Assembly (NCBI GenBank): GCA_020853775.1
Contig: JADYYH010000041.1
Coordinates: 1 to 40,983, forward strand
From: Nitrospira sp.
GTDB taxonomy: Bacteria; Nitrospirota; Nitrospiria; Nitrospirales; Nitrospiraceae
DNA length: 40,983 nt
Direction of reading: 5' to 3'
The notes beneath the pieces were generated by a model that was given only the letters and a program-made list of their open reading frames with translations, was not told the origin of the DNA and ran no database searches. Within the stretch, counting starts at the first letter, position 1; each line of letters opens with the position of its first letter. The position numbers were made by a program, and so were the translations under genes. Below, in pieces: positions 1-40,983 of this stretch.

Positions 1-57
1 ATGATGTCGGGTGGCGATGCTCAACGTTCTCAGTTCCTTCGTCGTGATCAATCGCAT
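1..57 (-). CDS. start of an unidentified protein, cut by the window edge
   Basis: A reading frame enters the window edge with an ATG at 57, preceded five bases upstream by GGAGG, a strong ribosome binding site. Only 19 residues are visible (MRLITTKELRTLSIATRHH). That is too few to name a family, and it lies just past a decayed transposase, so it could also be remnant sequence. The RBS is the only real support. Confidence 0.35.
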   Translation of the reverse strand, partial: MRLITTKELRTLSIATRHH

Positions 58-123
58 GGGATCCTCCCTTGTCATGGCCTGTGACTGTATTCCATGCAGG
101 GGGCCCACTCTCAACAAGATATT

Positions 124-569
124 TCAGATGCGATGCGGGATCACGCCGCGGCCTGCGTGCTGCGCCCCCCCGCCGATTGTATGACTTGCCGCGCCGCCGC
201 TCCGCTTGTCCGCCCAGATCATCTGGTACATCCATTCGGGACTGAGCAAGACCCTGTGCTCGGTTTGCAACCAGAAGCTGAGCGGTTCTGGACTCCACCG
301 CTCAGCCCGCAGCCTCCGGGTGATGGCGCGACGGATACGGCTGGTCAGTGTACACGGTCGGTGCCGGAGCTGTGGCTGTCGGGCCTGCGCCGAGCGCTGC
401 GCTTGCTGAAAGCGGTCGCCACGGCCTCCTGTGTTTCGAGCTAGTTCCCGGCTGACGGTCCCCTGGCTGATCTCCAGGGCCAGGCCAATCTCGGCTTGGT
501 CTTGTCCGCCTTGTGCAAGGCATAGAGCTGACAGCGATCTTCATCGGTCAACCGACGATAGGTCCGCAT
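124..569 (-). pseudogene. IS30-family transposase remnant (5' part, frameshifted)
   Basis: Reading from the ATG at 569, the protein starts MRTYRRLTDEDRCQLYALHK. After a one-base slip it continues AEIGLALEISQGTVSREL, then RRAITRRLRAERWSPEPLSFWL and WMYQMIWADKRSGG. This is the N-terminal helix-turn-helix and start of the core of IS30-type transposases. Further frame slips and a small deletion follow near 190-175, where GKSYNRRG is readable in another frame, and a stop occurs at 124-126. The C-terminal half with the catalytic DDE residues is absent, so this is a dead copy. The family is recognised from motif order, not from a search. Confidence 0.7.
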
Positions 570-571
570 GT

Positions 572-599
572 GTAACCCCTTGGTGTGCCAAGAGGTTAC
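572..599. repeat. 28-bp imperfect palindrome beside the transposase start
   Basis: GTAACC and GTTACC-type arms of 12 bases (one mismatch) flank a four-base centre. It lies immediately upstream of the ATG of the IS30 remnant and downstream of the small zinc-ribbon gene. It could be an operator of the element, a transcription terminator for the zinc-ribbon gene, or a target site, since IS30 elements are known to favour palindromic targets. No T-run follows on either strand. Confidence 0.5.
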
Positions 600-653
600 T
601 CCATGCGCCGTCAGGGAATTTATGCACTGGCTACTTGAATCCGCGATGTAAAG

Positions 654-818
654 TCATTCAGCTCTTCTTGTGGCTCGTAGTGCAGGATTGGCCGCTGATG
701 AAGGCGAAGTGATCGAGGGCGAGGCGCCGCAGTTGATGCATTTCCAACGGGCCGTATGAGCATAGAAGTCCAAGACGCGTTCAGAGATTAGCAGTCCATT
801 GCATTTTGTGCAGGTCAT
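654..818 (-). CDS. 54-aa zinc-ribbon protein, function unknown
   Basis: A small reading frame starts at an ATG at 818 with AAGGAG six bases upstream. The protein begins MTCTKCNGLLISERVLDFY and continues WKCINCG, giving two CxxC pairs (C3/C6 and C27/C30) spaced for one zinc ribbon. The C-terminal 20 residues are polar and Ser/Ala/Arg rich. I recognise this layout (CxKCxGLxxxE then WxCxNCG) as a recurrent short protein in Nitrospira-like genomes, but no function is known to me. It is the last gene before the transposase remnant and follows the chelatase/TonB locus on the same strand. Confidence 0.65.
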   Translation of the reverse strand: MTCTKCNGLLISERVLDFYAHTARWKCINCGASPSITSPSSAANPALRATRRAE

Positions 819-873
819 GTCATGCTCCTTCGTCGAGTGCCCAGTGAGTGGTGCGGGTTTGGTGCAGAGCGTA

Positions 874-1470
874 CTATTTGAGTTCGAATAAAATCAGCGC
901 CAGCAACGGCGGCAACATTCCGGCGATCACCAGCCACTTTCCCCGGCGGGCCAGCCCATATTTGCCCCGCAGCACCAGGAGTCCTGTGAGGCTCAGGATA
1001 ATCAGGACGAGCGCAAACACGTCCGACGCCCATTTCCAGCCTTTGAGCCGATTCAGGTGCAAGGCATTCACCTGATACAAGACGGGCCGTCGTGACACCT
1101 TTTCGTAGGTGCCATGTCCTGTCGCCAAATTGAGATGCAGAGAGGCGTTGTCATAGTAGATCTTCACTTGATCAGGCGTCGGGAAATCGTAGACTTTATA
1201 GGCCTCCTCCTCCACGAGCTTCCCAAAATCTGCAATCGTCTCTCGGGTGATCTCGTTTTTTGCATAGGCCTGCGTGAGCGTGACGGCCTGCTTGGAGATC
1301 ACAAAGTCCGGGTTCCAATCGCTGATATGATTGAGCGCGATCCCCGACAGGCAATAGGCGAGGATCAAGGAGGCGCAGACATAGCCGATATCCCGGTGCG
1401 TCGCGATGTTGAGCCGCACAAGAACGTCTCTGTCGGGCCAGCGCAGAAGGGTTCTGGTTCGTGCCTGCAT
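874..1470 (-). CDS. PepSY-type transmembrane protein
   Basis: The 198-residue inner-membrane protein has one predicted helix near residues 27-48 and two more at the C-terminus (about 148-198), with a periplasmic-type domain between them. This matches the small PepSY-associated TM proteins. Histidines at the ends of helix 1 (H25, H48) and one before helix 2 could bind haem; that is inference. Larger PepSY-TM proteins (PiuB, FoxB, FsrB types) reduce iron in siderophores at the inner membrane, which fits the neighbours: a TonB receptor and secreted chelatases. Its ATG overlaps the stop of the preceding chelatase gene (TGATG), so the two are probably translated together. Confidence 0.72.
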   Translation of the reverse strand: MQARTRTLLRWPDRDVLVRLNIATHRDIGYVCASLILAYCLSGIALNHISDWNPDFVISKQAVTLTQAYAKNEITRETIADFGKLVEEEAYKVYDFPTPDQVKIYYDNASLHLNLATGHGTYEKVSRRPVLYQVNALHLNRLKGWKWASDVFALVLIILSLTGLLVLRGKYGLARRGKWLVIAGMLPPLLALILFELK

Positions 1471-2399
1471 CAGTTGGCCTTGGACGCGTGCGATTGAATC
1501 TTTCGCACATAGTCATCGGTCACAGAGATGACCCAGAGCTCGACATTCGGATCGGGCAGAATGGAGTCCGGTTTGTAGAGGACGCGGGTTCTGTTGTCGG
1601 CCACCTTGGCGATTCCGTCGCCGATAATCTTGATTTGAAACTGTTCGTCGTGCGCGACGAGGACGGGGAGCACGAGGGCGGTCTGTGCGCTCTTGAGGAC
1701 GGTATTGATCGCCGCGGTCGTTTCTTCCGGTTTGTAGTTTGCAATGTGGCCGCACCAGCCATAGGCGTACTCGGCAATTCCGGTGTGCTGCCTGACGTAG
1801 CCGGCGACTTTCCCGAACAGGTCAACCCATTCCTTGTCGTAGGTCTCATCGCCATATCCAATCAACACCAAGCCTTCATGCGCCGGATCGTGCGACAGTG
1901 CGGTGACGCGCCGCAGCAGATTCTTCTGGAGCATATCCGTAAAGTCGAGCGGCGGCGTGATGTGGGTTTGCGCGCGCGGAGTATAGCGCTCGATTTTTTC
2001 GATCTTGAGTTGTTGCATCGAATGTGGATCTTCCTTCAACCCCACGATGGTGGGAATATCGTCGAAGGTGTGAGGACTGACGGTGAGGAAGACCGGCACG
2101 AGAATAACATCGGTAAAGCCCTCGCGGTCGAACTCTTTCATGCGTGTCGCGATAGAAGGCTCGGTGTATTCCATGAAGGCCGTTTTCAATCCTTTAACGG
2201 TTGGGTTGCGGAGTATCGATGGGGCGACATGCGCTTCGAGCTGCAAGAGCCCGTTTCTCCAGGTCTCCGAGCGAGACCCATGGTTGACCAGCAAGACGCC
2301 GATCTTTCTGCCTACGTCCTGCGGTGCGGCGTGAGCCGGATTCGTTGGAGAAAAAAACGTCCCTGTGAGAGCCACCAGTGCGATGAGTGCGTAGTACAT
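1470..2399 (-). CDS. secreted CbiX/CbiK-type tetrapyrrole chelatase
   Basis: The 309-residue protein has a Sec signal peptide (about residues 1-24, ending AHA) followed by two chelatase-fold lobes. The first lobe has NHGSRS (H40) and PHTFDDIP (H110), the pair of histidines that bind metal in CbiX/CbiK sirohydrochlorin cobaltochelatases. In the second lobe the HG motif has become GYGDET. Most CbiX enzymes are cytoplasmic, while a periplasmic CbiK (CbiK-P) is known in Desulfovibrio and has been proposed to serve haem or iron transport. The ATG at 2399 was chosen because GGAGG lies six bases upstream and it begins the signal peptide; an upstream in-frame ATG would add a non-signal extension. It follows the receptor gene, and the true substrate metal and tetrapyrrole are unknown. 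Confidence 0.8.
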
Positions 2400-2467
2400 G
2401 TGCCACCTCCGTTGTGTTATGTGTGGGGGCGCGTGCGGTCCGGACCCCATGCGCCCCCGAGCTCTCA

Positions 2468-4534
2468 TTACAGTGTCATCCGCATGCCGACGTAATAGAG
2501 TTGTTGTCCTTCCGGAGGCGGGACGCCTCCGACTTGCACGCGCGCCTTGGTGATGTTGTCGGCGCCGATGTAGAGATCCATGCCGTTGGCCAGTGTCTTG
2601 GCCAGCCGCATATCGAGCTGCACATTGGCCGGCGCGAGCTCGTTTTGATTGCGGTCGATGCGTCCGTTGTTATTCGTGTCGGTGAATCCGAAGGAGGAGA
2701 AGTAGCGAAGCCTGGTGGTGTAGGTCCATCCGTCGTACTCAATGTTGGCGCGGGTTTTCCATGTATGGCGCGACCGGCCGAATAGATATTCGTCTGTGGT
2801 GTGGTCTCGCGCATCGACATACATGTAGCCGGTTTCGAGGTAGAGCCAGGAGAGCGGTCTGATGCCTGCCTCAAGTTCAAAGCCTTGGCTTCGTGTGACC
2901 GCGGTGTTGAATGGTTTTTGACAGAAATTCTGCGCGACGCCCAGACCGGCGGCTTCCGCTGCCGAGCAGGTTCCGTTGATGAATTGGATCAGGTTGTTGA
3001 CGTCATGTCTGAATACGGAGGCGCCGATCTTGGCACGCTCAAAATAGTATTCAACGTTGGCGGTGTAGCTCGTCGATTTCTCGGGCGCGAGGTTGGGATT
3101 GCCGACGATGCCGAAGAACCCGCCTTCGACAAACGAGGCGCCGAGTTCGGATAAACTGGGGGATCGGAATCCTTTGGTATAGGAGAATCGGCCGCGAAAA
3201 TTGCCGGGCTTAAGAAGCAGTGTGGCTTGCGGGCTCCAGGCTCCGCCGGCTTTGCTGTTGGTGGTATAGCGGCTGCCCAGGACGATGTCCACCCATGGCA
3301 GCATGGCAATTTCATCTTGGAGCCAGCCTGCCGATTCCGTGAGGCGCTTGACCGCCGAGGAAGACGCGAAGTTCAATCCTTCGATCGACCGGATGTCGTG
3401 CTCCCCGCCGAGCGTCAGCAAGTGATGTTGATCGAGTTGCCGAGTGTATTGGAACTGAGGCTCCCAGAGGGTCTGGGTAAATTTCGACACCCGGGTTTGC
3501 GCGCCGGTGCCCAGGGCATTGGTGCGCGATTCATTCTGGAAGCTTTGGTAGTGCCCCCAGATGCTCAGGGTCGAGACCGCATCGGGGCTCCAATCCATCC
3601 GGGCGACTGTCTGATTGCGCTCGTTGTTGCTGGTGGCCTGGGTTCGTGTGGACGCGGCGGTGGTCCCTCCGAGGCTTACCCGATCCTGATCGGTGTATTT
3701 ATTGTAGAGCGAAAATTTTGCGGAGTTCGAGAACGCGTAATCGAAATTAGCGCTGATATTCTTCGTCGAGTAGCGCGGCTCGCCGTTCGTCACCGGCGTG
3801 CTGGGAATGTAATCGACGCCATCCGATTTGGAAACCCCGGCTGCGATGTATCCGCCGAACTTGCCGTCGGCGCTGCGGAACTCCGGAGCGGCAAAGGAGG
3901 TGACGGTGTTGTAGCGGCCGTATTGTCCGGTGATGGTGCCGCCCAGCGTTTTTGTGGCCCGTTTGGTGCGGATGTTGATGACGCCTCCGATGGCGTCGCT
4001 GCCATATTGAACGGCGGCGGCTCCTTTGACGACTTCGATCGATTCGACGTCGGGGGACGCCAGCAGATCTTCGGTAAACTGCCCGCCTTCGGTCGAGCCG
4101 ATCAATTCCTGTCCGTTGACAAGAAACAGCGTGTGGATGCTCTCCAAGCCCTGGATCTGAAACTGTTGAAAGCGTCCTCCCGTCCGGCGAAACTCAATGG
4201 CTGGCACGTCTTGCAGCACCTGGCGAAGATTGGTTGCGCCGGCCTGCTCGATCATTTTTGAGGTAATGCGTTCGATTTCAACGGGCGAGTCCTTTTGCGC
4301 ATGCGGGGTCCAGGTTCCGGTAATGACGATATCGTCGACGTGGAGACCTTTCTGGGGAGCGGCCGCCGGTGTGCCTGCCTCGTCCGGAGCTTTCGGCGGT
4401 ACGTCAGGCACGGTCGCCGCGGTGTCGTCGGCCGCCTGGGTGGCGAACGGGGTCATCGCGCACAAGGCTGTGATGGCCAGCATGGCGAGCGCCGTCCTAG
4501 AGGAGAGTCGAAAACCGGTCCTATGCATAGTCAT
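2468..4534 (-). CDS. TonB-dependent outer membrane receptor
   Basis: The 688-residue protein has a signal peptide (1-35), a TonB-box-like stretch DDIVITG (67-73), a plug domain (about 75-190, including the conserved [21 protein letters not shown] region) and a 22-strand-type barrel to the C-terminus, which ends in Leu rather than the usual aromatic residue. A loop near residue 619 reads [12 protein letters not shown], a DxNxNGxID calcium-binding-like pattern. AAGGA lies eight bases before the ATG. The substrate cannot be read from sequence. Neighbouring secreted chelatases and a PepSY protein favour haem, corrinoid or another iron chelate over a sugar. BtuB, FepA/CirA or haem-receptor type are all possible. 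Confidence 0.9.
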
Positions 4535-4576
4535 TCAATGCATCCTTTGCGGGAAGAGGGTGGCAGCGTCGTGGTG

Positions 4577-6268
4577 CTAGGGTCTTGCCATGCGTTGTTG
4601 TTCCGCGTCACGCGGGATCAATTCGGCGGTGAGTCGCCGAACACCGTCTTCCAGCCAGCGAGTCAAGACGGGATCGACCAACCCTTTCTCGTTCATCTCG
4701 TAGGTCAGTCCTTTCAGCATGGTTTTGTAGGGACCGGATCCGTACAGCCGGTTGGCGACGACGAGGACCCGCCCGTTTTTCCCCGCGGCTTCGATCGCGG
4801 CGCGCGCCGTCGCAACGGCCTGTTCGCGCTCTTTGGGCCAGTCCTCCCGGACGGTCAGCGCTTTTACGGCCTTAAGCTTGGCGCAGTGAAGATCCTGCCG
4901 AAGTCGTTCGATGTTCTGATTCATGACCGCCAGCCATTTGTCGTTCCCCTCGTCGGTGCCTTCTCCATGTGCGATGAGCAAGACGGTTTCATTGGCGGGG
5001 TCTTGGCTCATTTCGGCGATGCGTTTGTGGAGGACCTGGGTGATCTCCGGGTTCTGCTCATACCCGCCGAACGTGGAGAAGAGCGCCGCCGTTCTGACTT
5101 GAGGCGGAGCCTCGGCCGCATGGTCGTGTCCGCCCCCATGGCCAAGCTCAGCGGTATCCTCAGACAGGCCGAGGATATAGTCCGTGAGCGATTTCATATG
5201 ATGATCCAGGGCGTACATCCGTACGAAGACGATCCGCCTGATTCCCTGCCGCTCGAGGCGGGAGACTGCGTCCTGAATGATGTACGGGTCGCCCATCCCA
5301 TAGGCCATTTCGATGGGGTATTTGGACAGGAGCGGCTGGATGGTCGATTCCACGGCGTCGTTCCACGGTTGAGTCGATCCGTGCGGCATGATCACAAGCC
5401 CCAGCGCCGCGGCTGAGAGCGGTGTTTCCCGATTCGCCGTTTTCTTCAACCACAGCAGGGCATTCGGGTGCGGAAGCAGTTCGTTCGGCTTATACACGAC
5501 CTGGGTCTGTTTAAATTGACCGCCCAGCCAACTGGTCAGGGACATGGCCGTATCAAACTTGGGGCCGATCGATACCGGCACCAGCAGGGTGCGTCCTTGC
5601 TTCGCGATTTGAGCAAGGAGGTGGGCCTTGATGTCTTTGTTCTTCTGCTCGGCATGCTCCGCGGCGCGGTCGTAATAAATGGCGGTCTCCGCATCGCGAA
5701 ACCCTTTATAGCGCTTGACGTATGCGAGCAACTTCTCGAGATCGGCTTTCAAGGCGATTGCGCTGGCTTCATCCATCGCGCCGGCACCGACGAGAATGAG
5801 GCGTTCCGATCCGGCCTGTTCGCTCAATGCCTCGACCCGATCGAGTACGATCTGGCCGATGAGGTAGTCGTGGGCCATGGCCGGCGCCCACCGGACGGGC
5901 AGCCCTCCGGTGTACGCGGGCACGAGCGGCTTGATTTTTTTGAGCAACGGGTCAGCGTCGGAGAGAAAGAGCGGGATGGTCACGATTTCGGTGGCGCCGG
6001 CTTGCTTCAGCTCCTGCGCGGCCCGTGCGAGATACTCCGCATATTCACCGTCAACGTCCGTATAGTCGCGACCGATTAATCCCAATGCGGCCGGATACGA
6101 TTTCTTAAATTCATCGACCATGGCTCTGATTTCTTGATTGCCAAGAAAGCCTCGGTCCGGAGCGACGACCAGGAAGCCGACGGTCGGAGGTGCCGCGGCA
6201 TTGACCGGCGTCCAACTTGAGCAGAGCAGTATTCCTGCGGCTATAACGGATAGGGTGCGTGTGAACAT
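4577..6268 (-). CDS. secreted tandem CbiX/CbiK-type chelatase (fused, N-terminal half degenerate)
   Basis: The 563-residue protein has a signal peptide (about 1-25) and two complete chelatase-like halves. The C-terminal half keeps the metal-ligand histidines, PHGS at 296-298 and DHH at 356-357, plus AHGEG at 434. In the N-terminal half the matching places read VAPDRG and LSDADP, so both histidines are lost. A His/Gly-rich insert GHGGGHDHAAEA lies at 376-387 inside the intact half. The start at 6268 gives the signal peptide at the N-terminus and AGGA upstream; a longer frame would overlap the TonB gene. It lies 16 bases after the TonB gene and 43 bases before the receptor gene, so it belongs to one operon. 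Role: metal or tetrapyrrole handling in the periplasm, inferred. Confidence 0.8.
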   Translation of the reverse strand: MFTRTLSVIAAGILLCSSWTPVNAAAPPTVGFLVVAPDRGFLGNQEIRAMVDEFKKSYPAALGLIGRDYTDVDGEYAEYLARAAQELKQAGATEIVTIPLFLSDADPLLKKIKPLVPAYTGGLPVRWAPAMAHDYLIGQIVLDRVEALSEQAGSERLILVGAGAMDEASAIALKADLEKLLAYVKRYKGFRDAETAIYYDRAAEHAEQKNKDIKAHLLAQIAKQGRTLLVPVSIGPKFDTAMSLTSWLGGQFKQTQVVYKPNELLPHPNALLWLKKTANRETPLSAAALGLVIMPHGSTQPWNDAVESTIQPLLSKYPIEMAYGMGDPYIIQDAVSRLERQGIRRIVFVRMYALDHHMKSLTDYILGLSEDTAELGHGGGHDHAAEAPPQVRTAALFSTFGGYEQNPEITQVLHKRIAEMSQDPANETVLLIAHGEGTDEGNDKWLAVMNQNIERLRQDLHCAKLKAVKALTVREDWPKEREQAVATARAAIEAAGKNGRVLVVANRLYGSGPYKTMLKGLTYEMNEKGLVDPVLTRWLEDGVRRLTAELIPRDAEQQRMARP

Positions 6269-6284
6269 GGCGTTCGTCCTTTCA

Positions 6285-7460
6285 TCAGCGGTCCAGGTGG
6301 TAGATAACGGGAATAAACACCTCAATGTGGGATTGCCCGAGCTCCTGTTGGAAATGGATGGGGGTGGCCCGGTGCATGAGGTTCAGTGCGTCTTGATCCA
6401 GAGAGGCAAAGCCGGAGCTTTCAATCACGACCGCACTAAGTAACCGGCCGTCGGGTCCGATCGTGGCCTGCACGACGACTTTGCCTTCCCATCCCTGCAT
6501 GGCTGCGAGACGCGGATAGGCTTGGAAACTTTTTATTCTTCGCTTGAGCAGATCAGTCAGCCAGCCAAAGTCCGATCCAGCGGAAATTGTTCGGGTGATG
6601 GCTGGATGGCCCATGGCCACGACGGCACGCGGTGCGTCGGGATCGCCGGGATCTCTTGCCTCTCCTGCATGGGCAGAGAATATAGACGCCTCGGTTTCCG
6701 AGCCGCGGTGTGCGGCGTCCGCGGAAGGTGAATCTGTCTCTACCGCGGCCCTGTCAGCGTCCTGAGGCGAAGCCGATGCTTGTCCAGAATGGGTGGGGGC
6801 GCTGTCGGTAGGCTCCATCGATTGCCTCTGGACCTGCGCGGTCGAGCGTTCCTGTCGCTCGGTGGCGACTTCTTGACGGGTAGCGAGTGTAGATACAGCG
6901 TGTGTGGTTGTGGGCACGAACGAACGTTCAATCATTTGGGGCAGAGGCTGAGGACTAAGAGCAGGAGATTCATTCGCCGCCGGACTGTTCTCAATGCGCT
7001 GTTCAATTGGTTGAGAGGGGGTGACTGGAGTTTTGGTGCGGACGGTCTCTGGGGACAGAGTGTTTTGCGTGACTCGAGTGACAGGAGTGACCCGGGTCAG
7101 GGTCTGCTGGATGACTGAGGACTGCCTGTTGGAAGGTGATTCGACGGGTTGCGTGTTCGATGAGGCGGGTTCTCGCTGCGGATGTGCTGCTGCTGGTGCT
7201 GGTGCTGGTGCGGCCTGCGGCGCACCAGCAGTGTTCTTGCGGGCAGAGGGCGTATCGGCGACATTCGAAGATTCATGGAGGAGAAGCTCCATGCGGTATG
7301 TCGGAGGAGGGAGTTGAGGCAAATCACGAAGGAGGCTGGCGGCTGTTGCGACGGCCAGAGCATGTAGGCACAAGGATATTCCCCAGGCTGAAGCCCGCCA
7401 GCGCGGCCGCTCGTCCGGAGCATTGTTTGCGAGTAGCTGATGGAGATCGGTAAAGGGCAA
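6285..7460 (-). CDS. TonB-family energy transducer of the chelatase/receptor locus
   Basis: The 391-residue protein has one N-terminal helix (about residues 25-47), a long Pro/Thr/Ser/Gln-rich periplasmic spacer, and a C-terminal TonB domain (about 300-391) with the YP motif followed by GKVVVQATIGPDG. It transmits proton-motive force from ExbBD to an outer-membrane receptor, presumably the one two genes downstream. The only usable start is a TTG at 7460, with GGAG eight bases upstream; an in-frame stop lies 15 bases before it and the first ATG is beyond the membrane helix. A Fur-like promoter lies immediately upstream. It is paralogous to the second TonB at 19066-20010 and has no ExbBD next to it. 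Confidence 0.87.
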   Translation of the reverse strand: MPFTDLHQLLANNAPDERPRWRASAWGISLCLHALAVATAASLLRDLPQLPPPTYRMELLLHESSNVADTPSARKNTAGAPQAAPAPAPAAAHPQREPASSNTQPVESPSNRQSSVIQQTLTRVTPVTRVTQNTLSPETVRTKTPVTPSQPIEQRIENSPAANESPALSPQPLPQMIERSFVPTTTHAVSTLATRQEVATERQERSTAQVQRQSMEPTDSAPTHSGQASASPQDADRAAVETDSPSADAAHRGSETEASIFSAHAGEARDPGDPDAPRAVVAMGHPAITRTISAGSDFGWLTDLLKRRIKSFQAYPRLAAMQGWEGKVVVQATIGPDGRLLSAVVIESSGFASLDQDALNLMHRATPIHFQQELGQSHIEVFIPVIYHLDR

Positions 7461-7478
7461 AGGCGCAACTCCAAGTTA

Positions 7479-7525
7479 TGAGATCAATTCTCAAAATCAT
7501 ATATCGTACTTGTGAAGGTTGTGGA
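7479..7525 (-). promoter_or_regulatory. Fur-box-like promoter of the TonB/chelatase operon
   Basis: Read on the minus strand: TCCACA (7525-7520), an 18-base spacer, TATGAT (7501-7496), then TGAGAATTGATCTCA (7493-7479). The last has perfect TGAGA/TCTCA outer arms in the 7-1-7 layout of Fur boxes (TGATAATnATTATCA). The box would cover the transcription start, the usual repression geometry. The -10 and the palindrome are clear, while the -35 is weak. Confidence 0.55.
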
Positions 7526-7609
7526 CATGCTCAACCGCCGGATGGGCATGTTCTCTTTCCAGATGCCGACCGGAAGGAGGTGCGCACCGGGGAGGCGTGC
7601 GAGAGACGT

Positions 7610-8785
7610 CTATTGGCCGGGTGCGCGCAACGCGGAGGTGACAGGAAGACGGGCGGCGCGAAGCGCCGGGGGAATCCCGCCAAGCAGGCTGATCCCAAGC
7701 GCAAAGGCCAGGGTGATGAGTATGGAGACTGGAGTCAGGGTCAGGCGAAACGCCAATTCCGAAAATGTGCTGAAGTTCATAGTTGAGAGTGTGACGAACT
7801 GCAATGCCGTCCCGCCGCCGATCGCCAGCAATCCGGACAGGGCTCCGATCAGCAAGGACTCGCAGAGAAACGAGGCGAGGATGGCCGCGGAGGAAAAGCC
7901 CAACGCGCGGAGCATGCCGATTTCCCTGGTCCGGGACGCCACAGCCCCGTACATCGTCATCGTGCCGCCCAGAATCGCTCCAAAGGCGAAGATGCCGGTG
8001 AAGGTCAATCCGAGGAGCCGGATAAACGTGGCCATGGTGATGGATTTCTCGCGGTAATAATCCCGCTCCCGTTTCACCTGGAGCAGCAGCCGCGTGTCTG
8101 TTCCAATGGCTTCATCAAGCTGTTGGAATGCGGTGGGATGAGCGAGGTGAACCGTCAGCGACGAATAGGAATCACGCCCGTACGCGGCCATCAGTTGATC
8201 GACATCGCCCCAGATCTCGGAATCGAATGCCGTGCCCTGCGCGTCAAACACCCCGACGACCTGCCACTCGCGTTTGCCGATCCGCAGATGCGCGCCGAAT
8301 CCACCCGGAAGAAACCGCTTCGCAATCTGCGCGCCGATCACGATTTCAGTGGTGCCGCGCTGCCATAGGTGTCCCTGTGTCAGTGTGGCCTGCGGACGCA
8401 TCGCGAAGGTGTTTGGGTGCGTCCCCCGGACCACGACGTTGGCGGGACTTTCGGCGCCGGCTTTTTTGAGACTGATCAAGACGACCAATTCTGGAATGGC
8501 CAGAGGCTCTCCGGCGGAGGTCTGCGCGATGCCGGCGAGTGTCTTTATGATATGCGCTTGATCGCGATAGATTCCGCTGGCGATTTCGGTGGTGGCTCCT
8601 TTTCTCAAGAGCAGGATATTATCCGTCGAGCCGCTTTCGATCAGGGCGCGATTCAACCCATTCCCCAGCATAAGGACCGCCAGGAGCACCAGGCTGACCA
8701 AGGCCAATCCGGCGACGGTCAGCACGTTGGTGCTGCTGCGCACCCAGACGTTTCGCACACTATAGCTCCAGAGCAATTTCATCAT
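7610..8785 (-). CDS. ABC transporter permease, FtsX/MacB type (second of pair)
   Basis: The 391-residue permease has one N-terminal helix (about 20-42), a large periplasmic domain and three C-terminal helices (about 270-385), the four-helix FtsX/MacB layout. The conserved cytoplasmic-loop motif SRTREIGMLRALGF follows the second helix. Two ATG codons lie in tandem at 8785 and 8782, with no strong RBS. It sits nine bases after the preceding permease gene and is the last gene of the export operon. A heterodimeric permease pair with one ATPase is typical of LolCDE- and MacAB-like systems that work on lipoproteins, peptides or small molecules from the periplasmic side. The substrate is unknown. 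Confidence 0.85.
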   Translation of the reverse strand: MMKLLWSYSVRNVWVRSSTNVLTVAGLALVSLVLLAVLMLGNGLNRALIESGSTDNILLLRKGATTEIASGIYRDQAHIIKTLAGIAQTSAGEPLAIPELVVLISLKKAGAESPANVVVRGTHPNTFAMRPQATLTQGHLWQRGTTEIVIGAQIAKRFLPGGFGAHLRIGKREWQVVGVFDAQGTAFDSEIWGDVDQLMAAYGRDSYSSLTVHLAHPTAFQQLDEAIGTDTRLLLQVKRERDYYREKSITMATFIRLLGLTFTGIFAFGAILGGTMTMYGAVASRTREIGMLRALGFSSAAILASFLCESLLIGALSGLLAIGGGTALQFVTLSTMNFSTFSELAFRLTLTPVSILITLAFALGISLLGGIPPALRAARLPVTSALRAPGQ

Positions 8786-8794
8786 CTTAAAACC

Positions 8795-9964
8795 CTATCC
8801 GACGTGGCGCAAATCATAGGCGACGTGTCGGCGCAGCACGGCTCCGATGGGAATCGCCGATGCGCAGACGGCGATTCCGAGCGTGACAGAGGCGCTCAAG
8901 AGGACTGTGCTGGGGTATAAATTCATATGCTGAAAAAAGTTTCCCAGCTTGGCTCCGACCATTTCGGCATAGAGGGCGTTGGCCGGGATCGTGAGGGCGA
9001 TGCCGAGCAACGATCCGAGCCCCGCGATCAGCAGCGCTTCACCCGTCACCAGCGCGGCGAGGTGGGAGGGCCGGAATCCCAGGGTGCGTAACACCGCCAG
9101 TTCTTTGGTCCGTTCGCGAACAGCCATCACGAGCGTGTTGGCGAGGACCAGGAGCGTGATCCCGTTCAGCGCGATCGCCAGCACTTTCAACGCGCTGATA
9201 ATGGCGCCGGACATAGCGACAAAGCCCATTTGGAAGGCCTGTTCGGTTTCGGTCCTGGTTTCTGCCATCGAATTGGCAAACTCGGCGTCGATCGCGGCCG
9301 ACAGTGTGCCCGCGCGCACGGGATCAGCCAGGCGAACGACATACCACCCAACCGTACCGGCCCGATCCGGATCGATCAGCTGGCGTCGTTCGTTCATATA
9401 ATCCCACCGCAGCAGCATCCAGGTTTCATCTGTCGTCGACGTGGCCCCTTGATAGATTCCCCGGACGACGAATTCCCAATCTCCCGGGTAGAGCGTACCT
9501 TTGAGCGCGATCACGTCGCCCACTTTCCAGCCGTAGAGCGTGGCCAGGCGGCGGCCGATCAGGCATCCCCGACGATCGCTGAGAAACGCCTGCCGTTCGT
9601 CCTCGCGCACCGAGAGTTCCGCGTGAAGATCCAGAAAAGAGGCCGGTTCTACGGCGAACTGCGGGAAGAATCCTTTGGCGTCCCGGTAGACCCCGCCGAA
9701 CCAATTGGCATAGGTAATGCCGGTGACCCCGTCGAGACCGGCAATACGGTCCCGGTAGGCGAGCGGCAGGTGGATGGAGAGCGAGGCGGCGTGGCGGGTG
9801 ATCAGCCTGTTGGGGACTGCCGCTTCGACGCCGGCATACCAGGCGCGGACGGTGGTCACAATGAGATTGAACGCGAGAATGACTGTCGCGATTCCGAGTG
9901 CCGTCATCGTCACACGGAGCAGATGCCGCCGAAGATTACGAACGATCAACGTTCCGATGGTCAT
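8795..9964 (-). CDS. ABC transporter permease, FtsX/MacB type (first of pair)
   Basis: The 389-residue permease has an N-terminal helix (about 19-42), a periplasmic MacB-type domain (about 50-260) and three C-terminal helices. Its loop motif VRERTKELAVLRTLGF is the same coupling element seen in the partner permease. The gene starts four bases after the ATPase stop and ends nine bases before the second permease, so the three are co-translated or nearly so. The two permeases are only distantly similar by eye, so a heterodimer is more likely than a recent duplication. Confidence 0.85.
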   Translation of the reverse strand: MTIGTLIVRNLRRHLLRVTMTALGIATVILAFNLIVTTVRAWYAGVEAAVPNRLITRHAASLSIHLPLAYRDRIAGLDGVTGITYANWFGGVYRDAKGFFPQFAVEPASFLDLHAELSVREDERQAFLSDRRGCLIGRRLATLYGWKVGDVIALKGTLYPGDWEFVVRGIYQGATSTTDETWMLLRWDYMNERRQLIDPDRAGTVGWYVVRLADPVRAGTLSAAIDAEFANSMAETRTETEQAFQMGFVAMSGAIISALKVLAIALNGITLLVLANTLVMAVRERTKELAVLRTLGFRPSHLAALVTGEALLIAGLGSLLGIALTIPANALYAEMVGAKLGNFFQHMNLYPSTVLLSASVTLGIAVCASAIPIGAVLRRHVAYDLRHVG

Positions 9965-9967
9965 GCC

Positions 9968-10642
9968 TCAGCTCACCGTTCCTTTGTCGAAATGAAGGAT
10001 CTCTTGGGCGTAATCGGCGGCGCGCGGATCATGGGTGACCATCAGGATCGTTTTCTTGAGTTCCAGATGCAGCCGCGTGAGTAGGGCCATGACGGCCTCG
10101 GCCGCGCTTCGATCGAGATTGCCCGTCGGTTCGTCCGCCAGGAGAATGGTGGGATCGCTGACGATGGCGCGTGCGATTCCGACGCGTTGTTCCTGGCCTC
10201 CCGAGAGCTGGCGGGGATAATGATGCAGGCGATCGCTCAAGCCGACGAGGCCGAGCGCGGCCTGAACATGCGTGGTGCGCTCTCGTTTGGCCAACGTGCT
10301 GAGCAGCAGAGGCAGCTCCACATTTTCCGCTGCCGTCAGGACGGGAATGAGATTGTAGAACTGAAATACGAAGCCGATGTGCCGCGCCCGCCATCGGGCG
10401 AGCTCTGATTCTCGTTGTTGAGACACCGTCACACCAGCCGCATGGATGGTGCCGCTCGTGGGGCGGTCCAGACCGGCGACCAGATTGAGAATCGTGGTCT
10501 TGCCCGATCCCGAAGGGCCCATGACCGCCAGGAATCGTCCTGCAGGAATCGACAAGTTGAAGTCCCGAAGAATGGGCACCTCCTGGTTTCCACGGAAATA
10601 GGATTTGGTGACGCGGCGAAACTCAATGGCCGGCTGATTCAT
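9968..10642 (-). CDS. ABC transporter ATPase, LolD/MacB type
   Basis: The 224-residue nucleotide-binding protein has all the motifs: Walker A GPSGSGKT, signature [15 protein letters not shown], Walker [13 protein letters not shown], and the H-loop in [12 protein letters not shown]. The DEPTGNLD form is characteristic of the LolD/MacB/FtsE subgroup that drives FtsX-type permeases. It sits between the adaptor (14 bases upstream) and the permease pair (3 bases downstream), completing a MacAB-like exporter with split ATPase and permease chains. It acts on the inner face of the cytoplasmic membrane. Confidence 0.92.
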
Positions 10643-10656
10643 CGGTGATACGCCTC

Positions 10657-11898
10657 CTACTGGGTGACACGGGAATGAACTCGATCGCCTGGTGCCAGCG
10701 ACGATGGCGGTGCGAGGATGACCCGATCCGCAGCGGTAAAAGCGCCATGCACCTCACGCTCTCCACCGCGTGTCGCGATCTCTTCTATCGAGATTTCCCG
10801 CACGATGTCTCCGGTGAGTGCATAGGCCACGGGTGTCCCGTTCTTCAGCACCAGCGCGCTTGCCGGAATCAGGAAGCGCGGAGGGGATGTAGTCTGCGGC
10901 CGGGAAGGCTCGTGAAAAGAAATTTTCGCACTCATTTCCGGAAGCACGTGCTCGTCAAGTTCCAGGAATCGAACTTTGGCCAGCACGGTTCCTTTGGACC
11001 GATCGGCCGTCGGCACGATCTGGTGCACGATCGCCGGGTAGTGCTTGCCCTGCATGGCGTCCAGTGTGATATCGGCTGTCTGACCTTGCGAGATCTGCGC
11101 GATCGACGATTCGGAAATGTCCGCTTCAACCGTAAGTGAGGCCATGTCTGTGATCAACACCACGGCGCCCCGTGAGCTGGCGGAGCTGGCCATGGGAGCG
11201 ACGACTTCACCGATCTCGGCAAACTTTTTGAGGACAATGCCGTCGAACGGCGCTCGGATGAGCGTGTTTTCCAGCATCACATCGGCCGCCTGCACGTCGG
11301 CTTCGGCGGCCGTGATGGTCGCCGAAGAAGACCGCACCATGGCTTCCGCCCGTCTGAGGCGATTGGCCGTCATGTCGAATTCGGCTTGCGACACAAACTG
11401 ATTGGGCAGCAAGGCCTTGGCCCGCGCATGGCTCTGCTGGGCATCCCGCAACTCGGCCTGCGCATTGGTCAAGGCCGCTTTGGCCACATCCAAGCGTGCG
11501 CGCACCTGCTGTTGGACGGCTTGGACATCATCTTGCTGAACCCGGGCAATGATCTCTCCGGCTTTGACCCGGCTCCCGACGGCAACCCCCAGATATTCAA
11601 GGCGGCCGGTGCCTTTGGATGCCACCGAGGCTTGCCGCTGCGCGACGACGTATCCACTGGCGCTCAAGAGCGACGACGGCGTGGCGATTCCGACGATCCG
11701 AACGGGAGCAGTGTCAACCTCCGGCAAGGAGGAGAATTCCGGCAGAACCCAATAGAGTCCTGCCAGGCAAACGCTACTGACGATGCTTGCGCCGACCCAT
11801 CTGATCCGGAGCCTTGATGGGGGAGGGGCTTGTGGAGATTCCTCTCGTGGCAAGGTAAGGACAGACACATCCGCATCTCGAATCGGCGGAGTGGTCAT
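10657..11898 (-). CDS. periplasmic adaptor (membrane fusion) subunit, MacA/HlyD type
   Basis: The 413-residue protein has a cytoplasmic N-terminus of about 30 residues, one membrane helix (about 33-52), a split lipoyl domain around an alpha-hairpin (about 105-195, Ala/Gln/Arg-rich heptads), and a beta-barrel and membrane-proximal domain. The conserved second lipoyl half reads NTLIRAPFDGIVLKKFAEIG. It would link the ABC permeases to an outer-membrane channel, but no TolC-type gene is present in the window. Its ATG overlaps the stop of the AraC-type regulator (ATGA), so regulator and pump are translationally coupled. AGGA lies upstream of the ATG. Confidence 0.88.
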   Translation of the reverse strand: MTTPPIRDADVSVLTLPREESPQAPPPSRLRIRWVGASIVSSVCLAGLYWVLPEFSSLPEVDTAPVRIVGIATPSSLLSASGYVVAQRQASVASKGTGRLEYLGVAVGSRVKAGEIIARVQQDDVQAVQQQVRARLDVAKAALTNAQAELRDAQQSHARAKALLPNQFVSQAEFDMTANRLRRAEAMVRSSSATITAAEADVQAADVMLENTLIRAPFDGIVLKKFAEIGEVVAPMASSASSRGAVVLITDMASLTVEADISESSIAQISQGQTADITLDAMQGKHYPAIVHQIVPTADRSKGTVLAKVRFLELDEHVLPEMSAKISFHEPSRPQTTSPPRFLIPASALVLKNGTPVAYALTGDIVREISIEEIATRGGEREVHGAFTAADRVILAPPSSLAPGDRVHSRVTQ

Positions 11899-12473
11899 GA
11901 GGGTTTCCTTGCCGGGACGGGGCGTGGTTTGGGCGTGCGCCGGCCGCGCTGTGATCGAAACTGGATCGGAGATTGGCCGGTCGCTCGTTTAAAGAAATGA
12001 CTGAATGCAAACTGATCGCAAAATCCGATGGCCGTTGCGATTTCAGCGACCCCCTTTTCCGTGGTCTGCAGCAATACGCTGGCGGTTTCAAGGCGGCGAC
12101 GTTTGAGATGCGCAGAGAACGATTCGCCCATCGTGGTGTGGAAGAGGTCAGAGCAATACTTTTCTGAATATCCGAGAAACTGCGCCAACAGTTTGAGCGT
12201 CAAACCCTTATGGAGATTCGCGGTCATAAACTCATGAATGCGCGTTGAAAGAGGTGCCTGAGAAGGGGCGGCGTTCTCGTTTCCAGAATTGAGGACATGT
12301 CCCAGGTTGAACAGGGCGCTGGCCACCGCCAGGAGCTCCCGTTCCGATTTCACTCGGGCCAGTCGATCGGCCCATTGCGGGGCATAGCGGCTCAGTTCTG
12401 CGACGAGCGTGCGAATGCGTCCGGCGAATAGGGGTGATGGTGCCGACTTCGTCATCCGTGAAGGAAATCCCAT
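11895..12473 (-). CDS. AraC-family transcriptional regulator
   Basis: The C-terminal half has the two helix-turn-helix motifs of AraC/XylS regulators: LTLKLLAQFLGYSEKYCSDLF, then GVAEIATAIGFCDQFAFSHFFK followed by TGQSP. The N-terminal part lacks a recognisable cupin arm and is helical. The start is uncertain. The ATG at 12473 has AGG five bases upstream; another ATG is at 12455; the frame stays open to a TTG at 12596 without a ribosome site. An 18-bp perfect palindrome at 12566-12583 would sit upstream of the chosen start, as expected for an operator. The stop overlaps the start of the efflux adaptor, so it probably controls that operon. Confidence 0.8.
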   Translation of the reverse strand: MGFPSRMTKSAPSPLFAGRIRTLVAELSRYAPQWADRLARVKSERELLAVASALFNLGHVLNSGNENAAPSQAPLSTRIHEFMTANLHKGLTLKLLAQFLGYSEKYCSDLFHTTMGESFSAHLKRRRLETASVLLQTTEKGVAEIATAIGFCDQFAFSHFFKRATGQSPIQFRSQRGRRTPKPRPVPARKPS

Positions 12474-12565
12474 TCCATTGCTGCCTGTCAGCGAGATGAC
12501 GCCGACAGGACGAATATAATGAGGCTCTGTGCTATCGGGATCAGGACTCAGGTCCTCTGGTCTTC

Positions 12566-12583
12566 CCACACGAGCTCGTGTGG
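12566..12583. promoter_or_regulatory. 18-bp perfect palindrome before the AraC-type gene
   Basis: CCACACGAGCTCGTGTGG is perfectly self-complementary. It lies 20 bases after the stop of the Com-like gene and about 90 bases before the preferred AraC start. Two readings are possible: an operator for the regulator, or a hairpin between the two genes. No T-run follows on the minus strand, which argues against a normal terminator. Confidence 0.5.
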
Positions 12584-12602
12584 CGTAGTTGAACAAACTT
12601 GA

Positions 12603-12770
12603 CTAAGACATCCGTGGCGTCGTTCCGCGCATCAACTCAATCGGTACGTACGCAAGGCGGCGGCATCGGGCACATTTGATTTTCAAGCTTTTTTGTCCGC
12701 CGGCAATGAGTTGCCCGCATGCGCAGCGAATGTTGCCGGCACGCGGTTGTTGTCGATCCTGTATGTCCAT
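12603..12770 (-). CDS. Com-like zinc-ribbon regulator, copy 1
   Basis: The 55-residue protein has CxC (C16, C18) followed by GQLIA and then KIKCARC (C33, C36), the four-cysteine pattern of the phage Mu Com family, small zinc-binding proteins that in Mu bind mRNA and switch on translation of mom. The start at 12770 was chosen because the zinc ribbon then begins near the N-terminus, as in copy 2 at 17151-17330; the frame is open upstream to an ATG at 12887 that lacks a ribosome site. It lies seven bases before the longest possible AraC frame and heads the export operon. Its target is unknown. Confidence 0.65.
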   Translation of the reverse strand: MDIQDRQQPRAGNIRCACGQLIAGGQKSLKIKCARCRRLAYVPIELMRGTTPRMS

Positions 12771-12823
12771 GTGTGGGCGTTCCTGATCCGAGACTGGAGC
12801 TGCTGCTCCGAAAAAGGTTCCAT

Positions 12824-12846
12824 AAACACTTCCATGGCCAGTGTTT
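12824..12846. repeat. inverted repeat upstream of the Com-like gene
   Basis: Perfect 7-base arms, AAACACT and AGTGTTT, flank a nine-base centre that itself contains CCATGG. It lies 54 bases upstream of the chosen ATG of the Com-like gene, inside the otherwise empty 12771-13036 interval. It is a candidate operator or a leader hairpin. No matching protein is identified. Confidence 0.4.
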
Positions 12847-12965
12847 GACCATGGGCTCTGGACGATGTGTCCGTTGGCCTTGTCCATACTGATCGATGGA
12901 GGATCAGGGGACTCATCGATAAATCAAGAAGGTGGGCGGGGATGCTCCAGGAGGACTGAAAGCCC

Positions 12966-12984
12966 CCGCCCGCGAAGTGGGCGG
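12966..12984 (-). terminator. GC-rich hairpin after the HD-GYP gene
   Basis: CCGCCC and GGGCGG arms with a seven-base loop, followed on the minus strand by GGGGGCTTTC, start about 50 bases past the stop of the HD-GYP-type gene. The T-run is short, so this is a weak intrinsic terminator at best. Apart from this hairpin and the inverted repeat at 12824-12846, I see nothing gene-like between 12771 and 13036. Confidence 0.4.
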
Positions 12985-13036
12985 TCATGGCTCCCACTCT
13001 GCTCCCGGCGCGTAGAGGGCGCCGACTGGTCGTCGA

Positions 13037-13723
13037 TCACACTCCGTTGCCGTCATTGTCGGTTTTCCGATGTTCGAGACAACTCGTCAATGCCGCTACG
13101 ACCGTTGGATCGAATTGGGTGCCGGCAGCTACGCGCAGAATGCGCGAGGCGATGAGGTCGCGCAGGGTGTCGTCGGCAGCTTCGGGGATTCGGATGGCGT
13201 CGTACGTGTCGGCGACCGAGAGAATTCTTGCGCCAAGCGGGATGAAGGGCCCTCTGATGCCATAGGGGTAGCCGGTGCCATCCCAGCGCTCATGGTGATG
13301 CGCGACAAGAATCGCCGCCCCCTGCAAGAACGTATAGGGTTCTAAGAGCGCCGCGCCGATCCGGCAATGATTTTGGACGGCCACGTAGGTGTCCGGCTCT
13401 AGGAATGCCGTGCTGTCCAGGAGGGCGGGCGGCAGCATCAGGAGCCCGACGTCATGCAGATAGGCTGCCAGTGTGAGGTGATGCAGGTCGGCCGACGGCA
13501 AATTGAGTTCTCGTCCGATTGCCTGGGCGATCCTCGCGGTACGCCACCCGTGCCCCGCTTGCCAGGGGAGCGCGCGATCCAGTTCCTTCGTCACCTGGCG
13601 TACCAGGATGCGCTCAACCTCCCGGCAAGATGCCATGGGCAGTTGGAGGCGGTCTATCTTGTCCAATTCCCGTTGAATGGCGAGGACGCCGGGGTGAATG
13701 CGATCGGGACTCTCGATGTGCAT
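13037..13723 (-). CDS. HD-GYP-type phosphohydrolase with altered HD motif
   Basis: The 228-residue protein is a single HD domain of the HD-GYP group, whose members hydrolyse cyclic di-GMP. Visible elements are H58, the HD pair H90-D91, later metal-site histidines around H142-H144, and WDGTGYP ending in the GYP signature at 151-153, then SVADTYDAI. The canonical HDIGK is HDVGL here, so the lysine is lost. There is no receiver or other sensory domain. The start at 13723 has AAAGGA at a good distance; a TTG six codons earlier is less likely. It follows the flavoprotein operon on the same strand but is separated from it by a strong hairpin. Confidence 0.8.
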   Translation of the reverse strand: MHIESPDRIHPGVLAIQRELDKIDRLQLPMASCREVERILVRQVTKELDRALPWQAGHGWRTARIAQAIGRELNLPSADLHHLTLAAYLHDVGLLMLPPALLDSTAFLEPDTYVAVQNHCRIGAALLEPYTFLQGAAILVAHHHERWDGTGYPYGIRGPFIPLGARILSVADTYDAIRIPEAADDTLRDLIASRILRVAAGTQFDPTVVAALTSCLEHRKTDNDGNGV

Positions 13724-13747
13724 GGTGGTGTCCTTTCTCAATAAGCG

Positions 13748-13784
13748 CAGAGCCCAAGATCGTGTCTAACGATCTTGGGCTCTG
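13748..13784 (-). terminator. 16-bp perfect hairpin ending the porin/flavoprotein operon
   Basis: Perfectly complementary 16-base arms (13748-13763 and 13769-13784) surround a five-base loop. It begins 50 bases beyond the stop of the membrane-protein gene at 13834 and ends 24 bases before the HD-GYP start. No long T-run follows, but the stem is very stable. A terminator is the simplest explanation. Confidence 0.6.
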
Positions 13785-13833
13785 GGCTGAATACCTCTGG
13801 CCGCAACGGGATCAATAGGCGTTTTCTAGGCGC

Positions 13834-14352
13834 TCATGACTCTTCCCCTCGTTTCCCGGCCATCAACGGTTGCTTCAAAATCCACATTTCGTAGAGCGGG
13901 ATAGCCATCATCGCGAGAAAGCTGCCCATCATTAGGGTGTCCCCCGCCAGCATGGTGATTACAAAAATAGGCGAGATGTAGCTAATGAGCCAAGGAGATA
14001 TCAAATCCAGCGCTACGCCTCCGAACGAAAGCCATGTCAGCCAAACTTGTGTGGCGTGGCTGGCCTGTGTGAGGTAGAGGACGTGCACAAGGATCATGAA
14101 TACCACTGGCATGGTAAACAAATGAAAGTGCGTGACCTCGGCCAACTCCCGAAATGACATCGGCTCACCGAAAGTCGCATCAGAGCCGCGATAGTGATCA
14201 GCAATTCCTTGTGGACTTAAGCTGGTCATGCTGTGCGCCCAGAAGAAGGAGAAGAGAAAACCTGCCAGCATCAAGAATAAGAACTGTGTGTACAGCAATC
14301 TGATGTGGCGATCCGAGTCACGCAGACGGAATCGAGCATTAAAATTTCGCAT
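13834..14352 (-). CDS. four-helix inner-membrane protein of the flavoprotein operon
   Basis: The 172-residue protein has helices at about 18-42, 74-95, 102-122 and 126-152. Helix 1 ends WAHSM and helix 2 contains THFHLF and ILVHVLY, so histidines lie on both helices near the membrane faces, as would suit haem binding. That is inference, and no CxxCH is present. I do not recognise a named family. It starts 23 bases after the FMN-binding protein gene and closes the operon before a strong hairpin. In known flavinylated systems a membrane electron carrier passes electrons from quinol or NADH to the periplasmic FMN protein; this protein is the candidate here. Confidence 0.7.
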   Translation of the reverse strand: MRNFNARFRLRDSDRHIRLLYTQFLFLMLAGFLFSFFWAHSMTSLSPQGIADHYRGSDATFGEPMSFRELAEVTHFHLFTMPVVFMILVHVLYLTQASHATQVWLTWLSFGGVALDLISPWLISYISPIFVITMLAGDTLMMGSFLAMMAIPLYEMWILKQPLMAGKRGEES

Positions 14353-14375
14353 GCCTCTGCAGTGTCCCGACGGCC

Positions 14376-15062
14376 TTAGTTGCCGAACAGGGTCCCCAAG
14401 ATTCCTCTCTCAGCCTTTTGCACGGCGACCGCGTCGCTTCCTAAGCCAGCCGGTTTCAAGTAGAGCTCGTCCACTAGCACCAGCACGCGTTTGACGCCGG
14501 CACTCATTGAACGGACCGACATGGTGGCCCCGCTGATGTTGATAATGTCTTTGTTGATCCGAATAGGATCTGAGACGCTTTTGCCGTCATATTGGGAGTT
14601 GAACCGCTTTTTCCCCACCTCGCTACCCTTGGCATCGCGAAATACCAGCAGCTCGACGTCCGTACAATTTCCCTTGGCATCGACTCCGACCATATAGGTC
14701 ATTGGCTTATATTTGCCGATGGTGTTGTGGATCATCGCATAACCATCCACCTTGTCTCCAGTCTCGCCGATATAAAGGTCGAACGAATCTTCCGGGAATT
14801 TCCACCCAATGCGTTGTTCGATCAGCTCCTTTTTGTCCTGTGACAGGCGGACCAGTTCTTTCCGCACACGTTGAGATTTCGGAAGGATCGTCTTCACGGC
14901 CTCTTCTTCGGACATGAATTCTTCGTACTTGAAGTCTTCGTCCTTTAAGTACCGGCGCAGTTCATTATCCCAAACTTTCTCCGTTGCCAATGCTGGCAGG
15001 GATGAGGTCATCAGCAGCACGACTGCGGTTAAGGTGCGGTACGCACTCAATGTACTGATCAT
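14376..15062 (-). CDS. periplasmic FMN-binding domain protein (ApbE substrate)
   Basis: The 228-residue protein has a signal peptide (1-26, ending ALA), a helical charged region (about 30-90) and an FMN-binding domain (about 105-200). The covalent-flavin motif is visible: SGAT at 177-180 followed by M-S, with T180 as the expected FMN attachment residue, as in RnfG, NqrC and related extracytoplasmic carriers. ApbE, the enzyme that attaches FMN, is encoded divergently at 17672. The ATG has AAGGAG five bases upstream and overlaps the stop of the lipoprotein gene (ATGA). Likely a one- or two-electron carrier in the envelope; Fur-type control of the operon suggests a link to iron reduction. Confidence 0.85.
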   Translation of the reverse strand: MISTLSAYRTLTAVVLLMTSSLPALATEKVWDNELRRYLKDEDFKYEEFMSEEEAVKTILPKSQRVRKELVRLSQDKKELIEQRIGWKFPEDSFDLYIGETGDKVDGYAMIHNTIGKYKPMTYMVGVDAKGNCTDVELLVFRDAKGSEVGKKRFNSQYDGKSVSDPIRINKDIINISGATMSVRSMSAGVKRVLVLVDELYLKPAGLGSDAVAVQKAERGILGTLFGN

Positions 15063-15505
15063 CCATGCTCCTTCAATTTGGTGTCCAACCGGTTTTGTAT
15101 GTCGGTCATGATCTCAGCCGAAGGTTGGGTGTCGGTCCAGCCGAACAGGCGCGAGCCCCCACGAAATGCCCACCGCTGTCGCTCCTCGATAAAGCCGATT
15201 TTCGTGACGTCGTCCAGGCGTGTGACTACTAGGGAAATCCGCGACCGATCTTTGCTGTCCCCCAAGTCTCGCTGAAGGGCACCAAAGGTCCGTCCCGGCA
15301 TTGGTATTTCAAGCCATGCGGTGTCGATCACGCCTGATGCTTTATCCTGCCGCGTGATTGCGCGATCTTTGACTGCATCTAGCGCGGCTTCCCAGGAATG
15401 GTCGTAACTGCAAACGGCAAATCGTTGCTGCATCCCGCCCAGCGAGGTGCAGGCGGTGAGGAGGGCGACAAGAAGGAAGCTGAGGGGGCGGTAGTGTCGT
15501 GCCAT
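15059..15505 (-). CDS. small lipoprotein of the flavoprotein operon
   Basis: The 148-residue protein has a lipoprotein signal with lipobox LTAC at residues 16-19 (C19 lipidated). The mature part alternates short strands and helices (SWEAALDAVKD, GVIDTAWLEI, SRISLVVTRLDDVTKIGF). This somewhat recalls BamC-type helix-grip domains, but I cannot assign a family. No good ribosome site precedes the ATG at 15505, and a 34-bp perfect palindrome lies 21 bases upstream, so expression may be lower than that of the porin. The stop overlaps the start of the FMN-binding protein gene. Confidence 0.72.
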   Translation of the reverse strand: MARHYRPLSFLLVALLTACTSLGGMQQRFAVCSYDHSWEAALDAVKDRAITRQDKASGVIDTAWLEIPMPGRTFGALQRDLGDSKDRSRISLVVTRLDDVTKIGFIEERQRWAFRGGSRLFGWTDTQPSAEIMTDIQNRLDTKLKEHG

Positions 15506-15526
15506 ATCACATCAGTATGGTGGCGC

Positions 15527-15560
15527 CGTCCAGACCTTCCTGATCAGGAAGGTCTGGACG
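15527..15560 (-). terminator. 34-bp perfect palindrome inside the operon (attenuator or terminator)
   Basis: The whole 34 bases are self-complementary, with CGTCCAGACCTTCC as the left arm and TGATCA as the centre. It lies eight bases after the porin stop and 21 bases before the lipoprotein ATG. No T-run follows. It may protect the 3' end of the porin message or partly stop transcription, so that porin outweighs the downstream products. Confidence 0.6.
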
Positions 15561-15568
15561 GGCGATGG

Positions 15569-17017
15569 TTAGAAGTACGTGGCTGCCTGAATTAAGAATC
15601 CGTTTCCATTCAACGGGCTGCCTGCATTGCCGAGGTCTCCGGCGGCTACCAGTCCCTTTGCATCCTGCTGAGTATTAAATTGCCAATCGAATTTGATAAC
15701 TGTGTCTTCAATCGGCCGGAAATTGAGACCGAGGGTTAGACGCTCAAGTTTTCGCTGACCACCCAAAGCATTCTGCTTCGTGCGATCGTCCGTGTCGGTA
15801 TTAACCTGCTCCCACCGAACGACTGCTGTAAACGTGGAGGCATCGGTAAAGTGACTAGGGGCCCACTTTTTCAAGAATTCCGGCATGAAATGATAATTCC
15901 CCTGAATGTAATACCCCTGCATGCCGGCCGGGCCGATACCTCTATTAGCAACGCCGGTCGCATTGTTGTTGCTGATTCTCGTCCAAGCCGATTCTCCAAT
16001 GATTTCGAACGGCCCTCTTTGTAGAGTCCAGTCCAAAGCAAACATGTCAATGTAGCCGGCTCCGACAGCGCCAGCCGCCGGTTTGTAGGCCCCATGGTAG
16101 CCTGATCCTGCGATTTCAATGCCCAGCATCGGGCTGAACGCGATACGGCCCACGACGGCCTTATTGTCATCACGATCGCGGGACACGCTGCCTCGGGCGC
16201 TTCGTATACCGAGGTCGGTGATGCCGCCCGCTGTCTGGCTCATTCCGTTGACCGCATAGACTTCATAGTCCAACTTCGAGCGTGATGAGGGATACAAGGT
16301 TCCGTATATACCGGCTCCGGCTTCGAACCAGGTGCTGGGGATTACGATGCGTGAGACCATTGGTCGATCGACGAGATCGTTCAATGGTGAGTCGTGCAGT
16401 AAGTTAAACTTGCCGACCGGCATCAGCAAAATCCCGGCGCGGAGGTTGATGGCTTCGTCGATCAAATAGTCCAATTGGGCGAACTCGATCTGTATGGAGC
16501 CGTCAGTGCCCTGCGGGGCGTTTGGTCCGCCACGTTCAATTTCAATTTCTGTTGCGAACTTGATGTGGTCGGTAATATCTGCATAGATGAAGGGTACCAA
16601 GCGCTGTTGCCCGAAGGAATTACGGCTTGGATTGTCCAAATTTTGTCGTGACAGAGAGTTGTACATGACGTCGGCATATCCGCCGACCGTCGCTTTCGGA
16701 GCACTCAAGAACGGCTTGGCGTAGATCAACTTTCCGGAGCCGGTTGAGCTAAATCCTAATGGAATCTTTTCCTCGCCCTTTCGCTCAACCCGAATGTCAG
16801 TAATCGGACCGGATGACACCGGATATTGTGGGGAGGAGGTGGCTTCAGCCTGTCCTTGTGGTGTACCGCCTTCACGCCGTTGATGTTCCTGCAGCCGCTT
16901 CTCAACTGCTTCGTCAACCAGTTTCTTGATCTCCTCCGGGGTCATGTTTTCCGCCAAAGCCGGCATCACCGGTAGACTGGCCAGAACGAGAGCCCCGAGG
17001 ATTGCCCGGATCTTCAT
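15569..17017 (-). CDS. outer-membrane porin
   Basis: The 482-residue protein has a signal peptide (about 1-22, ending ALA), then a charged helical segment (TPEEIKKLVDEAVEKRLQEHQ) like the coiled-coil periplasmic stalks of trimeric porins, a Pro/Gln linker, and a long amphipathic beta-strand region to a C-terminal aromatic (ATYF). That layout matches phosphate-selective-porin (OprO/OprP) type and related porins. The ATG at 17017 is used because GGAGG lies five bases upstream; an earlier ATG at 17029 overlaps that ribosome site. It is the second gene of the Fur-box operon, after the Com-like gene. The substrate is unknown. Confidence 0.85.
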   Translation of the reverse strand: MKIRAILGALVLASLPVMPALAENMTPEEIKKLVDEAVEKRLQEHQRREGGTPQGQAEATSSPQYPVSSGPITDIRVERKGEEKIPLGFSSTGSGKLIYAKPFLSAPKATVGGYADVMYNSLSRQNLDNPSRNSFGQQRLVPFIYADITDHIKFATEIEIERGGPNAPQGTDGSIQIEFAQLDYLIDEAINLRAGILLMPVGKFNLLHDSPLNDLVDRPMVSRIVIPSTWFEAGAGIYGTLYPSSRSKLDYEVYAVNGMSQTAGGITDLGIRSARGSVSRDRDDNKAVVGRIAFSPMLGIEIAGSGYHGAYKPAAGAVGAGYIDMFALDWTLQRGPFEIIGESAWTRISNNNATGVANRGIGPAGMQGYYIQGNYHFMPEFLKKWAPSHFTDASTFTAVVRWEQVNTDTDDRTKQNALGGQRKLERLTLGLNFRPIEDTVIKFDWQFNTQQDAKGLVAAGDLGNAGSPLNGNGFLIQAATYF

Positions 17018-17150
17018 GGGTTCCTCCATCCGCGAGTAAAGTTTTTGTTGGACTCGGGACTCAAAGGTCTCTGGTCTACCTTGAAAATCAGCATGCGAGA
17101 TTCAGGTTCGGGAGTGGTCCGGTTGGCGAGGCCTCCTTTCGTAGATCGAA

Positions 17151-17330
17151 TCATGCTGTGACTGCGCCCCAGCCTTCGATTGCGGTAAATGGGATGACGA
17201 CGATGCGCTTACAGCGTTTGCATTTGAGTTCGATCCCTTGTCCACGGACTTTGGCAATGAGTTGCCCGCACTCACAGCGTGTTTCGCTGTCCTGGCATAA
17301 GGAGGGGATTACATTATTGCTAGGTGTCAT
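17151..17330 (-). CDS. Com-like zinc-ribbon regulator, copy 2
   Basis: The 59-residue protein reads TRCECGQLIAKVRGQGIELK and then CKRCKRIVVIPF, with zinc ligands C19, C21, C37 and C40 and an extra C12. It is clearly related to copy 1 at 12603-12770: both have RCxCGQLIA, then KxKCxRCxR and a final P. This is the Com layout of phage Mu, a zinc-binding translational activator. It is the first gene behind the Fur-type promoter and lies 133 bases ahead of the porin gene. The start has no strong ribosome site (CTTCAATCACT precedes it). Role proposed: RNA or DNA regulator of the envelope genes downstream. Confidence 0.7.
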   Translation of the reverse strand: MTPSNNVIPSLCQDSETRCECGQLIAKVRGQGIELKCKRCKRIVVIPFTAIEGWGAVTA

Positions 17331-17353
17331 AGTGATTGAAGTTTTGTGTTCAT

Positions 17354-17400
17354 GAAATTGAGAACGATTATTAATATCCTGATCAGCGCGGGAATGTCAA
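17354..17400 (-). promoter_or_regulatory. Fur-box promoter of the Com/porin/flavoprotein operon
   Basis: On the minus strand TTGACA (17400-17395) is a perfect -35, followed by an 18-base spacer and TATTAA (17376-17371). A Fur box overlaps the -10 and expected start. On the plus strand the 19-mer 17354-17372 matches the classical GATAATGATAATCATTATC at 13 positions, and TGAGAACGATTATTA fits the 7-1-7 form. This is the most convincing promoter in the window. Confidence 0.68.
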
Positions 17401-17671
17401 GTCTGAAGATCGATGGAATGTTGGCTTCTCAGGTGCTCGCTGACATATCGAGCCGGATTAAGCCTTGATAATCGAAGTTGCCGGCAGGTTCCCTCCAGGT
17501 GGGTGATGTAATGACGCTGGATGTGAACAGGGGATTTACATTTGGCCTCGTTGCCGGAGAATATGGGCTTCTTCATGTTGCTCTTCAGCCCGTGGTACAG
17601 GCTAATGAAGGGCGAGCAGTATTTCGAAAACTGTTGTGTAGTCCAGTTGCAGATCCACTGGAGGTGGGCAA
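17401..17671. other. intergenic stretch before apbE, no convincing gene
   Basis: About 270 bases lie between the divergent porin operon promoter and apbE. Both strands have open frames of 67-93 codons, including a minus-strand frame ending YVSEHLRSQHSIDLQT that overlaps the porin-operon -35 and the apbE start. None has a ribosome site or a family I recognise. It may be leader or decayed sequence. I see no clear promoter for apbE here. Confidence 0.4.
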
Positions 17672-18700
17672 GTGTCAATGAGATATCGCCTTGTGCTGTC
17701 GTGTTTGGGCTGTCTGCTGTTTTTAGCTGGATGCGTGACTACAAAGTTTGACCAGACGCCGGTTGTGGTGAAAAGAACACAGATGCAGATGGGAACGTTG
17801 GTGACGATTACATCGGTGGCATTGGATCGGCAGCATGCGCATGAGGCGGCATCGGCTGGATTTCAAGAAATTCATCGTTTAGAAGAGTTGCTCAGTACCT
17901 GGATTGCAACCAGCGAGCTCTCGCGAGTGAATGCTGCAGCGGGAAAGGTGCCCATCCGGGTCAGCGCCGACACGCTGAAGGTGCTGGAAGCCTCGCTTGA
18001 AATGGCACGAATGACGGAGGGAGGTTTTAATATTCTTGTTGGCCCTGCGGTTGAAGCCTGGAGTGTGCTCGATCGGCAGAAAGTTCCATCGGCTTTGCAA
18101 TTGGAAGCGGTGCGACCGCTCACCGATTTGCGTTCGCTGCACGTGAACGCTGAGCAGCGCACGGTTTATTTGGCTAAGCCTGGTATGCGGATGGACGTTG
18201 GTGGCATCGGCAAAGGCTTTGCCGCTGACATGGCTGTTGTTGCCATGCAAAAGGCCGGAGCCACTGCCGGAGTTGTGGCTCTCTCGGGAGATATGCGGAC
18301 CTTCGGGCAACTGCCGGGTGGCAGCAGATTTCCCTTCGGCATTCGACATCCACGTCGGGAAGAGGCAGTGCTGGCCTTCATCGATCTTCAGGACGAGGCG
18401 ATCTCAACGGCTGGTGACTATGAGCGATATTTTGAGCAAGCCGGAGTGCGTTATCACCATATTCTGGATCCGATCACCTTGCAGCCGGCGCGTGATTGTC
18501 AGAGTGTGACCGTTGTCGCTCGTGATGGGCTGATGGCTGATGGTCTGGATACCGGCATCTTCGTCATGGGACGTGAGCGAGGGTTGGCGCTAATCGAACG
18601 GTTACCGGGAGTCGGTGCGGTGATCGTGGATCGTAGCGGCGAGATTTGGATTTCTTCCTATCTGAAAGGAAGGGTGAGAATGAATGCAGCTCATGAGTGA
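17672..18700 (+). CDS. apbE: FAD:protein FMN transferase, lipoprotein form
   Basis: The 342-residue protein has a lipoprotein signal with lipobox LAGC near residues 18-21 and the ApbE fold. Typical elements are MGTLVTITSVALD, the DVGGIGKGFAADM loop, ALSGDMRTFG, and HHILDPITLQPARDC, which is the HxxDPxTG-like FAD-binding stretch with TG changed to TL. It uses FAD to attach FMN to Thr or Ser of FMN-binding domains outside the cytoplasm. The obvious client is the SGAT protein at 14376-15062. The GTG at 17672 has GGAGG seven bases upstream and is preferred to the ATG two codons later. A small lipoprotein gene overlaps its end. Confidence 0.88.
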   Translation: MSMRYRLVLSCLGCLLFLAGCVTTKFDQTPVVVKRTQMQMGTLVTITSVALDRQHAHEAASAGFQEIHRLEELLSTWIATSELSRVNAAAGKVPIRVSADTLKVLEASLEMARMTEGGFNILVGPAVEAWSVLDRQKVPSALQLEAVRPLTDLRSLHVNAEQRTVYLAKPGMRMDVGGIGKGFAADMAVVAMQKAGATAGVVALSGDMRTFGQLPGGSRFPFGIRHPRREEAVLAFIDLQDEAISTAGDYERYFEQAGVRYHHILDPITLQPARDCQSVTVVARDGLMADGLDTGIFVMGRERGLALIERLPGVGAVIVDRSGEIWISSYLKGRVRMNAAHE

Positions 18701-19055
18701 TTCTATTCGAGGTAAAAGTTCGGCTTCCGGCTCGGCCCGTCATCGGCGTTGGAGGGCTAGGCTCGTAAGCACGGTCCTGACTCTAGTGACATTGAGCGCG
18801 TGCAGTGGCGGTTCCAAGTACTTTCAGGATGCGATCAACCAGGCGACGCGGGACATGGTCGGCAAACGCTATGGAACACCCCACAAAACCCAGGCGACCG
18901 TCGATGGTGGAGAAGCGTGGACCTATTTCGAGCGTGGCAGCGGGACGGCGGGTTTCGGCGGTCAAGTGCGAGGAACTGGTTGCCGAGCCTATGTTTTGAC
19001 GTTCGACAAGGAGATGGTTTTGCGGGGTTGGGAACAGTTGCCCTGCCAGGGATGA
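18684..19055 (+). CDS. small lipoprotein after apbE, BamE/SmpA-like flavour
   Basis: The 123-residue protein has a basic N-terminus (RHRRWRAR), a hydrophobic segment and lipobox LSAC. The mature part has MVGKRYGTPHK, GEAWTYFERG and AYVLTFDKEMVLRGWEQ, which resembles the short beta-alpha-beta lipoproteins of the BamE/SmpA group. Similarity is by eye only. The ATG at 18684 overlaps the last 17 bases of apbE, with GGAAGGG upstream, so the two are co-translated. It ends ten bases before the stop of the convergent tonB gene, without room for a terminator. Confidence 0.65.
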   Translation: MQLMSDSIRGKSSASGSARHRRWRARLVSTVLTLVTLSACSGGSKYFQDAINQATRDMVGKRYGTPHKTQATVDGGEAWTYFERGSGTAGFGGQVRGTGCRAYVLTFDKEMVLRGWEQLPCQG

Positions 19056-19065
19056 CCCCTCCGGC

Positions 19066-20010
19066 TTATCGGTCCAAGGAGTAACCGAGGGGAATTTGCA
19101 TCGTGACAAAAGACTTTTCGAGAGGCTGGGAGAGAGGGATAGGCGAGGCTTGCCGAATCGTCTCCAGTGCGGCCTGATCGAGTACGCTATGTCCGGAACT
19201 CTTCGCAATTGTGGCTGACGCAATGTGCCCGTCTTCCCGAATCACGATTCGCACGACCACCCGCCCTTCCAAACGCTGTAATCTCGCCGTCGCAGGATAT
19301 TGTTTGAATGTTTCGAGACGTTGCAGCAAGGGGCCTGTGAGCCAGCCGTAGTCTGGCTTTCTCGGGGCCTGAATCGCAGGGCTCAAAGGGGCAAGTGACG
19401 CCATGGGCGGTGGAGTTACAGCCGCTTCGGGCGACGGCGATGTGCTGTTTCCCGGGAGACGTGCAGCATCCGTCGGGGGCAGGTCCGAGGGGGGAGATGG
19501 GATATCTGGGAGCGGTTCTGTGGACTTAGAGGTTGCGTTGAGCGGAGGCTGAGGCTCTTGTTCCGCTTCCCGTGATTCGTGGGGAGGTGGAGACGTCGAG
19601 CGTTCGACCGGCTGCTGAAACTCCTTCCGCTGTGGAGGCATGACGGGGTGGGCTGCGGGGAGTCGCTCTACCGCCAAAGCAGATCGTAGCGGAGTCGGCG
19701 CCGTCGGAAGGGATGTCCGAGGGGATGAGGCCCGCGTGGAGGCTGTCTGAAGGTTTCGCGGAGCGGGTTGGGCAGGTGTCGAGGTAGCCGTCTGCGGCCT
19801 GGGTGACTCTACGACCGGTCGTGTTGATGGCGAGCTCTTGATCACCCTGACGTCCCAATGGAACGACGATGACGGCGGGGCTAGCCCGATCTTGGCGGCG
19901 AATAGTGCGGCTAAGAAGACGGCTGTGCCATGCAGGCAGAGCGAGATGATCCACCCGCTTGCACGCAAGCGGACGAAGGCGTCCGGCGTGCCGGGATGGG
20001 AGTCGGTCAT
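19066..20010 (-). CDS. tonB: TonB energy transducer (ExbBD-linked)
   Basis: The 314-residue protein has an N-terminal helix (about 17-44), a Pro/Ser/Thr-rich periplasmic spacer, and a C-terminal TonB domain (about 220-314) with FKQYPATARLQRLEGRVVVRI. The ATG overlaps the exbD stop (ATGA). It works with ExbB and ExbD to energise outer-membrane receptors. It is similar to the TonB at 6285-7460 both in the helix (RASGWIISLCLHGTAV against RASAWGISLCLHALAV) and the C-terminal domain, so the two are paralogues serving different receptors or sharing this ExbBD. Confidence 0.9.
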   Translation of the reverse strand: MTDSHPGTPDAFVRLRASGWIISLCLHGTAVFLAALFAAKIGLAPPSSSFHWDVRVIKSSPSTRPVVESPRPQTATSTPAQPAPRNLQTASTRASSPRTSLPTAPTPLRSALAVERLPAAHPVMPPQRKEFQQPVERSTSPPPHESREAEQEPQPPLNATSKSTEPLPDIPSPPSDLPPTDAARLPGNSTSPSPEAAVTPPPMASLAPLSPAIQAPRKPDYGWLTGPLLQRLETFKQYPATARLQRLEGRVVVRIVIREDGHIASATIAKSSGHSVLDQAALETIRQASPIPLSQPLEKSFVTMQIPLGYSLDR

Positions 20011-20381
20011 AGGCGCACGACCTCTAGGCTGACGGATTGGAACCCCAGGCCACGGATCTCATCCACAACCGACACAAAACGCTCCAGCAGTGTGACCTTG
20101 TCGGCTCGCACGACGACCAGGGATTCGCGCGGGTGAGCGACGAGCATGCTTTTGAGGCCATCGGCCGGAACAGGGCGGTCGTTTAAAAACAGCTCTCCGT
20201 TGGCAGTCAACGTTACGACGACGGGGACATCCTTATGATCCCCGGCCTCCTTCGCCTTAGCGAGATTGACGGGAATTTGGCCCGTGCTAATGAAGGTCGC
20301 AGTCGTCAGGACGATGACGAGCAGCACTAACATCACATCGACCAACGGAATGACGTTGATCTGATTAACCTCTCGTTCCAT
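20007..20381 (-). CDS. exbD: ExbD biopolymer transport subunit
   Basis: The 124-residue protein has a short cytoplasmic N-terminus, one membrane helix (about 12-32) carrying the essential Asp in LVDVMLVLLVIVL, and a periplasmic ExbD/TolR domain (VVVTLTANGELFLNDRPVP). The gene overlaps exbB by 17 bases and tonB by four, indicating tight translational coupling. It forms the proton channel with ExbB. Confidence 0.93.
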   Translation of the reverse strand: MEREVNQINVIPLVDVMLVLLVIVLTTATFISTGQIPVNLAKAKEAGDHKDVPVVVTLTANGELFLNDRPVPADGLKSMLVAHPRESLVVVRADKVTLLERFVSVVDEIRGLGFQSVSLEVVRL

Positions 20382-20796
20382 GTTGCACCTTATAGGTCGT
20401 CAGTAGTTCAGCGACGCGTCGGCGAAGAATATTGTTCATGACAACGCAGGGGATGGCCACGAGCAGACCGACAGCCGTCGCCTTGAGAGCCAGGCTCAGG
20501 CCGATCATGATGGTATTCACGGCCATGGTTCCCGAGGTGCCCATCGTATGAAAGGTCATCATAATGCCTAGCACCGTGCCCAGCAATCCGATGTACGGTG
20601 CATTGGCTGCGACGGTCCCGATGATGACGAGTCGCTTGGTGAGCGCCATTTCAAACGTCTGAACGTCGGTAAACTGCGCCAGATTTACGCGTCGATAGTA
20701 GAGCCATCGCTCGATCGCGACAGCGACGGACCATACGCTCAACCCAATCAACAGACCAATGATTCCATACTCAACCGCATTTTTCAGGACGTCCAT
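20365..20796 (-). CDS. exbB: ExbB biopolymer transport subunit
   Basis: The 143-residue protein is a short ExbB/MotA/TolQ-type channel protein with three helices (about 10-29, 58-80, 95-120). The conserved ANAPYIGLLGTVLGIM motif precedes the second helix and SLALKATAVGLLVAIP covers the third. GGAGG lies eight bases before the ATG. It starts 113 bases after the ferric-iron ABC ATPase gene on the same strand; hairpins occur in that gap (20830-20905), so it may be a separate transcript or read-through from the Fur promoter at 24755. Confidence 0.92.
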   Translation of the reverse strand: MDVLKNAVEYGIIGLLIGLSVWSVAVAIERWLYYRRVNLAQFTDVQTFEMALTKRLVIIGTVAANAPYIGLLGTVLGIMMTFHTMGTSGTMAVNTIMIGLSLALKATAVGLLVAIPCVVMNNILRRRVAELLTTYKVQHGTRG

Positions 20797-20909
20797 TCGT
20801 TGCTCCTCCAGCTCTCACTGTTATTGCCGGGCGGGGGCAGCCCGCATAACATCGCTACGGATGTCTTTCTCCATCGTGTTCGGTCTCGCGTAAGGCGAGT
20901 GGTCTGATG

Positions 20910-22061
20910 TCACGCCACCACCGTCGGGGAGCCGGGTGGTTGCGGAAACAAGACCGTGTGGGTCGCCACCACGCGAAGGGCAATGGCCGTCCCAACCTGG
21001 TAAATGCTCAGGGATGATTCGCTACTATGCACGATTTGCCCCGAGGGTAGTTGGATCGTGTAGACATTCTCCGACCCCTTGAATTGCCGTGCAAGGATAC
21101 GGGCCGCGGCTCCTTTGGTCGGGACGATGTGAATGTCGTCAGGGCGAATCATCACGACGACATGCGTGCCCGTCGCGAGGTGTTGGGTATTGGGAAAGTC
21201 TCCGATTTCGGTCGTCACCAGGTGGTGCGTCACGACGCCGGCGATAAAGTCCGCCTGTCCGACAAAATCGGCAACGAACGGAGTGGTCGGCAGGTGGTAA
21301 ATGGCTTCAGGCGTATCGAATTGTTCCAGACGCCCCTTGTTCAAGACCGCCACACGATCAGCCATCGAAAAGGCTTCATCATGATCATGGGTGACAAGAA
21401 TGGCTGTGGTTTTGGTTTGTCTCAGCAGGGCATGAAGGTCCTGGCGCATGCGACTGGCCATATCCGGATCGAGATTGCTGAACGGTTCGTCGAGGAGGAG
21501 GAGCACTGGACGAAGCGCAAGCGCCCTGGCGAGAGCGACGCGTTGCTGTTGACCGCCGGAGAGTTCATGCGGATACCGGTGTCCTAAGCCATGCAGGCCG
21601 GTTAACGTGAGCAGGTCATCCACGATCGCCTGTTGTTCGGTTCGTGGAAGGTGCCGTAGCCCGAAGGCAATGTTCTTTTCGACCCGTAAGTGCGGGAACA
21701 GCGCATATTCTTGGAACACCATGCCGATATGCCGCTGTTCGGTCGGAATCATGGTATCCCGAGAGGAGACCAGTTGGCCGGACAGCGCGATACTACCGGC
21801 GGTCACTCGCTCAAACCCTGCGATGGCTCGCAGGATAGTCGTTTTGCCGCAGCCGGAAGGACCGAGCAGGCAGAGAATCTCCCCTTGGTGGACCGTGAAG
21901 GTAATGCCCTCGATAGCCGGCCGGGTGGGCTCATATGCGCACGATACGTCGCGCAATTCGAGCACAGCCGATCGTTCGGCGGTCGTTTCCAAGGCATTCG
22001 GCATCATCCCGCCGGTAGTGGTGCCGTGCTCGCCTGTTATGGATTCGTTCACGGGGTTCAC
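20910..22061 (-). CDS. fbpC: ferric-iron ABC transporter ATPase
   Basis: The 383-residue ATPase has Walker A GPSGCGKT, signature LSGGQQQRVALARAL, Walker B LLLDEPFSNLD, H-loop VTHDHDEAFSMADR, and a C-terminal TOBE-type regulatory domain (about 270-370), as in FbpC, PotA and MalK. The gene context with an iron-type binding protein and a fused permease gives FbpC. It starts with GTG at 22061, overlapping the permease stop (GTGA). The N-terminus has about 28 residues of unstructured extension before the ATPase fold. Confidence 0.88.
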   Translation of the reverse strand: MNPVNESITGEHGTTTGGMMPNALETTAERSAVLELRDVSCAYEPTRPAIEGITFTVHQGEILCLLGPSGCGKTTILRAIAGFERVTAGSIALSGQLVSSRDTMIPTEQRHIGMVFQEYALFPHLRVEKNIAFGLRHLPRTEQQAIVDDLLTLTGLHGLGHRYPHELSGGQQQRVALARALALRPVLLLLDEPFSNLDPDMASRMRQDLHALLRQTKTTAILVTHDHDEAFSMADRVAVLNKGRLEQFDTPEAIYHLPTTPFVADFVGQADFIAGVVTHHLVTTEIGDFPNTQHLATGTHVVVMIRPDDIHIVPTKGAAARILARQFKGSENVYTIQLPSGQIVHSSESSLSIYQVGTAIALRVVATHTVLFPQPPGSPTVVA

Positions 22062-23674
22062 CTGATGCCCTCTTGCGCATCCCCACGCCAGTCCTTGGAA
22101 ACCAGCAGCATCAACGCGGGAAGGCTCAAGAGGACGATAAGCAATGCGGCCGGCGCCGCCAGTTGGTAATACTCTTCGCTGGCTTCCAGCCAGACGCGGA
22201 TTGCCAGTGTATCAAATCCCACTGGTCGTAACAGCAATGTGGCCGGAAGTTCTTTCATGGTTTGAAGAAACATCAACACCCACGCGGCAACAAATCCATT
22301 GCGGACGAGCGGAAGAGTAACACGCCACAGGCTTTGGTGGGTCGTGCACCCGAGGGTACGCGCGACTTCCTCGACATTCGGCGTTACTTGTTGCAGGGCG
22401 GGCTCCATCGATTGGAGGCCAACTGGAAGGAAATGCAGAATATAGGCAATGATCAGTACGACCACAGTCCCATACAATGCCGGTGCGAAGTGAGTGAAGA
22501 GTACGAGCACTGCCAGGGCGGCGACCGGCCCCGGTAACGCATAGCCGGCATAGGCGGCTTGCAGGCAGGCGATGTTCAGTCGTGAGGGGCGACGGCTGGC
22601 GAGGTAAGCCAGGGGGAGTCCGATGATGACCGCGCCGCAGGCTGCCAGTGCTGCCAGAAAACTGCTGTTCCAGATAAAGCCTAGGAAGCGTGTGTCCAAT
22701 GCGCCTTGAGAAATGGCCTCCATGCTCCAGTGGATCAACATGGCTGCAGGAATGCCAAACGCGGCTCCGAAGACCAGGACGACGTAGCCGGTGATCAGCG
22801 CTGTTCCAATGGGCCCTGCGTGGTGACGTGTCGATCGACGGTATCGACCGGATGTCTGATAGAAACGACTGCGTTGGCGAAACCAGCGTTCGGTCACCAG
22901 AAAGATGATGGCCATGACCACCAGCAGGAGGCTCAGGATGCTGGCGGCAGTGTGGTCGTACCGGCTGGTCATCTGTTGGTAAACCGCATAAGTCAGTGTT
23001 TGATACCGGAGTAAGGAGACCGCGCCGAAATCTGAGATCACGTAGAGAATGACCAGTGCCAGCCCTGCTGCAATGGCAGGGCGAATCAGGGGGAGCGTGA
23101 CTCGCCTGAGCGTAGCCCATGGAGAGACGCCGCAGGCGCGTGCCACCTCTTCAAACGAGACATTGAGATTCTGGAGTGCGCTGCGTACCAGCAGGTACAC
23201 GAAGGGAAAGGTGTCGAGGGCCATGACCATGGTAACCCCGGTAAAACTTTGGGGCCCTGGCAATCGGGCATCAGGGCCGAAGACCAGTTGCCACCACTGT
23301 TCCGCCGGGCCGCCCATTCCCAGTAAGTGGGCATAGACGTACGCCAGCACGTAAGTCGGCATGGCAAGTGGCAGCGCAAGCGCCCATTCCCAAATGCGGC
23401 GTCCGGGGAAATCGTACCGCACGGTGATCCAGGCCAGCGACACGCCTAACACCAATGTGATCAGCGCGACACCGACGGCCAGGGACAGCGTATTTCCTAA
23501 GAGTTCCGGAATGCGCGTGGACCAAAGACGGGTCCATACGGCTGGCGCGGCCGTCATCGCGACATAAACAATGTAGGCAGTAGGCAGGACCAGAAACGCG
23601 GCAGTGCCTAGACTAACCCACTGCAGTGAAGACGGCGCCTGGACTCTGGTCGCGGTAAGCATGCTTGGCCACAC
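22058..23674 (-). CDS. fbpB: ferric-iron ABC transporter permease (double permease domain)
   Basis: The 538-residue permease has two copies of the six-helix permease domain, each with the EAA loop: EEVARACGVSPWATLRRVTLP in the first half and EEVARTLGCTTHQSLWRVTLP in the second. That duplicated form is typical of FbpB/SfuB iron permeases. The GTG at 23674 lies three bases after the binding-protein stop; an ATG four codons later is an alternative. It translocates iron delivered by FbpA into the cytoplasm. Confidence 0.88.
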   Translation of the reverse strand: MWPSMLTATRVQAPSSLQWVSLGTAAFLVLPTAYIVYVAMTAAPAVWTRLWSTRIPELLGNTLSLAVGVALITLVLGVSLAWITVRYDFPGRRIWEWALALPLAMPTYVLAYVYAHLLGMGGPAEQWWQLVFGPDARLPGPQSFTGVTMVMALDTFPFVYLLVRSALQNLNVSFEEVARACGVSPWATLRRVTLPLIRPAIAAGLALVILYVISDFGAVSLLRYQTLTYAVYQQMTSRYDHTAASILSLLLVVMAIIFLVTERWFRQRSRFYQTSGRYRRSTRHHAGPIGTALITGYVVLVFGAAFGIPAAMLIHWSMEAISQGALDTRFLGFIWNSSFLAALAACGAVIIGLPLAYLASRRPSRLNIACLQAAYAGYALPGPVAALAVLVLFTHFAPALYGTVVVLIIAYILHFLPVGLQSMEPALQQVTPNVEEVARTLGCTTHQSLWRVTLPLVRNGFVAAWVLMFLQTMKELPATLLLRPVGFDTLAIRVWLEASEEYYQLAAPAALLIVLLSLPALMLLVSKDWRGDAQEGIR

Positions 23675-23677
23675 AGC

Positions 23678-24709
23678 TCAGCGAAGACCGACCTGCTCGA
23701 TCAGCGTGAGAGTGGGTTCGCGCAATTCAGCAAGTCTGGCCAGAGGAACGAGTGCCGCGCGGAAGCTGTGTCGGTCGACGAGAGCCGGATCGGCTTTCAC
23801 GTCCGGATGCAGCGGATATTCCTTATCCAAGTCTGCGAAGAGTTTTTGGCCGGCCTGAGCCACGAGAAATTCGATGAGCAATTTGGCGCTGTCGACGTGT
23901 TTCGAGGCTCGGGTGACTCCAATGCCGGTTACGTTCATGATGGCTCCCATGCCGCCTTCCTGCTGATCGGTCATGATCGCGGCGATGGGCGCTGTCGGCT
24001 GTGCTGCCAGATGACGATAAATATAGTAGTGATTGACGATCCCTGCCGCGACCTGGCCCTTTGCAACCGCTTCCACAATTTGTGAACTTTTCTGGTAGAC
24101 CTGTGACCCCGCATTGGCCTTCAGCCCTTGGAGGAATTGTTTGGTGCGTTCGTCGCCGAAGGTCGTCTTAATGACCGACACGCCGGCTTGAAGGTACTCG
24201 CTGCCGGAATTCGGGATGGCGATTTTGTCCTTCCATTGCGGCTGGCCCAGGTCGAGGAGCGACTTGATTTGCTCGGGTTTCACCAAATTCCTGTTGTACA
24301 CGACAATCCAGAATCGGCCGGAAAGCCCGATCCAGCTATTGTCCGACGCGCGGAATTGAGACGGGATGGCCCGGTCGACTTCTCGCATATTCATGGGACG
24401 AAGGAGTTTGAGCTCTCTCGCATGTTCGAGGCTTCCGGCATCATTGGTCAGGAAGACATCGGCAGGGGTATGGTCCCCCTCTGCCTGCAACCGGTTGACC
24501 AACTCGGTGGTGCCTGAAGACAGGAGTTCGATCTGAATACCGCTTTTGGCTTGGAATTCATCTAGCACCGGTTTGATCAACCGCTCGGCGCGACCTGAAT
24601 AGACGACGAGTTTATCGGCCGCGTCCACAGACTGGACGGGCCATGAAGCCAGGATCAGCGCCGAGAGGGCCAGCGTCAGGGCGTACAGGATGCGAGGGAA
24701 TCGAGCCAT
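23678..24709 (-). CDS. fbpA: periplasmic ferric-iron-binding protein
   Basis: The 343-residue protein has a signal peptide (about 1-31, ending VDA) and then the FbpA/FutA fold: DKLVVYSGRAERLIKPVLDEF at the N-terminus, and GIVNHYYIYRH, in which the adjacent tyrosines are the expected iron ligands. The start at 24709 has GGAGG eight bases upstream; an ATG nine codons earlier is out of range of that site. It is the first gene after a Fur-box promoter, directly downstream of fur, and feeds the double permease and ATPase encoded behind it. Confidence 0.9.
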   Translation of the reverse strand: MARFPRILYALTLALSALILASWPVQSVDAADKLVVYSGRAERLIKPVLDEFQAKSGIQIELLSSGTTELVNRLQAEGDHTPADVFLTNDAGSLEHARELKLLRPMNMREVDRAIPSQFRASDNSWIGLSGRFWIVVYNRNLVKPEQIKSLLDLGQPQWKDKIAIPNSGSEYLQAGVSVIKTTFGDERTKQFLQGLKANAGSQVYQKSSQIVEAVAKGQVAAGIVNHYYIYRHLAAQPTAPIAAIMTDQQEGGMGAIMNVTGIGVTRASKHVDSAKLLIEFLVAQAGQKLFADLDKEYPLHPDVKADPALVDRHSFRAALVPLARLAELREPTLTLIEQVGLR

Positions 24710-24754
24710 GCGGCGTGCCTCCACGTGTGGGGACACCCCGAGGGCGTCCTAGTT

Positions 24755-24806
24755 GAAATTGATAAGCCGTCTCAAGATGATACCGGATACGACGGGAATC
24801 CGTCAA
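24755..24806 (-). promoter_or_regulatory. Fur-box promoter of the ferric-iron transporter operon
   Basis: On the minus strand: TTGACG (24806-24801), an 18-base spacer, TATCAT (24782-24777), then a Fur-like 19-mer at 24773-24755 that matches the consensus at 13 of 19 positions (plus strand GAAATTGATAAGCCGTCTC). The -35 overlaps the stop codon of fur. The box covers the expected transcription start. Confidence 0.63.
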
Positions 24807-25234
24807 TGGCGGCAGCGCGCGCAGAGGCCGTACAGTTCTAATCGATGGGTTTGAATGACAAAGCCATTCTTGGTGGCGACTTCTTCCTGCAAGCGTTCGA
24901 TTTCGCAGTTCTCGAACTCGACAATGGTGCCGCAACCCGTGCAGATCAAATGGTCATGGTGGCCTTTGTGGGAAATGTTATCGTATTGCGTTTGGGTACC
25001 GAAGTGTCGAGCTTGGGCAATTCCCGCCTCGCAAAACAGGTTCAGCGTGCGATAGATGGTGGCGAGTCCAAGATGGGGATCTTTCTTCGCGAGTTGATGG
25101 TACATGGTTTCAGCCGTCACGTGTTCCTGTCGCAGGAACGCCGTCAGGATCAGTTCGCGTTGGCGCGTCAGCTTCAACTGATGCTTGGCCAGATGCTGGC
25201 GAAGCACATCCATCTCTTTAAGAGTCTTGCTCAT
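24803..25234 (-). CDS. fur: ferric uptake regulator Fur
   Basis: The 143-residue protein has an N-terminal winged helix (LKLTRQRELILTAFL, then GLATIYRTLNLF) and a metal-binding C-terminal domain with HKGHHDHLICTGCG and a final CARC, the two CxxC pairs of structural zinc plus the regulatory histidines. Zur and PerR share this fold, but the next gene downstream is an iron-uptake operon with a Fur-like box, which favours Fur. The three Fur-like boxes in the window are candidate targets. I see no clear box before fur itself. Confidence 0.88.
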   Translation of the reverse strand: MSKTLKEMDVLRQHLAKHQLKLTRQRELILTAFLRQEHVTAETMYHQLAKKDPHLGLATIYRTLNLFCEAGIAQARHFGTQTQYDNISHKGHHDHLICTGCGTIVEFENCEIERLQEEVATKNGFVIQTHRLELYGLCARCRH

Positions 25235-25318
25235 GGTGCGTGACTGGCGTCAAAGACGCTCATTAAAGACGAAAGTGGCTCGATGGGTCAAGAGGCTTTG
25301 TAGAGGAAACCATCTCGA

Positions 25319-25348
25319 TTGACGAATCGGAAGCGGCCTGTTTATAGT
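25319..25348 (+). promoter_or_regulatory. sigma-70-type promoter of the Panacea-like gene
   Basis: TTGACG (25319-25324), an 18-base spacer and TATAGT (25343-25348) each match the consensus at five of six positions. The expected start is near 25355, and a GAGGAGG ribosome site lies at 25370-25376, seven bases before the TTG start codon. This supports the unusual start. Confidence 0.55.
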
Positions 25349-25382
25349 CCCCCGTTACCGCCACTTGTGAGGAGGCGAGACC

Positions 25383-25946
25383 TTGCGAAAGTCCCACGAA
25401 ATGACCGTTGATCGGGCCCTCCTGCTCTATGTGCTTTCGCTCGCCGAGCCCTATGGGCTATTGAGCGACGTGAAGCTCCAACAGCTGTGCTTTCTCTGTG
25501 AGCTGCAGATGTTCGGAAAGGGCCTGAAGGGGTTGCATTTTGAATTCGTCCGGTTTGCGTATGGGGCCTTCAGTCGGGATCTGGACAATGACCTGACTTC
25601 TCTCCGGCGCAAGGAACGGGTCGAAAACTTCAGTCCGTCTGATCAGGTTCGTGATGAGACCCTTCCGCTCCTGATGAAGGGGATTGATGGAAATGAGACG
25701 AATGAAAAAGTCCGAGACATTCTGCAAGCCGTCATTGCCACGTATGGGCCGCAGGACGTCACCGCCATTATGCAATCCGTCGAATCTGTGGAATTGAGTA
25801 CGCCGCCGCAGCCCGAGTTCAAAATTCCCATCCGCGATATCGTGTTTCACACCACGCTCCTGGTGCCTTCGCGTATCGACGCGTCAGCTGAATTTCTATT
25901 GTCTGCCAGTCATCTGACGAAACTCAATGCCTCGATGGGGTACTGA
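25383..25946 (+). CDS. Panacea/SocA-like protein, orphan
   Basis: The 187-residue protein begins with MTVDRALLLYVLSLAEPYG, then VKLQQLCFLCELQMFGKGLK and FVRFAYGAFSRDLDNDLTSL. This is the K-LQ-L-F followed by YGxFS layout of the Panacea (SocA/DUF4065-type) domain, known from antitoxins and phage-linked proteins. The C-terminal 80 residues are not recognised. The TTG at 25383 is chosen because GAGGAGG lies seven bases upstream; the first ATG (25401) is too far from it. No toxin-like partner is adjacent: fur lies upstream on the other strand and the next gene is convergent. Assignment by eye only. Confidence 0.55.
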   Translation: MRKSHEMTVDRALLLYVLSLAEPYGLLSDVKLQQLCFLCELQMFGKGLKGLHFEFVRFAYGAFSRDLDNDLTSLRRKERVENFSPSDQVRDETLPLLMKGIDGNETNEKVRDILQAVIATYGPQDVTAIMQSVESVELSTPPQPEFKIPIRDIVFHTTLLVPSRIDASAEFLLSASHLTKLNASMGY

Positions 25947-26077
25947 CCAGGATGTCACTGGCTCACTAATGGAACTTTTCTTATCGAGCAGGCATGAGGC
26001 AGGCAGTCTCTACCTCGAAGGAGTGCGGAAGTCCCCGCTCATGTCTTGATAACGAGCGCAGCTGGAACTGGTCTGTC

Positions 26078-26464
26078 CTAGTGGCGTCGGGGAAGGGCGA
26101 GGGCCGACTGGATCGTATGCAACATGACCCCCGTCTCGATCGGCTCCAGCAAACAATACTCGATGTGTAGTTCGCGGACCACACGCTGAAACTTCTCCCC
26201 CTCCAGGGCAGGCTCCTGCAGCGCGGCTGTGACCACGATCCGGGCGCTTGGAAAGGCCTTTCGGAGGTCGATCAGCTCTTCAGGCCCCTGGTCATCGTCG
26301 GCGACCAGGCGGGCAATTACCAGATCCAGCTTCGATGTGGGAAGTTGAGCGGAGGCATTGTGTAGCGTGGCACTATACTGGATGAAGTGCTCCATTCCAG
26401 GCAGGGCCAGCTTGATGAGCCGTTTCAAATTCGAGTCGGCATTGATAATCAGGATATTGGCCAT
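26078..26464 (-). CDS. receiver-like protein without phosphoacceptor
   Basis: The 128-residue protein begins MANILIINADSNLKRLIKLA and shows the beta-alpha repeats of a response-regulator receiver domain (DLVIARLVADDD, ARIVVTAAL, then YCLLEPIE for the Lys-Pro strand). The phosphoacceptor strand reads DLVIARL where DLVILDL is expected, and the usual Lys is replaced near LLEP, so it cannot work as a normal phosphorylated receiver. The ATG at 26464 starts the domain directly and has GGGGGA upstream. It follows the NarL-type regulator on the same strand after a gap of 134 bases. Confidence 0.65.
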   Translation of the reverse strand: MANILIINADSNLKRLIKLALPGMEHFIQYSATLHNASAQLPTSKLDLVIARLVADDDQGPEELIDLRKAFPSARIVVTAALQEPALEGEKFQRVVRELHIEYCLLEPIETGVMLHTIQSALALPRRH

Positions 26465-26598
26465 AGTCCCCCGACGCGAAGTGATGATGGCCAACGATTG
26501 ATCACCGTGCGACAGCTCGAAAAATCTTCGCAGATGTCTGCCCGTTGTAGTGGAGGTGGTGTCGTGAAAGTGCGCCTCCTCTCGATAACGTAGCGGCG

Positions 26599-27303
26599 TC
26601 AAACCAGCTGCTGATCCAGGGCATACCGAATCAACTCTGCGGTCGTTCTCATTCCCAGTTTCGTGAGCAGCCGGGCACGGTAGGTGCTCACGGTTTTAAT
26701 GCTCAAGTTGAGGTGTTCAGCGATTTCCGTCAGCCGCCGACCTTGGGCAATCCACTGGAGCACTTCGATCTCCCGGTCTGAGAGAACCGCGGGGAGGTTG
26801 TGGGCGCTCGAGGTGTCACGGTTCGCAATCGTGTCTGTGAGCTGTTCCGATGGTGGTGGTGGGAAATAGTTGCCGCCTTGCAGAATTCGGGAGACGGCTG
26901 CGCGAAGCTGTTGCGGACCGGTGTCTTTGGTCAGGTACCCCAGCGCACCTGCGCGAATAGCCCGAGCGGCATAATGTTGCTCCGCGTAAATACTCACAAT
27001 CAGAATCGGCAAATTGGGTTGGAGAGCTTTCAGAATGCGCAAGACTTCCAGGCCAGGCATGTCTGGTAAATTCAGGTCGAGGACTACGAGGTCCCATGCC
27101 CCGGTCCGAATTTGATCAATCGCACTCTGAGCCGAGGCAGTTTCGGTGATGTGAGGCGTTAATCCATCTTCCGTGAGGAAATCCTGCAAGAATTCTTTGA
27201 GGCCGCGCCGAAGGAGGGCATGGTCGTCGGCGAGCAGGACATTGAGGTCGGTTTTGACAACGGGCATCGTGTCCAATGCATTCACGGTAGTAACGTCTCC
27301 CAT
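26599..27303 (-). CDS. NarL/LuxR-type response regulator
   Basis: The protein has a receiver domain (NVLLADDHALLRRGLKEFL at the start, phosphoacceptor in WDLVVLDLNLPDMPG, Lys in YLTKDTG), a proline-rich linker, and a C-terminal LuxR helix-turn-helix (LSDREIEVLQWIAQGRRLTE, then LSIKTVSTYRARLLTKLGM). The start is uncertain: the ATG at 27303 gives 234 residues, an ATG at 27267 starts 12 residues before the domain, and the frame is open to 27474 with a Cys/Arg-rich extension that looks non-coding. No kinase is adjacent; the nearest is at 31178-32710, which has its own regulator. Confidence 0.85.
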   Translation of the reverse strand: MGDVTTVNALDTMPVVKTDLNVLLADDHALLRRGLKEFLQDFLTEDGLTPHITETASAQSAIDQIRTGAWDLVVLDLNLPDMPGLEVLRILKALQPNLPILIVSIYAEQHYAARAIRAGALGYLTKDTGPQQLRAAVSRILQGGNYFPPPPSEQLTDTIANRDTSSAHNLPAVLSDREIEVLQWIAQGRRLTEIAEHLNLSIKTVSTYRARLLTKLGMRTTAELIRYALDQQLV

Positions 27304-27589
27304 GGAGCGTGGCTGAAGCACGGTGAGCCACTGTGTGGAGGGGCAGTCAGATCGTCGAGCGCCTGCATATTCAGAGCAAGCCGCCGATTTGCCTGTGTCC
27401 GCTCGAAAACCAGAGACATTACCGTGTCTGTGCTCCTTCATGACGTCTAGTCGCGGAATAGCTCCAGCAGACATCGACCGCCCCGGCCAGGTATGGTGTG
27501 AATTCCCTTCTCGGCACGTTCTATGTCAGACGCCTTTCCTTCGAGTCCTTGGTTACCATGCTGAGCCGACTGATGCTCCAGAACAGGGC

Positions 27590-27614
27590 AAAAAGGGGAA
27601 ATATCCCTATTTTT
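27590..27614 (-). terminator. A/T-flanked hairpin after the M32 carboxypeptidase gene
   Basis: On the minus strand AAAAATAGGG, a short loop, then CCCCTTTTT: the stem is followed by its own T-run, as in intrinsic terminators, and works in either direction. A second GC-only stem (AGGGCC/GGCCCT, 27662-27680) lies between it and the carboxypeptidase stop. The rest of 27304-27754 holds no gene that I can support. Confidence 0.55.
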
Positions 27615-27754
27615 AAGTAGGTTAGAAATACCACGTCGGCAAAATGGCGCGCCAGAGCTGAAGGGCCCTGTTGTGGCCCTAGATAATGTTCCTGTTTCGG
27701 AATGCTTGTATAAGCAGGCGTGACCCGGGGGGAGGAGTGTGCCAGTCGAAAAAG

Positions 27755-29275
27755 TTAGAGCCGGTACAGATCTCCGTATTTCGCCTCGAGATATCGTAAG
27801 AACGGCTCCGGGCTTACGCCGTTACCGGTGACACGTCGTGCTAAATGGTCCGGCGTAAACATCCGTCCCCACCGGTGAATCTTTTGTTCCAGCCAGTGCC
27901 GAAGGGGAATCAACTGCCCGGCCGCGATGTGTGCCTCTAATTGCGGAATTTCCAGCTTCGCCTGTTCGAAAAATTGTACCGAGTACAGGTTGCCTAACGT
28001 ATAGGTGGGAAAGTAACCGAAGGCCCCCATCGACCAGTGCACGTCCTGAAGCACGCCGTCGGCATCTTGTGACGGGGTGATGCCCAGGTAGGCCTGCATC
28101 CTATCATTCCAGAGGCTCGGCAAGTCTTCCGGATGCGCCCGGCCCTCAATGAGAGCCTGCTCAATTTCCACGCGGAGCATGATATGCAGGTTGTAGGTGA
28201 GTTCATCAGCTTCCACGCGGATGAGCGAAGGGGTGATGCGATTGATGGCGGCATAGAACTGATCGAGGGACAGGCCGGCCAGTTGTTGAGGGAATGTGTG
28301 CTGCAACAGGGGGTAGAAGCATTGCCAGAATGCCCGCGACCGGCCCACACAGTTTTCCCAGAGACGCGATTGGCTCTCATGAAAGCCGAGTGAGACAGAC
28401 TCGCCGAGCGGCGATCCGTAATATCGGGGGTCCAATCCCTGATCGTACAACCCGTGACCGCCTTCATGAATGCAACTGAAGAGGCACGACGGCAGATCCT
28501 TCTCGAAGACCCGGGTCGTCACCCGCACATCCGTCGGGTGAAACGAGGTGGTAAACGGATGCGCCGAGAGATCGAGTCGGCCGCGCTCGAAATCGTATCC
28601 CATGGCGACCAGGACGAGCCGCCCGAACTCGAGCTGTTTCGTGTGATCGAAGGTGTGATGCAAGCAGCTGTCGTCGATGCTCACCGTGCTGGCCTGAATG
28701 CGCTTCAGGAGCGGAACCAGTCGGGCACGGAGTTGTGCGAAGAGCGGCGTGAGTTGGCCTACCGTGGCGTCGGGTTCATAGGTGTCCAGCAGCGCGTCAT
28801 AGGGTGAATCCTGGTACCCCAGATACTGCGCCTCTTCACGTTTGAGGCCGAGTACGGTTTTCAGCGAAGGCAGGAATTTCGCGAATCGACTTTCTGTCCG
28901 CGCAGCCACCCAGGCCTGTTGAGCCAACGAACATTCACGGCTCAGGCGGATGACAAAATCAGACGGAAGTTTTTTTGCACGCCGGAAGTCGCGCCAGACC
29001 TCTCGCAACAGCGAGCGCGATGGTTCATCCCAGGTGTCTGCCGCCTGTCCGGTCGTAGGATCGATCCACGCAGTCAATAAGGATTCAATGTGGGGCGACA
29101 CAAGTCGCTCATGCGCCAGACCTTCCAGGGTGGCGATTTGTTCGGCCCGGGCCGTCCCGCCGCCTGCCGGCATGTATGTTTCCTGATCCCAGGACAAGAC
29201 GGAAGCTGCGCTCTGAATACGCTTAATTTCCAGCAGTCGGCTGGTTAACGGTTCCAATGTCTTCAAGGTCTTCAC
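27755..29275 (-). CDS. M32 family carboxypeptidase (Taq type)
   Basis: The protein of about 506 residues has the M32 metal site HEGGH (270-274, in CIHEGGHGLYDQGLD), the downstream ESQSRLWEN motif supplying the glutamate ligand, and N-terminal AASVLSWDQETYMPAGG, all typical of Taq carboxypeptidase. It removes C-terminal amino acids in the cytoplasm. The GTG at 29275 is chosen: GGAG lies about 12 bases upstream and HEGGH then falls at the family's usual position. A longer frame to 29335 overlaps the divergent methyltransferase leader. The two genes are divergent, with 83 bases between them. Confidence 0.88.
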   Translation of the reverse strand: MKTLKTLEPLTSRLLEIKRIQSAASVLSWDQETYMPAGGGTARAEQIATLEGLAHERLVSPHIESLLTAWIDPTTGQAADTWDEPSRSLLREVWRDFRRAKKLPSDFVIRLSRECSLAQQAWVAARTESRFAKFLPSLKTVLGLKREEAQYLGYQDSPYDALLDTYEPDATVGQLTPLFAQLRARLVPLLKRIQASTVSIDDSCLHHTFDHTKQLEFGRLVLVAMGYDFERGRLDLSAHPFTTSFHPTDVRVTTRVFEKDLPSCLFSCIHEGGHGLYDQGLDPRYYGSPLGESVSLGFHESQSRLWENCVGRSRAFWQCFYPLLQHTFPQQLAGLSLDQFYAAINRITPSLIRVEADELTYNLHIMLRVEIEQALIEGRAHPEDLPSLWNDRMQAYLGITPSQDADGVLQDVHWSMGAFGYFPTYTLGNLYSVQFFEQAKLEIPQLEAHIAAGQLIPLRHWLEQKIHRWGRMFTPDHLARRVTGNGVSPEPFLRYLEAKYGDLYRL

Positions 29276-29358
29276 GTGTACGCTCTTTCTCCACGATGAC
29301 GTGGTATGATTCGCGGCCGGTGCGAATTGTCGCATAACTCTCTCCTGGAGTGAAACTC

Positions 29359-30009
29359 ATGGCCGATCTCGTGTCGCCGAATATCGATGCCTATGCTGCT
29401 GCCTGCTCCCTGCCGGAGACACCGGTTCGTCGGGCTCTCCGCGAGGAAACCGAACGCACTATGGAGTGCGCCCGAATGTTGGTGGGGCCGCTGGAAGGGG
29501 CGTTTCTGCATGTGATGACCAGACTTGTCCGAGCTGAGCGGGTTCTGGAAATCGGCATGTTCACGGGCTATAGCGCCCTTTGCTTTGCTGAAGCCTTGCC
29601 TGAGCAGGGGCGAGTGGTCACGTGCGAGGTGGATGAAGAATCTGCCGCGGTGGCGCGCCGATTCTTCGCGGAGTCGCCACATGGTCGTCAAATTGAGGTC
29701 CGCATGGGCCCGGCCCTGGAGACAATGGCAAAGTTGACAGGACCCTTCGATCTGATTTTTATCGATGCCGACAAGGTGAACTACGTGAAGTATTATCAGC
29801 GCGCCATGGAATTGCTGTCGCCGCGTGGGGTCATTCTGGTCGACAACGTGTTGTGGGGTGGAGATGTCCTCACCGATCCGCCGCCTGATGATCGGACGGC
29901 GGCAATCCAGGACCTCAACCGGATCGTGGCGGCTGATGGGCGTGTCACCGCCGTGTTAGCGACCATCCGGGACGGCATTTGGGTGATCACTCCCAACTCG
30001 TCGCGCTAG
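29359..30009 (+). CDS. SAM-dependent O-methyltransferase (CCoAOMT/COMT type)
   Basis: The 216-residue protein has the class I methyltransferase motif VLEIGMFTGYSALCFAEALP (from residue 62), the acidic motif ending in E-VDEESAAVARRFF, and FIDADKVNYVKYY (DADK at 136-139) with DNVLWGGDV, which carry the metal ligands of the caffeoyl-CoA/catechol O-methyltransferase family. It methylates a catechol-like hydroxyl; the substrate is unknown. The ATG at 29359 has GGAG eight bases upstream. An EamA transporter gene follows after 59 bases. Confidence 0.85.
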   Translation: MADLVSPNIDAYAAACSLPETPVRRALREETERTMECARMLVGPLEGAFLHVMTRLVRAERVLEIGMFTGYSALCFAEALPEQGRVVTCEVDEESAAVARRFFAESPHGRQIEVRMGPALETMAKLTGPFDLIFIDADKVNYVKYYQRAMELLSPRGVILVDNVLWGGDVLTDPPPDDRTAAIQDLNRIVAADGRVTAVLATIRDGIWVITPNSSR

Positions 30010-30068
30010 CCGTCGCTGGTCGCGAATGCTCAATCGGGTAGTCGGCGCAGTGTTCAGGAATTGACTGA

Positions 30069-30980
30069 ATGGAAAAACCCTCCGTACCCGCCGCGTATGC
30101 GGCGCTGACGATTTCGGCTTTGGTCTGGGGCGGGTCGATCGTCGGGCAAAAGCTGGCGCTCGGGGCTTTTTCGGCCGTGGAGACGTCGCTCATCCGCGGC
30201 CTCGGCGCGCTGGCGATTTTAATCCCGTTGTGGTGGTGGACTGAAGGGGGCCGGACAACGTTGACGGCCCGCGACCTCAAGGTGCTCTCCTTATTGGGAT
30301 TGGGCGTGCTCGGCAATCATTTGTTGACGTTGTTCGGTCTTCGTTATGTCGGGGCCTCCACTGCCGGCGTGCTGATCGGCGCCAGCCCGGCCATCACGGC
30401 GCTGTTGTCTTCCCTGTTGGTGCGCGATATTCCGTTCAATAAGGTCGCCGGCGGTTGTGCGGTCTCTTTTGCGGGAGTCGCACTCGTCTCAGGGATTGGA
30501 GGGGACGCCCCCATCGGCGATCATCCATGGCTGGGCGGGGCGCTGGTGTTGTCGGGGCTGGTGAGCTGGGCGTTGTATTCGATCGGCGGCCGTCAGGTCA
30601 TGAACCGGCTGTCTCCACTGACCGTCAATTGGACGACGCTGTTGCTCTCGCTGCTGTTGCAGATTCCTCTCCTTTGGAGCGACCAGAAAATGTTGGTGGC
30701 GGGTCCTAGTATCGTGCCGCTTTCTGGTTGGCTGGCTGTAGGGTATCTCATTGTGTTCGCCACGGCATTGGGCCAACAGGCATGGCTATATGGCGTGCAA
30801 GGGGTGGGCCCTTCCCGGGCAGGTGTGTTCGTGAATCTCATCCCCGTGTCGGCGTTGTTGCTCTCCGCCCTCATCCTGGGTGAAGCGATTGGGCCGCGGG
30901 AAATTGCAGGCATTGTGCTTATCCTCACCGGCGTATGGTTGGTCGGCCGACAAAGTGAGCCTCAACAGCGTCGTCGCTAG
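30069..30980 (+). CDS. EamA/DMT-family transporter
   Basis: The 303-residue protein has ten predicted helices in two five-helix EamA repeats. Examples of conserved stretches are ALVWGGSIVGQKLALG in helix 1 and LGEAIGPREIAGIVLILTGVWLV at the C-terminus. Such proteins export or import amino acids, sugars or other small metabolites across the inner membrane; the substrate cannot be inferred. AGGA precedes the ATG. It may be co-transcribed with the methyltransferase gene. Confidence 0.85.
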   Translation: MEKPSVPAAYAALTISALVWGGSIVGQKLALGAFSAVETSLIRGLGALAILIPLWWWTEGGRTTLTARDLKVLSLLGLGVLGNHLLTLFGLRYVGASTAGVLIGASPAITALLSSLLVRDIPFNKVAGGCAVSFAGVALVSGIGGDAPIGDHPWLGGALVLSGLVSWALYSIGGRQVMNRLSPLTVNWTTLLLSLLLQIPLLWSDQKMLVAGPSIVPLSGWLAVGYLIVFATALGQQAWLYGVQGVGPSRAGVFVNLIPVSALLLSALILGEAIGPREIAGIVLILTGVWLVGRQSEPQQRRR

Positions 30981-31177
30981 ATCGCGGACTCGCGTATTGG
31001 TTGCCTCGATCCAGCTGTTCTCTCTACGCGCGCGTTTCTCTCCGGCTATCGCGTGCATTCGCGCTCTGTAGTATGATTGCCCGCAGCCTGACCCCTCCAC
31101 CAGTGCTGGAACGTTGGCCGCCGAGTGGACCACTCTCCTCTCAGGGCCTGCTGGGACGGGGCCGCACGAGAAGCCAC

Positions 31178-32710
31178 ATGATTGAACACCATGATACCGG
31201 CTTGAGCAGAGTGCTTGTCATCTCGACCAGGCCGGATGGAATCATTACCAGCTTCAATAGCGCGGCGGAGCGATTACTCGGAATCCGCGCCGATGCGGTT
31301 GTCGGTAAAGTGACGCCGGCCGTCTTTCATGATCCCGATGAACTACGCCGCCGCGGAGAAACGCTTGCAACCGAGTCGGGATGCCCAATTCAAGATTCAT
31401 TCGGCGTCATCGTCGCCCTGGTCGGTATCGGTCGGATAGTCGAAGACCAATGGACGTATCTTGATCGAAGCGGGTATCGATTCCCGGTCGTGCTGTCTGT
31501 GAGTGCCATTCCTGATGAAGCTGGAAAAGTCCTCGGCTATTGCTTTGTCGCCAAGGATCGGCGGGGGCAGTTACAGGCCGAGGCCTTGCTGCGTCGCCAG
31601 GCGAAGCTGCTCGACTTAGCCAACGATGCCATTCTGGTTCGCGATCTGCAGGCTGATACGATTACGTACTGGAATGAAGGCGCCGTGCGTTTGTATGGAT
31701 GGACGGCGGACGAAGCACTGGGGGCGTATATTCATGACTTTTTGAGCACCACGTTTCCGCTCCCGTTAGAGGAGATCAAACAGCAATTTCTGGAGCAGGG
31801 GTTGTGGCGCGGTGAACTCGTGCATACAACGCGTTCCGGGAGGGAGATCACGGTATCCAGTCGATGGACTTTGCTGCGCGATGCCGCAGGGATGCCGAGC
31901 GGCAGCTTGGAATTGAACACGGATATTACAGAGCAAATACGGGCGCAGAAGGCCCTGAAGGATGCGCATGAAGAATTGGAACTGCGAGTCACGGAGCGTA
32001 CGGCCGACCTGCGCGACGCCAATGAGCGGCTACGGGTGCTTTCGCGCCGCCTGATGGAAATTCAGGAATTAGAGCGTCGCGCGATTGCCCGAGACTTGCA
32101 CGACGAGATCGGCCAGGCGTTGACCGCCATTAAGTTGAATCTGCGGGAGCTTCGGACCCATCCCAATTGCGAGCCGGTTGAGGACCAGATCGCGGACAGT
32201 TTGGAAATATTGGCACAGGTTCTGCAGCGAGTGCGCAGTCTGGCGTTGGATCTACGACCATCGTTGTTGGATGAATTGGGCCTCGTGCCGGCTCTCAGGT
32301 GGTACGTCGGCAGACAGGCAGAACGCGCGGGCTGGCAGTTGAAGTTTTCCGCGGACGGCCTGACCAGCAGGCCGTCTCCAGAGATCGAAATTGCCTGCTT
32401 TCGGCTCGCGCAAGAAGCCTTGACGAATGTGGTGCGCCACTCCCAGGCACAAAAGGTAGAAGTGCTGCTGGAGCGGTCTCCGCAAGCGTTGACGATGGTG
32501 ATTCGCGACAATGGCATCGGGTTTGATCAAGCTGCGGTTCGATCCGGCCCCAGGGTCGGGACCAGTGTCGGACTGTCGGGGATGGAAGAACGGGTTCGTC
32601 TTGTCGGAGGAACCTTCAGGATTGAATCGACGCCGGCCGTGGGCACGGAAATTCGTGCGTCCTTTCCGCATGGTGTCGTGTCCAAAGGCACTGAGGAATC
32701 ATGGGTATGA
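31178..32710 (+). CDS. PAS-PAS sensor histidine kinase, HisKA_3 type
   Basis: The 510-residue soluble kinase has a first PAS domain (about 15-130, RPDGIITSFNSAAERLLGI), a second PAS domain with PAC (about 145-265, LANDAILVRDLQADTITYWN), a coiled coil, the phosphoacceptor helix RAIARDLHDEIGQALTAIKL (H308) and a HATPase (NVVRHSQ, DNGIGFD, GLSGMEERV). This is the NarX/DesK-type HisKA_3 class. No transmembrane helix is seen, so the signal is cytoplasmic. The ATG at 31178 is preferred; the frame is open to a TTG at 31001 without a PAS motif in the extension. The stop overlaps the start of its regulator. Confidence 0.87.
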   Translation: MIEHHDTGLSRVLVISTRPDGIITSFNSAAERLLGIRADAVVGKVTPAVFHDPDELRRRGETLATESGCPIQDSFGVIVALVGIGRIVEDQWTYLDRSGYRFPVVLSVSAIPDEAGKVLGYCFVAKDRRGQLQAEALLRRQAKLLDLANDAILVRDLQADTITYWNEGAVRLYGWTADEALGAYIHDFLSTTFPLPLEEIKQQFLEQGLWRGELVHTTRSGREITVSSRWTLLRDAAGMPSGSLELNTDITEQIRAQKALKDAHEELELRVTERTADLRDANERLRVLSRRLMEIQELERRAIARDLHDEIGQALTAIKLNLRELRTHPNCEPVEDQIADSLEILAQVLQRVRSLALDLRPSLLDELGLVPALRWYVGRQAERAGWQLKFSADGLTSRPSPEIEIACFRLAQEALTNVVRHSQAQKVEVLLERSPQALTMVIRDNGIGFDQAAVRSGPRVGTSVGLSGMEERVRLVGGTFRIESTPAVGTEIRASFPHGVVSKGTEESWV

Positions 32711-33360
32711 ACAAGATCAGAGTCTTGCTGGCTGAGGATCATACATTGGTACGGGCGGGATTCCGGGCTCTCCTGGAGAAGCTGGAGGGAATTCAGGTCA
32801 TCGGGGAAGTAAGCGATGGCCGCGATGCGCTACGTGTTTCCAAAGAACTGGAGCCCGAAGTGGTGTTAATGGACATCGCCATGTCCGGTATGAATGGTCT
32901 GGAGGCAACGAGCCGGATGCGGCAGGAGTGTCCGAGGACAAAGGTGCTCATGCTGACTATGTACACAAACGAGGAGTACCTCAAGGAAGCCTTGCGAGCC
33001 GGCGCCTCGGGGTATTTGCTCAAGGATGCGGATCGTCCCGAATTGGAGCTGGCCATTAAGGCCGTCTGTCGAGGAGAGACCTATCTGACTCCGGCCATGG
33101 CTAAGTTCACCCTGGATGCCTACTGTCGGCAGGATGATGTGTCGACAAGCCCACTGGGCAAACTCACGGCGCGGCAACGGGAAATCCTTCAATTGATTGC
33201 CGAAGGCTGCTCCACAAAACACATTGCCCACCGTCTTGCTTTGAGCGTCAAAACCGTGGAAACCCATCGAGCCCAGTTGATGGAACGTTTGGCGATCCAC
33301 GATGTGCCAGGTCTTGTCAGGCTGGCAATCAGGACTGGACTTGTTCGGTCGGATACGTGA
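32707..33360 (+). CDS. LuxR/NarL-type response regulator (partner of the kinase)
   Basis: The 217-residue protein has a receiver domain (VLLAEDHTLVRAGFRALLEK, phosphoacceptor D56 in VVLMDIAMSGMNG, Lys in LLKDADRPE) and a LuxR helix-turn-helix (LTARQREILQLIAEGCSTKH, then LSVKTVETHRAQLMERLAI). The ATG at 32707 overlaps the kinase stop as ATGA and has GAGGAA eight bases upstream; an ATG two codons earlier has it too close. Kinase and regulator form one two-component pair. The target genes are unknown. Confidence 0.92.
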   Translation: MNKIRVLLAEDHTLVRAGFRALLEKLEGIQVIGEVSDGRDALRVSKELEPEVVLMDIAMSGMNGLEATSRMRQECPRTKVLMLTMYTNEEYLKEALRAGASGYLLKDADRPELELAIKAVCRGETYLTPAMAKFTLDAYCRQDDVSTSPLGKLTARQREILQLIAEGCSTKHIAHRLALSVKTVETHRAQLMERLAIHDVPGLVRLAIRTGLVRSDT

Positions 33361-33578
33361 GATAATAAACCGGTAGCACTGCCAGTTCTGTCAGGACCTT
33401 TTCCCGGCATCCCCTTTTGATCAGGAATATTCCTTCCGCGTATCGGGGAATCCCTTATTACACGCTAGAAGTACGGTATGCCATAGTACCGCTGCTTCAC
33501 GGGGGTTCGCTCTTGAATCATGGCTGAACATTCGCCATACCCGACTAAGTTGTTGGTCCTTCCTCATCAGGTCATTCT

Positions 33579-34679
33579 ATGAAAAAATTGCGAGTAGCTG
33601 TCCTTGGCACAGGGGCATTTGCCGAAGCCTGTCACGTGCCGGGATTACAATCGCATCCCGACGCCGAGGTGATCGTCCTGTGTGGGCGTAACGCGGCACG
33701 TACTCGAGCCATGGCAGACCGATTCGGGATACCGGAAATTTCGCTCGACTACGCAGAAGTCTGCGCACGGAAAGATATCGACGCCATTACCGTTGCGACG
33801 CCGAACGTCGTACATGCCATTCAGGCAAAAACTGCGTTCGCAGCTGGGAAGCATGTCTTGTGTGAAAAGCCGCTCGGCATGAATGTGCATGAAGTCATTG
33901 AGATGGTCCAGGCCGCAGAGCGGAGTCATGCCATACACCAAGTCGCCTTCACGTACCGGTATCTGTATGGGGTTCAGGAGTTAAAACGTCGGCTGCTGAA
34001 AGGCGACATCGGAGAGCCGTATCATGTGCGTGTGCAATATGCGTCCTGGGAAGGTGTGAAGCCGGATTCAAAAATCGGTTTTCGAGAGAAACGCGACTGC
34101 GCGGGTGCCGGAATTTTGTACGATGTCGGATCTCACCTGTTCGATCTCATCGGTTTTATCATCGGGCCGATCGAGTCAGTGGCCGGTAGTACCCTATTGA
34201 TTCCGCGTGAGCGGATGGATCACCAGACCGGTGTGCTGGCTCAGGTAGAAACCGATGACATCGCTTCGGCCTGGTTTGTATGCCGGGATGGGATTCAGGG
34301 CCATCTGTTTGCGAGCCGTGCCACGCCAAACTCAGGCGAGAAAGCCTACATCGAGGTAGTGGGACGGGAAGGCGCCCTGCGAGCGTCTTTGAGTCGTGGC
34401 TCCGTAGATATATTGCGGGTGTCTCGCTCCACCCACCCAGCGTGGGAACCGGTGCCGTTACCGGAGGAGGCTTCCACCGGTAGACCGCATTGTCTGCGGA
34501 CGATGATGGGGGATTTTGTGGATGCCTGTTTCCGAGGAAGGTTGAACAGCCATGTCGACGCCTCTTTTTACGACGGTCTTGCTGTGCAACGGGCGATGGA
34601 AGCTGTCCAGGAATCTGCTTGCCGGCCTCATTGGATTGCCTTGGAAGGCGGCGTTCGATGCAATGTGCCCGACGAATGA
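33579..34679 (+). CDS. Gfo/Idh/MocA-family NAD(P)-dependent oxidoreductase
   Basis: The 366-residue protein has an N-terminal Rossmann fold (VAVLGTGAFAEACHVPGLQ), the CEKP motif (95-98) with the conserved active-site Lys, and the C-terminal alpha/beta domain (YDVGSHLFDLIGFIIG, with the catalytic-type D and H). Members oxidise or reduce sugar carbons, often nucleotide sugars. It opens the surface-glycan cluster and may supply a modified sugar for it. The upstream 218-base gap (33361-33578) contains a perfect AGGAATATTCCT palindrome but no clear promoter. Confidence 0.85.
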   Translation: MKKLRVAVLGTGAFAEACHVPGLQSHPDAEVIVLCGRNAARTRAMADRFGIPEISLDYAEVCARKDIDAITVATPNVVHAIQAKTAFAAGKHVLCEKPLGMNVHEVIEMVQAAERSHAIHQVAFTYRYLYGVQELKRRLLKGDIGEPYHVRVQYASWEGVKPDSKIGFREKRDCAGAGILYDVGSHLFDLIGFIIGPIESVAGSTLLIPRERMDHQTGVLAQVETDDIASAWFVCRDGIQGHLFASRATPNSGEKAYIEVVGREGALRASLSRGSVDILRVSRSTHPAWEPVPLPEEASTGRPHCLRTMMGDFVDACFRGRLNSHVDASFYDGLAVQRAMEAVQESACRPHWIALEGGVRCNVPDE

Positions 34680-34860
34680 GCGGCCGATCGGTTGACTTAT
34701 CAATTCCCTAGCTACCCACTCCCCCGTGACGACACACATGATTTCGTATCAGACACAAATCGTGATTCGTGAATGCCCAAGCCGCCGGCGTCCTGAGGAT
34801 ATCGACTAGGCAAGCCATATCGCCATCAGAGGGCCGAGGTTCAGAGAGGTGAGCGTTTCT

Positions 34861-36135
34861 ATGAATAACGAGTCATGTACGCTTCATAAGGAACAAGGCA
34901 TGGATGGAGAGCTTAGTTCCTCATCGGAACGTCCTCTTGTCAGTGTGGTCATCCCGACCTACAAGCGCGCGTATCTCCTCAGGAAGGCCATTGTGTCCGC
35001 CTTAGCACAAGAGGAAGCCGGGGAGCTTTTTCAGATGGAGATCATCGTCGTTGACGATTGTTCTCCGGACGACACGGCCCAGGTCGTCGCAGAATTTCCT
35101 GCGGTGCAATACCTTAGGCTGGATCAGAATCGCGGTGCCTCTGGCGCTCGGAATGCAGGGATTAAGCGGGCAAAAGGAAAATACATTGCCCTCTTAGACG
35201 ATGATGACGAATTCCTTACCCATAAATTGATGGTGCAGGTTCCGATTTTGGAGACGCATCCGGAAATCGGCGTGCTGTATGGGCAGAGCGTGGTGACTGG
35301 AGGACAAACGCCGTTATTGCTTTGGCCTGAATGGGGACCTTCGGGGAATGTGTTTGAGGAGTTCGTCACCAGAACTGACGATTTCCTCCATCCACCGACC
35401 TGGTTGGTGCGACGAGAATTATTTGAACAGGCGGGCTTTTTCGATGAGAGCAAGGCTGGAATGGAACACTATGACATGGCGCTTCGTATTGCAGCGCTTA
35501 CTCCATGGATGTTTCTTTCCGGCGGACCTGTGGCGCGCGGACGTTATTCCCAACAAGGGCTGTGGTACAGCACCATTGTCAATGGAACAAACGAGCAGCA
35601 ATTGCCGCAGATTGTGGAAAATGCGTTGTCACGCCTTCCTGCCACAGCTGATGCAGATCGTGTACGCCGTAAAGCGAGAGCAGCGGTGTGTGCCAGTATT
35701 GCTCATCAGCGTTGGTGGGCTGGCGGCGGCCTTGAACCGACCAAGGCACATTTGCTCAAAGCCGTGCGCGAGACTCCCTGGTTACTGCAGGAGGCGGCAG
35801 TTATTGAATGGTTAAACCGTATAGCCAGCACCATGGCTATGTCTTCAGCCAATCCGGTCGCTGCTGTAAAGACATTCTGGCGAGAAATTACGAAAGCTGC
35901 CGCAGAGGCGGACACGGCTTACACAGGTTCATTGCGTCGATTGTTGGGAGATCTGCTTCAATCGGCTGCGCTTAGCATGAAGCATGGTTCTCCAAGAAGA
36001 GCCCCCCTCGTGGCTGTCAGTGCTCTGCTGAATGATCCCAGCTCCTGGGTGCAGCCCGCCCGCGTCTGTTCGCTCTACCGCGCGTGGACTCATCAGTCCC
36101 TGGAGACGGCAGAACGGGCGAGAGTTTCTCCTTAG
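34861..36135 (+). CDS. family 2 glycosyltransferase
   Basis: The 424-residue protein has the GT-A fold of GT2 enzymes: VSVVIPTYKRAYLLRKAIVS, IIVVDDCSPDDTAQVV, and the nucleotide-sugar/metal motif LLDDDDEF. About 28 residues precede the catalytic domain, and a helical C-terminal region of about 150 residues follows. The ATG at 34861 was used because GAGAGGTGAG lies just upstream; a GTG four codons earlier overlaps that site. It transfers a sugar during glycan assembly in the cytoplasm. The 170 bases before it hold no gene. Confidence 0.87.
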   Translation: MNNESCTLHKEQGMDGELSSSSERPLVSVVIPTYKRAYLLRKAIVSALAQEEAGELFQMEIIVVDDCSPDDTAQVVAEFPAVQYLRLDQNRGASGARNAGIKRAKGKYIALLDDDDEFLTHKLMVQVPILETHPEIGVLYGQSVVTGGQTPLLLWPEWGPSGNVFEEFVTRTDDFLHPPTWLVRRELFEQAGFFDESKAGMEHYDMALRIAALTPWMFLSGGPVARGRYSQQGLWYSTIVNGTNEQQLPQIVENALSRLPATADADRVRRKARAAVCASIAHQRWWAGGGLEPTKAHLLKAVRETPWLLQEAAVIEWLNRIASTMAMSSANPVAAVKTFWREITKAAAEADTAYTGSLRRLLGDLLQSAALSMKHGSPRRAPLVAVSALLNDPSSWVQPARVCSLYRAWTHQSLETAERARVSP

Positions 36136-36169
36136 CCATATTCGTCGAGGACCGTGAAGTCGGGGAATC

Positions 36170-37045
36170 ATGACACTCAGCGTCGTCATCCCGTGCCGTA
36201 ATGCTACCCGCACAATTGACGAGACTCTGTACGCCCTTGCCGATCAACATTGGCCAGGGGCGTGGGAAGTGATTGTCGCGGATAATGGGGCCAACGACAA
36301 TCTGGGAAAAGTAGTTGCTCATCACGCGCTTCGGATACCCCGTCTTCGGCTTATTGATGCCTCTGCGCGACGAGGCGCGTCCTACGCAAGAAACGTAGGG
36401 GTTCAAGCAGCAACGGGCGAGTATGTTCTGTTTTGTGATGCGGATGATGTTCCGGCCCCTGGATGGGCGGTTGCCATGGAAAAAGCGTTGCGCGTCCATG
36501 GATTCGTGGCCTCTCGCTTGGAGTTCGAAACACTCAATAGTTCGGTCGTTCGATCGGCGCGCGGGTCTACGCAGGTTGGGGGACTCCAGCAGTTTCGATT
36601 TTTGCCGTTCCCTCACGCTGGGTCGGGAACACTGGGTATCACGCGAGCACTGCATGATGCCGTGGCCGGATTTGATGAAACCATTCCGATTTGTGAGGAT
36701 ATTGACTACTGCATGCGAGTGCAGCAAAAAGGAGTGAAGCTGGAATTTGTTCCGGACGCGGTACTGCACTGTCGACTCCGGGCCAGTAAAAAAGGCGTCT
36801 ATGCCCAGGCTGCCCAATATGCGGAATACGAGGTGTATCTGTATAAAAAGTATGGAGCCGGCTGCCTATGGGAATGGTGGCGCTGGCGTAGTTATATGCA
36901 GGCTTGGCGTATCCTGTTGGGACGCATATTCGAATTGCTTCGCACTCCAGAAGGTAAGATCATGTTAGCCTGGCGTCTAGGCCGTCTGATTGGCCTGCTG
37001 AAGGGAAGCCTCCGATTCGGGGCACCCCCCGTGATGGTGGAGTAA
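36170..37045 (+). CDS. family 2 glycosyltransferase
   Basis: The 291-residue GT2 enzyme has LSVVIPCRNATRTIDETLYA at the N-terminus, VIVADNGANDN, and the DxD-type motif FCDADDVPAPGW. ICEDIDYCMRVQQKG is the ED motif near the catalytic base. The C-terminal 80 residues contain Trp-rich helices (LWEWWRWRSYMQAWRILLG) that could touch the membrane. It begins 34 bases after the preceding glycosyltransferase and is followed after 14 bases by the deacetylase gene. It is distinct enough from its neighbour not to be a recent copy. Confidence 0.86.
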   Translation: MTLSVVIPCRNATRTIDETLYALADQHWPGAWEVIVADNGANDNLGKVVAHHALRIPRLRLIDASARRGASYARNVGVQAATGEYVLFCDADDVPAPGWAVAMEKALRVHGFVASRLEFETLNSSVVRSARGSTQVGGLQQFRFLPFPHAGSGTLGITRALHDAVAGFDETIPICEDIDYCMRVQQKGVKLEFVPDAVLHCRLRASKKGVYAQAAQYAEYEVYLYKKYGAGCLWEWWRWRSYMQAWRILLGRIFELLRTPEGKIMLAWRLGRLIGLLKGSLRFGAPPVMVE

Positions 37046-37059
37046 CAGGGATCCGTTCG

Positions 37060-37791
37060 ATGAATCCTCAATCCTTGCTGTCGGCGGCCGTGAGGAAAGT
37101 GTTGGGAAGCCTGACACATGTCGTCACGACGGACGCCGTTCTTTCGCTGACATTTGATGACGGGCCGGATGCCGAGAACACTCCTAAGGTGCTGGCCCTT
37201 CTTGAAAAATATGAGGCGCGGGGTACGTTTTTCGTGGTGGGAAAATCTGCCGCAGGTCACCTGGACTTGGTGCGGCGCATGGTCGCGGGAGGGCATGCCA
37301 TCGGTATCCACTCGTGGGATCACCGCGCATTTCCCGGCCTGCCGAGCCGGGAACGCCGCCGGCAAATTCGGGAATGTGAACGCGCATTGCAGCCCTATGT
37401 CGGCCACTTATTTCGTCCGCCTTATGGGGAGCAGACCGTTATGTCGCGTCTGGAAGCGTTCATGATGGGCTACGAGGTTGTGGGATGGAATCTGAACAGC
37501 GGCGATTGGTTCGAGCCCCAGTCTTCGGTTATGGGCAAATATCTGTTGGAGATGGTGTCGCCGGGTGGGATCGTTCTCTTCCACGATACGCTATACGATA
37601 AGGGCGTGCCTGCTCATGGGGTTGATCCGGAACATACGGCGTGGCCTGACCGTCAAGCTATGCTTGACGCACTGGAGACGGTCCTCGATCGATTGAGCGG
37701 GAGCTATCGGTTTGTCACGGTACCGGAGTTGCTGCAAGCCGGGCGGCCTAGGCGCTCATTCTGGTTTAAGCCATCACTGACAACGGCCTGA
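37060..37791 (+). CDS. polysaccharide deacetylase (NodB/CE4)
   Basis: The 243-residue protein has the CE4 catalytic motifs in order: TFDDGPD (D33, D34), HSWDH (H84, H88) and RPPYG, then GWNLNSGDW and VLFHDT. These deacetylate N-acetyl sugars in glycans using a metal held by Asp-His-His. No signal peptide is visible, so it may act on a lipid-linked precursor in the cytoplasm, as do some O-antigen and PgaB-like enzymes, or be exported in another way. It sits inside the glycan operon, 14 bases after a glycosyltransferase gene. Confidence 0.9.
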   Translation: MNPQSLLSAAVRKVLGSLTHVVTTDAVLSLTFDDGPDAENTPKVLALLEKYEARGTFFVVGKSAAGHLDLVRRMVAGGHAIGIHSWDHRAFPGLPSRERRRQIRECERALQPYVGHLFRPPYGEQTVMSRLEAFMMGYEVVGWNLNSGDWFEPQSSVMGKYLLEMVSPGGIVLFHDTLYDKGVPAHGVDPEHTAWPDRQAMLDALETVLDRLSGSYRFVTVPELLQAGRPRRSFWFKPSLTTA

Positions 37792-37833
37792 AGCGCGAGG
37801 GCCATGCTGCGAGTTGAAGGAAGGGATCAGGCC

Positions 37834-38649
37834 ATGAGAAGTGTGGCGGTCGTTGTGCCGGGATATAACAGGGCGGACTTCACCGAGGACGAAGAGATGT
37901 CCTTCCGGCATGTCGGGCATTACCTGGGGCGGTATGACAAATTCCTCGTCGTTCCGCAAAGTCTGGCCATTGAGCGGCCAGGCTTTCACATTCAACGATT
38001 TCCCGATTCGTATTTTGGAAGTGCCATCGCAAATGCGAGATTGATGCTCTCCCCGACATTTTATGAGGCATTCAAAGCCTATCGGTATGTGTTGATCTAT
38101 CAACTCGACGCATTGGTATTTTCCGACCGGTTGATGGAGTGGTGCGCGAGAGATTGGGATTACGTCGGCGCCCCTTGGTTGCCATGTGCCGATAGTCCGT
38201 GGGTCGGTACCTCTCGCGTTGGCAACGGCGGCTTCTCTCTCCGAAAGGTCTCCAGTTTTTTGCGTGTCCTGTCGTCGGATGCGTTCTGGGTGGATCCAGA
38301 AGTGTATTGGCAACGGATTGCTTCCGACCGGCCCTGGTATGTGAGATCAATCAATCTGCCGAGAAAGTGGTTCAAGCAAATCAAACGGTTTAATAATGTG
38401 AAGCGTGAATTGGAACGATGGCATCTGCGGCCGGACGGAACCAAAAACGAAGATCATTTTTGGGCCGATGAAGCGGTGCGGTATGATTCGCAATTCAAGG
38501 TGGCGCCCTTTCAAGTCGGATTAGATTTCGCCTTTGAAGTAGTCCCGCGACACTGTTTCGAGCTGAATCAACATCGCTTACCGTTCGGCTGTCATGCGTG
38601 GCCGCGCTATGAACGCTCCTTTTGGGAGCCGTATCTCCTCAAGCCCTGA
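37834..38649 (+). CDS. DUF5672-like putative glycosyltransferase
   Basis: The 271-residue protein has KFLVVPQSLAIERPGFHIQR, RYVLIYQLDALVFSDRLMEW and DYVGAPWLP, then VGNGGFSLRKV and EDHFWADEA. The LIYQLDA and NGGFSLR stretches are the hallmarks of DUF5672, which has a GT-A-like fold and occurs with glycan genes. LDALVFSD resembles the nucleotide-sugar DxD region. The ATG at 37834 has GGAAGGG eight bases upstream; another at 37804 is possible. Its place between the deacetylase and export genes supports a role in glycan assembly, but no activity is established for it. Confidence 0.72.
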   Translation: MRSVAVVVPGYNRADFTEDEEMSFRHVGHYLGRYDKFLVVPQSLAIERPGFHIQRFPDSYFGSAIANARLMLSPTFYEAFKAYRYVLIYQLDALVFSDRLMEWCARDWDYVGAPWLPCADSPWVGTSRVGNGGFSLRKVSSFLRVLSSDAFWVDPEVYWQRIASDRPWYVRSINLPRKWFKQIKRFNNVKRELERWHLRPDGTKNEDHFWADEAVRYDSQFKVAPFQVGLDFAFEVVPRHCFELNQHRLPFGCHAWPRYERSFWEPYLLKP

Positions 38650-38665
38650 TGGGATCGTGATACTT

Positions 38666-39550
38666 ATGAATGAGTCGGAATTGCAGCAGGCGGCACAGTT
38701 GCCGGCTGGCACTCTCGCGTCGGCGGTTCGAACGCCGACGGTCAAAATTCGCCCGAGTCGAGGTCTGTTTCACCTAGACCTGCAGTCTGTCTGGCAGTAT
38801 CGGGAACTGCTGCTCTTTCTGATCTGGCGGGATACCAAAGTCCGTTACAAGCAGGCCGTCATCGGTGCGGGATGGGCGGTGTTCCAACCCCTCATTTCCA
38901 TGCTGTTATTCACCGTGTTGTTCAGCTATCTGGCGAAGCTGCCGTCTGATGGCGTGCCGTATCCATTGTTCGCCTATGCGGGACTGCTTCCGTGGAACTT
39001 CATCGCTCAGGCCACGAGCCGCAGCGGCACCAGTCTAGTGGGGGAGTCGCATCTGATCAGCAAGGTCTATTTCCCTCGCCTCATTATCCCGCTCGCGGCG
39101 GCGTCCGCGCCGGCGGTGGACTTGTTGTGTGCATTGCTGATGATGATTCCCCTCATGTTATGGTTCGGCGTCACACCGGGCTGGCAGTTGCTGTTTTTCC
39201 CGATTTTTGTGGTGATCGCCTTGCTCGCCGCCCTGGCTGTGAGTTTCTGGTTTTCTGCGTTACATGTGAAGTTTCGCGATGTGGGACATATCATCCCATT
39301 CTTCGTCCAGTTCTGGATGTTTGCTTCCCCGGTGGTGTATCCAGCCAGTCTCATTCCGGAACGATGGCGGACCCTCTACAGTTTGAATCCTGCAGTGGGA
39401 GTCGTAGAAGGATTTCGATGGAGCCTGCTGGGCCAGCGCCCTCCCTCGCTCGAAACGATCCTCCCGAGCGTTGGCATCGTCCTGGTGTTGTTCGTGAGCG
39501 GGATCGTCTACTTTAAACGGATGGAACGCACCTTCGCGGACGTGATTTGA
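38666..39550 (+). CDS. wzm: ABC-2 glycan exporter permease, Wzm/TagG type
   Basis: The 294-residue membrane protein has six helices of the ABC-2 export type, with LLLFLIWRDTKVRYKQAVIG just before the first helix and VKFRDVGHIIPFFVQFWMFASPVVYP in the C-terminal half, both conserved in Wzm, TagG and KpsM. It moves undecaprenyl-linked glycan across the inner membrane together with the ATPase encoded next. The ATG at 38666 lies 16 bases after the preceding gene. The longer frame back to 38594 overlaps that gene and lacks a ribosome site. Confidence 0.9.
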   Translation: MNESELQQAAQLPAGTLASAVRTPTVKIRPSRGLFHLDLQSVWQYRELLLFLIWRDTKVRYKQAVIGAGWAVFQPLISMLLFTVLFSYLAKLPSDGVPYPLFAYAGLLPWNFIAQATSRSGTSLVGESHLISKVYFPRLIIPLAAASAPAVDLLCALLMMIPLMLWFGVTPGWQLLFFPIFVVIALLAALAVSFWFSALHVKFRDVGHIIPFFVQFWMFASPVVYPASLIPERWRTLYSLNPAVGVVEGFRWSLLGQRPPSLETILPSVGIVLVLFVSGIVYFKRMERTFADVI

Positions 39551-40809
39551 TGGCTGAGATTGCAATTTCCGCACGGCATGTGAGCAAGGAATACGTCATC
39601 GCAGGGATCAACCATGACACCTTGCGCGATCGCATCGCCCATGGCTGTCGATCTCTCCTGGGACGAGGAGCCGAGAAGAAGGACTCCCCACGATCCTTTC
39701 AGGCCTTAAACGATGTCTCGTTCAATGTCATGGAAGGCGAGGTTCTGGGCGTGATCGGGCACAACGGCGCCGGGAAAAGCACGCTGTTGAAAATTTTGTC
39801 CCGCATCACAGAACCGAGCCGCGGGGAAGTCGATCTGTACGGGCGCGTCACATCGTTATTAGAGGTGGGCACTGGATTTCATGCAGAGCTGACGGGACGC
39901 GAAAACGTCTACCTCAATGCCGCTATGCTGGGCATGCGCAAGGTGGACATCGACAAGAGATTCGACGCCATCGTGGAATTCTCCGGGACCCAGCAATTTA
40001 TCGACACCCCTGTCAAACGATATTCAAGCGGCATGTATGTGCGACTGGCTTTTTCAGTGGCAGCGCACCTTGATCCAGAGATTCTGATCGTCGATGAAGT
40101 GCTCTCCGTCGGCGACGGTGCCTTTCAGAAGAAATGTTTGGGGAAAATGGACGAAGTGCGGAGAGACGGACGCACGGTCATTCTCGTCAGTCACGATTTG
40201 CCCGTGGTGGCCAGCCTCTGTCAGCGGGCCATTCTGCTACGGCATGGGCGGGTCGTTGGTAATGGGCAACCGCAACAGATCATCGAGCAATATATGAGCG
40301 AGACATTCGCAGGTACCGGAATCTCGCTAGCCGATCGCACCGATCGTTATACCAAGGGTGAACTGACCGTGCAGGCGATTACCTTCTTGGACGACAAGCT
40401 TAACCCCCTGCAGCCGGTGTTGTCGGGGCAGCATCTTGTCATTCGCGTACAGTATAAGTGTCATGTTCGAAAGGTGTTTAAGGATATGCGTGTCATGATT
40501 GTCATCAATCGTGACGAGCGCACGTCGTGTATTGTTTCGACAGATCTCGTGAGTCGCACGCCGTTGGATTTGGAGGGCAGCGGCTATGTGGACTTTCATG
40601 TGCCGCACTTGCCGTTGTGCGGCGGCCGATACTTTCTCCATGCCGCAATTGAAAACAACGTTATGACGCAAGACTGGGTTCAGTATGCGGCTGAACTGCA
40701 AGTGTTAGACGGAGATTATTACGGGACGGGTCGAATGTATCCGCATGATGGGTGGCGAGGAAAGGGCATGTTCGTCGACCATAGTTGGCGGTTCGAACGA
40801 ACGTCCTGA
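39550..40809 (+). CDS. wzt: ABC glycan exporter ATPase with C-terminal Wzt domain
   Basis: The 419-residue protein has Walker A GHNGAGKS (about residues 75-82), signature YSSGMYVRLAFSVA and Walker B ILIVDEVLSVGD, followed by a linker and a beta-rich C-terminal domain (about 260-419; GELTVQAITFLD, LVIRVQYKCHV, PLCGGRYFLHAAIENN). That extra domain is the glycan-end recognition module of the Wzt subgroup, which in O9a-type systems reads the capped non-reducing end. It begins at ATG 39550, sharing bases with the permease stop (TGATG). No capping methyltransferase or kinase is visible inside the window. Confidence 0.9.
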   Translation: MAEIAISARHVSKEYVIAGINHDTLRDRIAHGCRSLLGRGAEKKDSPRSFQALNDVSFNVMEGEVLGVIGHNGAGKSTLLKILSRITEPSRGEVDLYGRVTSLLEVGTGFHAELTGRENVYLNAAMLGMRKVDIDKRFDAIVEFSGTQQFIDTPVKRYSSGMYVRLAFSVAAHLDPEILIVDEVLSVGDGAFQKKCLGKMDEVRRDGRTVILVSHDLPVVASLCQRAILLRHGRVVGNGQPQQIIEQYMSETFAGTGISLADRTDRYTKGELTVQAITFLDDKLNPLQPVLSGQHLVIRVQYKCHVRKVFKDMRVMIVINRDERTSCIVSTDLVSRTPLDLEGSGYVDFHVPHLPLCGGRYFLHAAIENNVMTQDWVQYAAELQVLDGDYYGTGRMYPHDGWRGKGMFVDHSWRFERTS

Positions 40810-40967
40810 CAGCGACCTCCTCATCCTCCTTCCCTTGTGTCATCTGCCATTACGCTCCTAACCCGGAAAATTCACGACTCGCGTCATAAAAAAAGCCATC
40901 GAGGCTCCAACCTGTGCTATAGGAGCGGCGACCAAGCAGCTTCTACGTACAGCGATGGAGGCACCCG

Positions 40968-40983
40968 ATGGCGACAGACGGTA
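40968..40983 (+). CDS. start of a gene running off the right edge
   Basis: An ATG at 40968 is preceded six bases upstream by GGAGG; only M-A-T-D-G is visible. Upstream, 40888-40967 contains an A-run and GCCATCGAGGC/CGATGGAGGC-like repeats that could belong to a mobile element end, but this is not resolved. The reading frame cannot be judged from five codons. Confidence 0.35.

Follow-up and report, generated by a model that had tools for sequence, protein, structure and literature searches.

Exported class II chelatases are already known in heme and iron uptake, and the closest precedents for the locus described here are FetB/IhtB, the periplasmic CbiK and HmuS. In Porphyromonas gingivalis, IhtB/FetB has been proposed to remove iron from heme (PMC10913741, PMC6460266, PMC13402209). 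FetB/IhtB resembles P0001, the central protein of our study, in being an exported protein of class II chelatase fold encoded with a TonB-dependent receptor, whereas it differs in being a surface lipoprotein with a single unit; P0001 is composed of two units, both with altered sites, lacks a lipobox and has a separate complete chelatase adjoining it. CbiK-P of Desulfovibrio vulgaris has evolved into a haem-binding protein, going by the title of Lobo et al. 2017 as cited in PMC11301274. It is an exported class II chelatase like P0001, but a single unit with a histidine pair that is missing from the N-terminal unit of P0001. To our knowledge, no TonB receptor or exporter context has been described for CbiK-P. 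In Bacteroidota, HmuS removes iron from heme with a reductant and needs NADH; its heme is held by a His and a Met, and HmuY and a TonB receptor operate alongside it (PMC12583661). HmuS is however a membrane bound, CobN-type class I chelatase of 1469 residues, and the genome studied here is without a CobN homologue. The sirohydrochlorin chelatases SirB, CfbA and CbiX have their fold in common with the N-terminal unit of P0001 and their metal site in common with the neighbouring protein P0002, but they are cytoplasmic biosynthetic enzymes whereas P0001 and P0002 are predicted to be exported. DR2241 of Deinococcus radiodurans (2jh3; Z 10.6 against the N-terminal unit) is, as P0001, a multi-domain protein with a chelatase-like part, but the extra domains of the two differ. 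We know of no link of DR2241 to export or to a receptor. The removal of iron from heme without heme oxygenase has been shown only recently, for the CobN-type HmuS, and as far as we know the class II chelatase route of IhtB/FetB is proposed but not settled.

The window analysed in our study is a stretch of 40,983 nucleotides and forms an entire contig (C41) of a 4.25 Mb Nitrospira genome (Table 1). The ATG of P0001 lies 16 bp downstream of the tonB stop and is preceded by a plausible ribosome site of the AAAGGACG type. The protein was described as secreted in an earlier note on this DNA, and an apparent signal peptide was indeed recognized by eye, with a hydrophobic segment which ends in VNAA; the homologues likewise begin with hydrophobic residues. 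No lipobox was seen by eye in P0001, the Cys of the signal segment being neither preceded by G, A or S nor conserved among the homologues. In our reading, which is plausible but tentative, the operon serves to acquire iron in the periplasm from heme or from some similar metallotetrapyrrole.

Table 1. Features of the P0001 locus in window coordinates (all on the minus strand).
Feature	Position	Strand	Basis or remark
PepSY-TM-like membrane protein, putative redox partner	874..1470	-	PF16357, 58 bits
P0002, predicted exported single-unit CbiX-type chelatase, likely start Met24	1470..2468	-	
TonB-dependent outer-membrane receptor	2468..4534	-	
P0001, predicted exported two-unit class II chelatase-like protein, 563 aa	4577..6268	-	
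P0001 C-terminal chelatase-like unit, residues 286-550 (end approximate)	4619..5413	-	sequence only
H434, invariant, second-lobe loop of C unit	4967..4969	-	27 homologues
His-rich insert, residues 376-387	5108..5143	-	length varies, absent in some homologues
H356/H357, second ligand His position, unconserved in family	5198..5203	-	
M325, invariant Met, aligned to ligand Glu (CfbA Glu42, SirB Glu43)	5294..5296	-	
H296, invariant, aligned to first ligand His of CfbA/SirB	5381..5383	-	27 homologues
P0001 N-terminal chelatase-fold unit, residues 26-285, without ligand histidines	5414..6193	-	structure match and 27-homologue alignment
D38-R39-G40, invariant, loop carrying first His in chelatases	6149..6157	-	27 homologues
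P0001 predicted Sec-type signal peptide, residues 1-25, MFTRTLSVIAAGILLCSSWTPVNAA	6194..6268	-	by eye
TonB	6285..7460	-	
FtsX/MacB-type permease	7610..8785	-	
FtsX/MacB-type permease	8795..9964	-	
ABC ATPase, LolD/MacB type	9968..10642	-	
HlyD/MacA-type periplasmic adaptor	10657..11898	-	
AraC-family regulator	11895..12596	-	

The two-unit organization of P0001 is evident from the comparison of its halves, whose profiles match each other over the whole length (98.4%, E 7e-15), and both half profiles also match P0002. An AlphaFold model built from 8 sequences was of modest quality (pLDDT 59.7) and weak in the C half, and the structure search covered residues 26-285. Within this range the best matches were SirB (5zt7; Z 16.2, rmsd 3.2 over 224 residues), ferrochelatase/CpfC (Z 15-15.6), CbiX (Z 14.0), periplasmic CbiK (2xvx/2xvz; Z 13.3) and FetB (9b86; Z 12.7, rmsd 4.0 over 222 residues). 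The alignments to SirB, CpfC, CbiX and CbiK span 215-240 residues at Z 13-16; unrelated folds scored at Z of about 10 and less, and periplasmic binding proteins ranked below the chelatases. The N unit is thus modelled as a two-lobed alpha/beta class II chelatase fold, and the N half also carries a Pfam CbiX match of 23.9 bits (cut-off 22). For the C half, the Pfam ferrochelatase match is sub-threshold, the NCBIfam nickelochelatase CfbA model matches at 3.5e-5 to 1.5e-4, below its cut-off, and the PDB profile search returned CfbA at 0.0019; these matches support a chelatase-like C unit. Of the two full chelatase units claimed in the earlier note, both units are therefore retained, the first by its fold and the second from its sequence, and the comparison with CbiK which was suggested there has come out in favor of a chelatase-like N unit.

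Residue conservation was read from an alignment of 27 P0001 homologues, all from Nitrospirota. In the N unit, the position of the first ligand His (residue 37) is occupied by P, Q, S or A and never by His, the second ligand position is also without His throughout, and this unit therefore lacks the full set of two ligand His plus Glu of CbiX, SirB and CfbA in the 27 homologues. The replacement of the N-half histidines, noticed earlier in this one protein with the same residues as found here, therefore extends to the family (27/27 for the first ligand His), and no homologue retaining them was found. Moreover, the loop which carries the first His in chelatases has kept its own invariant motif, and N44 following it is invariant too. 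The dN/dS values are about 0.06-0.21 for P0001 overall and about 0.06-0.16 for the N unit, with equal purifying selection on the N and C units, which rules out the N unit as a decaying relic. A binding or carrier role, as was suggested for the dead half, fits these observations since the N unit has lost the ligand histidines and is still kept under selection.

The C unit is also different from what was expected. SirB binds its metal with His10, Glu43 and His76, which correspond to His9, Glu42 and His75 of CfbA (PMC11301274). Two independent alignments agree in placing M325 at the ligand Glu. H357 aligns with the second ligand His and is H in many homologues; in several Nitrospira sequences position 357 is Q and residue 356 is H, in another locus (L021) and in Manganitrophus the second ligand position is Q with His absent from 356/357, and the copies of one genome (G139) have AAS at this site, with S at 357 and no His at 356/357. 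Hence, the two ligand His and Glu are not conserved family-wide in the C unit, the Glu being replaced by M325 and the second His being variable, and neither unit of P0001 carries a complete metal site that is conserved. The C half was called intact in the earlier note; this stands for the invariant H296 and for the window protein by itself, which keeps both ligand His, but not for the variable H356/H357 or for the ligand Glu. Its other invariant histidine, H434, had been overlooked; a second-lobe His is used by Pp-CbiX and CbiK (PMC4063343). The functional weight placed on the His-rich insert could not be upheld, as the insert is variable or lost among the homologues, and a metal store in this insert was ruled out as it is unconserved. 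The pair of H296 and M325 recalls the His/Met ligation of HmuS, which may be taken only as a parallel.

These residues bear on a different role for P0001, namely as an enzyme whose C unit would remove or insert metal with H296 and H434 facing across the cleft, the N unit holding the substrate and P0002 being a second enzyme of other specificity. H296 and H434 are invariant even at loci without P0002, and CfbA itself has two His pairs across its cleft with a Glu which is not strictly conserved (PMC11301274). Both ligand histidines of one lobe are however strictly conserved in CfbA enzymes (PMC11301274), whereas in P0001 the second one is lost in several homologues and the ligand Glu is a Met, and an enzymatic P0001 is considered unlikely.

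In the periplasmic iron-acquisition system which we prefer, the catalytic part would belong to P0002. It gives a Pfam CbiX match of 52.8 bits and a PDB profile match to CfbA at 1e-8, and its H63, E100 and H133 represent the full His-Glu-His triad of CfbA/SirB, invariant in 5 aligned sequences and also found in Persicobacter. As this triad is complete, the full site sought in P0001 lies next door. By its ligand set P0002 qualifies as a CbiX/SirB/CfbA-type chelatase, and the corresponding activity is predicted for it. Its AlphaFold model (5 sequences) was poor, with a pLDDT of 52, and chelatases ranked top at Z 7-8, close to background. The homologues of P0002 in Persicobacter (Bacteroidota) are 45% identical, have lipoprotein-like starts and are found with HmuY nearby.

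The gene order AraC, HlyD adaptor, ABC ATPase, FtsX, FtsX, TonB, P0001, receptor, P0002 and PepSY is kept in several Nitrospira genomes, the receptor being a different one in some of them. In the window, the top NCBIfam model of the receptor is the heme/hemoglobin receptor TIGR01785 with 148 bits against a cut-off of 317, and heme, B12 and siderophore models all remain below their cut-offs. No Fur box was found in the window, and the promoter/terminator scan stayed at chance level. P0001 and P0002 gave no match to CobN/HmuS (PF02514), and neither this family nor HmuY was detected in the own genome; a FeoB-sized match was also absent from it, the matches being in frames of other GTPase sizes. 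The operon is adjoined by genes for FMN-binding, small membrane, porin-like and ApbE-like (FMN transferase) proteins (13834-17029 and 17672-18700), possibly a periplasmic electron-supply set. Further along, fbpABC-like genes of a ferric iron ABC transporter were recognized by eye (20910-24736, minus strand), and this system could take up released iron. Siroheme or cobalamin biosynthesis was ruled out for the pair, as the proteins are exported, neither a biosynthetic gene nor an Rfam riboswitch was seen in the window, and a one-domain cytoplasmic CbiX is encoded elsewhere in the same genome (contig C112). The exported P0001 and this separate CbiX are in agreement with the earlier suggestion that P0001 is not a biosynthetic enzyme.

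P0001 was found in 22 of 295 sampled Nitrospirota genomes (E up to 0.001; a few by short matches). P0002 was found in 10 genomes, all of which also have P0001 (hypergeometric 5e-13, with genomes treated as independent), and the remaining 12/22 genomes have P0001 alone; therefore, P0001 can work without P0002. One scan of genome contigs for P0001 gave only close Nitrospira relatives, and the search beyond Nitrospirota, which was limited to plasmids, gave only Manganitrophus, itself a member of Nitrospirota. A TonB-dependent receptor lies within about 10 kb in 18/20 P0001 loci (one by a weak match); from the receptor positions in the own genome, about 5% of its sequence is estimated to be that close to one. 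At some loci the receptor stands outside the operon, at a distance of 5-9 kb.

Among the neighbours of the homologues, sigma-factor/FecR-like genes with ExbBD-TonB, PepSY-TM and ZIP genes, a ferritin-family gene (L043) and Fur (L051) were observed. On plasmids of Ca. Manganitrophus, P0001 is followed by genes for a hypothetical protein, a sigma factor, a receptor, PepSY and a ferritin-like protein, in this order. HmuY was present in 1/20 P0001 genomes searched, where ExbB/ExbD-like genes, TonB, P0001, receptor and HmuY follow each other (L048). In two Persicobacter records, the P0002 homologue, an FMN-binding/4Fe-4S/TonB-receptor fusion and HmuY stand directly in a row. Relatives of both chelatases are thus tied to the heme carrier HmuY in two phyla. 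The fusion proteins, of about 1200 residues, join FMN-binding, membrane 4Fe-4S and TonB-dependent receptor domains (L064:10938-14609, L065:10992-14627), an unusual combination of electron transfer and outer-membrane receptor seen in two species. Variation of P0001 itself was also observed. One genome (G218) has a frame-broken copy with a fragment (L055:9300-13620) and may have a degenerating or mis-assembled gene. G139 carries three divergent copies, one with an internal stop (L044:1498-6484 and L045). Directly after P0001 copies, lipoprotein-like genes without a Pfam match occupy a position like that of HmuY in L048 (L045:6451-9348, L044:108-1328).

The heme/iron-acquisition reading is favored because the operon is conserved, P0002 occurs with P0001 in all 10 genomes that have it and a receptor is near most P0001 loci. 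The HmuY, ferritin and Fur neighbours, the full triad of P0002, the lack of CobN/HmuS in the own genome and the precedents of HmuS and IhtB/FetB also speak for it. In such a system, the TonB-dependent receptor and TonB would import heme or another metallotetrapyrrole into the periplasm, where electrons for reducing the iron would come from the PepSY membrane protein, perhaps together with the FMN-binding protein encoded nearby. P0001 may bind the tetrapyrrole in its chelatase-type cleft or clefts, where the N unit offers D38-R39-G40 and the C unit H296, M325 and H434. As a partner of P0002, it would either hold the tetrapyrrole or hand it over. P0002 would run in reverse and pull the metal out, and the MacAB-type pump could clear the empty porphyrin or excess heme. 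Against heme uptake stand the receptor scores, the single Nitrospirota P0001 locus with HmuY, the loci without P0002 or with a distant receptor, the missing Fur box and the lack of a FeoB-sized match. Moreover, Nitrospira is largely aerobic, whereas the known de-chelation is anaerobic. A more specific and rather doubtful proposal is that class II chelatases do here what the class I enzyme HmuS does in its hosts. In nitrifying Nitrospirota and related members of the phylum, and partly in Bacteroidota, P0002 in reverse and a tetrapyrrole-binding P0001 would cooperate with the receptor, a redox membrane protein and a MacAB-type pump that exports porphyrin. The generic metallochaperone of the earlier note gives way here, as the receptor, HmuY and ferritin context points to iron/heme acquisition and P0002 had escaped attention.

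The same neighbourhood could belong to siderophore uptake, in which sigma-factor/FecR-like genes, ExbBD-TonB, PepSY and Fur are common. P0001 would then bind, in the periplasm, a ferric siderophore or another non-tetrapyrrole metal chelate delivered by the receptor, its chelatase fold having turned into a solute-binding one; the metal sites are degenerate in both units, and the chelatase fold resembles periplasmic binding proteins (structure search; PMC12583661). The HmuY neighbours and the complete chelatase in the operon however point to a tetrapyrrole, and a BtuCD-type importer is absent from the operon, making this role rather improbable. Still less probable is forward metal insertion outside the cytoplasm by the P0001/P0002 pair, e.g. 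of cobalt or iron into a tetrapyrrole that is either imported or secreted, since in spite of the full CbiX/CfbA site of P0002 and the known periplasmic cobaltochelatase CbiK of Desulfovibrio (2xvz), the window holds no biosynthetic gene or Rfam riboswitch and the homologues have ferritin, Fur and HmuY as neighbours.

P0001 is better described as a double chelatase with altered sites that is paired, in an iron operon linked to a receptor, with a complete exported chelatase. No literature connecting Nitrospira with a receptor and a cobaltochelatase was found. As a complete exported chelatase and an altered relative with two units are found at one locus together with components for uptake and redox, the class II route to iron from heme can be tested with a few purified proteins. 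Nitrospira has a central part in nitrification and possesses many heme enzymes, and the outcome would show how it may obtain its iron.
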